Origin: Candidatus Pollutiaquabacter sp.
GTDB taxonomy: Bacteria > Bacteroidota > Bacteroidia > AKYH767-A > 2013-40CM-41-45
Assembly: GCA_947465495.1 (NCBI GenBank)
Contig: CANIAS010000009.1
Span: forward strand, 1-61,146
Length of the DNA: 61,146 nt
Direction: 5' to 3'
In this document: positions 1 through 61,146 of the stretch, piece by piece
Numbering within the stretch: position 1 is the first letter of the stretch
Layout: every line of letters starts with the position of its first letter
Notes under the pieces: model-generated
Seen by the model: only the letters and a program-made list of their open reading frames with translations
Told to the model about the DNA's origin: nothing
Databases searched by the model: none
Position numbers and translations under genes: made by a program

Positions 1-291
1 GCTCAAATCATCGATCAGGAAGTCAAAAAGCTGATTGACGAATCATATGTTCGTACCACGGAACTACTTCGAAACAATAAGGAGCGATTGACACGCCTTG
101 CCAATCGCTTACTGGAGAAAGAAGTCATCTTCAAAGAAGACCTTGAGCAGATTTTCGGCAAACGCCAGTGGGCGGATCGCGAATTCCCTCCGCTACCTCC
201 AGTGCAGGCATTACCTGCCGCCAATGAAAATGGCGCCATCGTCGAAACTACTACGGAGCCGACACCAGATACTACTCCATCCAACAACTAA
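1..291 (+). CDS. ftsH: FtsH ATP-dependent zinc metalloprotease, C-terminal fragment
   Basis: This is the last 96 codons of a gene that begins before the window. The frame is open from base 1. The visible part is the helical end of the FtsH protease domain (EVKKLIDESY, then RLANRLLEKEVI, then a segment ending IFGKRQW), followed by a low-complexity Pro/Thr/Asn tail typical of Bacteroidota FtsH. FtsH is a membrane-anchored AAA+ protease that degrades misfolded membrane proteins and some regulators; the ATPase and zinc-binding motifs lie outside the window. The call is from family resemblance of this tail and from the neighbouring LUD and cdsA genes, a common order in this phylum. A strong terminator follows, so the next gene is probably transcribed separately. 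Confidence 0.85.
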   Translation, partial: AQIIDQEVKKLIDESYVRTTELLRNNKERLTRLANRLLEKEVIFKEDLEQIFGKRQWADREFPPLPPVQALPAANENGAIVETTTEPTPDTTPSNN

Positions 292-294
292 TTC

Positions 295-320
295 AAAGGG
301 CCGGGCAACCGGCCCTTTTT
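295..320 (+). terminator. Rho-independent terminator after ftsH
   Basis: A perfect 10-bp stem, AAAGGGCCGG paired with CCGGCCCTTT around a GCAA loop, runs into a T-run. It lies 3 bases after the ftsH stop codon. Confidence 0.9.
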
Positions 321-383
321 CATGTTTAACTGCCATCAAATAAATGTCGGTTAATTGTTACCTTCGTTGGCGACAACTGATCC

Positions 384-1037
384 ATGCAAGAGCGTATTTC
401 CCGTGAGCAGATGCTCAAGAAAATTCGTCAGGCCCTGATCGAAAAGACAGAGCCCCATTTTCCATCCCTAGACTGGGACAAGAACGTTTACACACCTGCC
501 ATCGGAGAAGGTCCTGAAGAACAATTTGCGTTGGCCTTCACGAAGATTGGTGGTCATTTTACTTTCTGCGAAAATGAAATTGATTGCATTGAGCAACTTA
601 TCCAAATTGCGCAATCAAAAGGATGGAAAAAATTCTACTGCTGGGAAAAACCCTTACAGTACTTATTAAAACAAGCAGCGTTTCCCTACACGACCGAAGA
701 TCGGGAGTTTCCAGAAGGCATGGTAGGCATCACCACCTGCGAAGCTTTAGTTAGCCGCCTGGGAAGTGTCATCGTTTCATCCGGAATCGGCTCTGGCAGA
801 CGATTATTCGTAGCGCCCACTTTTCATGTGATTATCGCACGAACCTCGCAGCTTGTACCTGATTTAAAAGACGCATTCTACCTTATTCAGGAAAAATACG
901 GCCAGCAAATTCCTTCGATGATTGCAGCTCTCAGCGGACCTAGCCGTACGGCCGATATTGAAAAAACGCTGGTCACACCAGCCCACGGTCCCGAAGAAAT
1001 TCATGTATTGTTAATCGACGAACCTCATTCTCGGTAA
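384..1037 (+). CDS. LUD domain protein (LutC/YkgG-like)
   Basis: A 217-residue LUD-domain protein. Visible family motifs are TTCEALVSRLGSV (about 117-129), GSGRR (136-140), SGPSRTADIE (184-193) and a HGPEE motif (201-205). LUD proteins of the LutC type act with LutA and LutB in iron-sulfur-dependent L-lactate oxidation, but no lutA or lutB lies nearby. In Bacteroidota a solitary LUD gene commonly sits between ftsH and cdsA, so its real role is not established. It starts at an ATG 64 bases after the ftsH terminator. A near-match to the -7 box, TACCTTCG, lies about 20 bases upstream. The DUF2007 gene begins 2 bases after its stop. Confidence 0.88.
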   Translation: MQERISREQMLKKIRQALIEKTEPHFPSLDWDKNVYTPAIGEGPEEQFALAFTKIGGHFTFCENEIDCIEQLIQIAQSKGWKKFYCWEKPLQYLLKQAAFPYTTEDREFPEGMVGITTCEALVSRLGSVIVSSGIGSGRRLFVAPTFHVIIARTSQLVPDLKDAFYLIQEKYGQQIPSMIAALSGPSRTADIEKTLVTPAHGPEEIHVLLIDEPHSR

Positions 1038-1039
1038 TC

Positions 1040-1240
1040 ATGACAGATTGGGTAAAAATATACCTAGCCGGACAGCCTCATCAAGCCGAAATCGTTGTGG
1101 CGGTATTGGAAGATCACAACATTGAAGCCCAGGTGATCGACAAGCGAGACTCCAGTTACCTCTTTGGAAATGTAGAAATATATGTTGACCAGCGTAACGC
1201 GGAAGAAGCGCGTCGCATTATCGCCGAAAACGAACTGTGA
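1040..1240 (+). CDS. DUF2007 domain protein
   Basis: A 66-residue cytoplasmic protein with the DUF2007 (putative signal-transducing) pattern: an N-terminal strand (VKIYLAG), a helix (QAEIVVAVLEDHNIEA), a central VIDKRDSSY segment, then VEIYVDQRNAEEARRII. This gives a small ferredoxin-like alpha/beta fold. The function is unknown; the family is suggested to bind small ligands or modulate partners. It starts 2 bases after the LUD gene, and its stop overlaps the GTG start of cdsA (GTGA), so it is probably translated from the same mRNA and coupled to cdsA. Confidence 0.8.
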   Translation: MTDWVKIYLAGQPHQAEIVVAVLEDHNIEAQVIDKRDSSYLFGNVEIYVDQRNAEEARRIIAENEL

Positions 1241-2055
1241 GCAATCTTACACAACGTATACTTACAGCCATTGTCGGTGCATCGCTGGTAATTGGAGCAA
1301 TTCTATTTTCCGAATTCACGTTTCTACTTTTATTATTACTGATTACTGTATTAGGCGTAACTGAATTCTACCGGTTACTTCGACACGATGGTGTTCAGCC
1401 GCAAACACTGCCGGGCATCGTCTTGGCTGCTGCACCCTTTATCGCCCCTCTCCTCTCGTCCGGAACTGGTATAGCATGGAATGCATTGCCATTTATACTC
1501 ATTTTACCGTATATCATTTTTATCCGTGAACTATATACCAAATCAGAAAAGCCATTTACCAATATCGCGTTTACGCTACTTGCTCCAATTTACCTGGCCT
1601 TTCCACTTTTCCTTTTTTACCTCTTTTCCTTCCAGGGTTTAGATACCAACCATTATCATCCATACAATGTGCTCGGCTATTTATTCATCCTGTGGGCGAG
1701 CGACAGTGGCGCATACTTCGCGGGACGCTTTTTGGGCAAGCACAAACTATTCGAACGCATTTCACCCAAAAAGACCTGGGAAGGTTTCTTAGGCGGCTTG
1801 GCTATGGCCATGACTGTGGCTTATGTGGTCAGTGGATATTATACTAATTTGGATCGACTGACATGGATGATTGTTGCGCTGATAATTGTGGTCACCGGAG
1901 CTTTAGGCGATCTCGTCGAGTCCTTGTTCAAACGTAGCATTGCCATTAAAGACTCGGGCTCACTTTTACCGGGGCATGGGGGTGTACTAGATCGCTTTGA
2001 CGGCCTTTACATTTCGGCGCCATTCGTATTTGTATACCTGCTACTTTTCAGCTGA
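1237..2055 (+). CDS. cdsA: Phosphatidate cytidylyltransferase CdsA
   Basis: A 272-residue integral membrane enzyme that makes CDP-diacylglycerol from phosphatidic acid and CTP, the branch point of bacterial phospholipid synthesis. Several hydrophobic segments fill residues 8-200. Family motifs are SDSGAYFAGR (155-164), SPKKTWEG (176-183), and the C-terminal CDS signature from GDLVES (224-229) through KDSG to LPGHGGVLDRFDGL (244-257). The length is normal. The start is a GTG overlapping the DUF2007 stop. It is followed 96 bases later by psd, so two successive steps toward phosphatidylethanolamine lie together; the intervening phosphatidylserine synthase gene is not here. Confidence 0.96.
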   Translation: MSNLTQRILTAIVGASLVIGAILFSEFTFLLLLLLITVLGVTEFYRLLRHDGVQPQTLPGIVLAAAPFIAPLLSSGTGIAWNALPFILILPYIIFIRELYTKSEKPFTNIAFTLLAPIYLAFPLFLFYLFSFQGLDTNHYHPYNVLGYLFILWASDSGAYFAGRFLGKHKLFERISPKKTWEGFLGGLAMAMTVAYVVSGYYTNLDRLTWMIVALIIVVTGALGDLVESLFKRSIAIKDSGSLLPGHGGVLDRFDGLYISAPFVFVYLLLFS

Positions 2056-2151
2056 AGTCATCACATCCATTTGTTGGAAATTTAATTTTAGCCAGGTTGA
2101 AGCCCATCACTCGAAGGGTAATTTTACAGCCACTAATACCAACCTACTACC

Positions 2152-2814
2152 ATGCTCCGTTTTCACAAAGAAGGCAATTCTTCCATCGCCATCGTACTAT
2201 TAGTTGCCACCCTGTTGCAATTGGCCAATCATACTTTTCTGATTGACTATCCCATCGCTTATTATTTCGTGATTGCTGTATGGGTATTTTTGGTAGTGAT
2301 GATTCTGCAATTTTTCAGAAATCCAAAACGTACAACGATTCAAAATGAAAAACACGTAATTTGTCCGGCTGATGGTAAAGTAGTGGTGATAGAGGAAACC
2401 GAGGAAGGTGAATACTTCAAGGACAAACGACTCCAAGTGTCGATCTTCATGTCGCCCATCAACGTGCACGTGAACCGTTATCCAATCGGCGGACAAGTAG
2501 TTTATAGTAAATACCATCCCGGCTTATACCTGGTAGCATGGCATCCAAAATCATCGACAGAGAACGAGCGTACAACGGTAGTAGTTCAAACATCCGGCAA
2601 TGTTTCTGTCCTGTTCCGGCAAATTGCAGGGGCTCTGGCGCGAAGGATTGTTTGCTATGCCAAACAAGGTGACAAAGCCAAACAGGGCGAGGAATTCGGC
2701 TTTATCAAATTTGGTTCACGCGTGGATATTTTCCTGCCGATTGGCACAAAGGTTCATGTAGCAATGAATCAAGTGGTTCGAGGTGGCGAGACTGTCTTGG
2801 CGGAGCTTACCTAA
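2152..2814 (+). CDS. psd: Phosphatidylserine decarboxylase proenzyme
   Basis: A 220-residue proenzyme of the short (archaeal-type, PSD-A) class that decarboxylates phosphatidylserine to phosphatidylethanolamine at the inner membrane. Two hydrophobic segments (about 12-25 and 34-54) anchor the N-terminus. The conserved core includes CPADGKVV (71-78), FMSPINVHVNR (99-109) and FGFIKFGSRVD (182-192). Self-cleavage is expected between Gly188 and Ser189, giving the pyruvoyl group on the alpha chain. It follows cdsA in the same direction; the next genes converge on it. Confidence 0.95.
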   Translation: MLRFHKEGNSSIAIVLLVATLLQLANHTFLIDYPIAYYFVIAVWVFLVVMILQFFRNPKRTTIQNEKHVICPADGKVVVIEETEEGEYFKDKRLQVSIFMSPINVHVNRYPIGGQVVYSKYHPGLYLVAWHPKSSTENERTTVVVQTSGNVSVLFRQIAGALARRIVCYAKQGDKAKQGEEFGFIKFGSRVDIFLPIGTKVHVAMNQVVRGGETVLAELT

Positions 2815-2844
2815 AAACCACATCACCACGCTAAGTATACTTTG

Positions 2845-3285
2845 TTATCGTGTAGCTGTTGCAGTTCGCTGATCGACCGATTGGCCATCACGAATAGTAT
2901 AATTAAAGCTCAAGGTGCCATCCGACCGGTAGCTACCAGACCCTTGAATTGTATCTGAACCTATGACATTTCGAGGAATAGTGATGTTGCCGGCACTCAC
3001 AGATGCAGATACATACGTGCCCTGGCCGTAGCCATCAAAATTCTCCATACGAATACCATCTCCACTGGAACCTGATGCGATAATGTTCATCGTGAAATTA
3101 ATTGGACCACCGATGGGACCATCGGAAGCGCCGATCCATTGTCCAAGATAATCCTGACGAGTTACCGTCGGATCAATTGAATCATCCGGTTCACATGCAT
3201 AGAACGTCGTGCCTAGCACAATTGCTACGACTAAAAGATGTTTAAAGGAAGCTCTCACGGAAATATGCAGTTTAAATAGGTTCAC
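2845..3285 (-). CDS. Small secreted lipoprotein of unknown function
   Basis: A 146-residue protein with a lipoprotein signal peptide: a hydrophobic run ([14 protein letters not shown]) ends at Cys30 followed by acidic residues EPDD. The rest is rich in Gly, Ser, Thr and beta-strand patterns ([25 protein letters not shown]), resembling small Bacteroidota lipoproteins with a lipocalin-like or beta-sandwich fold. I do not recognise a named family. The GTG start overlaps the hutU stop (GTGA), suggesting coupled translation. An alternative GTG at 3258 would give a shorter signal peptide. Any link to histidine catabolism is only positional. Confidence 0.65.
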
Positions 3286-4964
3286 TTGAGTCGTTCACGA
3301 ATGTCAAGGCGAAACTTACGAGCTGTATCGACAGCGATATCATAGCCTGCATCTGCATGACGAATGACACCCATGGCTGGATCGTTGTGCAACACGCGCT
3401 TGATGCGACGCGCAGCATCGTCTGTACCATCTGCGACTATCACCATCCCGGCATGAATGGAGTAGCCCATACCAACTCCTCCGCCATGGTGCAAGGATAC
3501 CCAGCTGGCCCCGCCGGCGGTGTTAATGAGAGCATTCAGTACCGGCCAATCAGCAATGGCATCACTACCATCTTTCATAGCTTCAGTTTCGCGATTAGGG
3601 GAAGCTACAGAACCCGTATCGAGGTGGTCGCGACCAATGACGATGGGTGCTTTTACTTTTCCGGTTCGAACAAGTTCATTGAATAACAAACCGGCCTGTT
3701 CGCGCTCACCCATGCCAATCCAACAGATACGTGCAGGTAATCCCTGAAAGGCGATGCGTTCCGAAGCCATTTTCATCCAACGGTGCATCGACTTATTTTC
3801 GGGAAACAGGTTCATGATGGCTTCATCGGTTACACGAATATCTTCCGGATCTCCGGAGAGTGCCGCCCAACGGAAGGGCCCTTTGCCTTCGCAGAAAAGT
3901 GGACGAATATAGGCTGGGACAAAGCCAGGAAAATCAAATGCATTTTTCAAACCACGCTCCAGCGCACGTCCGCGCAAATTATTTCCATAATCGAATGTAA
4001 TTGCACCCATTTTCTGAAGATCCAGCATCAACTGAACGTGCTCAACCATCGAAGCATAACTCATTTCCATATACTTTGCAGGATTTGATTCACGCAACAC
4101 ATTGGCTTGTTCGTTCGTTAATCCTTCAGGAAGGTAACCAACCAGTGGATCATGAGCAGAAGTTTGATCCGTGAGCACATCTGGAACGATACCACGTTCT
4201 TTCAATCGATTAAGCAATTTTACGGCAGTACAAATCACACCTATGGACTTATTCTCGCCTTTCTTTTTGAATTCCAGAGCGAGATCAATCGCTTTATCAA
4301 GGTCGGTTTCAATATGATCCAGATAACGGGTTTCTATGCGCTTCTCTGCGCGCCACTGCTCCACCTCTGCCGCAAGGCAAACACCTTCAGCCATGGTAAT
4401 GGCCAATGGTTGAGCACCACCCATTCCACCGAGACCAGCTGTTACGCAAAGCCGTCCTTTAAGCGAACCACCAAAATGTTTTTCAGCAACTGCATTGAAG
4501 GTTTCGTAAGTACCTTGTACGATTCCCTGCGATCCGATATATATCCACGATCCGGCTGTCATCTGACCGTACATGATCAACCCTTTTCGTTCAAGTTCAT
4601 CGAATGACTCCAAGGTTGCCCAATGAGGAACAAGTTGAGAATTACTGATAATAACGCGGGGAGCATCCTTATGAGTAGGAAGTATTCCAACCGGCTTTCC
4701 ACTTTGCACAAGGAGTGTCTCATCCTCATTTAAGTCCTTCAGTGCTTTTACAATCAGGTGAAAGGACTCCACATTACGAGCTGCTTTTCCACGTCCTCCA
4801 TAGACTACCAAATCTTCCGGGCGTTCTGCTACCTCCGGATCGAGGTTATTGTGCAACATGCGTAATGCTGCTTCCTGGACCCATCCTTTGCAATTGAGTT
4901 CAGTTCCAGTTGGCGTCTTGGTTTTAGACAAGTCTAGCTTTTCGTGATTCAATGATGTAGCCAT
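3282..4964 (-). CDS. hutU: Urocanate hydratase (urocanase)
   Basis: A full-length (560 aa) cytoplasmic urocanase, which uses tightly bound NAD+ to convert urocanate to imidazolonepropionate, the second step of histidine breakdown. Diagnostic stretches are [10 protein letters not shown] (55-64), the NAD-binding [11 protein letters not shown] (175-185), DQTSAHDP, the CEGKGPFRW stretch, and near the C-terminus [17 protein letters not shown] with [10 protein letters not shown]. No truncation is seen. It follows the DUF5522 gene by 18 bases and overlaps the downstream lipoprotein by 4. The other hut genes (hutH, hutI, hutG) are not in the window. Confidence 0.97.
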
Positions 4965-4982
4965 AGTTGCAATAGTATTCGT

Positions 4983-5177
4983 TCACTTATTCGGTTTGGG
5001 TGTAGCCTTTGACGATGGTTTTTGGAAATTCCACGGACAATGGCGGCAACCGCTTTGACAACAATAACCACGTTTTAAATGATATTGTTCCGTAAAAATC
5101 ACAAATCCTTCGGGGGACAGGTAATAATCGCCGGGTTCGAATTTGTCGGTGAAAGCCATTTTATCGAAGTCGTTCAA
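4983..5177 (-). CDS. DUF5522 small cysteine-rich protein
   Basis: A 64-residue protein matching the DUF5522 pattern: FEPGDYYLSPEGFVIFTEQY, HLKRGYCCQSGCRHCPW, then a basic tail. The four clustered cysteines (CC-x3-C-x2-C) suggest metal binding, but the function is unknown. It is the first gene of a minus-strand unit with hutU, with a -7 element about 18-25 bases upstream of its start. Confidence 0.8.
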   Translation of the reverse strand: MNDFDKMAFTDKFEPGDYYLSPEGFVIFTEQYHLKRGYCCQSGCRHCPWNFQKPSSKATPKPNK

Positions 5178-5194
5178 ACACGTTGATTATTAGG

Positions 5195-5202
5195 CAAATT
5201 TA
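5195..5202 (-). promoter_or_regulatory. Bacteroidota -7 element for DUF5522-hutU unit
   Basis: On the minus strand the sequence reads TAAATTTG, a full match to TAnnTTTG, 18 bases before the DUF5522 start codon. No TTG is seen at the expected -33 spacing. Confidence 0.4.
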
Positions 5203-5226
5203 CTGATTTTTGAGCACCCGTATCGC

Positions 5227-6078
5227 ATGGAATTCCAAGAGTTATTTGATTTACCGCCTGTTTTTCAGCCACTTTCATGGAAGGCGGCTGAAGATGCCGG
5301 AATCCGTGTGCAAGTACTCCGCGAAGACCTTCGCCACCCAGTACTTGGCGGTAATAAGCTATGGAAATTAAAATACAACCTGGAAGATTACAGAAATTCG
5401 GGAAGCTCCTGCATCGTCAGCTTTGGGGGAGCCTATTCGAATCACTTACTTGCCATCAGTGAGGCATGCCACCAACTGGCAATTCCACTGCATGCTTTTA
5501 TTCGGGGAGAAGAAGAACCTTTAAATGAACGAATAGAGCGAATGATTTCAGTAGGAACCATCGTCCATTATTTGTCAAGAAGCGAATACCGTAAAAAGGA
5601 GGACACTATTTTTCTGCAACACCTATTGAATAAATTCCAGTTGCCGCACAACAGCTTTATCATTCCGGAAGGAGCCAACAATGCATCCGGAAGGAGGGGA
5701 TGTAGCGAATTAGGAAAACTAATTCCAATAACTACCCATAAAGTATTGGTGGCAGTCGGGACTGGCGGCACCATGAAAGGATTGCTGGAAGGTATCTCGG
5801 AATCAACTTTGGTGACGGGTATATTAACAGGGCACTTTAAGGATGTTAGTATACAATCGTCAAGAGCCCATCTGCTGACCAATTACGCCTGGAAAGGTTA
5901 TGGAAAATGGGAAGATGGATTAATGTCGTTCATGAAACAGTTTAGCCTTGTTACCGCTATTCCGTTGGAGCCGGTCTATACCGGAAAACTATTTTACGCT
6001 TTGAACGATTTGGTGGAGAAAGGATATTTCCAGCGAGGCAGTGAAATTACGGTACTTCACAGCGGAGGATTGGGGTAA
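5227..6078 (+). CDS. PLP-dependent ACC deaminase / D-cysteine desulfhydrase family enzyme
   Basis: A 283-residue fold-type II PLP enzyme of the 1-aminocyclopropane-1-carboxylate deaminase/D-cysteine desulfhydrase family. The predicted Schiff-base lysine is Lys44 in LGGNKLWKLKY. SFGGAYSNHLLA is the substrate-carboxylate loop, and AVGTGGTMKGLL is the phosphate-binding loop. The C-terminus carries the family's LHSGGLG ending. Sequence alone does not separate deaminase from desulfhydrase; the family in Bacteroidota is usually annotated loosely. It is monocistronic, divergent from the DUF5522 gene and closed by the terminator at 6091. Confidence 0.88.
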   Translation: MEFQELFDLPPVFQPLSWKAAEDAGIRVQVLREDLRHPVLGGNKLWKLKYNLEDYRNSGSSCIVSFGGAYSNHLLAISEACHQLAIPLHAFIRGEEEPLNERIERMISVGTIVHYLSRSEYRKKEDTIFLQHLLNKFQLPHNSFIIPEGANNASGRRGCSELGKLIPITTHKVLVAVGTGGTMKGLLEGISESTLVTGILTGHFKDVSIQSSRAHLLTNYAWKGYGKWEDGLMSFMKQFSLVTAIPLEPVYTGKLFYALNDLVEKGYFQRGSEITVLHSGGLG

Positions 6079-6090
6079 TAATAGCAATAA

Positions 6091-6117
6091 AAAAGCTGCC
6101 TGGTGGAGGCAGCTTTT
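6091..6117. terminator. Bidirectional terminator between convergent genes
   Basis: A perfect stem, AAAAGCTGCC with GGCAGCTTTT and a 7-base loop, is flanked by an A-run on one side and a T-run on the other. It can serve both the deaminase gene and the convergent lipoprotein gene. Confidence 0.85.
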
Positions 6118-6138
6118 CTGAGCGCTGGTCTATCAGTA

Positions 6139-6609
6139 TCAGTTTTTAATTAAACTAACCTGATATACTATATTCGTCATTGAGGTTGAATCAAAGTAGG
6201 TCTCTTGATATTTGAGATTGTTTGCATTCAGTTGCGTGATATTGAAATCTGCTTCGCTTGGAGTACCTGGAGCATAAATTAGGATGGTTTGGTTGTTTCC
6301 AAATCCCCATGTTCCAGAATCAACAATCTGCGGGTCACTTGCATTGCACTTGGTTGCACCTTCGTCTTCTACGTAAGTGTAATCCGCATTAAAAGTAAGA
6401 ATATTGTCTAATTCACAGGCTGTGTAATAGGTACTAGTCACGTCGATGCCATTGACATAAAAGTTTGTCATGCGCCAACCATGAGCGGTCAGCAACTGCA
6501 AATTAGTTTGTGTCGGAGTTGATGAACTGTTATCATCATCTTTACTACAACCACTAAAAATTAGCACTGCACTTGCAGTGAGAACAAGGAGGGACTTTTT
6601 GAAATTCAT
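6139..6609 (-). CDS. Lipocalin-like lipoprotein
   Basis: A 156-residue lipoprotein. The signal peptide MNFKKSLLVLTASAVLIF ends in the lipobox FSGC, followed by KDDDN, typical of surface-exposed lipoproteins in this phylum. The mature part has the layout of Bacteroidota lipocalin-like domains: a WRMT strand near the start, an LTFNADYTY strand, a GTWGFG turn, ILIY, and a terminal VYQVSLI strand. Ligand and role are unknown. It is probably transcribed alone: a -7 element lies upstream and a shared terminator downstream. Confidence 0.75.
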   Translation of the reverse strand: MNFKKSLLVLTASAVLIFSGCSKDDDNSSSTPTQTNLQLLTAHGWRMTNFYVNGIDVTSTYYTACELDNILTFNADYTYVEDEGATKCNASDPQIVDSGTWGFGNNQTILIYAPGTPSEADFNITQLNANNLKYQETYFDSTSMTNIVYQVSLIKN

Positions 6610-6634
6610 AGCTTAATTGATTAATAGTTTAGGA

Positions 6635-6642
6635 CAAAAGTA
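6635..6642 (-). promoter_or_regulatory. -7 element for the lipocalin-like lipoprotein gene
   Basis: The minus strand reads TACTTTTG, matching TAnnTTTG, 26 bases upstream of the start codon. No clear TTG is present at -33. Confidence 0.45.
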
Positions 6643-6678
6643 ACAAATGTTTGAAAAGGTTGAACAGCGAAATTCTCA

Positions 6679-7656
6679 TTATAAACCAACCTTTAGCTCT
6701 TGGCCTGTTGCTAATCGCTGGTCGGCCTGAAGTTGGTTATACTTTCGAATGAACTTCGATTTTATCCCAAGATCTTGTGCAATAGAATGAATGGTATCCC
6801 CTTCTTTCACTGTATAGGTTTTCACCGATGCATTTCGTTGTTTGGGTGAGATGTAGACGTGCTGGCCTTCCTGCAATTTCGCTGACATTGGAAGTTCGTT
6901 ATACTTCGGCAACTGCCAATAGCCCAATTGAAATTCTTCCGAAAGATTTTTAAAATTATCACCGCGTCGGGCGATGATATAACGTGATCCATTGTTGGTC
7001 ATGACTTCACGATCACCAAAAACACTGACAGTTTCGGATGATGACGTGGAAGCATGGAAATTCAGGGTTCGTTTAACTTGCTCAACAATTGGCACAGGCC
7101 TCGTACTTGCTACAGGCGCAGCAGGCACCACTTGACTATCGTATTGCTGTAGGTTATAATCCTCGATGATCTTGATAAGGCGGTGAGCGTATTGTGGATC
7201 TGTTGCGTAGCCAGCGTGCTTTAGTCCATGAGCCCACCCTTTGTAATCGGTCGATTTCAATTCAAACAGCGATGCATACCTCGGCCGAGATCGAAGGAAT
7301 TCCGAATGATCATCGAATGATTCCAAGGCAGAATTGTATTTGCGAAAACATTCATTGGGAGCATCATCATCCTGATAAAATCCGGGACCGTTCCAGTTGG
7401 CGCACTTGATTCCGAAATGATTATTGGCTTCGATAGCCAGCGGGCTATTACCATCCGAGGATTCCAGACAACCTTGGGCCAGTGTAATGCTTGCAGGAAT
7501 ACCGGTTCGTTTCATTTCACGCACAGCATCTTCGGCATATTTACCAATATAGGCTTCCCTGGATTGTTTGGGAGGATTTGCAGTCGAAATAAGAAAAGAG
7601 CAAAAAAATGCTAAAAATAAAAGATAAGCAGCTTTGGGGAATCGTTGGAGCAGCAT
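6679..7656 (-). CDS. Secreted glucosaminidase with two LysM domains
   Basis: A cell-wall hydrolase of about 325 residues. I start it at the ATG at 7656, which gives a compact signal peptide (MLLQRFPKAAYLLFLAFFCSFLISTA); the frame is open 30 codons further but that extension is a poor leader. The mannosyl-glycoprotein endo-beta-N-acetylglucosaminidase (FlgJ-like) domain is visible as AVREMKRTGIPASITLAQG, the ESSDGNS segment with a likely catalytic Glu, NNHFGIKC, FRKYNSALESFDDHSEFL and the YATDPQYAHRLI end. Two C-terminal LysM repeats follow (YIIARRGDNFKNLSEEFQ and YTVKEGDTIHSIAQDLG) that bind peptidoglycan. It likely trims the septal or lateral wall. Confidence 0.9.
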   Translation of the reverse strand: MLLQRFPKAAYLLFLAFFCSFLISTANPPKQSREAYIGKYAEDAVREMKRTGIPASITLAQGCLESSDGNSPLAIEANNHFGIKCANWNGPGFYQDDDAPNECFRKYNSALESFDDHSEFLRSRPRYASLFELKSTDYKGWAHGLKHAGYATDPQYAHRLIKIIEDYNLQQYDSQVVPAAPVASTRPVPIVEQVKRTLNFHASTSSSETVSVFGDREVMTNNGSRYIIARRGDNFKNLSEEFQLGYWQLPKYNELPMSAKLQEGQHVYISPKQRNASVKTYTVKEGDTIHSIAQDLGIKSKFIRKYNQLQADQRLATGQELKVGL

Positions 7657-7772
7657 GATTAAGGAATGATTTAGAGGAGGTTGGCAATGGTGAAAATTGT
7701 ACGGAAAATGGAGGGAATGGATACATAGCGATAAGAAAGAGGTCAAAAAACAGCAGAGAATCAGAAGAAAAT

Positions 7773-7802
7773 TTGCGAATGGTTTGTTTCTGCGTATATT
7801 TG
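7773..7802 (+). promoter_or_regulatory. Bacteroidota sigma-A promoter for tRNA-Val
   Basis: TTG at 7773-7775 is separated by 19 bases from TATATTTG at 7795-7802, an exact match to the TTG-N19-TAnnTTTG consensus. It lies 11 bases before the tRNA and is the best complete promoter in the window. Confidence 0.75.
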
Positions 7803-7813
7803 CAGCCCCAAAC

Positions 7814-7891
7814 GGGAGCTTAGCTCAGCTGGTTCAGAGCATCTGCCTTACAAGCAGAGGGTCACAGGTTCGAACCCTGTAGCTCCCACCA
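7814..7891 (+). tRNA. tRNA-Val (anticodon UAC)
   Basis: The sequence folds as a full cloverleaf. The acceptor GGGAGCT pairs with AGCTCCC; the D arm is GCTC/GAGC; the anticodon arm is TCTGC/GCAGA with loop CTTACAA (anticodon TAC); the T arm is ACAGG/CCTGT with loop TTCGAAC. The 3' CCA is encoded. It has its own promoter upstream and a terminator starting 5 bases downstream. Confidence 0.97.
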
Positions 7892-7895
7892 ATTG

Positions 7896-7920
7896 AAAAC
7901 CCACCTAACGGTGGGTTTTT
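7896..7920 (+). terminator. Terminator of tRNA-Val
   Basis: The stem AAAACCCACC/GGTGGGTTTT with a TAAC loop ends in T's, 5 bases after the tRNA CCA. It is repeated exactly at 8049-8073. Confidence 0.9.
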
Positions 7921-7972
7921 GCGTTCATTGACTATTCCTAATTAAATAAGAAAAAGCAGCTGGTTCAGTGCA

Positions 7973-7991
7973 TCCCGGCTTTTAGCCGGGA
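7973..7991. repeat. Palindrome replacing the anticodon arm of the tRNA copy
   Basis: A perfect inverted repeat, TCCCGGCT-TTT-AGCCGGGA. It shares the TCCCG...CGGGA frame with the palindrome at 8006-8022, consistent with a REP-like mobile hairpin family, though only these two are visible here. Confidence 0.7.
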
Positions 7992-8005
7992 GGGTCACAG
8001 CGTTT

Positions 8006-8022
8006 ATCCCGTGTAACGGGAT
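8006..8022. repeat. Palindrome inserted in the T arm of the tRNA copy
   Basis: A perfect inverted repeat, ATCCCGT-GTA-ACGGGAT, splits the T arm relative to the intact tRNA. Confidence 0.7.
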
Positions 8023-8048
8023 TCGAACCCTGTAGCTCCCACCAATTG

Positions 8049-8073
8049 AAAACCCACCTAACGGTGGGTTTTT
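8049..8073 (+). terminator. Duplicated copy of the tRNA-Val terminator
   Basis: Identical to 7896-7920, offset by 153 bases. It probably still ends transcripts that pass the first terminator. Confidence 0.8.
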
Positions 8074-8116
8074 GCGCTTATAACATGTATCATAATTTAC
8101 ACAGCGGCTATATTCC

Positions 8117-8124
8117 TATCTTTG
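8117..8124 (+). promoter_or_regulatory. -7 element for the aldo/keto reductase gene
   Basis: TATCTTTG matches TAnnTTTG, 19 bases before the ATG. No TTG is seen at the expected -33 distance. Confidence 0.45.
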
Positions 8125-8143
8125 ATTACAAATACAACCTGCC

Positions 8144-9133
8144 ATGCAATATCGCCGCCTCGGATCCTCTGGACTTCAAATCAGTGAACTATCGCTTGGA
8201 TCCTGGCTCACCTTCGGAAAGCAAATAGACGATCAAACAGCTGAGGAATTAATGACTATCGCTTACGAAGCGGGCATTAACTTCTTCGATAATGCAGAAA
8301 TCTATGCCCGTGGAAGATCCGAAATTGTCATGGGCAACATCCTTGCAAAAAAATCCTGGGACCGTAGTTCCTACCTTGTTTCCTCTAAAGTATTCTTCGG
8401 CACGGAGGGCAAAGACGCCAAACCCAATCAACGTGGCCTATCCCGCAAACATATCATCGAAGGATGTCACGCCGCTTTGCAGCGATTACAAGTCGATTAC
8501 CTCGACCTCTATTTTTGCCATCGAGCCGACAAGCAAACACCCATCGAAGAAACGGTATGGGCGATGCATCAACTGGTTCTGCAGGGTAAAATACTCTATT
8601 GGGGAACCTCCGAGTGGGACGCCTCCGAAATCATGGAAGCCATCTCAATTGCTAAGCAACATCACCTCATCGGACCCGTGGTCGAGCAGCCACAATACAA
8701 CCTCTTCGTACGCGAGAAACTAGAACGCGACTATATGCATCTTTTCAAACACCACGGACTCGGTACCACAATCTGGTCACCGTTAGCATCGGGAGTATTG
8801 AGTGGAAAATACAATGACCTACAACCCAATGACACACGACTTCATATGGAAGGCATGGAGTGGCTGCGCGACCGTGTACTGAATGATCGGGCGCTTGAAA
8901 AATCACGCGAACTCCAAATCATTGCTTCCGAATTAGGCCTAACCTCTCCCCTGCTTTCGTTGGCCTGGTGTTTAAAAAATCCAAATGTCAGCACGGTCAT
9001 TCTTGGCGCCTCCAAACCAGCCCAACTAAAAGAGAATCTAAAATGCATCGGCGCCGTTGATTTGCTGACGGACGAAGTGATGCAACGCATCGAAGTCGTG
9101 ATGAGTAACAAACCGAAAGCGGATAGTTTTTAA
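8144..9133 (+). CDS. Aldo/keto reductase (potassium-channel beta-subunit-like)
   Basis: A 329-residue TIM-barrel NADPH-dependent oxidoreductase. The catalytic tetrad is recognisable: Asp in FFDNAEIY with Tyr four residues on, Lys in VSSKVFFG, and His in DLYFCHRAD. The SPLASGVLSGKY loop and the C-terminal WCLKNPNVSTVILGAS motif bind the cofactor. The overall pattern (YWGTSEW, EQPQYNLF) is that of the Kv-beta/YghZ-like AKR subgroup. The substrate is unknown. It starts at an ATG about 20 bases after a -7 element and ends 23 bases before the sulfite dehydrogenase gene, so the two may be cotranscribed. Confidence 0.93.
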   Translation: MQYRRLGSSGLQISELSLGSWLTFGKQIDDQTAEELMTIAYEAGINFFDNAEIYARGRSEIVMGNILAKKSWDRSSYLVSSKVFFGTEGKDAKPNQRGLSRKHIIEGCHAALQRLQVDYLDLYFCHRADKQTPIEETVWAMHQLVLQGKILYWGTSEWDASEIMEAISIAKQHHLIGPVVEQPQYNLFVREKLERDYMHLFKHHGLGTTIWSPLASGVLSGKYNDLQPNDTRLHMEGMEWLRDRVLNDRALEKSRELQIIASELGLTSPLLSLAWCLKNPNVSTVILGASKPAQLKENLKCIGAVDLLTDEVMQRIEVVMSNKPKADSF

Positions 9134-9156
9134 ACAATCCTCAAGGAGAAATGAAA

Positions 9157-10377
9157 ATGAATCACTTTCGAATGATGACTACATGCCGTCGGCTTAGTAC
9201 GTTAGTTTCGCTTATCACCATCCTTCTTTTTGCTTGCTCTCCTAATCCTCGTCCCGAGAAAGAGTTTGACTTCTTCAAGCCCGAAGACAAACTGGTCACA
9301 GCTCCCGGAAAACGCGAAATGATCCTCCGTACCGAGCGACCATTGAATCTTGAAACTCCCCAGAAGTATTTTCTGGAAGACTTTACGCCGAACGACGTCT
9401 TCTTCGTCCGCTGGCATTTATCTGAAATGCCACAACGTGTGAATCCCGACACATTCAAGCTGCGCATTTACGGACATGTACAACGACCGCTCGCATTATC
9501 AATCGCCGATTTAAAATCACGTTTTAACGCTGTAACACTTCCAGCCTTGGCTGTTTGTGCCGGTAATGCACGCCAGCAGTTCAATCCAGGCGTAGCGGGT
9601 GTTCAATGGAAAAATGGAGCGATGGGAAATGCCAATTGGACTGGCGTGCGCCTTCGTGACCTACTCGCTGCAGCTGGCATTAAAGATGGCGCCTTGGAAG
9701 TAGCATTTAATGGGATGGATGAACCACCGCTGAGCCAAACACCTGATTTTATCAAGACGCTGCCTCTTGAAAAAGCCATGGACGGAGAAGTGATGGTTGC
9801 CTATGCCATGAACCATGATACTATTCCCATACTGAACGGATATCCACTAAAGCTCGTTGTGCCTGGCTGGTACGCTACGTACTGGATTGGCATGCTCCAT
9901 GAAATAAAAGTATACAAGGATACTTTCCCCGGATTCTGGATGAAAAAAGCATATCAAGTTCCTATTGGCATTTCTAATGGCAATGAAACTCCGGATATTC
10001 TTGCCAAAAAAACAACTCCAATCCGACGTATCGCCATTCGCTCAATCTTTGTGCAACCTGAAAGCGGGTCTTCTATTCAGAAAGGACGTGCGGTGGAAAT
10101 TCAAGGGCTGGCCTTTGAAGGAGGAAGCGGCATCGCGAAAGTGGAACTATCTACCGACAGTGGAAAAACCTGGACAACCACACGTCTCGATACAGAACTT
10201 GGTAAATTCGCCTGGCGACGTTGGCACTACACCTGGACCCCAACAAGCACCGGCATGCAGTACCTGATGGTTAAAGCAATCAGCAACCAAGGCGAAACAC
10301 AACCTTGGAAACAATGGAATCGCAGCGGCTATATGAAAAATGAAATCGAACAACTTTCTTTATTTGTCAGCGAATGA
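9157..10377 (+). CDS. sorA: SorA-like sulfite dehydrogenase, molybdopterin subunit (lipoprotein)
   Basis: A molybdenum-cofactor enzyme of the sulfite oxidase family, about 406 residues. The Moco ligand is the Cys in PALAVCAGNARQQF, with VQWKNGAMGNANWTG and the PLKLVVPGWYATYWIG segment completing the Moco domain. The C-terminal Mo-dimer domain contains VELSTDSGKTW and WHYTWTP. The N-terminus has RR (CRRLSTLV), a hydrophobic run and a lipobox LLFAC, suggesting a Tat-exported lipoprotein. I prefer the ATG at 9157 because an AAGGAG sits 8 bases before it; an ATG at 9151 is also in frame. The stop overlaps the cytochrome start (ATGA). It likely oxidises sulfite and passes electrons to that cytochrome. 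Confidence 0.88.
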   Translation: MNHFRMMTTCRRLSTLVSLITILLFACSPNPRPEKEFDFFKPEDKLVTAPGKREMILRTERPLNLETPQKYFLEDFTPNDVFFVRWHLSEMPQRVNPDTFKLRIYGHVQRPLALSIADLKSRFNAVTLPALAVCAGNARQQFNPGVAGVQWKNGAMGNANWTGVRLRDLLAAAGIKDGALEVAFNGMDEPPLSQTPDFIKTLPLEKAMDGEVMVAYAMNHDTIPILNGYPLKLVVPGWYATYWIGMLHEIKVYKDTFPGFWMKKAYQVPIGISNGNETPDILAKKTTPIRRIAIRSIFVQPESGSSIQKGRAVEIQGLAFEGGSGIAKVELSTDSGKTWTTTRLDTELGKFAWRRWHYTWTPTSTGMQYLMVKAISNQGETQPWKQWNRSGYMKNEIEQLSLFVSE

Positions 10378-10709
10378 AGATAACTACCAATTACCTTATC
10401 GTATTGCTCGTGATCGCTGTTGCATGTAGCTGCGGCGACTCAAATCAACAACAAGCATCAAGTATAGTTTCTGCTTCAAAAAATCTACCTGACGCCAATC
10501 ACGTTCCTCTAGATATTCCCGGCGGACCAGGTTCTGCCGAGTTTATCGCTAATTGCCAAACTTGCCATACAGCGAGGTACGTCTTAATGCAACCGAAACT
10601 TTCCCGCAAAGCCTGGGAGAAGTCTGTCGACAAAATGATACATGTCTACGGAGCAGCTATTGACTCGTTGACAGCCATCAAGATCGTTGATTATTTGGCA
10701 GCGAGATAA
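10374..10709 (+). CDS. sorB: SorB-like c-type cytochrome subunit (lipoprotein)
   Basis: A 111-residue monoheme cytochrome c. The signal peptide (ITTNYLIVLLVIAVAC) ends with a lipobox at Cys18. The heme site is CQTCH (61-65), and the likely axial Met is Met88 in SVDKMIHVYG, the pattern seen in SorB partners of SorA. Overlap with sorA by 4 bases supports one functional pair: electrons from sulfite oxidation go from the molybdenum centre to this heme and then toward a terminal oxidase. Both subunits appear lipid-anchored in the periplasm or on a membrane face. Family assignment rests on the pairing more than on the short sequence itself. Confidence 0.82.
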   Translation: MKITTNYLIVLLVIAVACSCGDSNQQQASSIVSASKNLPDANHVPLDIPGGPGSAEFIANCQTCHTARYVLMQPKLSRKAWEKSVDKMIHVYGAAIDSLTAIKIVDYLAAR

Positions 10710-10741
10710 TGTAGTTCATCAATCACTTACTTGCCCCTAAA

Positions 10742-11374
10742 ATGACAAAAGGATTTACTAAAAAAATCTTACCACTGCTGCTATTTTCACTGTCTTGCAC
10801 CACTGCGTTCTCCCAATCAAAAGACCTGAAACAACTTGCCAATTGGATGCGTGGTGCCTTCAGCAGCAGCGAGCAGCACCTGCGGGACACCGCCAATTAT
10901 TTTGACATCCGGCTAACTATGACACCTGTATGGCAAGCGCGCACGGATGGGTTTTGGTTCTATGTAGAGCAAGCAGTTGCCGGTTTTGAAACAAAGCCAT
11001 ACAGACAACGTGTTTACCACGTCATTGAACCAACTCCTGGCAAATTTGAAAGTGTTATCTATACACTTAGCGATCCTTTACGATTTGCTGGTCATGCAGA
11101 ACTCATCGAAAAACTGACTATCGATTCACTGACCGAAAAAGCAGGATGTGCAGTTTTACTCAGCAAACAAAAAGGAGCATTCAGCGGCGGAACTGTTGGA
11201 AAAAATTGCCCGAGCGAACGTAAGGGGGCAACCTACGCCACTTCCCAGGTAACCATTGAAAAAAGTCGACTACTCAGTTGGGATCAGGGATTTAACGACA
11301 AAGAGGAACAAGTTTGGGGAGCTGAAAAAGGTGGTTATCAATTTGTGAAACAAAAGAGCTTAAAGAGAAACTGA
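10742..11374 (+). CDS. CpeT/CpcT-family secreted protein
   Basis: A 210-residue protein with an N-terminal signal peptide (LLLFSLSCTTAFSQ) and a CpeT/CpcT-type domain: LANWMRGAFSSSEQ, the YFDIRLTMTPVW strand, FWFYVEQAVAG, PYRQRVYHV, and the Cys-containing GCAVLL and GGTVGKNCPS segments. In cyanobacteria this family attaches bilin to phycobiliproteins. Here there is no phycobiliprotein, so the ligand or function is unknown; the barrel probably binds something else. It lies 32 bases after sorB in the same direction. Confidence 0.8.
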   Translation: MTKGFTKKILPLLLFSLSCTTAFSQSKDLKQLANWMRGAFSSSEQHLRDTANYFDIRLTMTPVWQARTDGFWFYVEQAVAGFETKPYRQRVYHVIEPTPGKFESVIYTLSDPLRFAGHAELIEKLTIDSLTEKAGCAVLLSKQKGAFSGGTVGKNCPSERKGATYATSQVTIEKSRLLSWDQGFNDKEEQVWGAEKGGYQFVKQKSLKRN

Positions 11375-11501
11375 TTTTTCAAAGAATTAAAATCAAAAAA
11401 TCCATTGCCAAAAAAAGAAAGACAAGAATCTTGCTCTTTATAGATCATTGAACCAACAGAAAACCGAAGCACTTTTCTGTAACTTTATATTAATTAATCC
11501 T

Positions 11502-12989
11502 GTGAGGAATTTACTGTGCACGATACTATTGGTTGCATTAGGCTATTATAGTCTAGCGCAAAAAACGACATGGTCAAAAAAACTTGAGGATAATAACCGC
11601 TTCTCCTACCTGAAAATTCTTGGAACGGCGGAAAATGGATTTTACTTCCTACGCAGCAACGGGTCGTTCGATGAGTACTCTGACTTCAGTAATTTCCGAT
11701 CAAGACGTTACCTACTGCAGTACCTGAACAGCGAGCTCCTTCCCGTCTGGGAAAAGGAAATCACCCCTTCCATTGATAACGCTAAAATTCTCGACATACA
11801 ATCCGTAGGAACACGGGTGCTCATCATCAGTTACAACGACAAAGAAAATGGTGTAGGATATCAAGTGCACGGCGAATTCCTGAACGCGACTGGCAACCTC
11901 GCAGCGCCTCCAGTTCTCATCGAAGAATTCCCTTTCACTCGATTCGACGACGAGCGTAAACCAGGTGTCATATTTTCCAAAGACCGCAGTAAGTGGGCCT
12001 TTACTTATCGCAAGGAAGCAGGACTTGCGCAAACCCTTTGTGCAGTAGTGCTCGATACAGCCATGAATCGCATCTACCGTCAAGAATGGGACATCAATGC
12101 GCCGTTAAAAAGGTATGCACCCACACATTTTCTGCTGACAAACACGGGGGATTTCTATGTGCTGGGCATTCAATACCTGACCGACAAACGCATCAAATCA
12201 CCCGGCGAAAGTTTTTTTAATCTCTCTGGTTACAACCAACATCTACATCAAATTATTCGTCACGATATCCAGATTGATAATAAATTCCTGACCGATATTT
12301 CCATCGCAACCGACCCGGTTAATCGCCGATTAGTAGCTGCAGGTTTCTATTCTGAAATTGGAATGTTGGCTACGGCAGGTATTTTTTATTCAGCGTTCAG
12401 TGAAGATAGTTTGACGGAAACAACCGTATATACAGCTCCCTTCTCCAATGAGTTGATGCAAAAAGCCATCACGGATCGCAGTGATTTTCGCAAAAAAGAA
12501 CTATTCAATTATTACGTCGATCGCTTGGTACTTCGCAAGGATGGTGGCGCCGCCGTCATCGCTGAATCCTATGTAGAAACTTCACGTACCTTTTGGGACT
12601 ATTATACGCAGTCCATGATTACGCATAATTATTATCGATATGGCAATATCTTGTCTGCATCTTTTAATCCTTCAGGCGGACTTCTGTGGGATCGTATCAT
12701 TCCCAAAGAGCAAAACTCTATGGATGACGAGGGGTATCAGAGTTCGTACGTGAACATGGTGAGCGGAGGTAAATTCTACGTCATCTTCAACAAATTTATT
12801 GAGCGAAATTCGTCGGTAATGATTTGCTCCATCGATGGACAAGGAGTTCAAAAAACGGATGTATTATTTGGTGAATCAGAGCGGGTTTCGATTGTTGCTA
12901 AAGCAGCACGACAAGTGGACGCATCCACAGTACTGATTCCTGCCTACAAACAAGGCAATCTATACATAGCGAAAATCCAACTTCAATAA
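11502..12989 (+). CDS. Secreted protein of unknown function
   Basis: About 495 residues. I start it at the GTG at 11502, which gives a clean signal peptide (RNLLCTILLVALGYYSLAQ); a TTG at 11448 is also in frame. The mature protein consists of regularly spaced strand-like segments such as ENGFYFLRSN, RVLIISYNDKENG, GDFYVLGIQYL, RRLVAAGFYSE, GGAAVIAESY and GKFYVIFNKF. This suggests a beta-propeller of the kind found in exported Bacteroidota proteins with many short sheet blades. No catalytic motif or T9SS tail is visible. It ends inside the convergent folC gene by 7 bases. Confidence 0.6.
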   Translation: MRNLLCTILLVALGYYSLAQKTTWSKKLEDNNRFSYLKILGTAENGFYFLRSNGSFDEYSDFSNFRSRRYLLQYLNSELLPVWEKEITPSIDNAKILDIQSVGTRVLIISYNDKENGVGYQVHGEFLNATGNLAAPPVLIEEFPFTRFDDERKPGVIFSKDRSKWAFTYRKEAGLAQTLCAVVLDTAMNRIYRQEWDINAPLKRYAPTHFLLTNTGDFYVLGIQYLTDKRIKSPGESFFNLSGYNQHLHQIIRHDIQIDNKFLTDISIATDPVNRRLVAAGFYSEIGMLATAGIFYSAFSEDSLTETTVYTAPFSNELMQKAITDRSDFRKKELFNYYVDRLVLRKDGGAAVIAESYVETSRTFWDYYTQSMITHNYYRYGNILSASFNPSGGLLWDRIIPKEQNSMDDEGYQSSYVNMVSGGKFYVIFNKFIERNSSVMICSIDGQGVQKTDVLFGESERVSIVAKAARQVDASTVLIPAYKQGNLYIAKIQLQ

Positions 12990-14281
12990 AATAGGGCCAG
13001 GGCTTCGGCCACCACAAAAGTACTGCCGCCAATAAAGATCAAATCATCTTCGGAAGCTAAAAATTGTGCAGACTTGACTGCCTCAAGCACCGTTGGGAAG
13101 ACCTTGCCGTTCAAACCTGCTTCTTGTCCGGCATCAGCCAGTTCATTAGCCGATAATGCACGCGGAAGTTGCGGCTGTGTAAAATAGTAGGTAGCTTCTT
13201 TCGGCAACAATTCTATCACCTTCGAAATATCTTTATCGCGGACCATGCCAATCACAAAGTGCAACCGACGAAATTGCATCCCCTGTAATTGACGAACTAC
13301 TTGACGGATACCATCCTCATTATGGCCCACATCGCATAGCACTACCGGCTTTTCCGAAATCACTTGCCAACGTCCCATTAATCCTGTAGCAGATCTTACA
13401 CGGCCCATCGCTATTCGGATTTTTTCTTCCGTAATATTCCAGCCATTAGCTCGAAGCACTTCCAGAGCCGTAAGGACCGTGCAGCAGTTTTGCAATTGAT
13501 AGTTACCCGCCAGGTCTACAATCAAATTAGCAAACTCCAATTCATCCTGACGATACACATCGAGCGTCTGTTGGGTACTGCTGTTTTCTTTTTGATAAGC
13601 TGTACGAATGTCGGATGCGAATAGAACTGAAGTCGACCGCTCATTAGCTGTCTGTTCGAAAACGTGCGCGGACTTATCCATACGTTCGCCTATCACGACA
13701 GGAATATCCTTCTTGATGATCCCTGCCTTCTCTGCAGCGATTAGTTCCAGTCGATCACCCAACAGGTTCGCATGATCCATGCTGATGTTGGTAATAATAC
13801 TCAACTCAGGAGTAATGACATTCGTTGAATCCAAACGGCCACCCAGACCGGTTTCTATGATGGCGATATCCACTTTCTCTTGACGAAAATAGTAAAAGGC
13901 CAACGCCACGGTCCATTCAAAAAACGAGGGCTGTATTCCGCTAAATTCCTCTTGATATATTTTGACGAAATCGATGACAACTTGCTGTGAAATCATTTGT
14001 CCGTCGACGCGTATGCGCTCCCTGAAATCCAGCAGGTGCGGCGATGTGTAAAGTCCGGTCTTGTAACCCGCCTCTTGAAACACAGCTGCCAGCATATGAC
14101 TGGTAGATCCTTTTCCATTGGTGCCAGCAATGTGCACCGACTTAAAAGAATGCTCTGGATGACCCAGCATTTCCATCAAGCGAATGGTATTGGAGAGATC
14201 TGCCTTATAGGCTGCTGGACCGATGCGATGAAACATCGGCAACTGTGCAAAAAGATATTCGAGAACAGCGGCGTATTCCAA
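12983..14281 (-). CDS. folC: Bifunctional folylpolyglutamate synthase / dihydrofolate synthase
   Basis: A 432-residue cytoplasmic ligase of the Mur/FolC family that adds glutamate to dihydropteroate and tetrahydrofolates. The P-loop GTNGKGST is at 53-60. YTSPHLLDFRERI is the substrate loop, ETGLGGRLDSTN is the central metal-binding region, and the C-terminal domain starts around RVRSATGLMGRWQVI with DVGHNEDGI. Length is normal. It is the last gene of the exbB-exbD-tonB-like cluster, starting 11 bases after it. Confidence 0.95.
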   Translation of the reverse strand: MEYAAVLEYLFAQLPMFHRIGPAAYKADLSNTIRLMEMLGHPEHSFKSVHIAGTNGKGSTSHMLAAVFQEAGYKTGLYTSPHLLDFRERIRVDGQMISQQVVIDFVKIYQEEFSGIQPSFFEWTVALAFYYFRQEKVDIAIIETGLGGRLDSTNVITPELSIITNISMDHANLLGDRLELIAAEKAGIIKKDIPVVIGERMDKSAHVFEQTANERSTSVLFASDIRTAYQKENSSTQQTLDVYRQDELEFANLIVDLAGNYQLQNCCTVLTALEVLRANGWNITEEKIRIAMGRVRSATGLMGRWQVISEKPVVLCDVGHNEDGIRQVVRQLQGMQFRRLHFVIGMVRDKDISKVIELLPKEATYYFTQPQLPRALSANELADAGQEAGLNGKVFPTVLEAVKSAQFLASEDDLIFIGGSTFVVAEALALFY

Positions 14282-14292
14282 TCCGTTACGGA

Positions 14293-15162
14293 TTACTGAA
14301 CAACGAAAACAAACGTAATGGTTCCTCTCTGGATATCGCCTGCATCCGGATTTTCGTCGAACTTAGCTTTCATGGCTGCCTCTTTTGCCAGACTAAAAAG
14401 ATATGAATCTGTGGTCGTAGAACCGCGGCCACCGGGAATTGCACTGGTCACATTTCCCTTATTATCCACGGTAATATTTACTACAACCTTACCGGTCTTC
14501 TGCGTATTATCCCGTGGTAAAGGCGGTGGTTTATTCCACTTTCGGCCAACCAACGAGAAGGAAACTCCGCCTCCTTTTCCAGAACCAAATCCAGGTCCTT
14601 CCCCGTCGCCATTACCGGTTCCATTTCCACTTCCAACTCCATCACCAGCTCCGCCTTTTCCAGTGTACATGGAATTTGGATCACCTTTCGGATCACCTTG
14701 ATCACCACTTCCAGAGGCTCCTGTACCTTGCGAACGACTGGCGGTTGTCTTTCCTGAATAGAGCGAACCTGGATCAACTTTACGCGGAGTCTGCGTTGAC
14801 ATTGGGGGTGTGGTAATCGGTTGCGGAGTGGTCTTGGGGGGTTTAGGATTCTTCTTTGCTTCTTTATTTTCTTTAGCAATTGGAGCTTCTTCCGTCTCTT
14901 GCGTGGCGAAATCATCTTCTGACTGCGGAGTCGGTGTCACCTGTGCCTCGGAAGGGGTGGTGGTCACTTGTTCCGACATCGGCTGAACATCGCCGGTGGA
15001 TTCATCTACGTATCCAATGTTAACGAGCACACCTCCGCCACCACCCATCTCCGGAAAAGGAGGATTGGGCGTAGTCATTACCACAAACAACAGCGCAAGA
15101 ATTAACGCGGCATGCAGTAGTATTGTCAGAAAGAGGGCGCGCGAACGGATGCGTGCATCCAT
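14293..15162 (-). CDS. TonB-family energy transducer
   Basis: A 289-residue single-pass inner-membrane protein. One N-terminal TM helix (LFLTILLHAALILALLFVVM) is followed by a long Pro/Thr/Gln/Lys linker, then a Gly/Asp-rich stretch, and a C-terminal TonB-like domain (GKVVVNITVDNKGNVTSAI, then YLFSLAKEAAMKAKFDEN, ending FVFVV). It would span the periplasm and transmit energy from ExbBD to TonB-dependent receptors. The linker's two parts (Pro-rich, then about 50 residues very rich in Gly) are longer than in a typical small TonB. It lies 4 bases after exbD. Which receptor it serves is not shown. Confidence 0.88.
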   Translation of the reverse strand: MDARIRSRALFLTILLHAALILALLFVVMTTPNPPFPEMGGGGGVLVNIGYVDESTGDVQPMSEQVTTTPSEAQVTPTPQSEDDFATQETEEAPIAKENKEAKKNPKPPKTTPQPITTPPMSTQTPRKVDPGSLYSGKTTASRSQGTGASGSGDQGDPKGDPNSMYTGKGGAGDGVGSGNGTGNGDGEGPGFGSGKGGGVSFSLVGRKWNKPPPLPRDNTQKTGKVVVNITVDNKGNVTSAIPGGRGSTTTDSYLFSLAKEAAMKAKFDENPDAGDIQRGTITFVFVVQ

Positions 15163-15166
15163 GAGA

Positions 15167-15568
15167 TTATTTCTTAGAGGTCTGTGTTGCCAACACCATT
15201 TTTATTTTCAAACGACTTCCAATGTCTAGCAGGTCGACCAAATTCTGTACTTGAACCGATTTGTCTACTTTTAGAAGAGCAGTAGGATCCGGCTGATCCT
15301 TTATTGCCTGCTGGATGGCCGGCTCCAATTGGTCGGAGGAAACAGGCGTGTCGTTGATCGCATATTGCAATTCCGACGTCACACTGATAGTCAACGGATG
15401 CTTGACGGATTGTGAGCTGCTTTTGGCAGAAGGCAGGAGCAGCTTCAACACGTTTGGCGTAGCCATGGTGGACGTGATAAGGAAGAAGAGCAACAGGAAG
15501 AACATGATGTCGCTCAGCGATGCCGAATACACCTCGTGCACTCCTTTGTTCTTTTTGCGTAAATTCAT
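15167..15568 (-). CDS. exbD: ExbD/TolR biopolymer transport protein
   Basis: A 133-residue protein with one N-terminal TM segment (IMFFLLLFFLITSTMA) preceded by EVYSASLSD; the conserved Asp at the start of the TM is the proton-channel residue. A short periplasmic domain follows (PLTISVTSELQYAINDTPV, VDKSVQVQNLVDLLDIG). With ExbB it forms the proton-driven motor. It starts 27 bases after exbB and is followed 4 bases later by the TonB-like gene. Confidence 0.93.
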   Translation of the reverse strand: MNLRKKNKGVHEVYSASLSDIMFFLLLFFLITSTMATPNVLKLLLPSAKSSSQSVKHPLTISVTSELQYAINDTPVSSDQLEPAIQQAIKDQPDPTALLKVDKSVQVQNLVDLLDIGSRLKIKMVLATQTSKK

Positions 15569-15595
15569 TGGCGGTAGCTATTGTTCCGTTAGTAA

Positions 15596-16315
15596 TCAGC
15601 CCTTGACGGGCTCTTCGAGAAGGTCGATGAATTCGACGGCATTGATTTCCATCTTATTCACAACGCGATCGATCATGTGTTGTAGATAATGAAATGCCGC
15701 ATAGGCGACCATTCCTACGAGCAGACCGGCTGCAGAGGAAATCATTTTGACATAAAGTCCGCCCGAGATGGTATTGATCTCCAAGCTATTTTGTAAGGCG
15801 ATCTGATAGAAGATTTTGATAACTCCGAAGATGGTACCCAAGAAGCCGAACATCGGCGCGATACCGGAAATCGAACCAAGGATATTAAGGTTCTTCTCCA
15901 TCTTGAACACTTCCAGTTTACCGACATTCTCGATGGCACCTTCGATTTCTTTGACAGGTTTGCCAAGGCGCATCAGCCCTTTTTCAATCATTCTGGCAAC
16001 CGGTGTCTTGGTATTGCGGCAGAGCGCTCTTGCAGCTTCAATGTTACCATGATGAACGTGGTCTTTAATCTGCTCCATGAAATTCTTATCAATCTGAGAA
16101 AAGCGCTTAATGGTAAAGTAACGTTCGAAGAAAATATAGATTGCTGCCAGGGAAAGGATGGCGATTGGAATAAGGATAGGGCCTCCTTTTTCGGCCATTT
16201 CCCATAATGAAATCGATTTTTCTGGTGCATCAGAATGCAACACGGATGGACTTGAGGCAGCATTGGCCAACGTATCGGCAGCCTGGGTGATTTGAAGGAT
16301 AATTCCCTGGATCAT
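15596..16315 (-). CDS. exbB: ExbB/TolQ/MotA-family proton channel
   Basis: A 239-residue membrane protein with the MotA/TolQ/ExbB layout. One N-terminal TM (GPILIPIAILSLAAIYIFFE) and two C-terminal TMs (ILGSISGIAPMFGFLGTIFG and ISSAAGLLVGMVAYAAF) flank a cytoplasmic loop. The GIAPMFGFLGTIFGV signature is present. With ExbD and the TonB-like protein it forms the energy transducer for outer-membrane receptors. It is the first gene of the unit, with a -7 element about 26 bases upstream. Confidence 0.95.
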   Translation of the reverse strand: MIQGIILQITQAADTLANAASSPSVLHSDAPEKSISLWEMAEKGGPILIPIAILSLAAIYIFFERYFTIKRFSQIDKNFMEQIKDHVHHGNIEAARALCRNTKTPVARMIEKGLMRLGKPVKEIEGAIENVGKLEVFKMEKNLNILGSISGIAPMFGFLGTIFGVIKIFYQIALQNSLEINTISGGLYVKMISSAAGLLVGMVAYAAFHYLQHMIDRVVNKMEINAVEFIDLLEEPVKG

Positions 16316-16340
16316 AAACGCTTTTTTCTTTAGTAGCTAA

Positions 16341-16348
16341 CAAAATTA
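16341..16348 (-). promoter_or_regulatory. -7 element of the exbB operon
   Basis: The minus strand reads TAATTTTG, matching TAnnTTTG, 26 bases before the exbB start. It lies in the divergent region shared with the hydrolase gene. Confidence 0.5.
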
Positions 16349-16586
16349 CCTGCTTACAACGGGCGGTGGGGTAGTCGGGCGTGTACTTGTTAACAAACAC
16401 ATGTTACTAGTAACGATACAATCGTCAGATTATTGGGAACATGACGTAGATTAGACCACCATTATTCGTGCAAATTAACAGGGCGCTGAATTGCTTTGGA
16501 GCAATGCCACGTCAACATTGACCAATCAATGACACTTGTCACGCACCGAACTTGGCCATGCAATGCCATACGTAGTGTCAAAATTG

Positions 16587-16594
16587 TATTTTTG
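16587..16594 (+). promoter_or_regulatory. -7 element for the alpha/beta hydrolase gene
   Basis: TATTTTTG matches TAnnTTTG, 16 bases before the ATG at 16611. It would place the transcript start after 16594 and so excludes the longer in-frame start at 16536. Confidence 0.5.
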
Positions 16595-16610
16595 CCTCAA
16601 GCAGAAACCC

Positions 16611-17351
16611 ATGAAAAAACTCCTTAGAGTAATACTACTTGTTTGCGTGCTGTCGATGCCTGGCCTTTCAATGGCGCAATTAACCATTCGATTCCCCTCC
16701 AGCGACGGATTGCCAATCACTGCAGAGTGGTATCCGGTCAGTGACGAATTACCAATTCTTTTGCTCTGCCATCAAAATGGCTATAGCCGCGGCGAATATG
16801 TCGAAACTGCTCTTAAACTCAATAAATATGGTTTCAACTGCCTGGCCATTGACCAGCGTGTTGGAGCTGAAGTAAACGGCATTCGAAATCAGACCGCCGA
16901 CTCAGCAGGTAAGCAGGGACTAAAACCATCCTTTGAAGATGCGGAGCAAGATATTACCAGCGCTATCAATTATCTCTACCAAAAATACAATAAACAAATC
17001 ATCGTCATTGGGAGCTCCTACTCCGCTTCACTCGGATTGAAGATTGCCAATGGAAATCCTAAAATACTAGCTGTAGTGGCTTTCAGTCCGGGAGAGTATT
17101 TTGCAGACAAAGATTTTTTAAAGAAAGGAATGGTCGGGTTTTCAAAACCTTTGCTGACCATTTCCTCCCGCGACGAATCCGATGCCGTTAAACAGCTTAC
17201 AGAAAAAACCAATTCTGTGCTCCGCATTCAATACATCCCGAGTGATGCCGGTGAGCATGGATCAAAAGTGCTTTGGTCTGACTATCAAGGTCACGAAGAG
17301 TATTGGGTAGTACTCATGAATTTCCTCGACAAATTACGCTTCCTTGACTAA
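16611..17351 (+). CDS. Exported alpha/beta hydrolase
   Basis: About 246 residues. The start at 16611 gives a signal peptide (MKKLLRVILLVCVLSMPGLS) and lies just after a -7 element. The mature part is a dienelactone-hydrolase/prolyl-oligopeptidase-like alpha/beta hydrolase: LLCHQNGYSRGEY carries the oxyanion region, GSSYSASLGL the nucleophile elbow (G-x-S-x-S), SSRDESDA the likely acid, and GEHGSKVLW the His. The elbow ends in Ser instead of Gly. Substrate is unknown; esterase or peptidase activity on the periplasmic side is plausible. The barrel gene follows 25 bases later. Confidence 0.8.
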   Translation: MKKLLRVILLVCVLSMPGLSMAQLTIRFPSSDGLPITAEWYPVSDELPILLLCHQNGYSRGEYVETALKLNKYGFNCLAIDQRVGAEVNGIRNQTADSAGKQGLKPSFEDAEQDITSAINYLYQKYNKQIIVIGSSYSASLGLKIANGNPKILAVVAFSPGEYFADKDFLKKGMVGFSKPLLTISSRDESDAVKQLTEKTNSVLRIQYIPSDAGEHGSKVLWSDYQGHEEYWVVLMNFLDKLRFLD

Positions 17352-17376
17352 GTGTTATTAATCATCTTGCGCAAAC

Positions 17377-18117
17377 GTGATTCAATCTAACGGCCGGATA
17401 CCTCAGCACAACCTCTTAACCTTCCTTGTACTTTTCTGGTCGATTGCAGCAGTCGCTCAAAGTAAAACTACCAGCGTCGGGCTAGCCTACCGACCCATCT
17501 TTCCACTAAATTTCATTGGCACTGGCGAAGAAACACAAATAGTGGACGATGTCAATTTCACCACCGGACTACAGCACGGATTCAGCGGTGGCATGATCAT
17601 TCGCCGTGGCTTCACCGATCAGCTGGCATTGGAAGTCGGCATCAACTACGTTAAACGAAATTACACGCTTTCTATTACGGATAGCTCAACCATCATCGAG
17701 GACCAATTCCGGATTATCGGATACGAAATTCCAGTGTCAATATTAGCGCTGATACAGTTGGGTGAAGCTGTTTACATGAACGCATCCCTTGGCGCTGGTT
17801 TGGATGCAGCTGCCAGCAGCGTACGAACCGCCGGAGCAGAATTCGAACAAATCGCCATCAAAAAACACACGGTCAATCCAGCACTCAACGCCAATGTAGG
17901 ATGGGAATACCGAACACCAAGCTCTGGCAGCATTTACCTAGGAGCTACCTATCACCGACCCATTGCGGAAATCTATTCCAATAGCGTGCTTTACCGTAAA
18001 AACGGCAACGACGTAATCGCTCGCAATCAGCTTTCAGGAAGTTACTTAACCGTAGACCTCCGCTATTATTTTGCAGCAGAGAAGGATCCTAAGAAAAAGA
18101 AAAAGACTCGCGAATAA
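17377..18117 (+). CDS. Small outer-membrane beta-barrel protein
   Basis: About 246 residues with a signal peptide (FLVLFWSIAAVAQ) and alternating hydrophobic strands typical of an eight-strand-class barrel: SVGLAYRPIF, LALEVGINYVKRNYTL, AVYMNASLGAGLDAA, ALNANVGWEYRT, GSIYLGATYHRP, then SYLTVDLRYYFA. It ends with a Lys-rich tail (PKKKKKTRE), which is unusual for a barrel and would hang in the periplasm. The start is a GTG. The family is PF13568-like (outer membrane protein beta-barrel); the function is unknown. It may be cotranscribed with the hydrolase. Confidence 0.75.
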   Translation: MIQSNGRIPQHNLLTFLVLFWSIAAVAQSKTTSVGLAYRPIFPLNFIGTGEETQIVDDVNFTTGLQHGFSGGMIIRRGFTDQLALEVGINYVKRNYTLSITDSSTIIEDQFRIIGYEIPVSILALIQLGEAVYMNASLGAGLDAAASSVRTAGAEFEQIAIKKHTVNPALNANVGWEYRTPSSGSIYLGATYHRPIAEIYSNSVLYRKNGNDVIARNQLSGSYLTVDLRYYFAAEKDPKKKKKTRE

Positions 18118-18147
18118 GTGAGTGCTATATTAAATTATAGAGTCAAA

Positions 18148-20418
18148 TTATTGTTTTATGACAGATCTCACCTGCTTACCAGCAGTGGTTGTGACCGATA
18201 ATTGATAAACACCTGCCGTTAATTCATTCAACTCAAAATCATAGGAATGCTTACCAACTGAAGTACGATCCAACGATTTCAAAACTCGAACCGTTTGTCC
18301 GGATGCTGAAAGCAGTTCAATTCTGAGATACGATTCCACCGGTACCATTATATTCACTTGTATCCGACCTAAAGTAGGGTTTGGAAAAACACTAATGCCT
18401 GATAAATCGAACAGGGATGAAATACCGGTATTAATGGCCACCACAGGAATTCTAGCCACATAGGGCAAGCAATTAAATGCCGTAGCGGTAAGTTCCAACG
18501 TGTCACCTACGAAGAGTTGTCCATAATTAAACGAAGCGCTACCGGCGAGAGATGTAGCGGTGGCTACAATAGAATCGCGAAGGGTAAGGCAAAGCATAGC
18601 ACTATCGCGAGATACAGTTGCAAGAAAACCAGTGGATGTAACATCTAACTCCAATGGATGTGTTACTAGTAGTTCGGCTGGCGAAGCGGTACGGACATGA
18701 AGGGAAGGATCACCGAAACACGTCCAAGTGTCGGTCATCTCCACACCTGCTGAACCATACTGGTCAATCATGTGCATGCAACCATTTACGGACAACCCTC
18801 CAAAGGTTCGTTGAATATTGGCCGGATAGGATTCCACCAATAGATCTACCATTTCATCTTGACCATCCATAGGTGGATCCCAGGATTGATTGATGGTAGA
18901 CATCAATGTGGCTACTGCACCGGTAGGAGCGCCAGTACTATCGGTAGCGCGCAGCAATCCCTCTGCGAGGCAATGGGTATTTACGAAATTACCATTCACA
19001 CACGCCACGGACCAGAAGAAAGGCAATCGATTGCCGTTTGTCAATTGCTGAAGGTTATATAAATTGAATCCGGTGGTTCCGCAACCAGTTGTACTTCCAT
19101 GTCCTGTATAAGTGATCAAACCACGTCCATCATTAATAGCATGTACAAGGTCGAGAGCTGTAGGATTGCCCGAGGAATCGGCTCCACCTTGGGAACCATC
19201 GTACAGTTCATCGACTAGAGAATACTGATAGTTCATTAAATCTTGACGCATCAATCGAGCGTGTTCAAAATCAAATTCATTATCATCACCGGGTCCTTGA
19301 TTGGAGGCAACACAAATACCTTTTGAAAACCAATCATCCGTGATGACTGGAGAGCGCTCGTAATTGACCGACCGTATAATTTGTGTAGCAAGCTCTGCGG
19401 AATCATTGGCAGAAAATCTGCCGACAAAAACTTCAGCATAAGCATCGTTTCCTAAGATATAGCCATAGGAAGGATCCGAATCACCATTCGAGGAGTTGTA
19501 CGGTGGAATCTGTGCACCATCACCCACTAATAATAAAAAAGTCAGACCATACGTCAAGTAATAATTTTCCACATAGGCTTTAATCTGAGAGGGAGAATGA
19601 CCAACCGTGTTGATATCAACCACCTCTGTGAATTGGCCACATTTATTTTTCCAGGAGATGAACGGACGTAACTGATCGATGAACATGCTATCGGAGAGCA
19701 CAAGCATACGTCCCTGATCAATCAGCGGTGTGTAATTGAACGAATTGTAATTGACAAAATGATTGGCATAAATCGGTGCAAATGCAGCATCTATCACCGG
19801 CAAAGATTGACGGTGTTGTACTACGGAAGATCGGAGCGGCTTAACCTTGACCGTCATGGCGAAATAGACCCGTAGGGTGCGAGTCACGGGATTGTAATGA
19901 AATGGATGAACAACAACCGTTTGACCAGAGAAGTCGCGCAAGACATAAGGCTCACGCAAATAAGCCATGGCAGCTGGAAAGAACTCATCGCGCGAATACC
20001 AAGGGCCGTCAAACGATTTGATCGATGCAGGATTCTGATTACGGTATAGATTCCCTTTGGATGGCGCTATGTCGATGTCTTGATAATCACGGTAGGAAGA
20101 AGAAAGAATTTCCACTTGCATTGGAACTCCATCAGGGATAATTACTGAAGCTGCCATTTTGGGCAGATCTGGAGAACCGCTTTCCAGCATTGCTGAACAA
20201 CCTGGAGCGCTGACGCTCACCCTGGAATTTTCTCCTTCAGTGGACCTCAGTTCAAATCCTTCTACTCGAAAAAATAAGACCGTTTCGGAGGAAGTTTGAC
20301 TGACCGTAGTACAGGTGGCAGGGACAGAAATTTCGGATGAAATCCCCCGCCATGAGGTAGCTGCCTGCGACGTTACTTGAGCAATAAAAAGACAAACTAA
20401 TAAATACGAATAGCGCAT
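18148..20418 (-). CDS. Gingipain-type C25 cysteine protease with T9SS sorting domain
   Basis: A 756-residue exported protease. Signal peptide about 1-19; a propeptide and N-terminal domain lead to the C25 catalytic core with GDGAQIPPYN (299-308). Catalytic His440 is in TGHGS and Cys473 in VACVNGNF. After a short Ig-like domain the C-terminus is a T9SS type A sorting domain: ISVFPNPTLGRIQVN near 680, then LLSASGQTVR and AGVYQLSVTT to the end. Gingipains and PorU belong to this family; at 756 residues with its own tail this looks like a secreted protease, not the PorU sortase. It would be exported through T9SS and anchored on or released from the surface. Confidence 0.9.
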   Translation of the reverse strand: MRYSYLLVCLFIAQVTSQAATSWRGISSEISVPATCTTVSQTSSETVLFFRVEGFELRSTEGENSRVSVSAPGCSAMLESGSPDLPKMAASVIIPDGVPMQVEILSSSYRDYQDIDIAPSKGNLYRNQNPASIKSFDGPWYSRDEFFPAAMAYLREPYVLRDFSGQTVVVHPFHYNPVTRTLRVYFAMTVKVKPLRSSVVQHRQSLPVIDAAFAPIYANHFVNYNSFNYTPLIDQGRMLVLSDSMFIDQLRPFISWKNKCGQFTEVVDINTVGHSPSQIKAYVENYYLTYGLTFLLLVGDGAQIPPYNSSNGDSDPSYGYILGNDAYAEVFVGRFSANDSAELATQIIRSVNYERSPVITDDWFSKGICVASNQGPGDDNEFDFEHARLMRQDLMNYQYSLVDELYDGSQGGADSSGNPTALDLVHAINDGRGLITYTGHGSTTGCGTTGFNLYNLQQLTNGNRLPFFWSVACVNGNFVNTHCLAEGLLRATDSTGAPTGAVATLMSTINQSWDPPMDGQDEMVDLLVESYPANIQRTFGGLSVNGCMHMIDQYGSAGVEMTDTWTCFGDPSLHVRTASPAELLVTHPLELDVTSTGFLATVSRDSAMLCLTLRDSIVATATSLAGSASFNYGQLFVGDTLELTATAFNCLPYVARIPVVAINTGISSLFDLSGISVFPNPTLGRIQVNIMVPVESYLRIELLSASGQTVRVLKSLDRTSVGKHSYDFELNELTAGVYQLSVTTTAGKQVRSVIKQ

Positions 20419-20491
20419 GCGAGGATCGAATATACCTTTACAAGATATTGATATTAAGGGAGCTTTAAAAAAGGAAATTAGGGGTTGGAAA

Positions 20492-20818
20492 TTAGCTCAA
20501 TTTCGGATTCTGATGGTGCCGGTCTTTATCGCGATCTGTTTTCTTCATCAAATTTCGATTCATCGCTTCCGTAAGATCTATGCCCGTTTGATTCGCGATG
20601 CAGGTCAATACAAAGAGAACGTCGGCTAATTCATCCGCCAAGAGCGCTTCCTCGTCAGAAGACTTTTTTGACTGTTCTCCGTAGGTGCGGGCCATGATGC
20701 GAGCCACTTCCCCTACCTCTTCCATGAGAATCGCGGTGTTGGTGAGCTCATTGAAATATCGAACACCGTGGGTTTTAATCCACCTGTCAACAGTAGACTG
20801 AAGTTCTTGAAGTTGCAT
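20492..20818 (-). CDS. MazG-like nucleotide pyrophosphohydrolase
   Basis: A 108-residue all-alpha NTP pyrophosphohydrolase. The metal-binding signature is EEVGEVARIM followed by DELADVLFVL, matching the EExxE-12-28-ExxD pattern. It is a single-domain MazG-like/dUTPase-like protein that hydrolyses nucleoside triphosphates to the monophosphate and PPi; the preferred nucleotide is unknown. It is the last gene of the rsgA-dtd-mazG unit, starting 12 bases after dtd. The C-terminus is charged (KKTDRDKDRHHQN). Confidence 0.85.
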   Translation of the reverse strand: MQLQELQSTVDRWIKTHGVRYFNELTNTAILMEEVGEVARIMARTYGEQSKKSSDEEALLADELADVLFVLTCIANQTGIDLTEAMNRNLMKKTDRDKDRHHQNPKLS

Positions 20819-20830
20819 AGTACGTATTAT

Positions 20831-21283
20831 TTACTCTTTGTTTTTTGAATCCATCCAAATAGTGACAGGACCATCGTTAATCAATTCCACCTTCATATCA
20901 GCACCAAACTCTCCAGTCAGCACTGCGGCGCCCGATTCAGTGCTCAGTTGCTGAACAAATTTATGGTACAATGGAATTGCTGTTTCAGGACGAGCTGCTT
21001 GTATATACGAAGGTCGATTCCCTTTTTTAGTAGAAGCATGTAACGTGAACTGACTGACAACGAGCAATGCTCCACCAACTTCTACCAGCGATTTATTCAT
21101 TACGCCAGCTTCGTCAGGAAAAATGCGCAAGCGACAAATCTTTCCTGCCAACCAATCAATGTCTGAGTCATTATCCGAATCTTCGATACCCACCAAGACT
21201 AGGATACCTGTTCCGATAGCGGATTTTATTTGTCCGTTGATGGTAACAGATGCTTGAGAAACACGTTGGAGCAAAGTGCGCAT
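20831..21283 (-). CDS. dtd: D-aminoacyl-tRNA deacylase
   Basis: A 150-residue DTD that removes D-amino acids from mischarged tRNA. The two active-site motifs are SQFTLHA and NDGPVTIW. Start at 21283 gives the canonical N-terminus (MRTLLQRVSQASVTI). It lies between rsgA (39 bases upstream) and the MazG-like gene, all on the minus strand. Confidence 0.97.
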   Translation of the reverse strand: MRTLLQRVSQASVTINGQIKSAIGTGILVLVGIEDSDNDSDIDWLAGKICRLRIFPDEAGVMNKSLVEVGGALLVVSQFTLHASTKKGNRPSYIQAARPETAIPLYHKFVQQLSTESGAAVLTGEFGADMKVELINDGPVTIWMDSKNKE

Positions 21284-21322
21284 AGCCGTTGAAATTTGAA
21301 CGGTAGGTTTACATTCAAAAAC

Positions 21323-22243
21323 TTATTTAAACATATCCTCCCCATACAAGATACTCAAATAACTCCCATACCGACTTTCAGCAATTTCACCGGCTTCGAC
21401 AGCCGGTTTCACAGCGCAATCCTGTTCATGATCATGCAAACAGTTGTTGAATTTACATCCTTTGCTTGTAGCAAAGATCTCCGGAAAAAAATGAGACACT
21501 TCATATTTATCAAAATCAATGGTTCCAAATTCGCGGATGCCAGGAGTGTCAATAATATAACCACCCTGAGGAAGTGGATGCATTTCCGCGAAGGTCGTGG
21601 TATGTGTTCCTTTCATATGCTGCGCCGAAAGCACCGATGTTTTCACATCCAATCCTGGGATCAGCGCATTGATTAGAGAAGATTTTCCAACACCACTGTG
21701 GCCTGAAAAAAGACTGACCTGCCCTTGTAAAACGGAGGCCAGTTCTTCCACACCAGCTTTACTAATGGTTGAAACCGGATGAATGGTGTAGCCAATGGAT
21801 GAATAAATTTCACTCACCTCGTCCACCCATCGCCAAATAGCATCATCGTATAAATCACATTTGTTCCAAATAATTCCGGCGGGGATAGAATAGGCTTCTG
21901 CAGTAGCCAGAAAACGGTCAACAAATCCCAGGGAGGTTTTTGGAAAGACTGGTGTAGCCACGACGAATGCACGATCGATGTTGGCTGCGATGATCTGGAC
22001 CTGTCGGGAAAGTTTGACCGATTTACGGATGATGTAATTCTTACGTTCATGAATAGCGGTAATATTGCCTACATCTTCGCCTTGATTATAATCCACGTCT
22101 ACAACATCGCCAACAGCCAGCGGATTGGTTGCTTCGAATCCCTTTAGTCGCAGATTCCCGCGGATACGGCACAACTGCACGGATCCATTTTCCTCCCGGA
22201 CCAGGTAGAGACTACCGGTGGATTTGATGACAACACCCTTCAC
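21323..22243 (-). CDS. rsgA: Ribosome small-subunit-dependent GTPase RsgA
   Basis: A 306-residue circularly permuted GTPase for late 30S assembly. The N-terminal OB-fold is followed by the G4-G5-G1-G3 order: NKCDLYDD (G4), then FSGHSGVGKSSL (G1), DTPGIREFG (G3), and a C-terminal zinc finger with CKFNNCLHDHEQDC. The start is just downstream of the divergent gldA promoter region. It heads an operon with dtd and the MazG-like gene. Confidence 0.97.
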   Translation of the reverse strand: MKGVVIKSTGSLYLVREENGSVQLCRIRGNLRLKGFEATNPLAVGDVVDVDYNQGEDVGNITAIHERKNYIIRKSVKLSRQVQIIAANIDRAFVVATPVFPKTSLGFVDRFLATAEAYSIPAGIIWNKCDLYDDAIWRWVDEVSEIYSSIGYTIHPVSTISKAGVEELASVLQGQVSLFSGHSGVGKSSLINALIPGLDVKTSVLSAQHMKGTHTTTFAEMHPLPQGGYIIDTPGIREFGTIDFDKYEVSHFFPEIFATSKGCKFNNCLHDHEQDCAVKPAVEAGEIAESRYGSYLSILYGEDMFK

Positions 22244-22275
22244 GATTTAAAGGTACGGCAAAATCGATAAATCCT

Positions 22276-22283
22276 TAACTTTG
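22276..22283 (+). promoter_or_regulatory. -7 element of the gldA gene
   Basis: TAACTTTG matches TAnnTTTG, 82 bases before the preferred ATG at 22365. An in-frame TTG (22281) overlaps it and is therefore an unlikely start. Confidence 0.45.
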
Positions 22284-22364
22284 CAGGCACAGGCTGCTGT
22301 TGGCAACGTCGAAGTAAACACTTGCCATAGAGCCTCCAGAGTTTCAATCCTCACACCCCCAAAC

Positions 22365-23276
22365 ATGTCCATTTCTGTTCAACAGGTCACCAAGAATTAC
22401 GGGCAACAGAAGGCTTTAGACCAGGTCTCCTTTGAAGTTGGTGCTGGTCAAGTAGTTGGATTTCTAGGACCCAATGGTGCGGGCAAATCCACGATGATGA
22501 AAATCATTACGTGTTTCATCCCCCAATCTGAAGGCAAGGTGAGCGTTTGCGGTTTTGATGTGGAGAAGGAATCTATAGAAGTACGCAAACACGTCGGCTA
22601 TTTACCTGAGCACAATCCGTTGTACCTTGAAATGTATGTGCGGGAATACCTGGACTTCATCGCCGGCCTACACTCCATCCGTGGAAACAGAACCGGTCGC
22701 ATTGACGAGATGATTGAAGCGACTGGACTTACCATCGAACAACACAAGAAAATTGGCGCACTATCGAAAGGTTACCGACAACGGGTAGGTCTTGCGCAAG
22801 CTTTGATTCACGACCCCACTGTGTTGATCCTCGATGAACCTACCACGGGATTAGACCCTAATCAATTGGTGGAAATCCGAGCACTCATACGCAACATTGG
22901 AAAAGAAAAAACAGTGTTGCTATCCACACACATTATGCAGGAAGTGGAAGCTATTTGCGACCGGGTGATAATCATCAACAAGGGCCAAATTGTAGCTGAT
23001 GATGCTACTGCCATACTGCAGCAGAAGACCGCTGGAGAAGCAAGGATCACCGTCGAATTCGATCGTGAAATATCCAAGCAGACACTCCAGAATATCCCAG
23101 GTGTCAAAAACGTTTCAAAGGGCATGGGTACCACCTGGCAATTAACAGCTAGCACCAAGGAAGATATCCGTCCAGCTGTATTTAAATTTGCTGTCGAGCA
23201 TCAACTCACGGTATTATCCCTATCGAAGGAAGCCCATTCCTTGGAAAACATTTTCCAACAACTCACCAAATCGTGA
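22365..23276 (+). CDS. gldA: Gliding motility ABC transporter ATP-binding protein GldA
   Basis: A 303-residue ABC ATPase closely matching GldA, the nucleotide-binding subunit of the GldAFG transporter needed for gliding in some Bacteroidota. Walker A is GPNGAGKST, the signature region LSKGYRQRVGLAQAL, Walker B ILDEPTTGLDP, and the H-loop His is in LLSTHIMQEVE. GldA-typical stretches include KNYGQQKALDQVS, IGYLPEHNPLYL-like YLPEHNPLYLEMYVREYL and SLENIFQQLT. GldF and GldG (the membrane partners) are not adjacent. The stop overlaps the next gene by 4 bases (GTGA), so the two are coupled. The start at 22365 matches the family N-terminus (MSISVQQVTKNYG). Confidence 0.9.
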   Translation: MSISVQQVTKNYGQQKALDQVSFEVGAGQVVGFLGPNGAGKSTMMKIITCFIPQSEGKVSVCGFDVEKESIEVRKHVGYLPEHNPLYLEMYVREYLDFIAGLHSIRGNRTGRIDEMIEATGLTIEQHKKIGALSKGYRQRVGLAQALIHDPTVLILDEPTTGLDPNQLVEIRALIRNIGKEKTVLLSTHIMQEVEAICDRVIIINKGQIVADDATAILQQKTAGEARITVEFDREISKQTLQNIPGVKNVSKGMGTTWQLTASTKEDIRPAVFKFAVEHQLTVLSLSKEAHSLENIFQQLTKS

Positions 23277-24364
23277 AGCCTTACAGGCACATCATAGCAC
23301 TTACATTATTGACCTGTGCGTCCGTATTATCCGCGAGCGCTCAGGCACTTTCTGCTTTCACGGACTATCGCGGCTACCTGATGGTCTTTGATAATGGATC
23401 CATCAACAAGCTCGAATACCTTCCTCCGGTCTCTTACAAATCCGGAAGTGCTGCGGTGGCATATATCGACAACCGCAACGACTTCAAAATATATTGCCAT
23501 GGCGTCAGCAAATTCCAACTCAACGCAGCTGACTTCAAGTACTGGGTAACTGATTATCTCGTGGCTTTCAAAGTTGGACAAGTGCTATATGTGAATGACG
23601 GTGTTGACCGAAAGACATTGTGCTATTACAATACCAGGATGGCTTTAGGTGATAGTTTGCTGGGATGGTACGATGACAGCCAATACAGTTTCAACATCTA
23701 TTACAACAAGCGAATAGCAGAATTGGAAAATTCGCTCCTGGAACCCCCAAAGTCAATGAAGGCCGGAGCCAACACTATGGCTTGGGTGAATCAATCGAAC
23801 TTCTTTAATGTCTTTTATCAAGGCAATGTGACCACGCTGGACGATATTGCTCCCATAGATTTCGCTGCAGGCCGCGACATAATGGCCTGGATTGACAATT
23901 ACGACCGTAATTTTCACATCTTTTATTACGGCGATACAGCTACTGCCGAAATCTTCCCTCCCGATTCATTCAAGGTAGGTTATGGAATTATGGCCTATGT
24001 AGACCAGCTAGGGAATTTTAATGCCTTTTACGATGGTGGAACTAGAAAATTACTTTCAGACCGACCCGACTACTTCCTCGTTTATGGAAACGTGATTGTC
24101 TACGCCTACAATAACCAGTTTAATGTTTTCTACCAGGGTAAAACATATCCGGTAGAAACGTACGTACCTCGTAGTCTTCAAATCGGAATCAATGGAGTTG
24201 CCTACATGGATCCTGGAGGTTCCCTTAAATTCTTTCAGAAGGGTCAATCCTATAAAGTGACGAATGAATACGTCAATAAATACACGTTAACCGGCGATGT
24301 TGTAAAAGTGGAAGTCGGCACCAACACCTGCCAATTTTTCTGGGAAGGTCATTTGTACGAATAG
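23273..24364 (+). CDS. Secreted repeat protein coupled to gldA
   Basis: A 363-residue exported protein, starting with a GTG that overlaps the gldA stop. After a signal peptide (about 1-24) the mature protein is built of about nine degenerate repeats of roughly 35 residues, each with a core like AWVNQSNFFNVFYQGNVTTL or AYVDQLGNFNAFYDG: an AY/AW-(V/I)-D segment, then FN-(V/I)-FY-x-G, then a short loop. This pattern suggests a beta-propeller. No known family was recognised. Translational coupling to GldA suggests, without proof, a role in the same process. Confidence 0.7.
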   Translation: MKPYRHIIALTLLTCASVLSASAQALSAFTDYRGYLMVFDNGSINKLEYLPPVSYKSGSAAVAYIDNRNDFKIYCHGVSKFQLNAADFKYWVTDYLVAFKVGQVLYVNDGVDRKTLCYYNTRMALGDSLLGWYDDSQYSFNIYYNKRIAELENSLLEPPKSMKAGANTMAWVNQSNFFNVFYQGNVTTLDDIAPIDFAAGRDIMAWIDNYDRNFHIFYYGDTATAEIFPPDSFKVGYGIMAYVDQLGNFNAFYDGGTRKLLSDRPDYFLVYGNVIVYAYNNQFNVFYQGKTYPVETYVPRSLQIGINGVAYMDPGGSLKFFQKGQSYKVTNEYVNKYTLTGDVVKVEVGTNTCQFFWEGHLYE

Positions 24365-24414
24365 ACATACTTCTTTTTCACGAGCACTGCGCTGTCAAAG
24401 GAACTATTTTTCGT

Positions 24415-24422
24415 TACCTTTG
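24415..24422 (+). promoter_or_regulatory. -7 element of metK
   Basis: TACCTTTG matches TAnnTTTG, 30 bases before the metK ATG. No riboswitch-like structure is evident in the short leader. Confidence 0.45.
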
Positions 24423-24452
24423 GCCCTCCAAAAGCCCTAAAAGCAGCTATTT

Positions 24453-25706
24453 ATGTCTTATCTATTTACTTCCGAATCCGTGTCCGAAGGACACCCGGAC
24501 AAAGTCGCGGACCAGATTTCTGACGCGTTGATTGATTACTTCCTGGCCTACGATCCTACTTCGAAAGTCGCTTGTGAAACCTTAGTAACAACCGGACAGG
24601 TGGTACTGGCTGGTGAGGTGAAATCAAAAGCTTATCTCGATGTTCAGGAAATCGCCCGCGAGGTAATTCGTCGCATTGGTTATACCAAGGCCGAATACAT
24701 GTTCGAAGCTAATTCATGCGGCATCTTCTCCGCCATACACGAACAATCTGCCGATATTAACCAAGGCGTCGAAAAAAAGGATCCGTGGAAACAAGGCGCC
24801 GGCGACCAAGGAATGATGTTCGGTTATGCTTCTCGCGAGACCGATACCTACATGCCACTTCCGCTCGAATTGGCTCACCTCCTGCTCCGCGAATTAGCCG
24901 CTATTCGCCGCGAAGGAAAGACCATGAAGTATCTACGCCCTGATGCCAAAAGTCAGGTAACCATTGAATACAACGACCATCACCAGCCGGTCAGAATTGA
25001 TGCGATTGTTATTTCGACCCAGCACGATGATTTCGCGTCAGAGAAAGAAATGGCGAAGAAAATCGATGCAGACGTTAAAAAGATTCTGGTTCCGCGCGTT
25101 ATGAAAAAATTGCCTAAGCGCGTACAGGCTCTCTTCAACAACGATATCAAGTACCATGTAAACCCTACCGGTAAATTCGTTATTGGCGGACCACACGGGG
25201 ACACAGGACTAACCGGACGCAAAATCATCGTTGACACCTACGGTGGAAAAGGTGCTCACGGCGGAGGTGCTTTCTCTGGAAAAGACCCATCTAAAGTTGA
25301 CCGCTCTGCTGCATACGCTACCCGTCACATTGCCAAGAACATGGTGGCTTCCGGCCTTTGCGATGAAGCACTGGTTCAAGTTGCCTACGCTATCGGCGTG
25401 GCCCAGCCTGTAGGCTTATATGTTAACACTTATGGCACTTCCAAAGTGGACATGAGCGATGGCGAAATCGCACGTGAACTGGAAAAAATCTTTGACATGC
25501 GTCCGTATGCCATTGAAAAACGTTTCCGCTTACGCACGCCGATCTATCTTGAAACTGCAGCCTACGGACACATGGGACGAAAACCTGTGGTAGTTACCAA
25601 AACCTTCAACAAAGGCAAAGCGAACGAAAAGACCGTAAAAGTAGAATTGTTCCCTTGGGAGAAACTCGACTACGTGAACAAAATCAAACGCGCGTTTTCA
25701 ATTTAA
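24453..25706 (+). CDS. metK: S-adenosylmethionine synthetase
   Basis: A 417-residue methionine adenosyltransferase that makes SAM from methionine and ATP. Signature motifs are [18 protein letters not shown] (11-28), the [12 protein letters not shown] loop, [14 protein letters not shown], and the glycine-rich [19 protein letters not shown]. The length is slightly above the E. coli enzyme because of small insertions. It has its own -7 element and a strong terminator, so it is probably monocistronic. Confidence 0.98.
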
Positions 25707-25724
25707 TGTAACATCCTATTATAC

Positions 25725-25763
25725 AAAGAGACTGTCTCAACTATGGGGCAGTCTCTTTTTTTT
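25725..25763 (+). terminator. Terminator of metK
   Basis: The 10-bp stem AAAGAGACTG/CAGTCTCTTT with a 14-base loop is followed by a run of T's. It separates metK from the convergent DUF58 gene. Confidence 0.88.
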
Positions 25764-25812
25764 CTAAGTATTGACGTGTTTTCACGCGAAGTGAAAGGAG
25801 CGTCGCATGACT

Positions 25813-26736
25813 TTACCCCATTCTCTCCCGCTTCAGCAGATAGGGCAACAAGACTTGCTTATAGCCAGCATTAATATCTGCCTCCACGAATTCGATGCGA
25901 TACTGTGCACAACGAAGCTGAAGTTCTTTCTTATAGGTGGACATTGCATCAACGTAGGTCTGGCGAATTTCATTGGAATGCACTTTCACTTCGTCACCTG
26001 ACTCAACATCCACAAATAGATATGGACGATCTTCAAACTTAAAATCCTCTTCCAATCGCTTATCCGTGACGTGAAACAAGATTACTTCATGGCGTCTATG
26101 ACGAAGGTGCTGCATCGCAGAAAAAATCTCCTCGGAGCTTTGAGAAGAGTCCATCATGTCGGAAAATAGGACGACCAGCGAACGCTTGTGAGTTGTCTCA
26201 GCGATTTCGTGCAAGGCCTCTGCGGCTACCGTCTTTTTGCCCGTTGTACCGCTACCTTTCTCCATTAATTTTTCCATCTCGGCAAAAAGCATTTTATGAT
26301 GCATTGAATTAGACTTGGCTTGTGTCTGCAATTCAATCTTATCCGAAAAAACACTTAAACCAACTGCATCCCGCTGCGAACGTAGCATGTATGCGATGGC
26401 TGCTGCACAGTGTACAGAGAAAGTGACTTTGTTCATCGGACCGCCTTTGCGCATCTCAGGGAAATGCATCGACGAAGAATTATCAATGACCAATTGACAT
26501 CGAAGATTGGTTTCCTCTTCGTAACGCTTGACAAACAATTTTTCCGTCCTGCCAAACAGGCGCCAGTCAATGTGACGAGTTGGTTCGCCGGTATTGTACA
26601 AACGGTGTTCCGCAAACTCTACTGAAAATCCATGAAACGGACTCTTGTGAAGACCGGTAATGAATCCTTCCACAACCTGCTTGGCTAAAAACTCCAAGTG
26701 GCCGAACTGCTGAATCTGCTGTTGCTCGATGGGCAT
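25813..26736 (-). CDS. DUF58 domain protein
   Basis: A 307-residue DUF58 protein, usually encoded with MoxR-type ATPases and VWA proteins. Recognisable are the family segment TGEPTRHIDWRLFGRTEKLF and a VWA-like MIDAS, DNSSSM, with VVLFSDMMDSSQ later. The start is placed at 26736 (MPIEQQQIQQFGHLE); the longer frame would run through the trxA terminator. No MoxR gene lies next to it here; the usual operon with BatA/BatB is absent, so its partner is unknown. It is downstream of trxA but separated by a terminator. Confidence 0.88.
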   Translation of the reverse strand: MPIEQQQIQQFGHLEFLAKQVVEGFITGLHKSPFHGFSVEFAEHRLYNTGEPTRHIDWRLFGRTEKLFVKRYEEETNLRCQLVIDNSSSMHFPEMRKGGPMNKVTFSVHCAAAIAYMLRSQRDAVGLSVFSDKIELQTQAKSNSMHHKMLFAEMEKLMEKGSGTTGKKTVAAEALHEIAETTHKRSLVVLFSDMMDSSQSSEEIFSAMQHLRHRRHEVILFHVTDKRLEEDFKFEDRPYLFVDVESGDEVKVHSNEIRQTYVDAMSTYKKELQLRCAQYRIEFVEADINAGYKQVLLPYLLKRERMG

Positions 26737-26763
26737 ATCATGTAAATATCCGAAAAAGGAAAC

Positions 26764-26793
26764 AAAAAAGCGCCGCAATTGCGACGCTTTTAA
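26764..26793 (-). terminator. Terminator of trxA
   Basis: A long hairpin, AAAAAGCG-C-CGCAATTGCG-A-CGCTTTTT, ends in a T-run on the minus strand. It sits between trxA and the DUF58 gene. Confidence 0.8.
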
Positions 26794-26810
26794 AAACTAT
26801 AAGGTAAGGT

Positions 26811-27131
26811 TTATGCCATTTGGGCATCCAACTTACCAGCCAGTATCGCCTTTGGAACCGCACCTACTTGCTTGTCAACCACCTGACCGCCCTTAAAAAA
26901 GAGCATGGTCGGAATGTTCCGGATACCAAAATTGGTAGAGATGTTCGGATTATGATCTACGTTGACTTTACCAACGATTGCCTTTCCCTCGTATTCTTTG
27001 GCGATTTCATCGACAATGGGACCAACAATGCGGCAAGGCCCACACCATTCTGCCCAAAAGTCAATCAATACCGGCTTGTCGGATTTAAGAACAAGCTCTT
27101 CAAAATTCTGATCTGTGATTTCAAGTGCCAT
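26811..27131 (-). CDS. trxA: Thioredoxin
   Basis: A 106-residue thioredoxin with the active site WCGPC (29-33) and the cis-Pro loop IRNIPTMLFFKGG. The start at 27131 gives the standard thioredoxin N-terminus (MALEITDQNF); upstream codons are not typical. It reduces protein disulfides in the cytoplasm. A -7 element lies 41 bases upstream and a terminator follows, so it is probably transcribed alone. Confidence 0.97.
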   Translation of the reverse strand: MALEITDQNFEELVLKSDKPVLIDFWAEWCGPCRIVGPIVDEIAKEYEGKAIVGKVNVDHNPNISTNFGIRNIPTMLFFKGGQVVDKQVGAVPKAILAGKLDAQMA

Positions 27132-27171
27132 ACGTATTCGTTTTTTGTTTGAATTCAATGTTTTCGTGCTT

Positions 27172-27179
27172 CAAATATA
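27172..27179 (-). promoter_or_regulatory. -7 element of trxA
   Basis: The minus strand reads TATATTTG, matching TAnnTTTG, 41 bases before the trxA start. Confidence 0.5.
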
Positions 27180-27221
27180 ACAATTTTCAAGCCGTATGGG
27201 GTAAGCTGCCTTAATGTCAGT

Positions 27222-30200
27222 TTAGTTTAATTTATACTCTGAAATACCCAGTAGTTCCAACTGATCGATCAAGCGCTTATTGATAGCAACTCGCACTTTC
27301 TTGGAAGGGAGCTCGACCGTAATATTATCAATCGGATCACTGATCTGGACCTTTACCATGCAGGATCCGGGGGAACTATTCAACGCCTCCATGACCTTGT
27401 CAATCAAATTTCCCGTTACCGATGAAGCCGAAAGTTTCAACGTAAATGACTTGGCCAATTTGTCCGTCAAGTCTGACAAATAAGTCAACATGATTGGACG
27501 AACCTCCAACTGTTCGGGATCATAAAAGCGCCCTTGGATTTTAGCCCGCATGAACACGAAAGCATCCTGGGCTAAAAAGTCCTTTACCTTCATATAGTCT
27601 TCTCCAAAAATGGAAATACGATAAGAACCTGTGTAATCTTCAATGGTAAAAGTGCCAAACGGTTTACCAGTCTTACTCAAGCGATGATTCACTTCCGTTA
27701 ATATTCCAGCCATAGCAACTTCCTTATTTTTCAACGCCTGAAGGTCGTTCAGCTGATCCACTGTCGAGTTGCAAAAACTACGGATCTCAAAACGATACTC
27801 ATCCAGCGGATGTCCGGACACATAAAATCCAATGACATCCTTCTCTTTGCGCAAACGTTCGATCGCATTCCAAGGCTCACAATGAGCAAACGTAGGCACC
27901 GTAACCGAATTCCCATGATCATCTCCAAATAGTGAATTCTGCATGGAGGACGAGGCCAGCTGCATCGCATTGCCAAATCGCAGCGCACGCTCAATCGCGT
28001 TGGATGGATCTTTGGAATCTCCTGTAAAATACTGCGCACGGTGAACTCCGGAGAAGCAATCCAGTGCTCCAGCCATCACCATGCTCTCCAAACACTTCTT
28101 GTTAGCCGCTTTGCTACTAACTCTTTTCGCCAAGTCAAACAAACTTATGAAAGGCCCTTGAGCACGTTCAGCGATGATGGATTGAACAGCGCTCTCGCCT
28201 ACTCCCTTTACAGCTCCCAACCCAAAGCGAATTTCGCCTTTACCGTTCACTGCAAAATCATACAAACTTTCATTGACATCGGGACCAAGTACGGGAATTC
28301 CCATGCGACGACACTCTTCCATAAAGAATGTTATCTTATCGATGTTACTCAAATTGTGTGTGAGTACCGACGACATATATTCAGCGGGATAATGTGACTT
28401 CAGATAAGCCGTTTGAAATGCTACGAATGCATAACAGGTCGAATGTGACTTGTTAAAGGCATACGAAGCGAACGCTTCCCAGTCCGTCCAAATCTTTTCA
28501 CAGATGGATGGATCGTGATTGTTAGCCTTGCATCCTTCCATAAATTTGGACTTCATCTTATCCAGGACCTCTTTCTGCTTCTTTCCCATTGCCTTTCGCA
28601 ATGTATCCGCGTCTCCTTTGGTGAAACCTGCCAATTTCTGTGACAGCAACATGACTTGCTCCTGATACACCGTGATGCCATACGTTTCCTGCAAAATCTC
28701 TTCCATCACTGGCAAGTCGTACGACACAGGCTCTCGGCCATGTTTGCGGGCAATGAAATTCGGAATGTATTCCAGCGGGCCCGGTCGATACAAGGCATTC
28801 ATCGCAATAAGGTCTTCAAATTTATCCGGACGAAGTTCCTTGAGGTATTTCTGCATACCAACGGATTCAAACTGAAACGTGCCGTTTGTTTCTCCACGCT
28901 GATACAACTCTAACGTCTTTTGGTCATCCAGCGGAATCTCATCGATGTTAATGGTGACACCATGATTTTCCTTGATTAACCGCAAAGCATCACGGATAAT
29001 GGTCAACGTTTTCAATCCCAAAAAGTCCATCTTGATAACACCTGCATCTTCGATAACTTTACCATCATATTGCGTAATGAGTAAGTTCGTATCCTTAGAG
29101 GTAGCAACAGGAATAATATCCGTCAGATCTTTGGGGGCAATGATGATGCCCGCTGCATGAATACCCGTATTACGCACCGATCCTTCCAACCGTAATGCTT
29201 CTTTCAATACGTCAGCACGCAAATCGTTTCCACCATAGATTTGACGAAGTGCTTTCACCGATTCAATCTCGTCCGAACCGAGGTTCTCCTTATCACGTAA
29301 ACTCTTATCACCCTCGAGCGGCGCCTCCAGTACGCGATATAATTCAATGCCTGGCCGTTCTGGCACAAGCTTGGCCAACGCATTAGAATCAGGCAACGGA
29401 AGATCTAATACACGGGCAACGTCCTTAATACTCATCTTAGCTGCCATCGTACCATAGGTCACGATTTGGGCAACTTGCTGATGCCCGTATTTGTCAACTA
29501 CATAATCAATGACCTTTTGACGACCAACGTCGTCAAAATCGGTATCAATATCGGGCATGCTTTTCCGGTCAGGATTAAGAAATCGTTCGAAGAGCAATTT
29601 GTATTTTATTGGATCAATGTTGGTGATCCCGATACAATAAGCAACCGCGGATCCAGCGGCAGAGCCACGCCCTGGTCCGACAAAAACACCCAAGTCACGA
29701 CCCGCTTTAATAAAGTCAGCGACGATCAAAAAGTATCCTGCAAATCCCATCGTCTTGATGGTGAACAATTCAAACTTAAGTCGCTCTTCAATATCCGGGG
29801 TAAGTTCTGTGTAACGCTCTTTGGCTCCCTGAAAAGTGATGTGCTCGAGATATGCGTCTTGATCGGTGAAACCCTTGGGTAGCTGAAAGTGCGGAAGCAA
29901 GATGTCTTGCTTTAGCTTGAGCGGTTCAATTTTAGAAACAATCTCGTTCGTATTATCAATGGCAAAAGGTATGTCTGAAAACAACTTTTCCATTTCCGCA
30001 GTCGACTTGAAATAGAACTCGTCGTTATAAAAAGCGAAACGCTTTCCCTTCGTCATGCCTTCATCATCCCCGAAATCCTTATTCGTCGGCGTACTCTGCT
30101 TTTCGCCGGTATTAATGCAAAGCAGAATATCGTGCGCATTCGAATCCTCACGATCGACGTAGTGCGAATCGTTTGATGCGATGACTTTCACGTTGTACTT

Positions 30201-30809
30201 CACTGCCCACTTCAACAGAATCTCATTGACCGTTTCCTGTTCAGGTATGGAATGTCGTTGCAATTCGATGTAATAATCTTCGCCAAAGAGATCAAGCCAC
30301 CACTTGAACTCCTTCTCTCCTTCTACTTCACCTTTACGAAGGATTGTTCTAGGCACAGAAGCGCCCAAACAGCATGTTGTAGCGATGAGTCCTTTATGGT
30401 ATTTAAGCACCAGTTCCTTATCGATACGTGGATACTTGCCATAAAGTCCTTCCATGTATCCTAGTGAACAAAGTTTTACCAAATTGGCATATCCTTCTGA
30501 ATTTTTCGCCAAAAATAATTGATGAAAACGCTGATCGCGATCATCACGCGTAAAGGAACGTTTGTGACGATCTTCTACAACATAAAATTCACAGCCAACA
30601 ATCGGCTTAATTGTATTGGGTGCTTCCTTGGTATTATGCTTGGAGGCCTCGGCAACGAATTTAAAAACCCCAAACATGTTTCCATGATCGGTAATCGCTA
30701 TACCAGGCATTTTATCCTTGACCGCTTTTTTATAGAGGTCCGAAATATCAGCCGCGCCATCAAGGAGAGAGAATTGCGTATGAACGTGTAGGTGTGAGAA
30801 CGAAGGCAT
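27222..30809 (-). CDS. dnaE: DNA polymerase III alpha subunit
   Basis: A 1195-residue replicative polymerase. The PHP domain begins at once (HLHVHTQFSLLDG, then ITDHGNMFGVF). The polymerase core contains GPGRGSAAGSAVAYC, the catalytic PDIDTDFDD acidic cluster, FQFESVGMQKYLKEL, and GITVYQEQVM. The C-terminal part has a tandem HhH region, the OB-fold VAMAGILTEVNHRLSKTG and a tau-binding end. All known family regions are present without frameshift. The gene stands alone on the minus strand between trxA and the OppC-like gene. Confidence 0.97.
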   Translation of the reverse strand: MPSFSHLHVHTQFSLLDGAADISDLYKKAVKDKMPGIAITDHGNMFGVFKFVAEASKHNTKEAPNTIKPIVGCEFYVVEDRHKRSFTRDDRDQRFHQLFLAKNSEGYANLVKLCSLGYMEGLYGKYPRIDKELVLKYHKGLIATTCCLGASVPRTILRKGEVEGEKEFKWWLDLFGEDYYIELQRHSIPEQETVNEILLKWAVKYNVKVIASNDSHYVDREDSNAHDILLCINTGEKQSTPTNKDFGDDEGMTKGKRFAFYNDEFYFKSTAEMEKLFSDIPFAIDNTNEIVSKIEPLKLKQDILLPHFQLPKGFTDQDAYLEHITFQGAKERYTELTPDIEERLKFELFTIKTMGFAGYFLIVADFIKAGRDLGVFVGPGRGSAAGSAVAYCIGITNIDPIKYKLLFERFLNPDRKSMPDIDTDFDDVGRQKVIDYVVDKYGHQQVAQIVTYGTMAAKMSIKDVARVLDLPLPDSNALAKLVPERPGIELYRVLEAPLEGDKSLRDKENLGSDEIESVKALRQIYGGNDLRADVLKEALRLEGSVRNTGIHAAGIIIAPKDLTDIIPVATSKDTNLLITQYDGKVIEDAGVIKMDFLGLKTLTIIRDALRLIKENHGVTINIDEIPLDDQKTLELYQRGETNGTFQFESVGMQKYLKELRPDKFEDLIAMNALYRPGPLEYIPNFIARKHGREPVSYDLPVMEEILQETYGITVYQEQVMLLSQKLAGFTKGDADTLRKAMGKKQKEVLDKMKSKFMEGCKANNHDPSICEKIWTDWEAFASYAFNKSHSTCYAFVAFQTAYLKSHYPAEYMSSVLTHNLSNIDKITFFMEECRRMGIPVLGPDVNESLYDFAVNGKGEIRFGLGAVKGVGESAVQSIIAERAQGPFISLFDLAKRVSSKAANKKCLESMVMAGALDCFSGVHRAQYFTGDSKDPSNAIERALRFGNAMQLASSSMQNSLFGDDHGNSVTVPTFAHCEPWNAIERLRKEKDVIGFYVSGHPLDEYRFEIRSFCNSTVDQLNDLQALKNKEVAMAGILTEVNHRLSKTGKPFGTFTIEDYTGSYRISIFGEDYMKVKDFLAQDAFVFMRAKIQGRFYDPEQLEVRPIMLTYLSDLTDKLAKSFTLKLSASSVTGNLIDKVMEALNSSPGSCMVKVQISDPIDNITVELPSKKVRVAINKRLIDQLELLGISEYKLN

Positions 30810-30991
30810 TATGGAAGAAGCAATTGATCGTGAATGGAGGCAATCATTGTTATGAACGTAACAACCTGCTCCAACTCTAAATTACAGATTTACCTCCGAA
30901 TGGAATCGCTTAAGTTCTCAACAAATGGGTAAGCACTTCACTGTGAAAATCTTGAAAAATTAACGGTGTTATTCGAATAAATAAAAACACC

Positions 30992-32203
30992 TCAGCCCCC
31001 CAGCAACTGTTTCCTGGAATCCATAGCATCCCGAAGACCATTCGCCACAAAGGTGAAGGCCAACGTCAATAGAAGTATGGCAAATCCGGGTAAAATGGCC
31101 AGATAGGCAGAATCAGGCAAAATGATGAAGCCATAATTCTCCTTGATCATCGCACCCCATGATGGAGTCGGCGGCTGAGCACCAATGCCCAAAAAGCTCA
31201 ATCCGGCTTCCAACAAGATAGCAGTAGAAAAATTAGAGGCTGCCACCACCAACACCGGACCCACCACGTTGGGCAACATGTGTCGAAAAAGAATTCGGCT
31301 ATCTGAAAAACCCATGGTACGACCCGCCGCAACAAAGTCCAACTCCCGGACAGCGAATAGTTGACTCCGAACGATGCGTGCCACGTCAACCCACATCGTC
31401 AGTCCGACCGCCACGAATACTTGGGTAAAACCTTTTCCAAGCACCAGAGTAATAGCAATGACCAACAGCAGTGTAGGTATCGACCAAATGACGTTGATTA
31501 ACCACAGAATGAACTGGTCCATTTTGCCCCTAAAATAACCAGCCAAACCACCCAAGACTACACCAACAAAAAGTGATATAACCACCGCTACCAAGCCCAC
31601 CAGAAAGGTGATGCGCGTACCAACCAATAAACGACTTAGCATGTCGCGGCCATAACGATCGGTGCCAAGCCGGAAAGAGCGCTGCACCACTTGTTGCTCA
31701 CAGAAAGTAGCTGCCAATTTTTCACGGGACTGCTGCAAGGTCTGTCCATCGGTGCCAATTGATCGAATGGCACTTCCCTCAACAACCACTTTTGATGGAT
31801 CCGACAATGACCATACGGCATCTGCCAATGAAATCTTAAGCAGCGGGAATTTTACGCTGCCATCGCTGTAAGGTGTGTAGCTCACCGAATCGCCCATCAC
31901 CATTACGTCAGTTACAGCAACAGCATCGTACTGATCCTTTTCACCATAGAGCATTTGATTCCACCAATTGACTTGCTCGGACGGCGTATTCTTTTTAAGT
32001 AAAATCATTTGTACCGAAAAACCAGGTGGCCGGTTATTGATGGGCAAGCACATTCTGTTTGCATCTGGAGTGCCATCCGGGATGATGAAGTAGCAAAACG
32101 CAGCAACAAAAAGCGACAAGCCGATTAACCATAAGCTAGCCAAGGCCAGACGATTCTTTTTGAATCGAATCCATACCAATTGTCCCGGTGTCGATTGTCC
32201 CAT
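30992..32203 (-). CDS. OppC-type ABC transporter permease
   Basis: A 403-residue permease of the OppC/DppC class. TM1 is near residues 17-40, then an unusually long periplasmic segment of about 135 residues precedes the family motif FRLGTDRYGRDMLSRLLVG, followed by five TMs. The EAA loop is ELDFVAAGRTMGFSDSRILFRHMLP, and LEAGLSFLGIG is the usual late motif. Ordinary OppC proteins are about 300 residues. No binding protein, OppB, OppD or OppF gene is adjacent; the gene is the last of an operon with a GT2 and a flippase-like protein. It could import a peptide or export something; its partners must lie elsewhere. Confidence 0.85.
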   Translation of the reverse strand: MGQSTPGQLVWIRFKKNRLALASLWLIGLSLFVAAFCYFIIPDGTPDANRMCLPINNRPPGFSVQMILLKKNTPSEQVNWWNQMLYGEKDQYDAVAVTDVMVMGDSVSYTPYSDGSVKFPLLKISLADAVWSLSDPSKVVVEGSAIRSIGTDGQTLQQSREKLAATFCEQQVVQRSFRLGTDRYGRDMLSRLLVGTRITFLVGLVAVVISLFVGVVLGGLAGYFRGKMDQFILWLINVIWSIPTLLLVIAITLVLGKGFTQVFVAVGLTMWVDVARIVRSQLFAVRELDFVAAGRTMGFSDSRILFRHMLPNVVGPVLVVAASNFSTAILLEAGLSFLGIGAQPPTPSWGAMIKENYGFIILPDSAYLAILPGFAILLLTLAFTFVANGLRDAMDSRKQLLGG

Positions 32204-33328
32204 TTAGTTGCTCGATCTTCCTTTCCAACTGTATGGCACAAACACCGATAAAAAACCGATGATGACAATAGCCAACCAGTAGAAAGGTTGTGCGCCTAAA
32301 ATTAATAGGAAGTTGACGGGTTGGTGGAAGTAGCGACCGACTACTTTCAACAATCCATATTCCATAACTGTCTTACTAGCAGTAATGCCAAGAAACCAAA
32401 ATGGATTCAACTGCCCTTGCAGGACCATGAATAGCCCAACGAGCAATGAAGCATGCGCCAACCAGGCGACAAGAGCCAGTGCTATCGTATAATAGGTCAA
32501 CGTACCAGGTATCTTAGAGGCCCACCGTTGACGCTGCCGAATGAATGTACTTATATTATGGGCAGGAGCTGCTGAAACAACTCCTTCGGCAGAATAGACA
32601 TATCTCACCTCATGCGAACTAAATTTCAATAATAAGGCCGTGTCATCACCTGTTAAATGTTGCTGTGAATCGAGGTATCCGCCCCTATCCAAAAAATCAC
32701 GCTTCCGATAGGCCAGATTTGCACCATTGCAGAAGAATGGCCTGTTCGCCGATATTCCAGCTGCAGCAATGGCTGTCAGTCCCAACGACTCCATCGTCAC
32801 CAAGTTGGCAACAAGTGAATGTGAAGCTGGGGATCTTAACAACACCGGACCGCAAACCATTCCAACCGCTTCATCGCCGGCATAAGACATTAAGGCAGAC
32901 AACCAGTTTTTCGCAACAACCACATCGCCATCAGTGGTAACAATCCATTGGTATTGAGCTGCCTCTACGCCAGCCGCGATCGCTGCTTTTTTAGAACCTT
33001 CCTTCTCCAATCGAATCAACCTCAATGGAAGACCAACGTGGTGTTGAAGAAAAGCAGTAACTATTTCGACGGTGCTATCCGAGGAATGATCGTCAATAAC
33101 TAACACCTCAAAGTCCCCTCCGGGATAATGTTGTGATAAGACTCCTTCCAATGTTTTTAGAATGTTGGATGCTTCATTCCGAACAGGAATCAAAATAGAA
33201 ACAGATGGCAACGGCAGTTGCTTAATTACCTGAGGTCGAGAATATCGCAACCACAAGATCAGACATCCAAAAAGGAAGACACAGTATCCTAATACAGCAA
33301 CGCAACCGATGATGAACGACGAAGTCAT
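32204..33328 (-). CDS. Membrane glycosyltransferase, family 2
   Basis: A 374-residue GT2 enzyme with an N-terminal TM and a C-terminal pair of TMs. Family motifs are VSILIPVRNEASNI, VIDDHSSDSTVE, the metal-binding DGD in TTDGDVVV, GDDTALLLKF and the QRQRWASK acceptor motif. Such processive-type proteins transfer sugars to lipid or polysaccharide at the cytoplasmic face. Donor and acceptor are unknown. It overlaps the upstream flippase-like gene by 4 bases and abuts the OppC-like gene. Confidence 0.88.
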   Translation of the reverse strand: MTSSFIIGCVAVLGYCVFLFGCLILWLRYSRPQVIKQLPLPSVSILIPVRNEASNILKTLEGVLSQHYPGGDFEVLVIDDHSSDSTVEIVTAFLQHHVGLPLRLIRLEKEGSKKAAIAAGVEAAQYQWIVTTDGDVVVAKNWLSALMSYAGDEAVGMVCGPVLLRSPASHSLVANLVTMESLGLTAIAAAGISANRPFFCNGANLAYRKRDFLDRGGYLDSQQHLTGDDTALLLKFSSHEVRYVYSAEGVVSAAPAHNISTFIRQRQRWASKIPGTLTYYTIALALVAWLAHASLLVGLFMVLQGQLNPFWFLGITASKTVMEYGLLKVVGRYFHQPVNFLLILGAQPFYWLAIVIIGFLSVFVPYSWKGRSSN

Positions 33329-34308
33329 CCGTTGGAATGAAGCAACTTGAAATCAAAAACAAAAAAACAGCCGACCAAGGCGGGCACTATTAAATTAATC
33401 ATCCACAGGAGTGATGCCGCATACACAACCCCATCTGTTTGGGTGACCATCGGTGAAAAGACCAATAGCGCTACACTTCCCCGAACACCTAATTCCGTTA
33501 TGGCAAATGTCGGAGCAATGGCCATGATCAAATATACCACTGCAATCCCGGCAAAGGCCTGAAAAAGTAATACTGGCACACCGAAGTACCGCATGAGCAA
33601 ATAAAATTGCAGCGAGAACACGAGATAGCGAAGCAAGGAAATCACCAACAACCAACAGGTTTGTGACATCGGGTATTGACTGAACACAGCACCGTGTTGT
33701 TTCCAAGATGCTGGCATCGGCAATCGATGAAACCATTGCGACACACGCTGAATACGGATAAAGAAAACCAAGAAAAGTAGCGATATCAATGAAAGTAGGA
33801 ATAATATCGGCACAAGGAGGACAGCTGAAAATAGCTGACTACCGATGGAAACCGCTATGGTAGCAACCGTACCTACACAAACCGTGACAACCAGCTGACC
33901 AATGCTTCCAATCACCGTGGCTATTGCTGCTTGTATACGAGACTCCGATTTCAATACAAAAACACGGCCTGCATATTCACCAATTCGATTAGGTGTAAAC
34001 ATACTGACCGTAATGCCACTACAAACTGCTCTAAAAGACGTAAAGAATGAAATCTGCTCCAGATGCTGTACTAAACGCTTCCATTTCACAGCTTCCAACG
34101 ACCAATTGATCGGCATGAGTATTACGGCGATAAATAGCCATGGAAGCTGATGACGGTCTTGAAAAGTCGATTCAAATGCACTCCACCAATCCTGTCTTCC
34201 AGATGCAATGATCTGTTGATAGATGTACCAGAATGCCACAAAACCAATGATCCATTTCAAGAGAGCAGCTGCCAGCTTGCGATACTTTTGTGTATTTTGG
34301 GACATCAT
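33325..34308 (-). CDS. LPG_synthase_TM/UPF0104-family membrane protein
   Basis: An integral membrane protein of about 327 residues with seven or eight TM segments, of the UPF0104 family related to the flippase half of lysylphosphatidylglycerol synthase. Family features are WSLEAVKWKRLV, TPNRIGEYAGRVFVL and AITELGVRGSVALLVF. The start at 34308 (MMSQNTQKYRK) is preferred because the longer frame overlaps the divergent ruvC start. It is the first gene of an operon with a GT2 and the OppC-like protein, so a role in moving a lipid-linked substrate is plausible but not shown. Confidence 0.8.
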   Translation of the reverse strand: MMSQNTQKYRKLAAALLKWIIGFVAFWYIYQQIIASGRQDWWSAFESTFQDRHQLPWLFIAVILMPINWSLEAVKWKRLVQHLEQISFFTSFRAVCSGITVSMFTPNRIGEYAGRVFVLKSESRIQAAIATVIGSIGQLVVTVCVGTVATIAVSIGSQLFSAVLLVPILFLLSLISLLFLVFFIRIQRVSQWFHRLPMPASWKQHGAVFSQYPMSQTCWLLVISLLRYLVFSLQFYLLMRYFGVPVLLFQAFAGIAVVYLIMAIAPTFAITELGVRGSVALLVFSPMVTQTDGVVYAASLLWMINLIVPALVGCFFVFDFKLLHSNG

Positions 34309-34354
34309 ACGCTTCAAGCAATAATACCAAATTTTAACGGGCCTCCACCCACGC

Positions 34355-35005
34355 ATGGAAACTGTCTACGAACGAATTATTCTTGGTATAGACCCTGGCA
34401 CTCAAGTAATGGGGTTCGGAATCATCGGTATTCGCGGGAAGCAGCTAAAAGTAATTACACTTGGGGTACTTCATCAGCGTAAAACAGACGATCACTTCCT
34501 TCGGCTAAAAAAGATCTTTGAACATACCCTTCAGCTGATTGAGACTTACGCCCCGGATGAATTAGCCATCGAGGCACCTTTCTTCGGCAAGAACGTACAA
34601 TCAATGCTTAAGTTGGGGAGAGCGCAGGGAATCGCCATGGCGGCAGGATTAACGCGCGAACTACCCATCTTCGAATATTCCCCAAAGAGAATCAAGCAAA
34701 GCATTACAGGCAATGGGAATGCTTCAAAGGAGCAAGTCGCTGACATGCTTCGTCGCATGTTCAAATTTGAATCTACCACAGAACTATTGGATGCCACCGA
34801 TGGACTTGCCGCAGCAGTTTGCCATTATTTTCAAGGTAGCATGGATACTTTAGAGAGCAACCATTCAAAAGTTATAGCTAAGAAGTCGACTGGTAAGATT
34901 ACAGTAGAATCAAATGGCTCCCTCAAAAAAGGAACCAAAAAAGGCCGGACAGCAACATGGTCAAATTTCGTTAGCGAGAATCCAGACAGGATTCAGGCGA
35001 AGTGA
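34355..35005 (+). CDS. ruvC: Crossover junction endodeoxyribonuclease RuvC
   Basis: A 216-residue Holliday-junction resolvase. Catalytic acids are seen in ILGIDPGTQVMGFG (Asp13), AIEAPFFGKN, and the C-terminal DATDGLAAAVCHYF. The core is complete at about 185 residues; an extra basic tail of roughly 30 residues (rich in Lys, Gly, Ser and Thr) follows and is not part of the catalytic fold. Its end overlaps the convergent HIT gene by 13 bases. It is divergent from the flippase-like operon. Confidence 0.95.
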   Translation: METVYERIILGIDPGTQVMGFGIIGIRGKQLKVITLGVLHQRKTDDHFLRLKKIFEHTLQLIETYAPDELAIEAPFFGKNVQSMLKLGRAQGIAMAAGLTRELPIFEYSPKRIKQSITGNGNASKEQVADMLRRMFKFESTTELLDATDGLAAAVCHYFQGSMDTLESNHSKVIAKKSTGKITVESNGSLKKGTKKGRTATWSNFVSENPDRIQAK

Positions 35006-35388
35006 GCACTAATTTTTTCACAAATTTCTGCCATTGCTTCTTTGGGCAAAGACAATTTAGGATTCGCGAAATTCATATCGCTTACACGATTCATTGGTAT
35101 AAGGTGAATATGCGCATGCGGGACCTCCAAGCCAATCACCGCCACACCTATTCGCTTACACGGAACAGCGAGCTTGACAGCCTTAGCGACACGCTGAGCG
35201 AACATCCACATTCCTTTGTAGGTATCTGAATCTAAATCAAAGATATAGTCGACCTCCCTCTTAGGAATAACCAAAGTATGACCAGCCGCCAATGGACTAA
35301 TGTCTAAAAAGGCCAGGTAGTAATCATCCTCTGCAACTTTATAAGATGGAATTTCTCCGTTGACTATTTTAGTAAAGATGGTTGACAT
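34993..35388 (-). CDS. HIT-family hydrolase
   Basis: A 131-residue histidine-triad protein with IFTKIVNGEIPSYKVAE at the start, GHTLVIPKREVDYIFD in the middle and the triad HAHIHLIPMN. This matches HinT-like phosphoramidases that act on nucleotide-amine bonds. The exact substrate is unknown. It follows greA by 57 bases on the same strand and converges on ruvC. Confidence 0.94.
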   Translation of the reverse strand: MSTIFTKIVNGEIPSYKVAEDDYYLAFLDISPLAAGHTLVIPKREVDYIFDLDSDTYKGMWMFAQRVAKAVKLAVPCKRIGVAVIGLEVPHAHIHLIPMNRVSDMNFANPKLSLPKEAMAEICEKISAHFA

Positions 35389-35445
35389 ACTAGTAAGCGT
35401 TATGGATGGGGCTGAATGAAGCTTCCCTGTACATTACAAGAATTA

Positions 35446-35916
35446 TTACCTGGAAATTTCAAGCACTTCAAATTCCATCTTACCGCTAGGAACTTCAATC
35501 AAAGCAATTTCCCCCACTTTCTTTCCCAGCAATCCTTTTCCAATTGGACTAGAAACAGAAATCTTCCCTGCTTTAAAATCAGCTTCGTTCTCTGCCACCA
35601 ATGTATAGGTAACTTCTTGCCCAGTCTTAGTATTACGAATCCTAGCCTTACAAAGCACCAACACACGAGAATTATCCAATTTAGATTCATCAATTAAACG
35701 AGCACTGGCTACCACATCTTCCAGCTTGGATATACGGAGCTCTAATAGTCCTTGAGCGTCTTTAGCCGCATCGTATTCGGCATTCTCCGACAGGTCTCCT
35801 TTATCACGTGCTTCTGCAATCTGCTGAGAGATTTTAGGACGTTCTACATTCTTAAGCTGATTCAATTCATCCTGAAGCTTCTTCAGGCCCTCTTGAGTGA
35901 AATACTGTGCTGACAT
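35446..35916 (-). CDS. greA: Transcription elongation factor GreA
   Basis: A 156-residue GreA that rescues backtracked RNA polymerase by stimulating transcript cleavage. The N-terminal coiled coil contains LNQLKNVERPKISQQI and the acidic tip region ARDKGDLSENAEYDAAK; the C-terminal FKBP-like domain has SPIGKGLLGKKVGEIALIEV. The start at 35916 (MSAQYFTQEGLKKL) is the usual one. It is likely cotranscribed with the HIT gene. Confidence 0.97.
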   Translation of the reverse strand: MSAQYFTQEGLKKLQDELNQLKNVERPKISQQIAEARDKGDLSENAEYDAAKDAQGLLELRISKLEDVVASARLIDESKLDNSRVLVLCKARIRNTKTGQEVTYTLVAENEADFKAGKISVSSPIGKGLLGKKVGEIALIEVPSGKMEFEVLEISR

Positions 35917-36030
35917 GGCAATGAAATCTTGATGAAACATACTGCACCTAAAAAATGCAGGTAAATGGGTTTGAAATGTTTTTGATTTACTCTTCTTTTA
36001 CTAATCCTGTTTAAACCAGCACCAACTGAT

Positions 36031-36064
36031 AAAAACGAAACAAGACCCCGACAGGGATCTTGTT
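36031..36064 (-). terminator. Terminator after the PorV/PorQ-family gene
   Basis: On the minus strand the stem AACAAGATCCC pairs with GGGTCTTGTT (one G-T pair) and is followed by a T-rich run. It closes the receptor operon. Confidence 0.75.
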
Positions 36065-36089
36065 CGCTTATCAAAGATACTAATAATTT

Positions 36090-37154
36090 TTACAAGGTCA
36101 ATTTCGCACCGAATGTATGGGTGTTGTTAAACGGATTGGTAAAACGGATGGAATAGTCGATACCGAATTTCTTTCCAGATTTACCCAGTGGAACCTCGAA
36201 GGTCATACCTGCCGTAGGACCGGTATATGCAGACATCCGATTGGTAGCGTCGAAAATATCCTTCTCATACATAAAACCAGCACGCATCATGAACATTTCA
36301 CGGAAGCCATATTCAACTCCAGCTGAAGTTTGATCGTTGCTAAACGAATTGGAATTATACGTAGCAGCAAACGTAACACGGTGATCTTTCGCCGGACGGT
36401 AGTCGTAGGAAGCGCCGATATTAAGCAAGGATGGAATTTCAAATCCTTCAGCGCGTTGCTCTACTGTCATCTGATAATTACCTGATGGAGCTGTCAAGCG
36501 CGTTGAAAGACCATCGCCTCCGAATTTAAGAGTGGTCCCAACGTTCTTCAAGGAAATACCGAAGCGAATATTGTCACGGTCTTCGTTGGTACCGGTGATG
36601 TACTGAATGCCAGCATCTACACAAAGACCTTGCGCTCCAACGTTGGAGATGCTTTCATCAATGACTCGCACCGTGAATCCACCATAAATCGAATTGGAAA
36701 ACACTTTAGCGTAAGACAATCCAATGTTCAGGAACTGGGGCTTAAAAGTTCCAACCCCGCCTTCTGGAAGTGAGGTGGTAGTTACATCAATATCTCCAAA
36801 AGCCATGGACATGATTGAGATTCCCATTACACCAGACTCTCCTACCTTTTGAGTAACGCCGAAGGCGCTGATGTTTATACCACTGCCGCTCAAGAAAGAT
36901 GTGGAGGCGAACCCGGCCTCCGTCTTAGATGTACGCGCAATACCTGCAACATTCAGGAAGGTAGCTTCCAAGCCGCTGATAGAACCGCAATTTGCGTTTG
37001 CCCACCCGGATGAACGCGACCAAGGGTTAATCAACAATTCGGTGGCACCGGCCTGACCGACGCGGTCGGGGTTACCGGCGAAAGCAACTCCGCTGTACAG
37101 CAAACCTGACAGCAACAAAGCGCATGCGATGGATCCGATATGACGAGTTTTCAT
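36090..37154 (-). CDS. PorV/PorQ-family outer membrane protein
   Basis: About 354 residues; start at 37154 gives a signal peptide (MKTRHIGSIACALLLSGLLY). The mature barrel begins with the family's NPDRVGQAGATELLINPWSR and continues with conserved strands such as NVAGIARTSKTEAGFAST, FLNIGLSYAKVF, and a C-terminal GKKFGIDYSIRF with HTFGAKLTL. PorV shuttles T9SS cargo from the translocon to the sortase; PorQ paralogues also exist. This one is probably a dedicated paralogue, since it is in an operon with a receptor and a 1319-residue secreted protein. Whether it carries that protein is inference. Confidence 0.83.
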   Translation of the reverse strand: MKTRHIGSIACALLLSGLLYSGVAFAGNPDRVGQAGATELLINPWSRSSGWANANCGSISGLEATFLNVAGIARTSKTEAGFASTSFLSGSGINISAFGVTQKVGESGVMGISIMSMAFGDIDVTTTSLPEGGVGTFKPQFLNIGLSYAKVFSNSIYGGFTVRVIDESISNVGAQGLCVDAGIQYITGTNEDRDNIRFGISLKNVGTTLKFGGDGLSTRLTAPSGNYQMTVEQRAEGFEIPSLLNIGASYDYRPAKDHRVTFAATYNSNSFSNDQTSAGVEYGFREMFMMRAGFMYEKDIFDATNRMSAYTGPTAGMTFEVPLGKSGKKFGIDYSIRFTNPFNNTHTFGAKLTL

Positions 37155-37200
37155 AGTGCTTTTTTTCAATAATGATTCCATTTGTTTCCGAGTCGTAGGA

Positions 37201-40200
37201 TTAGAACGTATCAAGGTCAATTGGGCGAAGTACGCCGAACCATTTGATGGTACGCTCACCTATTCCAGGCGCGTCTACGTGGATAATGTAAAGCCCACTG
37301 GCAATTGGAACGTACTGGGAGTTTTTAAGATCCCAATCGAGTGAGGTCTCCGTATTAGTTTCAGGATAAATGGTTCCACCGGTGTTGTCAAAGCCTGCAT
37401 CGCGCTTGAGCTTGCGAACCAGAATACCGCTAGCTGTATAAATAGTCACCGTACATTGCGCAGGCAGGTTGGTAATCTTGATGCGATTATCCAATTGATT
37501 CTGCTCGTAACTAGAATACGCATAATACGGATTAGGTACAACGTTGATCAAACTCAAAGCATTGGTAGCAACATCGGTTTGCTTTACTTGAGCTGTTAAA
37601 CTATTGGTACTAAAACGGTAATAAGGAAGATAACCATGGGACGTATCTACTCCAGTTCCTTGGTACATGCGGTACGGTTTAGCAACACGCAAACGGACAC
37701 GTACATCCGAAGCGAGAACCGTCTGACCAGCTGCTGTGTAGGAACAAGAAACCCACATGCAATCTTTCCAGGTCTGGGTAATCAACTTCTTCTGAGCCGT
37801 CGTTACTGTATTTGCCAATCCCCACAAACGGTCATGAATCCACTGGCAGCCATCGTAGGCCGGACCATAATAAGTACTAGCCGTGGTAACGGTATCTGCA
37901 GTAGCAGGAAACTTCAATGATCGTTTATTGCCGAAAACATAAATGAAATGTTTACCACCGGCAATCACTCGACCTGTATCATCCAACAAAACTGTAGTTG
38001 GATTATAAATCATGTCTGCACCTGTTTGACCTAAGAATCCGTTAGCCGAAGACAGATAGCTATCCTCACCAAATGCAATGTTCAAACGCTCACCTGTTTC
38101 TACGTTAATGGCGTAGCCTGGGAACCAGCTATAACCTGAATCCACAGAACTGTAGGTGCCGTCGATATTGTAAGAAGGATGTTTACGAATTAAGTTTTTG
38201 TACTGATTACCTTCCGTATAGTTCTTGTCATTGTTGGTTTCGAATACAACGCAACGGCTCCACTTTGATTTATCACTGGTGAGTACCACATCCACTCCAC
38301 ACAGATACGAAATAGAATCCTTAGAAATTGCACCTGCAGCATCCCAGCCTGGCGCCGGAGCCAAACGATCATCGTTGGCTGTCGTAGCACACAATTTGAA
38401 TGGAGACCACGTTCCACCTAAAACTTTTTCATAAAACTGAGAATTGTCGACGCCGATATAATCAGGGTCAGGTGACGTTGCTGTACCCGCACGAATCCAG
38501 TTGAATTGCGGGAAGTTATCCAAATCAGGAACGCCGGTCAGCCACTGAGCATTATTGTCTGTATATATCTTGTTGGCCTCAATGAAGGCGTTTCCTCCGG
38601 CTTGATATTCACCTGGCCCATCTACCTGGTTCATGCTAACATAGAAACCATAATCAGGGAAAAGCTGATCGTATGGGAACTCCAAGGTTTTCTCAGAGGT
38701 GGTAGATTGACCAGAACCAAGATTCTTGAGAATCCAACGTCCACCAGAAGTGGTCGTATCAGTCAACCACAACTCGTAAGTACCAGGCACCACTTTTACT
38801 GGATCATACACTCGGATATCTACTGGACCGCGAGCCTGATCATAAATTGGATACTGAATAGCGCTTGAAGGAGCTGCGGCATTGAAAATCTCGTTATCAA
38901 TCTGATCCTGGGAAATATCCAGTGTTAAACGATCCGATCCAAGATTATACCCGTTACCTACCCCACTGATACGCTGAATGCTTGGTCCATCACCATACGA
39001 TGTATTCAGCACTAACCCCTGAGATTCCGGAGAGGAAATATGTGGAATAGCGGTATATACATTAATGGATCCGCCAATTGAATTACGACGTCCTGCCAAG
39101 TACGGCTTGCCCAATCCTTCTACATACGGATCAAACGTAGCCTGATCAGGATTGTAGGCATAAGCAATGGCCATGTAATAATAAGTCTCATGATTGACCA
39201 GATTCGGATCACCGGATGCAAATGCATCTGTTGTAATACGGAAAGTGTGGCGCAGACCTTTGTCTTCTCCAACCACTTCCTCTTCAGAAACAATGGCGTT
39301 AAGCTGTGGCTGGAAATACTGGTTCACAATTTGTGAAACACCATTTTTAACATCACATTCAAAAATCAATTTGGCTTTGTCAGGATTATTCAATTCTGTA
39401 GGAGAAACAGAAGGGTCTGAAACCTGAAACACCTTATAACCTTCGAAGACAAATTCTGAGTTAGCAAAACCTGCGGCTTGCGCTTCCAAATCTTGTTCGC
39501 GGTATTCCTCACGCTTGTTATTAGAGGATGCTGGATTAATGATCGAGAAAATCAACTCCTTGTCCAATTCACGAATACTCAGATCCGGTGCGTCCGGTCC
39601 GTCGACTACTTTAAAACAGCTATTGAAAAGGAGCTGCGCTTTATCGTCCGCCAAACGAACAAGTTTAACAGAGGCCAATGGACCACCTGAAGTAGAACGA
39701 GCCCAAACTACACCTGTAGTGATGTAGTTGACTGCACCAGGCTGCAAAGTGAAGGAACCTGCTGCTTGCAAGAAGCGACGATCATCCGGAGGATTCGGTG
39801 TTCCTCCTGGTGTTGGTTCAGATTCAGACCAAGGGAAGAGTGAATTAAGAGTCACACCACGTGTTCCCCAACCATTGGGATCGGTATCACCTGGGAACAT
39901 GAACTCACAACTGTCTGCCCCAGCAGTTTGATAACCGTTTCCGCCATACACAAGCGGAGAACCATCTTTCCAAATACCACGCATGTAGTTGTAGTATTGT
40001 TGAGCGGTGTTTGGATTTCCAATGTTTGAACCATCGTTATTATAGTAAACAAACTTGGACATGATAATTTGTTCACCTGGCTCATCAATCGTTGAATCAC
40101 GGTCGTTATCAATGCCATCACCAGCGTCGGCTAAAGGACCTTCAAAGAAATCGACCCCGACTGCCGGAGGATTGACACCATAACCAAGTGAACCATCGTC

Positions 40201-41160
40201 ATCAGCATCACCGTTGTAACAGTAGCCGAATCCACGTTTCACGTCACAACCTACATAGTCATCGAGGTAGTTACCCAAATCCGGATCAACCCATGCGCCG
40301 AAGTAGGTTTCATACAATGCCTGACTTGCCCGATTGATAATTTTATATCGGTAGAATGTCATGTTGTTGATCTCGTCGTTGGTAGCGAAAGCGAAAGCTT
40401 GCGCCTGAATTTCCACACCAATGCGGAAAAGACTTCCGGTTTCATCGTGAGGAGCATTGTTTCCATCGTCGTTGAATACCCACCAAATGGTTTGGTCACC
40501 ATACAAGAGGTCACCGCACTGAGGAGTGGAAGAAAGATTGAAGCCCGGATAATCACCGTCTTCCCAATTGTAATGTCCGTCTCCATTGGCATCCACAAAC
40601 GGTGCGAGATATGCAGCTTGGTTCAATGCAGGATCACCCTCAGCCGGCCATGTCTTGATGACATCCGGAGTATTAGGATCTACTTGGCCATTAGCCGCAT
40701 AATATTCTACGAAAGCTTTGACTTCCGCTTTATTGACTTTCCAATGACGATCATACTCCGAGCAAACATCAGCGGTGACACTAGCATTTACGGTATCCAA
40801 AGGACCAGGCCAAAAGTCACTTCCTGACTGACGGTAAGTCTGAGCAGCCACCTTCAAATTGCCACCATTATCCTTGCCACCAATCCAAATGGCTCCTGCA
40901 AATAATGAGCGCTTACCAGATCCATATGGAACTTCATACTGAGCATTACCCACCAGATCCCACCACATGTCACCATTGATGAAAATCGGACAACGAACGT
41001 TGTTGATATCCAAATCCGTCTTTGCCTTGGAGGGCTGACATCCGGCAAACATTTTTGCCCGGCCGGGATTGGCTTGTCTTTGCGTTCCTACGTTCTGTCG
41101 CGCCTGCGTCGCAGTGGCGATGAGGAAAAGAACCAATGTTGCTTTGACGAACTGCTTCAT
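37201..41160 (-). CDS. Giant secreted protein with atypical T9SS-like C-terminus
   Basis: A 1319-residue exported protein with a signal peptide (MKQFVKATLVLFLIATA). No enzymatic motif was recognised. The N-terminal part contains GDMWWDLVG, SLFAGAIWIGGKD and Asp/Asn-rich loops (EDGDYPGF, DDDGSLGYG, GDGIDNDRDSTIDEPGEQ), plausible calcium-binding loops. The last 110 residues resemble a T9SS sorting domain of a specific type: INVVPNPYYAYSSYE, then ITNLPAQCTVTIYT, SGILVRKLKRD, SGLYIIHVDAPG, ending IKWFGVLRPIDLDTF. It lies 42 bases after the receptor gene and 46 before the PorV-like gene, so the three form one unit. Confidence 0.75.
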   Translation of the reverse strand: MKQFVKATLVLFLIATATQARQNVGTQRQANPGRAKMFAGCQPSKAKTDLDINNVRCPIFINGDMWWDLVGNAQYEVPYGSGKRSLFAGAIWIGGKDNGGNLKVAAQTYRQSGSDFWPGPLDTVNASVTADVCSEYDRHWKVNKAEVKAFVEYYAANGQVDPNTPDVIKTWPAEGDPALNQAAYLAPFVDANGDGHYNWEDGDYPGFNLSSTPQCGDLLYGDQTIWWVFNDDGNNAPHDETGSLFRIGVEIQAQAFAFATNDEINNMTFYRYKIINRASQALYETYFGAWVDPDLGNYLDDYVGCDVKRGFGYCYNGDADDDGSLGYGVNPPAVGVDFFEGPLADAGDGIDNDRDSTIDEPGEQIIMSKFVYYNNDGSNIGNPNTAQQYYNYMRGIWKDGSPLVYGGNGYQTAGADSCEFMFPGDTDPNGWGTRGVTLNSLFPWSESEPTPGGTPNPPDDRRFLQAAGSFTLQPGAVNYITTGVVWARSTSGGPLASVKLVRLADDKAQLLFNSCFKVVDGPDAPDLSIRELDKELIFSIINPASSNNKREEYREQDLEAQAAGFANSEFVFEGYKVFQVSDPSVSPTELNNPDKAKLIFECDVKNGVSQIVNQYFQPQLNAIVSEEEVVGEDKGLRHTFRITTDAFASGDPNLVNHETYYYMAIAYAYNPDQATFDPYVEGLGKPYLAGRRNSIGGSINVYTAIPHISSPESQGLVLNTSYGDGPSIQRISGVGNGYNLGSDRLTLDISQDQIDNEIFNAAAPSSAIQYPIYDQARGPVDIRVYDPVKVVPGTYELWLTDTTTSGGRWILKNLGSGQSTTSEKTLEFPYDQLFPDYGFYVSMNQVDGPGEYQAGGNAFIEANKIYTDNNAQWLTGVPDLDNFPQFNWIRAGTATSPDPDYIGVDNSQFYEKVLGGTWSPFKLCATTANDDRLAPAPGWDAAGAISKDSISYLCGVDVVLTSDKSKWSRCVVFETNNDKNYTEGNQYKNLIRKHPSYNIDGTYSSVDSGYSWFPGYAINVETGERLNIAFGEDSYLSSANGFLGQTGADMIYNPTTVLLDDTGRVIAGGKHFIYVFGNKRSLKFPATADTVTTASTYYGPAYDGCQWIHDRLWGLANTVTTAQKKLITQTWKDCMWVSCSYTAAGQTVLASDVRVRLRVAKPYRMYQGTGVDTSHGYLPYYRFSTNSLTAQVKQTDVATNALSLINVVPNPYYAYSSYEQNQLDNRIKITNLPAQCTVTIYTASGILVRKLKRDAGFDNTGGTIYPETNTETSLDWDLKNSQYVPIASGLYIIHVDAPGIGERTIKWFGVLRPIDLDTF

Positions 41161-41202
41161 CGTATAGAGAGGTATTGTTTTCGAATTAGTTGAACAAGCG
41201 AA

Positions 41203-44200
41203 TTAGAAATTAATCATTACACCCAGGCGCATACGACGAGGTAAGCTATAGTTGCCAGGATTGTTAACCGCCACTTCGTATAAGTCTACGTAAGCTTGCG
41301 GATCAACTTTACTCTGGATGTTAGACTGAGCTCCTGGAGAAGTGATATAGCCGTCGTCACTAGGACTGCCTGTTGCAGCATAGACTGCATTGATATTCTG
41401 CGTATTCAAAACGTTTAGGATCTGCAAGTAAACCTGGCCTGACAATGGACGACGAGCTTCTCCATCGGAACGTTTACCCGTGGTGATATTGAAGCCTTTA
41501 TCGAAGCGTGCATCAATACGGAACTGCCAAGGAAGTCGTGACCCATTCAACTGACCAGAAATCACCGAACGGCTGTTAGCCGCCGAGGTAAAGTCAGCAG
41601 TAGGAGTGATGTTCGACTTACGAGTGTATGGAGTACCTGAACCAGCGCGGAACACCAGGTTCATACCGGCCATTGCAAAAACTTGCTTGCCCCACCATAC
41701 TGGTCCATTGTAATCCTTACCGGCACCATAGTGGTAATCGAAGGAAGTAACAAACGTATGACGTTGATCGAAGTTAAGTGGCTTAGGTTCGCGCAAGTTG
41801 GTCTGACCCTGTTGCGCCAATAAACCTGCATTCGTATTTGGATCCGAACCGGTACCATTTGCAAAAGACAACGTATAGCTCACACTCATACGAACGTTAT
41901 TCGTACGGCGAAGATCATATGCAAATGAAAGACCCTTGGTTGTACCAAAGTCGATGTTGCCATAGGTATTGTACGAAATAGGGTACGCATACAACACGTT
42001 AATGATCTGAATCATGTTGCGCAACTCGCGGTAGAACGCAGAGATGGAGAGCGCAGATGAACGACTGAGTCGCTGCTGGAATGACAATTCATATTCTGTG
42101 GTACGCTCAGGCTTGAGATCCGGATTGCTGATTGTACCAGAAACACCTTGAGCCAAGCTACGATAAGAAACCGGATTAAAACGAAGAAGTCCACCATCTT
42201 GCGGACGCTGCGTCAACACATCGTAGTGTGCCTTGAAATTAGCCTCGTCAGAAATTGGGAAAGCGAAGGCGATACGAGGCATGATATTGACTTGTGGATT
42301 ATATCGCTCAAAGATATTAGAACGAACCACCGCATTCTGTACGTCATTCGGGTCTTTGATGAAAGGCTGGATACCATTGGAATTACCACCGCCTTCAAGC
42401 AAAGGTGTAAGGTCGGAAATTTCGTTTCCTTGGGCATCATACCACTGATCGTCGTTACGGTAACCTACAATCTGAGTCGGATTATTCACGCTGTTTACAT
42501 ACACCGCATAATCATCGCCAATATTGTTCGGAATATCACCCAGGTTTTTTGACTCCTGGTCGCCTGCACGATACGCATCAAATAAAAGGTATTTGTCCTT
42601 CAATACATATTGATTGGCATCGAAGTAATCGACGCGGACACCGATATTGAACGTAAGGTCGTTGAAGTTGAAGCGATCCTGAATATAACCTGCGATATAC
42701 GTAGGACGGAAGGCATCAATAGTACGTGTGAAGTTATTGTCTGCATCCTGCTGGTCGTAGTAATCCATGAAGGAAGGACGGGCGGTCTGCTTGTTGCCGA
42801 GATAATCATAGCCATAATAACCAACGAGTCCAGAAAGCTCGTCAGGCGTGAACATGTTCAAATTCAAACGACTTGGATCAATTGCATCCACTTGTACTGT
42901 ATCCGTTAAACCCAATCCAAGTTCGGCGCGAATATTTTCATAGAAACCAGGTGCTACTTCTCCTATGAGATTGGTCGTAGGCTCATATTTAGAATCGAAG
43001 TTCACGTAGGTAACCGTATCTCCGTTCGAATAATCATAGGAGTACTGTGCTGTGTTCTCATCGTAGCCGGTGATGTTCGCATTGCCGAGGAAACGAGCAA
43101 GCGACCAAAGACTGCTGGCAGCGACGCTATAACCACGGTCTGTTCGTTGCTCAAATTCGCCACCAACAATAATGTTATGGTTTTTAATATCTGCAGAGAA
43201 CGATGCCACAAAACGGAACTGAGAATTGTCTGACTTGCTGAATCCATTACGCACACGGCCTGGAGTAGCATTAAGACCATACACTTGCAATCCTGCACGG
43301 TTGTCGCCATTAACAAGGCCACCGCGGAGAATGACATCATCGTAAGAATCCTGATATCCAGGAGTTCCAAAAGGATCGGTCAAGGCATAATACTGACTGG
43401 TATAGTTGGTGGTGTATGGATTCTGTGTGCCGGGAACAAAATCAAATAAAGTATCAAAGTTGGCCACTTGAGTTAAAACGACAGAATCCGACAATCCCGG
43501 ACGTTCGATAGCATCTGCTGTATAGAACGGAACAGAATAGCGGGTAAAACTACCTACATATCCATAGTCGAAGATGCGGTCGCGGTGAAGCTCACTCTCA
43601 GAAACGGAAGTGTTCTTGGAATAATCGGCCTGAATGGTATAAAACGCATTCTTGATATTCGAAGATGCTTTTTCATCCTCACTGGACGTAAAGCGCTGGG
43701 TCATTTTACCAAAGACACGCCAATTAGTACCTGTGGTGACAGGATTCTGATCGTAGTTCATCAACGAATAAATGTCAATATAATCGTGACTAGATGTACG
43801 CTCAAAGGAACCACCAAAGGTGACATTCACATTGTTTGTCGGTGCCAAATCCAATTTGCCATTCAATCGAACGGCATTCGAGGCCACGTTTGGACGATAC
43901 TTCTGTGTCGTCAGATCATCGTAGGTAAAGAAATTGGATTGGTGAATGTAGTTAGAACCAAACGGAGAACGGACCAATGGATTTTGGCGGACATCGTTTA
44001 GAACGTCTTCTTTAACGACGTAAATAGGAATAGAAGATGGACTTGCGTCGCGGTCTCCTTGATACTCACCGGCTAAGAAGAAACCAGCCGCAGAACCGGT
44101 TTTGCGACCCGTCGAATCGCGACGGCTAACAATAGGACCAGAAAGATCAAATGCTGCCAATTTATAACCATAGTCATCAAACAGTTCTGAGGTCGCCAAT

Positions 44201-44904
44201 TCTATGCCTCCGGCAAACTCACGGGAAGGTCCACGTGTCGTGATACTAATAATACCACCAGTCGCATCCCCGTATTGTGCTGGAACACCACCGGTGATAA
44301 CCGTAATCTGTTCCTGGCCTTTTTGAGGAAGACCGACACTTCCACGGACTTTAATACCATCCACAAAATAAACCGTACCGTCAGAACGTGATCCACGGAT
44401 ATTCAAGGCATCACCTTGGTCTTTTTGAAATACACCAGCCGTTTGAGAAGCCAAGGAGTTGACATCACGGGTAGGTGCAGCTTGAATTTCTTCGAAAGTA
44501 ACTGTCTTAGCCGTTGAAGGGCTTCCCTTGTCAATAAGCGGAACCGTGTATTCTACCACTTCCACTGCTTTCAATTCAACCCCTTTAGAGAGGTCAAAAT
44601 TTGCGAATGCAATTTTGTCGGCAGTGACCAATACACTGTTGAGCTGTTTGGCGTTGTAACCAACACAGGTGACCTTGACGTCGTATCGGCCAGGGTTTAA
44701 CGGCTTGATGGAGAAATTCCCATCGAAATCGGTCACAGCTCCCTGGACCTGATTACCGTTCAACAAAGCCGCTACGCTGGCAAACGGAACTCCTTCCGTG
44801 CTTCCTGATTCGGTGACTTTACCTCGAATTTCGCCAGTCTGGGCGAACGCCGATACAGTAAAGAAGAAAAATAAAAGGAGCGGTACATAAACCTTACGTC
44901 CCAT
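41203..44904 (-). CDS. TonB-dependent outer membrane receptor, very large
   Basis: About 1233 residues; start at 44904 gives the signal peptide MGRKVYVPLLLFFFFTVSA. A carboxypeptidase-D-like regulatory domain (GEIRGKVTESGSTEGVPFA, AVTDFDGNFSIKPLNPGRY) is followed by a plug domain (EIQAAPTRDVNSL, DALNIRGSRSDGTVYFVDG) and a long barrel to the terminal RMRLGVMINF. At over 1200 residues it is longer than typical siderophore receptors. Its ligand is unknown. It is first in the operon with the 1319-residue protein and a PorV-like barrel; there is no SusD, unlike the classical glycan-uptake pair. Confidence 0.9.
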   Translation of the reverse strand: MGRKVYVPLLLFFFFTVSAFAQTGEIRGKVTESGSTEGVPFASVAALLNGNQVQGAVTDFDGNFSIKPLNPGRYDVKVTCVGYNAKQLNSVLVTADKIAFANFDLSKGVELKAVEVVEYTVPLIDKGSPSTAKTVTFEEIQAAPTRDVNSLASQTAGVFQKDQGDALNIRGSRSDGTVYFVDGIKVRGSVGLPQKGQEQITVITGGVPAQYGDATGGIISITTRGPSREFAGGIELATSELFDDYGYKLAAFDLSGPIVSRRDSTGRKTGSAAGFFLAGEYQGDRDASPSSIPIYVVKEDVLNDVRQNPLVRSPFGSNYIHQSNFFTYDDLTTQKYRPNVASNAVRLNGKLDLAPTNNVNVTFGGSFERTSSHDYIDIYSLMNYDQNPVTTGTNWRVFGKMTQRFTSSEDEKASSNIKNAFYTIQADYSKNTSVSESELHRDRIFDYGYVGSFTRYSVPFYTADAIERPGLSDSVVLTQVANFDTLFDFVPGTQNPYTTNYTSQYYALTDPFGTPGYQDSYDDVILRGGLVNGDNRAGLQVYGLNATPGRVRNGFSKSDNSQFRFVASFSADIKNHNIIVGGEFEQRTDRGYSVAASSLWSLARFLGNANITGYDENTAQYSYDYSNGDTVTYVNFDSKYEPTTNLIGEVAPGFYENIRAELGLGLTDTVQVDAIDPSRLNLNMFTPDELSGLVGYYGYDYLGNKQTARPSFMDYYDQQDADNNFTRTIDAFRPTYIAGYIQDRFNFNDLTFNIGVRVDYFDANQYVLKDKYLLFDAYRAGDQESKNLGDIPNNIGDDYAVYVNSVNNPTQIVGYRNDDQWYDAQGNEISDLTPLLEGGGNSNGIQPFIKDPNDVQNAVVRSNIFERYNPQVNIMPRIAFAFPISDEANFKAHYDVLTQRPQDGGLLRFNPVSYRSLAQGVSGTISNPDLKPERTTEYELSFQQRLSRSSALSISAFYRELRNMIQIINVLYAYPISYNTYGNIDFGTTKGLSFAYDLRRTNNVRMSVSYTLSFANGTGSDPNTNAGLLAQQGQTNLREPKPLNFDQRHTFVTSFDYHYGAGKDYNGPVWWGKQVFAMAGMNLVFRAGSGTPYTRKSNITPTADFTSAANSRSVISGQLNGSRLPWQFRIDARFDKGFNITTGKRSDGEARRPLSGQVYLQILNVLNTQNINAVYAATGSPSDDGYITSPGAQSNIQSKVDPQAYVDLYEVAVNNPGNYSLPRRMRLGVMINF

Positions 44905-44974
44905 AGTACACCTGTTTTTTTGAGATTGGATGTATTTCATGAAGGTGGTAAAAGTAGGAATTGTGTTAAAATAA

Positions 44975-44982
44975 CAAAAATA
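44975..44982 (-). promoter_or_regulatory. -7 element of the receptor operon
   Basis: The minus strand reads TATTTTTG, matching TAnnTTTG, about 70 bases before the receptor start. It is divergent from the smc promoter. Confidence 0.45.
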
Positions 44983-45097
44983 TTGTTTTAAGAATGGGGA
45001 CTAAAGGTCTACTCCCTGATGGCTAGCGCTTTAGGTTTGGAAAAGCAAAATAATAGTCAAGTTATTAACAAAACTGAGGCTTCCTGTCCAAATAAAT

Positions 45098-45105
45098 TAT
45101 TTTTG
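45098..45105 (+). promoter_or_regulatory. -7 element of smc
   Basis: TATTTTTG matches TAnnTTTG, 28 bases before the smc ATG. No TTG is seen at -33. Confidence 0.45.
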
Positions 45106-45133
45106 CCTACCTCAATCAAATACCATTTTTAGT

Positions 45134-48100
45134 ATGCGTTTAACCTCCCTCGAAATTAAGGGCTTCAAAAGCTTTGGCGATAAGGTCACCATCCACTTTG
45201 ACAAAGGCGTTACTGCCATCGTCGGGCCGAATGGCAGTGGTAAGTCAAATGTCGTGGATTCCATTCGCTGGGTGCTTGGCGAACAAAAAACTCGCTTGCT
45301 GCGCTCCGAGAAGATGGAAAACATCATCTTCAACGGAACCAAAAACCGTAAGCAGGCATCTATGGCAGAAGTGTCCATGTCGTTTGAAAACACGAAGAAC
45401 ATCCTTCCTACCGAATATTCAACCGTTACTATCACCCGACGTCTTTACCGTACTGGAGAAAGTGAATACTTGCTGAATAACGTATCCTGCCGTTTGAAGG
45501 ACATTACGGATCTATTCTTGGACACTGGCATTGGCTCTGATTCGTACGCCATTATCGAACTGAAAATGGTCGATGAGATTCTCAATGATAAGAACAATGC
45601 TATTAAGAACCTGTTTGAAGAAGCCGCAGGTATCTCCAAATACAAAGTCCGTCGCAAACAGACCTTTCAGAAACTTGCCGATACCGAAGCTGACCTGAGT
45701 CGCGTGAACGACTTGCTGTTCGAAATCGAGCGTAATATGAAGTCGCTGGAATCTCAGGCTAAAAAAACCGAACGGTATTACAAATTAAAAGAGCAGTACA
45801 AAGAACTCAGTACGGAATTGGCCGTCTTTACCATTTCCGGCAGCAAAGCCACCTTTGACGAACTCCAAACTCAGGAGAACAAGCAGCAGGAAGAGAAAAT
45901 CGTATTGGACACGTTGATGAATGAGTCTGAAGCCTTGTTGCAGCAGAAGAAACTCTACTCGTTGGATAAAGAGAAAGAGCTTTCTGAGCTTCAACGTCAG
46001 CTCAACAACAAGGTAAACACCATCCGCCAGCAAGAAAACGACAAGAAAGTTAGCAATGAAAAACTTAAGTTCCTGCAGGATAAAGAATCTTCGTTGGGAC
46101 AACAATTAACCCAAGATAAAAACAACCTCCTGGCTACGCAGGATCAGATTCGAATCGCCGAAGAAGACAAGTTCAACGAGGAGGTTGTGCTGGAACAACT
46201 TTCAACACAACTGGTCGAACTAAAGTCCATCTTGGACGATTCACGCAGTCGCCACGACCAGATGAAGAGCGACTTGCACCGTCTAACCGGCGAATCTCAG
46301 TCAATTCAAGTGGCGATGCACGAGTCTGAAAAAAGCCTTGCTGTTACACAGTCAAGGAAGGACTCTCTGACGAAGGAGATGGAACGATTGACGAACGAAA
46401 TACGCATCGGCGAAGACGAACTCAGCGGACTATCCTCTCGAGAAGTAGAAAGCCGGCTGCGTAAAGATGCATTGGATCAGGAATTAACTGCCCTGCGTGA
46501 AGAAGAAGAACGCTTGGCCGGTGATATCCTACGCTTGGAAGACGATCTTAAATCATCCAACGAGGCGGTGATGGCCTCCTCCCGCAAGTTAGATGCCCGC
46601 CAAAACGAATACAACCTCACCAAGAGCCTGGTAGAGAACCTGGAAGGTTATCCTGAATCTCTCCGATATCTTCGTAAGAATGCGCAGGACGGCTTCAAAG
46701 CACCACTCTTTTCAGAAATCCTGAGCTGTCGCCCTGAATACAAGACCGCCATTGAGAATTACCTCGACCCATTCATGAACTACTTCGTGATTGAGGACAT
46801 GGAGTCCGGCAGTCGGGCAGTTAATTTATTGGCAGAAGCATCCAAAGGACGCGCCAATTTCTTTATCCTAAAAAACTTTGAAGACAACTCCTCCCCTGCT
46901 TTTGAAACCATTGCCCATTGTATTCCTGCGTTGGAAATTCTCGATGTAGAAGACAAACACCGCTCGCTGTGCGCTCATTTGCTACGCAACGTGTACATCG
47001 TTACAGATGAACAGGAAAATACCCCATTCCTGCAGTCGGAAAACAAATCACTTGTTTTCATCTCCCAAAACGGAAAATACTGTAAAACTCGTCACACTCT
47101 TTCGGGAGGATCGGTTGGACTCTTCGATGGTAAGCGAATTGGTCGGGCTAAACACCTAGAGACACTTGCTAAAGAAATTGAAAACCTTACGGCTGAACTA
47201 GATATATTACGTGGGCGCCATGAAACCTTGCAGCAATCACTGCAAGACAACCGTCGCCGACGTGAACAAACTCGTACTTCAAGGAATACAACACAGCAAG
47301 AATTGCAACGAGCCGTTCAAGAGCATACGACCTTGCACAACAAAACCGAACACCTCGGTTCAGGCATCCATAACAACCGTTCTATTCTAGAGAATCTCCA
47401 AGAACAACTGACATCCATCGATGCCGTGCTGGAAGAAGACAACCTCAGCTTCCAGGAAAAAGTTGTGCTACTTCGTGGCCAATACGATCAACTTAACCTT
47501 CAAATTGGTGGTCTGCAAGAATCCTTTAACGAATTAACAGAAAACGTAAACCGTCAGAGCACAGGATACAACCAGCATCACATCCAGGTAATTCAACAGC
47601 AAAATAAGATCGCCAACATTGTTCGCGATTTGGCCTATAAGAACAACCTGCTCGAATCACTTCAAAAGAACATCACGGTCAATACAACGGAAATCGAATC
47701 CGTACAAGAACAAACCCGTACGTTGATTGAATCATCTTCAGAATTCGATTCTCAACTCATGGAATTGTACCTTGACAAGGAGCAGCAAGAACAGCTGGTA
47801 TCAGGTGTTGAAACGGACTACTTCTCTTCGCGCGGAGAACTGGATGAGTTGGAAGGAAAAATCCGCCAAGTGCGTCATCAACGCGAACAATGCGACCAAT
47901 TGGCTCAGGTTATCAAGGACCGCACGATGGAATTGAAAATCCAACTCAACTCACTCAAAGAGCGACTGAGCGTGGAATTCAATATCGATATCAATGATAT
48001 CCTTGAAAAGGAACCTTCCACCGAATGGCAAGAAGAAGAACTTCGCGATAAGGTAAATAAGCAAAAAAATCAGCTCGATAATTACGGTCCAATCAATCCG

Positions 48101-48694
48101 ATGGCCATTGAAGCGTACACGGAAATTAATGAGCGCTACACGTTCATCAATACCCAAAAAGACGACTTAATTAAAGCTAAGGAATCTCTCTTGTTGACTA
48201 TTGAAGAAATAGAAAAAACCGCCAAGGAGAATTTCATGACGGCATTCCATCAGATTCGCGAGAACTTCATTCGAGTTTTCCGCTCATTGTTCACGGAAGA
48301 CGACGACTGCGACTTGGTGCTTTTAAATCCTGATAATCCTACGGAATCTGACGTACAGATTATCGCCAAGCCCAAAGGCAAACGCCCCCTTTCTATCTCT
48401 CAACTTTCGGGAGGAGAAAAAACCTTGACCGCCACTGCCCTGCTCTTCGGTATCTACCTGATCAAACCAGCGCCCTTCTGCATCTTTGACGAGGTGGACG
48501 CTCCGTTGGATGACGCGAACATCGATAAGTTCAACAACATCATCAAGACCTTCTCGAAAGACTCTCAGTTCATCATCATCACTCACAATAAGCGTACAAT
48601 GTCTGCTACTGACATTATTTACGGAATCACGATGGTAGAAGCTGGCGTTACGCAAGTTGTGCCCGTCGATTTGACGGAAGTTGCTGAAGCGTAA
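45134..48694 (+). CDS. smc: Chromosome segregation protein SMC
   Basis: A 1186-residue SMC ATPase. The N-terminal head has the P-loop GPNGSGKSNVVDSIRW (31-46); two long coiled coils flank a hinge near residues 510-670 (EGYPESLRYLRKNAQDGFKA on its border). The C-terminal head has the signature LSGGEKTLTATALLFG and Walker B PAPFCIFDEVDAPLDDAN. Length and layout are standard. It condenses and segregates the nucleoid with ScpA and ScpB, which are not here. A -7 element lies upstream. It converges with the dockerin-like gene; the 200 bases between show no clear terminator. Confidence 0.97.
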   Translation: MRLTSLEIKGFKSFGDKVTIHFDKGVTAIVGPNGSGKSNVVDSIRWVLGEQKTRLLRSEKMENIIFNGTKNRKQASMAEVSMSFENTKNILPTEYSTVTITRRLYRTGESEYLLNNVSCRLKDITDLFLDTGIGSDSYAIIELKMVDEILNDKNNAIKNLFEEAAGISKYKVRRKQTFQKLADTEADLSRVNDLLFEIERNMKSLESQAKKTERYYKLKEQYKELSTELAVFTISGSKATFDELQTQENKQQEEKIVLDTLMNESEALLQQKKLYSLDKEKELSELQRQLNNKVNTIRQQENDKKVSNEKLKFLQDKESSLGQQLTQDKNNLLATQDQIRIAEEDKFNEEVVLEQLSTQLVELKSILDDSRSRHDQMKSDLHRLTGESQSIQVAMHESEKSLAVTQSRKDSLTKEMERLTNEIRIGEDELSGLSSREVESRLRKDALDQELTALREEEERLAGDILRLEDDLKSSNEAVMASSRKLDARQNEYNLTKSLVENLEGYPESLRYLRKNAQDGFKAPLFSEILSCRPEYKTAIENYLDPFMNYFVIEDMESGSRAVNLLAEASKGRANFFILKNFEDNSSPAFETIAHCIPALEILDVEDKHRSLCAHLLRNVYIVTDEQENTPFLQSENKSLVFISQNGKYCKTRHTLSGGSVGLFDGKRIGRAKHLETLAKEIENLTAELDILRGRHETLQQSLQDNRRRREQTRTSRNTTQQELQRAVQEHTTLHNKTEHLGSGIHNNRSILENLQEQLTSIDAVLEEDNLSFQEKVVLLRGQYDQLNLQIGGLQESFNELTENVNRQSTGYNQHHIQVIQQQNKIANIVRDLAYKNNLLESLQKNITVNTTEIESVQEQTRTLIESSSEFDSQLMELYLDKEQQEQLVSGVETDYFSSRGELDELEGKIRQVRHQREQCDQLAQVIKDRTMELKIQLNSLKERLSVEFNIDINDILEKEPSTEWQEEELRDKVNKQKNQLDNYGPINPMAIEAYTEINERYTFINTQKDDLIKAKESLLLTIEEIEKTAKENFMTAFHQIRENFIRVFRSLFTEDDDCDLVLLNPDNPTESDVQIIAKPKGKRPLSISQLSGGEKTLTATALLFGIYLIKPAPFCIFDEVDAPLDDANIDKFNNIIKTFSKDSQFIIITHNKRTMSATDIIYGITMVEAGVTQVVPVDLTEVAEA

Positions 48695-48895
48695 GCAGAA
48701 TAATTAGTGGCAGTTTTCTCTGACAGTATTCCGTTGTCAAAGTACGGAGTTACTTTGCATTGCTAAACTTCAGACTTAACCCTTACAGTTAATTTATTTC
48801 AGATGTTATGCTGCGAAAATGGTTGTAAAAAAGCTGCGATTTTAAAAATAGACTGGAGCATCTAGAAAGTTCGTGTAGCTCGATTCACCAATCGA

Positions 48896-50137
48896 TTATG
48901 GCAAAATTGCAGAGATAAAGTCCAACGCATTTTTATCGTAAAAAGAATAATCATACGTATCGGTGAATCCGTCACCATTCAAGTCTGACACATTATAACC
49001 AGACATGAAGCTCAAATTGTCGATGTCATAAATAGGATAATCGAATGGATCAATAAACTGATCCTGATTCATATCGCCAGAGTAAATAGCATAGACTCCA
49101 TTGCCCACGAAGGCTAGGTTGTCACCGTAGGCTTTATTGGAGTTGTCGCTAAAATCATACGTTCCGCCGGTACTCATAGCAATTGGAGCAGCACTCCAAG
49201 TTTCAACAGAATTACGGTGTTTTACTACCAGCCAATAAGAATTATTAGCCGTATTCGATGGGAAAACAAATGTTGCATTTCCTGAAGTTGTAAGAATACC
49301 CGTCAACGTCGATACAATGATGGAAGGGTCGGTGACATCACGCAATTCCACTAATATAGAATCAGTTTCAGAAAACGACACCCCTGCAACTCCTGAATTG
49401 GCTAAAACCGGTTGCATAGCGCCAGCACCGAGGTAGAAACCTTCTATGAAAACCGTCAAATTGAATGGAACAGAGCAAGGGATACTATTTGCGATTGTAC
49501 TTGCGGGAGACTTTCCATCAGCATCGGTAGCCGAATACAATTCGCCATTGAAATAGGCTTGACCAGTATATGGTCTATTCGGGTAATACATGTCATAATT
49601 CACCGTGCAGCCAGCCTGGCGCCATGAGACACTGGTACGCAACCGCAAAGGCGAAGCATTCTGAGTGTAATTAAATTTTATGTTGGGGGCAATGCAAGCA
49701 AAAGCTGAGGAGTTGACCACTCGCAGCCGAGCTATCCGTAATGGTGCGGTTCCAATTGAAGTAGAAACACAAGATCCCGAAGATGTACGCACACCGAGAT
49801 TAACGGAGCAATTGATTATTTTATCTGTTGCATTCCACTGAAAATTGCCATTGTAACCCGGAACCGACAGCTGGGTCGTTCCTAAGACATTACTAATCGT
49901 TAATGATCCGGATCCAACCCAAGCGGAATCGATGAAAATACCGGCTTGGAAAGTCCGCAATTGAAAGGTCGTAGTGGCCCCAATGGCCTTCACCATGACA
50001 TCGAATTCAAACTGATTTTGAGTCACGTAGATTGGATTATCCACATAGACTGCAAACGATGGATCTTGTGCGCGTACTGACTCTGTTGCGGATATAAGCA
50101 AAAGTGCACAAAACCATACAATTAGCGGATGTTTCAT
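48896..50137 (-). CDS. Secreted protein with dockerin-like C-terminal repeats
   Basis: About 413 residues. I start it at the ATG at 50137 (MKHPLIVWFCALLLISA), a clean signal peptide ending near VRAQ; a TTG three codons upstream overlaps the -7 box. The bulk is beta-rich (FQLRTFQAGIFIDSAW, NIKFNYTQNASPLRLRTSV), resembling Ig-like extracellular domains. The last 60 residues hold two calcium-loop repeats, DMNQDQFIDPFDY and DLNGDGFTDTYDYSFYD, the arrangement of a type I dockerin. It has no T9SS tail. Cohesin partners are unknown; a structural role is equally possible. Confidence 0.75.
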   Translation of the reverse strand: MKHPLIVWFCALLLISATESVRAQDPSFAVYVDNPIYVTQNQFEFDVMVKAIGATTTFQLRTFQAGIFIDSAWVGSGSLTISNVLGTTQLSVPGYNGNFQWNATDKIINCSVNLGVRTSSGSCVSTSIGTAPLRIARLRVVNSSAFACIAPNIKFNYTQNASPLRLRTSVSWRQAGCTVNYDMYYPNRPYTGQAYFNGELYSATDADGKSPASTIANSIPCSVPFNLTVFIEGFYLGAGAMQPVLANSGVAGVSFSETDSILVELRDVTDPSIIVSTLTGILTTSGNATFVFPSNTANNSYWLVVKHRNSVETWSAAPIAMSTGGTYDFSDNSNKAYGDNLAFVGNGVYAIYSGDMNQDQFIDPFDYPIYDIDNLSFMSGYNVSDLNGDGFTDTYDYSFYDKNALDFISAILP

Positions 50138-50143
50138 CTTCCT

Positions 50144-50151
50144 CAAATTTA
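50144..50151 (-). promoter_or_regulatory. -7 element of the dockerin-like gene
   Basis: The minus strand reads TAAATTTG, only 6 bases before the ATG at 50137. If used, the transcript would start at or next to the start codon (nearly leaderless). Confidence 0.4.
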
Positions 50152-50242
50152 CTCCAGGGATAAGAAATACGAATAGTTATAAATGTACGACGCAACAGAT
50201 AGTAAATCAAGGCTATTCACGTCCTTTTATTACCCATTAACC

Positions 50243-50284
50243 AAAAAAAGAGGTCGTAACCGGGTTTCCGGCACGACCTCTTTT
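50243..50284 (-). terminator. Terminator after the giant adhesin gene
   Basis: A long hairpin on the minus strand, with AAAAGAGGTCGTGCCGG pairing to CCGGTTACGACCTCTTTT apart from a small mismatch region, ends in a T-run. It follows the adhesin stop by about 20 bases. Confidence 0.88.
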
Positions 50285-50306
50285 AACAATAGTGAATCTA
50301 CAATAC

Positions 50307-53300
50307 TTATTCAAGGATGATTCGCAATGTCTGCGAATCCTTGCTAGTTGATTGGATATTCAGCATATATACACCTTTAGCCATATCAGAAAGATCCAAT
50401 TCCTTGATATTTTCCCCGGCAGACACCGGTAAATACTCGGCATAGATCTGCTTTCCTAATAGATCTATCAATCTCAAGGTATAAGTAGAAGCTTCTGGTG
50501 CGTTTAACTTGACAGTCAAGCGGCCATTGGTAGGGTTCGGGAAGGCATTGACTTCCATATTTGTCAATCCATTTCCAGCATCACGGCAACTCAAGTTAAC
50601 ACTCACATTTAAACGTTGCGCAGTACTTGAACCGCAAGCATTGTTGGCAGTAACAGTTACAGATGCCGTAGTAGCAGTAGCTGTAGTGAAGTTAGCGGTA
50701 CCCGTAGTTGATGTACCAGAAATAGTCGCGCCTCCGGATATTGCCCATGTGTAACCGGTAGCATTCGTTACCGCTGCTATTGAATATGCAACAGCACTAG
50801 CAGTCCTTTTACACACTGAAGCAGAACCAGTAATTGCGGCAGGTGTAGCCGGTTTAGCTGTTACTGCAAGACAACGAGATGTGCCCGCTCCGCAAGCATT
50901 TGTAGCCGATACGCAAACGTTACCTGAAACAAATGTAGTGGCGATAGATACAGTGATAGAAGTTCCTGTATTAGCAGTAATTGTCATGCCAGTTGGCACC
51001 GTCCAGGTGTAAGCAGTAGCTCCAGTAACTGCAGCAATGGACCATGTTGCCGTTGTTACATTCGAATTGCGACATAATCCAGCCGATGGACCTGTAATAC
51101 CACCAGGTTGGCTAGGCGTAGCATATAAGGTATATGTTCGAGATCCTGTACCACATGAATTTGTAGCTGATACTATCAACGTTCCACCGGTCCAGTTTGA
51201 AGCGAAGTTAACCGTACATGAGGTACCATTAGAGGAGGCTATAGTAGCATTACCAGTAGTAGACCAAGAGTAACTCACAGCGCCCGCAACGCTAGAAATT
51301 GAATACGAACCAGTAGTGTTTGCGCAAGGATATAACGAGCCAGTTAATCCGGTTCCAACTACTGGGGCTCCATACACTACACGGTAACTAACAGAACTCG
51401 ATCCGATACAATTAGATGCGGTCACCCCAATTTGAGTATTTGTAAATCCCGAAGGAACACTGACAGTAATGATGTTGGTGCCATTACCACTGATAATTGT
51501 AGCTTGAGTACCTGAAACCGTCCATGTATAGTTGGATGTAGTCGAATTAGTAGCAACAGAGTAGGTATACGTGCCAGGTCCACATGGATAAGCAGGACCA
51601 TCAATTGCTCCAGGATACGGTGCCTTGGCTGAAATAACACGCACATTTAAGCAAGAAGAAGGTCCGCTTGTGCAGCTATTCACACCGCGTACACACAAGT
51701 TGCCACCAGCATAGTTAGCACCAAAAGTCACGGTAATGCTATTGGTAGTCGAGGAGCCCGTTGCATTCGAAGGAAGCGTCCAACTATAGGATGTGGCACC
51801 GGCTACCACAGGAACCGTGAAGGTTGCCGTAGCTCCGACACAAACATCTGTTGCACCTGCAATGGAACCAGGAGTACTAGGTGTACCGATTGTAGTAACA
51901 ATAGAGCAGGTCGCTGTAGAAGTACATCCATTGTTATCCGTAACAGTTACCGTGTAACTTCCTTGAGACAAGCCACTGGAAGTTGCAGTTGTAGCACCGT
52001 TTGACCACCAGTAATACGTGTAAGGAGTTGTTCCGCCAGTAGCTGCTACTGTAGCACTTCCATCGTTTCCGCAAGTTGAATTCAACACACTGGTAGACAA
52101 CTGAATTGCTGATGGCTGACTAAGGGTAATAGAAGTGATTGAAGAACAACTGTTAGCATCAGTTACAGTATAGGTGTAACTGCCAACTGAAACGGTGTAC
52201 GATCCAGTACCAACATAAGGTGCTGTGCCGCCATTTGCTGCGACTGTCACTGAAGTAGTTCCGCCGTTACAGGCAATACTTGCTGCAGATGATGAAGCAG
52301 ACAATGAGGTTGGTTGGGTAACCGCAATAGACGTAACTGACTTACAACCGTTGGCATCTGTTACTGTATAGGAGTAAGATCCAGCCGAAATCGTGAAGCT
52401 ACCTGTTCCAGAGTATGGAGTTGTACCGCCAGTTGCAGAAACAGCTACCGTAGTCGTACCACCATTACAAGCAATCGAGCCAGAGGACGATGATGCTGAC
52501 AATGCGCTTGGCTCAACTATAGTAATCGATGTCGACGTTGAACACCCATTGTCATCACTCACTGTATAGGTGTAGGTGCCAGCTGAAGTTGTATAAGAAC
52601 CTGTACCCGTATAAGGAGCCGTACCGCCACTAGCCGAAACGGTTACTGAAGTTGTACCGCCGTTACATGCTATCGAACCCGAAGTTGATGATGCTGACAG
52701 TGAACTTGGCTGACCTATCGTAATTGAGGTCGTTGTTGAACATCCGTTGGCATCACTTACCGTGTAGGTGTATGAACCAGCAGTTTCAGTGAAAGAACCT
52801 GTTCCGGTATAAGGAGATGTACCACCGCTGGCCGAAACAGTTACTGTAGTTGTTCCGCCATTACATACAATTGACCCTGAATTTGAGGATGCTGACACTG
52901 CACTTGGCTGAGCTATCGTGATTGACGTAGTTGTTGAACAACCATTGGCATCACTCACTGTGAAGGTGTATGAACCAGCTGAACGTGTATAAGAACCTGT
53001 ACCAGTATAAGGAGCAGTACCGCCGCTAGCGGATACAGTTACAGTGGTTGAACCACCGTTACATGCTATAGAACCTGAAGTAGATGACGCAGATACTGAG
53101 CTTGGCTGACCCACCGTAATGGAAGTGGTTGTTGCACAACCGTTTGCATCACTCACCGTGTAGCTATGGGATCCTGCCGATACTGTATAAGCACCTGTTC
53201 CAGCGTATGGAGCAGTGCCACCAGTAGCAGATACCGTAACCGTGGTTGAACCGCCATTACATGCAATCAATCCAGAAGTTGAAGATGCTGACAGCAAACT

Positions 53301-56300
53301 TGGCTCACTGACCGTGATTGATGTTGTTGTTGAACAACCATTGGCATCACTCACCGTGTAGGTATATGAACCCGCTGACACGGTGAAGCTACCTTCACCG
53401 GTGTATGGAGCGGTACCGCCGTTAGCAGTTACGGTTACTGTCGTGGAGCCGCCATTACATGCAATCGAACCAGCAGTAGATGATGCAGACACAGCGCTAG
53501 GTTGAGTTACAGTTCCTGATGTAACTGCAGAACAGCCAATAGCATCGGTTACCGTAAAGCTATAAGCACCAGCAGAAACCGTAAAGTTACCTGTACCAGT
53601 AAACGGTGCATTTCCGCCTATCGCTGATACAGAGATGGTTGCGGTTCCTCCATTACAAGTTATGCTGCTCACCTCACTGGAAGAGGCAGACATTGCGCAA
53701 GCTGGATCTAAAACATTAGAACAAGAACTTGCTGTACAGCCATTAGCATCAGTAACGGTAATACAGTAATTACCTGAAGCTAATCCTGATAAATCAGTAT
53801 ACGAATATGGAGCTGTTCCACCTGAAACATTTGTTACTGTTACCGTCCCATCATTACAGGTCGTGCATGAACGATTACTACCTGCTGTAGAAACTGACAA
53901 CGCACTTGGCTGACCAATCGTGATCGACGTAGTCGTCGTACAACCATTATCATCACTTACGGTATAGTTATGTGTACCTGCTGATACCGTAAAGCTACCT
54001 TCACCAGTATATGGAGAAGTTCCACCGCTTACAGAAACTACTACCGTGGTTGACCCGCCGTTACAAACAATTGATCCAGCAGTTGATGATGCAGTCAATG
54101 AACTAGGCTGACCAATCGTAATTGAGGTCATCGATGAGCATCCGTTTACATCACTCACAGTATAGGTATAGGAGCCGGCCGATACCGTAAATGAACCTAT
54201 GCCAGCATATGGAGTTGTACCACCATTAGCAGATACAATTACCGTAGTTGATCCACCATTACATGCAATCGAACCAGAAGTTGATGATGCTGCCAATGAA
54301 TTTGGTTCACTTACCGAAATCGAAGTTGTTGTTATACAACCATTGTCATCACTCACTGTGTAGGTATGTGAACCTGCACCTACTGTATAGGAACCTGTGC
54401 CAACGTATGGAGCAGTTCCTCCAGTAGCAGATACCGTTACTGTGGTTGAACCGCCATTACATGCAATTGAACCAGAAGTAGATGATGCTGATAAAGCACT
54501 AGGCTCACCTACCGTAATTGAGGTTGATGTTGAACAACCATTGTCATCAGTTACCGTGTAGGTATAGGAACCCGCTGACACTGTGAAGCTACCTTCACCG
54601 GAGTATGGAGCAGCACCACCGTTAGCAGAAACCACTACCGTGGCTGATCCGCCGTTACAAGCAATTGATCCTGCAGTAGATGATGCGGACAACGCACTTG
54701 GCTGACCAAGAGTAATTGATGTTATGGCTGAACAACCATTATCATCTGATACGGTGTAGGTATAAGAGCCTGCTGATACCGTATATGTACCCGTACCAGC
54801 ATATGGAGCCGTACCGCCATTAGCAGAAACAATTACAGTAGTTGAACCACCATGACAATCAATCGAACCAGAAGTAGATGATGCTGACAATGAACTTGGT
54901 TCACCTACCGTAATGGAAGTGGTTGTTATACAACCATTGTCATCACTGACCGTGTAGGTATATGAACCTGCACTTACGGTATAGGTGCCTGTGCCAGAGT
55001 ATGGAGCAGTTCCTCCAGTAGCAGATACAGTTACTTCGGTTGATCCGCCATTACATGCAATCGAACCAGAATTAGAAGTTGCTGATAAAGCACTAGGCTC
55101 ACCTACCGTAATGGAGGTTGCTGTTGAACAACCATTGCCATCACTAACCGTGTAGGTATAAGAACCTGCTGATACCGTGAAGCTTCCTTCACCAGTATAT
55201 GGAGATGTTCCGCCGTTAGCAGAAACCACTACTGTGGTTGATCCGCCGTTACAAGCAATCGATCCAGATGTAGATGATGCTGACAATGAACTTGGCTGAC
55301 CAACCGTAATGGATGTAGTAGTTAAACAACCATTAGCATCAGTTATGGTATAGGTATAAGATCCTGCTGAAACATTGAATACACCTGTTCCAGCGTATGG
55401 AGTTGTTCCACCATTTGCCGAAACAGTTACATCGGTTTTACCACCATTACAATTGATTGAAGCAGCAGTTGATGACGCTGACAGCGAACTTGGCTGACCA
55501 ACTGTGATGGCTGTGATCGTCGAACAACCATTGGCATCACTCACCGTGTAGGTATATGAACCTGCACTTACGGTATAGGCACCTGTGCCAGCATACGGAG
55601 CAGTTCCTCCAGTAGCAGATACAGTTACTGTGGTTGATCCGCCATTACATGCAATCGAACCAGAATTAGACGTTGCTGATAAAGCACTAGGCTCACCTAC
55701 CGTAATAGAGGTTGCTGTTGAACAACCATTTCCATCACTCACCGTGTAGGTATAAGAACCTGCTGAAACCGTGAAGCTTCCTTCTCCGGTATATGGAGAT
55801 GTTCCACCGTTTGCAGAAACCACTATTGTGGTTGATCCGCCGTTACAAGAAATTGATCCGGAAGTTGATGATGCCGTCAATAAACTTGGTTGACCTATCG
55901 TGACTGAAGTGGTCGTAGAACAACCATTAGCATCACTTACTGTGTAAGTTGATGTACCTGCAGATGCTGTAAAGTTACCAGCACCTGTGTACGGTGATGT
56001 ACCACCGTTGGCAGATACGGCTACCGTGGTTGTAGCGCCATTACAAGCTATAGAACCAGCAGTAGATGATGCGGACAACGCGGAAGGTTGAGTAACAGTA
56101 ATTGAAGTCACATTGGAGCAACCACGAGAATCGGATACGGTATAGCTACGCGAACCAGCAGTAACCGTGAAGTTGCCTGTCCCTGTATATGGTGTGGTAC
56201 CACCGGTAGCCGAAACCGTTACAGTGGTAGAGCCGCCGTTACATGCAATGGATCCGGAAGTCGAGGATGCAACAACTGCAGTTGGCTGAGAAATTGTAAC

Positions 56301-59300
56301 TGTAGTCGAACTTGTACAACCACGATTATCCGTTACAGTATATGTATACGTTCCGGCTGATACCGTATTGTTACCCGTACCTGTATAAGGTGACGTACCA
56401 CCCGTTGCTCTAACCTGAACAGTTGTTGTTCCGCCAAAACATGAGATAGTTCCAGTGTTAGTAGAAGCAACCAGTAAATTAGGCTGAGTTACGTTGATGG
56501 AAGAGACTGCTGTACAACCATTCGCATCAGTTACAGTATACGAGTAAGAACCCGCTGTTACTGTAAAGCTGCCGGTTCCTGTGTACGGGGTCGTTCCGCC
56601 GCTACCTGAAACTGTGACTGTTGTAGAGCCGCCGTTACAAGTGATAGCACCAGAAGAAACCGAAGATGCAGTCAATGCCGTTGGCTGAGTGATAGTGATG
56701 GAAGTAGTACTACTACAACCACGGGTATCAGTTACAGTATAATTGCGAGTACCTGCTGTAACCGTAAAATTACCGGTACCAGTATACGGAGTTGTTCCGC
56801 CAGTTGCAGAAACCGCAACAGTTGTTGACCCTCCATTGCAAGAAATCGTTCCAGCGCTAGATGCAGCAACGAGTCGAGCAGGCTGAGTCACCGTAATTGG
56901 TGAAACTGAGGTACATCCTTTGCTATCCGTAACTGTATAATTGTAACTACCTGCAGAAACCGTGAAATTACCCGCACCCGTGTATGGAGTTGTTCCACCC
57001 GTAGCTGCAACAGTAACAGTGGTAGTGCCACCAAAACATGCGATAGTACCCGACGAAGAAGTCGCTACAAGCTGTGTAGGTTGGGTAAGTGTGCCCGAGG
57101 TGGTTGCCGTACAACCATTAGCGTCAGTAACCGTGTAAGTATAAGCACCAGCTGCAGTAGCAATCGCGCCAGTTCCTGAATACGGTGTTGTTCCTCCTGT
57201 AGCAGTAACTGTCACGTTTGCAGTTCCACCGAAACAGGAAATAGCTGCAGCGGTTGAACTGGATGCTAAAGCTGCGGTAGGTTGTGTAACAGCAACACTG
57301 CCAGTAGCCGTCGAACCGTTAGCATCAGTTACTGTGACCACATAGGTGCCACTTGTTAGGCTGCTGAGGTCTTCAGTAGTAGCACCATTATTCCAAGAGT
57401 ACACATACGGTGAAACTCCCGTGTTAATTGTCAAATTAACAGATCCGTTAGATCCACCAAAACAAGACACATTGGTTTTAGCCAAAGTCATTGTCACCGG
57501 ATAGCCAGAACATGCACCAGAAACTGGCTGGAAGCCGGTTGCCGACGGCTGATCGTCCGTTCCATTTACCAACCATGGAGTAAAGTTCACATCTCCGTTG
57601 ACTTTTGGATCAACAGCCTGATAACTGAGTACACCATACCAGTTACAAGATGCATTGACACTACCCGTATACCAGGTAATATCAGCACTTGTCGCACTAG
57701 CGTAGGTAGCAACAGCATCACGTCCAGTATACTTGAACGTATTGTTGTTAATCGTGACGTTGGTAAGACTGGCTGTTGTTTGTGTGACATTAGTCCTATC
57801 CTGAATCAACACACCATACGAGAAACAAGAATCCATTGAGTTGTTTTGAATGGATGTATTATAAGCAACAGAACCCAGAGAAACAGCTGCATGCAATGCA
57901 TTATTAGCAGTACTGTTCTTACTGATATAATAAAATACGTTAGCCTGCACATTATTATCGCGAATTGAATTTGCAGCATTATTATTAATCAAGACTCCGC
58001 CTAAACCACAATTCGTGATGGTGTTATTTACAATATTTGAATTGCGCAAGAAATAGTAATACATCCCGTAGTTACCGAGGTTTTTAATTTCGTTGCTATC
58101 TACTTGCAAGTAATCTCCGCAATTAGTAGCTGGCGTACTGCCGTTACCGATACCTTCTCCACCCGGAGCAGTAAAGGACGTTCCATCCAGAATATTATTA
58201 CGGATGATAATCATGTTACTAGCATCTGCACCACGAGCGCGAATAGCAATTAAGCGCTTGTTGGTAGTCATCTGAGAACTAGCCTGAATTGTGAAATTCA
58301 TGATGGAGGCTCCATTGGTCATGTTCATCCCTGCAGTTGCCCCAACCTGAATAACTTCAGCAACTGCTGATGCCGCTTTCAAAATCGTAGTGGTCTTATT
58401 AGCGCCGATGAGGGCTACTGATTTATTCAAATCTATTCGGGCATTATAGGTTCCAGCATCAACCAAAATGGTATCGCCAGCACTTGCCATGGTTATGGCT
58501 TTTGCAATGGTCAGATATGGACATCCTGGCATACCACTATTATTATCATTACCTACCGCGGTGGTAACTAAATCTCCAGTTGTGCTATTATCGTTTACGT
58601 ACCAGATTCGTCCCGTGTGGACCGGAGAAGCAATTGTGCCGCTTGTAACCGCTGTGCATCCACGAGCATCAGTAACTGTGTAGGAATAATTACCGGCAGA
58701 AGCTGTCATAGCTCCTGTTCCAGAATAAGGTGAAGTTCCACCACTAGCAGAAACTGTAACGGTGGTTGTGCTGCTTCCACAAGTAATTGTACCTGCAGAT
58801 GCGCTCGCAATTAACTGAGTAGGTCCGGCATTGATAGTCGCACTGGCAGTAGCCGTACAACCTCGAGCATCGGTAGACGTGTAGCTATAAGTTCCTGCAG
58901 ATAAAGCAGTGGTAGAACTTCCTGAATAATTATATGGAGAAGTACCTCCGGTTGAGCTCAAGGAAACACTACCTGTCCCACCAAAACAAGCAATTTGCGT
59001 TGGGGTAGCTGTCAATACCAATAAGGCGGGAGCAGCATTAATCGTCACAGCACCTGTTGAGGTACAGCCATTGGCATCCGTTACCGTATATGAATAATTA
59101 CCAGCAGTCAAGTTGGTCGTAGCCGTACTATTATAGGTATATGATGGTGTTCCACCGGTAGTACTGAGACTTACACTTCCTGTACCTCCGAAGCAACTAA
59201 TTTGGGTCGGCGTAGTAGTAAGAATCAATCGTGACGGAACCGAAATTGTTCCTGACGTAGTAGAAGTACACCCGCGTGAGTCGGTGACCGTATAGGAATA

Positions 59301-61146
59301 TGCTCCGCCTGATGAGGTAAAGCTACCTGTTCCAGTATACGGAGTAGTTCCTCCTGTAGCAGAAACTACAACGCTTGTTGATCCTCCAAAACAAGCAATT
59401 GATCCAGGGGCTGAAGAAGCGGCAAGCACAGTAGGCTGAGTAACAGTACCGGATGTTACAGCCGTACAGCCTCTCGCATCAGTTACTGTATAACTATAGG
59501 CTCCAGCTGAAACAGTATTAGGACCGGTACCGGAATACGGAGTAGTCCCACCCGTAGCAGTAACAGTTACCGTGGTAGTTCCACCAAAGCAAGCGATTGT
59601 TCCTGAAGTAGCAGATGCAGACAATAACGAAGGCTGAGTAATAGTTCCAGAAGTGGTCTTGGTACAACCATTCGCATCAGTCACTGTATAGGTATAATTA
59701 CCTGAAGGACGGGTAAAATTACCTGTTCCTGTATAAGGTGAGGTACCACCCGTTGCAGAAACTGTTACAGTAGATGTTCCACCACTACAAGCAATAACTG
59801 TAGAGGTTGAGGAGGCAACCAAAAGTGTAGGCTGAGTAACCGTAATAGAAGTCGTTGATGAACAACCACGTGAATCAGTAACCGTATAGCTATAGGTGCC
59901 AGCTACGATACTGGAATTATTCCCAGTACCAGTGTATGGCGCTGTACCACCAGTAGCAGCAACTGTTACGGTCGTAGAACCTCCAAAACATGCAATTGAA
60001 CCGGAAGTTGAAGAAGCAACCAATACATTAGGCTGTACCACTGTTCCGCTTGCCACTGAAGTACATCCATTGGCATCGGTAACTGTATACGAGTATGCGC
60101 CTGCTGAAACTGTATATGATCCAGCACCTGAATATGGAGTTACACCACCCGTTGCAGAAACAGTAAGTGAGGTCTGTCCACCATTACAAGCAATAATACC
60201 GGATGAAGCCGATGCTACAAGTTGCGTAGGTTGTGTAACTGTTACTGCTTGGGATAAGCTACAGCTTCCGTTCGTAACAGTTACGGTGTAAGTGCCAGCT
60301 GCAAGACCGGTAGCAGCTGCCGTAGAGGCTCCATTACTCCAAGAATACGAAACCGCACCTTGGGTATCATTGGTGGTAACAGTAGTAGCACCGTCATTGC
60401 CACCATTGCAACTTACATTTGAGGTGACACTGGCACTGATAGAGAACTGAACAATGGTAATATCAAAAGAACAAGTCGCCGTATTACCACTCGCATCAAC
60501 AGCCGTATAAGTAATTGTAGTAGTTCCAACCGGGAAGCTAGCTCCTGGAGTATAATTGGAAGTAAATGACGAAACAGTGCAGTTATCGTTAGCCGTCGGA
60601 GCTGTCCAAGAAACAGAACCTGCACAAGTCCTTGTAGCGGTGAAGCTAGCAGGACAACCAGAAATAACAGGAGACTGCGTATCTCTAACAACCACTGATT
60701 GATTAGCTGTTGCTGTATTTCCACTTGCATCAGTAATCGTCCATACAACTACTGTTGTACCTACTGGATAGGTAGCAGAAGCATGATTATTAGAAATAGT
60801 ATACGTACAATTATCCGATCCAGTAGCAGTGCCAATGGAAACTGAAGTAGCCTCGCAAGCTCCGTTATCTGCATTCACAGTCACCGTAGACGGAGCTGTA
60901 ATCAAAGGAGCAATCGCATCAACTACGGTCACTGTTGTAGAACAAGTAGACGTATTACCATTCGCATCAACCACTGTCAAGGTGACCGTGTTCGGGCCAA
61001 CATTAGAACAGGTGAACGAGTTCGGGGAAACACTGCTGGTGAGACCACCACATGCATCAGTAGCACTACCCGTTACATTGGCAGCTGTGAGATTGCCATT
61101 GCCAGCAGCATCCAAGTTCAAGGTATAAGGTGCGCATACAACAACC
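50307..61146 (-). CDS. Giant SprB-repeat adhesin with beta-helix and T9SS tail (5' end outside window)
   Basis: At least 3612 residues; the frame stays open to the window edge, so the N-terminus is missing. In protein order: a partial Cys-containing domain and two HYR-like domains (61146-60455); SprB repeats with the CFGG/CNGG core (60450-58631); a right-handed beta-helix region of about 370 residues (58620-57510) beginning RIWYVNDNS and CPYLTIAKAITMASAGDTIL; about 28 more SprB repeats (57500-51890), five PKD-like domains (about 51880-50600) and a T9SS type A sorting domain (NAFPNPTNGRLTV, then KGVYMLNIQS). SprB-type proteins are the moving surface adhesins of gliding Bacteroidota, and gldA is in this window, but motility is not proven by sequence. 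Two Cys per repeat could form disulfides. Confidence 0.93.
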   Translation of the reverse strand, partial: VVVCAPYTLNLDAAGNGNLTAANVTGSATDACGGLTSSVSPNSFTCSNVGPNTVTLTVVDANGNTSTCSTTVTVVDAIAPLITAPSTVTVNADNGACEATSVSIGTATGSDNCTYTISNNHASATYPVGTTVVVWTITDASGNTATANQSVVVRDTQSPVISGCPASFTATRTCAGSVSWTAPTANDNCTVSSFTSNYTPGASFPVGTTTITYTAVDASGNTATCSFDITIVQFSISASVTSNVSCNGGNDGATTVTTNDTQGAVSYSWSNGASTAAATGLAAGTYTVTVTNGSCSLSQAVTVTQPTQLVASASSGIIACNGGQTSLTVSATGGVTPYSGAGSYTVSAGAYSYTVTDANGCTSVASGTVVQPNVLVASSTSGSIACFGGSTTVTVAATGGTAPYTGTGNNSSIVAGTYSYTVTDSRGCSSTTSITVTQPTLLVASSTSTVIACSGGTSTVTVSATGGTSPYTGTGNFTRPSGNYTYTVTDANGCTKTTSGTITQPSLLSASATSGTIACFGGTTTVTVTATGGTTPYSGTGPNTVSAGAYSYTVTDARGCTAVTSGTVTQPTVLAASSAPGSIACFGGSTSVVVSATGGTTPYTGTGSFTSSGGAYSYTVTDSRGCTSTTSGTISVPSRLILTTTPTQISCFGGTGSVSLSTTGGTPSYTYNSTATTNLTAGNYSYTVTDANGCTSTGAVTINAAPALLVLTATPTQIACFGGTGSVSLSSTGGTSPYNYSGSSTTALSAGTYSYTSTDARGCTATASATINAGPTQLIASASAGTITCGSSTTTVTVSASGGTSPYSGTGAMTASAGNYSYTVTDARGCTAVTSGTIASPVHTGRIWYVNDNSTTGDLVTTAVGNDNNSGMPGCPYLTIAKAITMASAGDTILVDAGTYNARIDLNKSVALIGANKTTTILKAASAVAEVIQVGATAGMNMTNGASIMNFTIQASSQMTTNKRLIAIRARGADASNMIIIRNNILDGTSFTAPGGEGIGNGSTPATNCGDYLQVDSNEIKNLGNYGMYYYFLRNSNIVNNTITNCGLGGVLINNNAANSIRDNNVQANVFYYISKNSTANNALHAAVSLGSVAYNTSIQNNSMDSCFSYGVLIQDRTNVTQTTASLTNVTINNNTFKYTGRDAVATYASATSADITWYTGSVNASCNWYGVLSYQAVDPKVNGDVNFTPWLVNGTDDQPSATGFQPVSGACSGYPVTMTLAKTNVSCFGGSNGSVNLTINTGVSPYVYSWNNGATTEDLSSLTSGTYVVTVTDANGSTATGSVAVTQPTAALASSSTAAAISCFGGTANVTVTATGGTTPYSGTGAIATAAGAYTYTVTDANGCTATTSGTLTQPTQLVATSSSGTIACFGGTTTVTVAATGGTTPYTGAGNFTVSAGSYNYTVTDSKGCTSVSPITVTQPARLVAASSAGTISCNGGSTTVAVSATGGTTPYTGTGNFTVTAGTRNYTVTDTRGCSSTTSITITQPTALTASSVSSGAITCNGGSTTVTVSGSGGTTPYTGTGSFTVTAGSYSYTVTDANGCTAVSSINVTQPNLLVASTNTGTISCFGGTTTVQVRATGGTSPYTGTGNNTVSAGTYTYTVTDNRGCTSSTTVTISQPTAVVASSTSGSIACNGGSTTVTVSATGGTTPYTGTGNFTVTAGSRSYTVSDSRGCSNVTSITVTQPSALSASSTAGSIACNGATTTVAVSANGGTSPYTGAGNFTASAGTSTYTVSDANGCSTTTSVTIGQPSLLTASSTSGSISCNGGSTTIVVSANGGTSPYTGEGSFTVSAGSYTYTVSDGNGCSTATSITVGEPSALSATSNSGSIACNGGSTTVTVSATGGTAPYAGTGAYTVSAGSYTYTVSDANGCSTITAITVGQPSSLSASSTAASINCNGGKTDVTVSANGGTTPYAGTGVFNVSAGSYTYTITDANGCLTTTSITVGQPSSLSASSTSGSIACNGGSTTVVVSANGGTSPYTGEGSFTVSAGSYTYTVSDGNGCSTATSITVGEPSALSATSNSGSIACNGGSTEVTVSATGGTAPYSGTGTYTVSAGSYTYTVSDDNGCITTTSITVGEPSSLSASSTSGSIDCHGGSTTVIVSANGGTAPYAGTGTYTVSAGSYTYTVSDDNGCSAITSITLGQPSALSASSTAGSIACNGGSATVVVSANGGAAPYSGEGSFTVSAGSYTYTVTDDNGCSTSTSITVGEPSALSASSTSGSIACNGGSTTVTVSATGGTAPYVGTGSYTVGAGSHTYTVSDDNGCITTTSISVSEPNSLAASSTSGSIACNGGSTTVIVSANGGTTPYAGIGSFTVSAGSYTYTVSDVNGCSSMTSITIGQPSSLTASSTAGSIVCNGGSTTVVVSVSGGTSPYTGEGSFTVSAGTHNYTVSDDNGCTTTTSITIGQPSALSVSTAGSNRSCTTCNDGTVTVTNVSGGTAPYSYTDLSGLASGNYCITVTDANGCTASSCSNVLDPACAMSASSSEVSSITCNGGTATISVSAIGGNAPFTGTGNFTVSAGAYSFTVTDAIGCSAVTSGTVTQPSAVSASSTAGSIACNGGSTTVTVTANGGTAPYTGEGSFTVSAGSYTYTVSDANGCSTTTSITVSEPSLLSASSTSGLIACNGGSTTVTVSATGGTAPYAGTGAYTVSAGSHSYTVSDANGCATTTSITVGQPSSVSASSTSGSIACNGGSTTVTVSASGGTAPYTGTGSYTRSAGSYTFTVSDANGCSTTTSITIAQPSAVSASSNSGSIVCNGGTTTVTVSASGGTSPYTGTGSFTETAGSYTYTVSDANGCSTTTSITIGQPSSLSASSTSGSIACNGGTTSVTVSASGGTAPYTGTGSYTTSAGTYTYTVSDDNGCSTSTSITIVEPSALSASSSSGSIACNGGTTTVAVSATGGTTPYSGTGSFTISAGSYSYTVTDANGCKSVTSIAVTQPTSLSASSSAASIACNGGTTSVTVAANGGTAPYVGTGSYTVSVGSYTYTVTDANSCSSITSITLSQPSAIQLSTSVLNSTCGNDGSATVAATGGTTPYTYYWWSNGATTATSSGLSQGSYTVTVTDNNGCTSTATCSIVTTIGTPSTPGSIAGATDVCVGATATFTVPVVAGATSYSWTLPSNATGSSTTNSITVTFGANYAGGNLCVRGVNSCTSGPSSCLNVRVISAKAPYPGAIDGPAYPCGPGTYTYSVATNSTTSNYTWTVSGTQATIISGNGTNIITVSVPSGFTNTQIGVTASNCIGSSSVSYRVVYGAPVVGTGLTGSLYPCANTTGSYSISSVAGAVSYSWSTTGNATIASSNGTSCTVNFASNWTGGTLIVSATNSCGTGSRTYTLYATPSQPGGITGPSAGLCRNSNVTTATWSIAAVTGATAYTWTVPTGMTITANTGTSITVSIATTFVSGNVCVSATNACGAGTSRCLAVTAKPATPAAITGSASVCKRTASAVAYSIAAVTNATGYTWAISGGATISGTSTTGTANFTTATATTASVTVTANNACGSSTAQRLNVSVNLSCRDAGNGLTNMEVNAFPNPTNGRLTVKLNAPEASTYTLRLIDLLGKQIYAEYLPVSAGENIKELDLSDMAKGVYMLNIQSTSKDSQTLRIILE
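51890..57500 (-). repeat. C-proximal SprB repeat array (CNGG subfamily)
   Basis: About 28 tandem repeats of roughly 66 residues (about 198 bases) lie after the beta-helix in protein order. Most carry GSIACNGG and end in TSITVGQPS-like linkers. A few are divergent: one with RSCTTCNDG (near 53700-53900) and the last with the WWSNG core. Confidence 0.88.
53300..55870 (-). repeat. Three-repeat higher-order unit within the SprB array
   Basis: In protein order the PY(T/S)GEG variant recurs at every third SprB repeat, five times, about 594-600 bases apart (near 55790, 55190, 54595, 54000, 53400). Its neighbours alternate in turn (VVVSANGG, VTVSATGG, then a second VTVSANGG or VIVSANGG). Two TGEG repeats are almost identical. 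The array therefore grew by duplicating blocks of three. Confidence 0.75.
58631..60450 (-). repeat. N-proximal SprB repeat array (CFGG subfamily)
   Basis: About nine SprB repeats lie before the beta-helix. Most have IACFGG or ISCFGG cores and TVTQP linkers, a subfamily distinct from the array after the helix. Confidence 0.8.

Follow-up and report, generated by a model that had tools for sequence, protein, structure and literature searches.

What might a TonB-dependent receptor, a giant exported protein and a barrel of the PorV/PorQ family do together when they are encoded in one run on one strand, in a locus that holds no SusD? We investigated this question in a window of 61,146 nucleotides (the whole stretch of DNA that was analyzed) from Candidatus Pollutiaquabacter sp. 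The minus strand carries the three ORFs at 36090–44904, in the order receptor, giant exported protein, PorV/PorQ-family barrel, and the intergenic gaps are 42 and 46 bases, given the likely start codons. The ORF coordinates agree with an earlier note on this DNA, which had described such a one-strand operon with these gaps. Its remark on the missing SusD also holds, as none lies between or beside the three genes.

Signals for transcription were found on both sides of the operon, with differing weight. A Bacteroidota-type promoter-like site, TTTA-N19-TATTTTTG (44975–45005, minus strand; a consensus match only), stands 70 bases ahead of the likely receptor start at 44904, and sites of this type number 2 across the window against 0.58 expected. 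The other perfect match (7772–7802, plus strand) lies immediately before tRNA-Val. Sigma-70-like promoters were discarded as candidates, as their 18 occurrences in the window are at chance level (18.7 expected). Downstream of the barrel gene, a terminator-like hairpin of 12 pairs with a T-rich run (36038–36065, minus strand) is the strongest of 12 terminator-like sites in the window, a count near chance (10.0 expected). Next on the minus strand come greA (35446–35940; PF03449 and PF01272), a conserved neighbor that serves as a locus marker, and a HIT-domain gene (34993–35388; PF01230), which was also found in 57 fetched loci, the window not counted. Elsewhere on the same strand, the window encodes a second giant T9SS cargo near the operon (50307–61121; 3604 residues, with HYR, SprB-repeat and PKD-like domains and a Por_Secre_tail) and a gingipain-type C25 peptidase with a C25 propeptide and a T9SS tail (18148–20418).

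The first gene (41203–44904, minus strand) encodes a carboxypeptidase-like domain (PF13620), a plug (PF07715) and a barrel (PF00593), all above their cut-offs, and the plug and barrel identify the product as a TonB-dependent receptor. Its longest ORF starts at 44940, but the more likely start is 44904 (MGRKVY...), where the earlier note had also placed the end of the operon; this gives 1233 amino acids with a signal peptide, consistent with the length of over 1200 residues proposed before. The receptor had no match to TIGR04056 and is therefore not a SusC. A conserved stretch, vev..y.vPLi, ahead of the plug is a candidate position for the TonB box.

The middle gene (37201–41160, minus strand) encodes 1319 amino acids, beginning with a signal peptide recognized by inspection, and no Pfam family matched anywhere along this length. 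The description of the protein as lacking recognized domains was therefore correct for Pfam; PorZ, PorU and TIGR04183 do match its C-terminus, though below threshold. Residues 1196–1312 (37225–37575, minus strand) form a T9SS type-A-like C-terminal domain (CTD), assigned by structure and by the PorZ profile match. In structure it is nearest to PorZ (5m11, Z 9.8) and PorU (6za2, Z 8.2), with the mirolase CTD at Z 6.9, and PorZ is also its top profile match among solved structures (E 5.3e-9). The structural criterion for type A cargo is an Ig-like sandwich at the C-terminus that shares homology with the CTDs known from T9SS, and this protein has one. Of 28 such domains, 27 match the PorZ model. 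Comparison with TIGR04183, which the earlier note had suggested, came out divided: 20 of the 28 domains match, and a homolog from another class reaches 24.1 bits, but the window's own domain scores 16.5 bits, below the cut-off of 23. Overall, the likeness to PorZ and PorU in profile and structure supports the sorting-like C-terminus that the note had read from the sequence.

The domain is followed by a tail, RPIDLDTF (residues 1312–1319; 37204–37227, minus strand), which lies past the usual CTD end: ordinary type A domains stop at KFAxIK, whereas true orthologs of the middle protein extend about eight residues further. Among 81 homologs, the arginine is kept in 80, the aspartate in 81 and a terminal F or Y in 72, and within Bacteroidia the arginine, the aspartate and the final aromatic residue are nearly invariant. 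The tail, singled out earlier as a specific feature, is thus a conserved family signature.

Regarding the body, residues 41–516 (39613–41040, minus strand) are predicted to form an N-terminal beta-supersandwich of the glycosidase/phosphorylase type, judging from a structure model (residues 22–700, pLDDT 90), VIA (Z 19.2 over 251 residues) and Foldseek (E 1.5e-5). The best structural matches were dextran dextrinase (9ju0), GH94 and GH116 (Z 16–19 over about 250 residues, at about 10% identity). The secondary structure predicted for residues 22–700 and 690–1319 showed no catalytic helical (alpha/alpha)6 barrel, and the sugar-enzyme-like sandwich fold, itself modeled, is by itself no proof of sugar binding. 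Residues 521–691 (39088–39600, minus strand) appear, from predicted secondary structure, to be a further beta-sandwich, probably fibronectin-III-like by inspection. Residues 690–1319 were modeled at pLDDT 85; Foldseek returned no significant match for this C-terminal half, and structure comparison gave no confident fold match for residues ~700–1195, a segment that is present in Bacteroidia and largely absent from other classes. Several relatives (G031, G032, G036 and others) also carry stand-alone paralogs of ~540–620 residues that match just residues 37–520, some of them in tandem.

The third gene (36090–37154, minus strand) has an ORF that opens at 37259 and a likely start (MKTRH) at 37154, which gives 354 amino acids. 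The product, likely a dedicated shuttle and anchor, scores 133.7 bits against the NCBIfam PorV_fam model NF033709 (subfamily cut-off 90), in line with its earlier assignment to the PorV/PorQ family. Its scores against the PorV, PorQ and PorV2 equivalogs (54.6, 54.6 and 37.4 bits) do not reach their cut-offs (250, 220 and 325), and the true PorV, PorQ and PorV2 are three other genes, one each, of the same genome. In a tree of 112 sequences (FastTree supports; two mis-cut sequences, L143 and L144, left out), the 91 barrels encoded in such operons, whichever class they come from, fall together in one clade (support 0.97) that is separate from PorV, PorQ and PorV2; the grouping with general PorV that the earlier note had raised against its own proposal did not appear. 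The barrel had no match to TIGR03519 (PorP/SprF), and none of 64 barrels carries a CxC-type twin-cysteine tail, and a gliding-track linkage like that of SprF (PMC12635249) was rejected on this ground. We also rejected an identity with the Bacteroidota BAM complex, whose BamG has been described as FadL-like and works with other partners (PMC12611786, PMC12578637), as BamG and these partners do not match this operon. In addition, the PorV2 gene of this genome (NF052325, 487 bits; locus L005, contig C5, 50866–54825) adjoins an ORF with a PorU-like start, possibly a second sortase pair.

Of 100 relatives, 91 have a homolog of the middle protein, in most cases at 45–67% identity and often along its entire length. 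Drawing on 80 named loci and the window, we obtained 66 Bacteroidia loci in which the three genes could all be seen, and every one kept the receptor–middle–barrel order and strand. Where there was room to see it, greA lay within 700 nt downstream of nearly all Bacteroidia triples (60 of 63). The middle gene and the barrel were jointly present or absent in 14 of 14 genomes tested (10 with neither, 4 with both). Ten near-complete genomes of class Bacteroidia lack the triple, an absence that may be part of the reason why laboratory strains did not reveal it. Initially, 15 of the 80 loci showed no partner genes, and some of these end at contig edges. Partnerless loci are mostly extra copies, because 10 of 11 checked genomes that had first shown an orphan middle gene also carry the canonical middle–barrel–greA locus elsewhere. 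Such orphans, away from receptor and barrel, were seen at L079, L086, L088, L091, L092, L104 and L109 (mostly labeled Crocinitomicaceae or Flavobacteriales), and by analogy with orphan type B cargo, which share a shuttle, they may share the operon barrel. We therefore reject a scattering of the three genes among relatives, which the earlier note had seen as a threat to its proposal; the order also held in all of the best loci from other classes.

Beyond Bacteroidia, a profile search that sampled 118 genomes from the whole phylum Bacteroidota detected the middle-protein family in 34 of them, and the best 20 other-class loci, once fetched, all had receptor, middle gene and barrel in this order on one strand (20 of 20). 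The middle proteins of these classes are shorter (~1100 residues) and match residues 35–665 and the C-terminal domain. Four other-class genomes carry 10–18 PorV-family barrel genes. In one complete genome, 9 of 16 such genes sit in triples of receptor, CTD protein and barrel, and two more follow a CTD protein; five triples were seen in a second genome. Middle proteins of the expanded triples range from ~700 to 1290 residues and have divergent bodies, with no Pfam family in the four tested. Within one genome that has nine paralogous triples, the distances between CTDs correlated with those between barrels (r = 0.68), and the distances between receptors did so too (r = 0.76; p = 0.0006 each). 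This correlated divergence fits cognate sets, although operon co-inheritance alone would give the same. The triple, put forward earlier as a local candidate within the window, is thus a real operon but of larger scope: the module is phylum-wide, and in other classes it has expanded into families.

Because its order is conserved across the phylum, the triple points to an undescribed surface machine, probably one that captures and imports something. Across 100 genomes, the middle gene largely co-occurred with SprA (89 with both, 4 with neither, 5 with SprA only, 2 with the middle gene only; Fisher p = 4e-4). We lean, with modest confidence, toward a single outer-membrane surface complex, a T9SS-built counterpart of SusCD that imports a ligand through the TonB-dependent receptor. 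The signal peptide would bring the middle protein across the inner membrane, and with its C-terminal domain the protein would pass SprA, the T9SS translocon of the outer membrane; the operon's own PorV-family barrel would take this domain from SprA and retain it. The N-terminal body, held on the surface beside the receptor, would then act as SusD does over SusC, capturing a ligand and passing it to the receptor for TonB-powered import. We propose a glycan or glycoconjugate as the probable ligand because of the sugar-enzyme-like sandwich domain. What the data show directly is the gene order, the families, the separate barrel clade, the homology of the CTD and the co-occurrence with the barrel and largely with SprA; the physical complex, the anchoring by the barrel, the ligand and the direction of transport are inferred. 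The dedicated shuttle with a docked receptor that the earlier note had imagined fits this picture, by analogy with PorQ–PorZ, PorV–PorU and SprF–SprB.

Several observations bear on the uptake complex from either side. The constant gene order, the joint occurrence of middle gene and barrel, the association with SprA, the separate barrel clade and the PorZ- and PorU-like CTD favor it. The cargo-then-barrel layout, the same as that of type B cargo genes, favors it by analogy, and the 10–18 barrel genes of other-class genomes, many in triples with different bodies, are what would be expected of ligand-diversified uptake systems. Against it stand the sub-cut-off TIGR04183 score of the window's CTD, the low identity of the body fold match and the two genomes (80% and 95% complete) that hold the middle gene without detected SprA. 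Moreover, the mostly single copy fixed beside greA in Bacteroidia looks more like housekeeping than a variable nutrient system. This last point, together with the PorZ-like CTD and the reported delivery of A-LPS by PorZ (PMC8545088), favors the main rival, namely an envelope-maintenance or T9SS-maturation complex like PorZ–PorQ, in which the middle protein would bind a glycan of the cell surface, for example LPS, and TonB energy would come from the receptor, which might instead provide a docking site; no nutrient would be imported. We consider this role unlikely overall: a single genome can hold as many as nine triples whose bodies diverge, which suits varied ligands better, and since five SprA-bearing genomes have no detected middle gene, the protein is not a universal T9SS part.

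Less probable still is that the general PorV carries the middle protein as it would any type A cargo, to be LPS-anchored or released, with the barrel a FadL-like porin that is adjacent through shared regulation. The genome does possess a general PorV, PorV is the carrier of those type A CTDs that have been tested to date (PMC12618676), and type A signals are thought to rely on this one general carrier, dedicated shuttles being reserved for type B (PMC12618676). However, the separate barrel clade, the joint presence or absence of middle gene and barrel, the gene order kept across classes and the tail past the usual CTD end all argue against this reading. The identical order and strand in every complete locus would also suit a receptor and barrel that help to export or assemble the middle protein, with nothing imported through the receptor. 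This we judge very improbable, as the carboxypeptidase-like, plug and barrel domains of the receptor are of the standard kind, some middle genes are orphans with no receptor nearby, and we found no precedent for a TonB receptor in T9SS export.

Returning to the uptake complex, a wider reading, to which we give somewhat less than an even chance, is that the triple represents a widespread class of TonB uptake systems, in which a T9SS-delivered ligand binder is fixed by its own PorV-type barrel as the counterpart of SusD, and in which the PorV family diversified with one carrier per cargo and receptor. The triple would then link T9SS to TonB-dependent transport and explain the many PorV-family genes of many Bacteroidota genomes. 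A type-A-like signal paired with its own PorV-family barrel also makes cargo–carrier specificity testable.

Each half of the module has a precedent, but the open-access literature searched (preprints lay outside its scope) contained no description of the triple, nor of a combined, phylum-wide and multiplied module. As in SusCD, a large TonB receptor is encoded with a candidate surface ligand-binding protein, and the set is multiplied in some genomes; unlike SusCD, SusD is missing, the receptor is not TIGR04056, and the surface protein is of the T9SS type with a barrel partner and not a lipoprotein. In the SprB–SprF system of F. johnsoniae (type B cargo with a PorP/SprF shuttle), a cargo gene is likewise followed directly by the gene of a FadL-type barrel; for type B cargo in general, the gene of the cognate SprF-like shuttle comes immediately after that of the cargo (PMC12618676), and the shuttle anchors the cargo (PMC9143113). 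Here, by contrast, the barrel is of the PorV_fam, the CTD is type-A-like, the twin-cysteine tail is missing and a receptor gene lies upstream. In P. gingivalis, PorZ is anchored by PorQ and PorU by PorV (PMC5562754), and the CTDs of PorZ and PorU stay uncleaved, for which protection by cognate PorV-like barrels has been suggested in a review (PMC10202324). The triple resembles these pairs of the T9SS attachment complex in joining a PorV-family barrel to one partner with a retained type-A-like CTD, such holding being presumed here, and differs in that the barrel gene comes immediately after the gene of its partner, the set includes a TonB-dependent receptor, and the fold of the body is unlike the propellers of PorZ.
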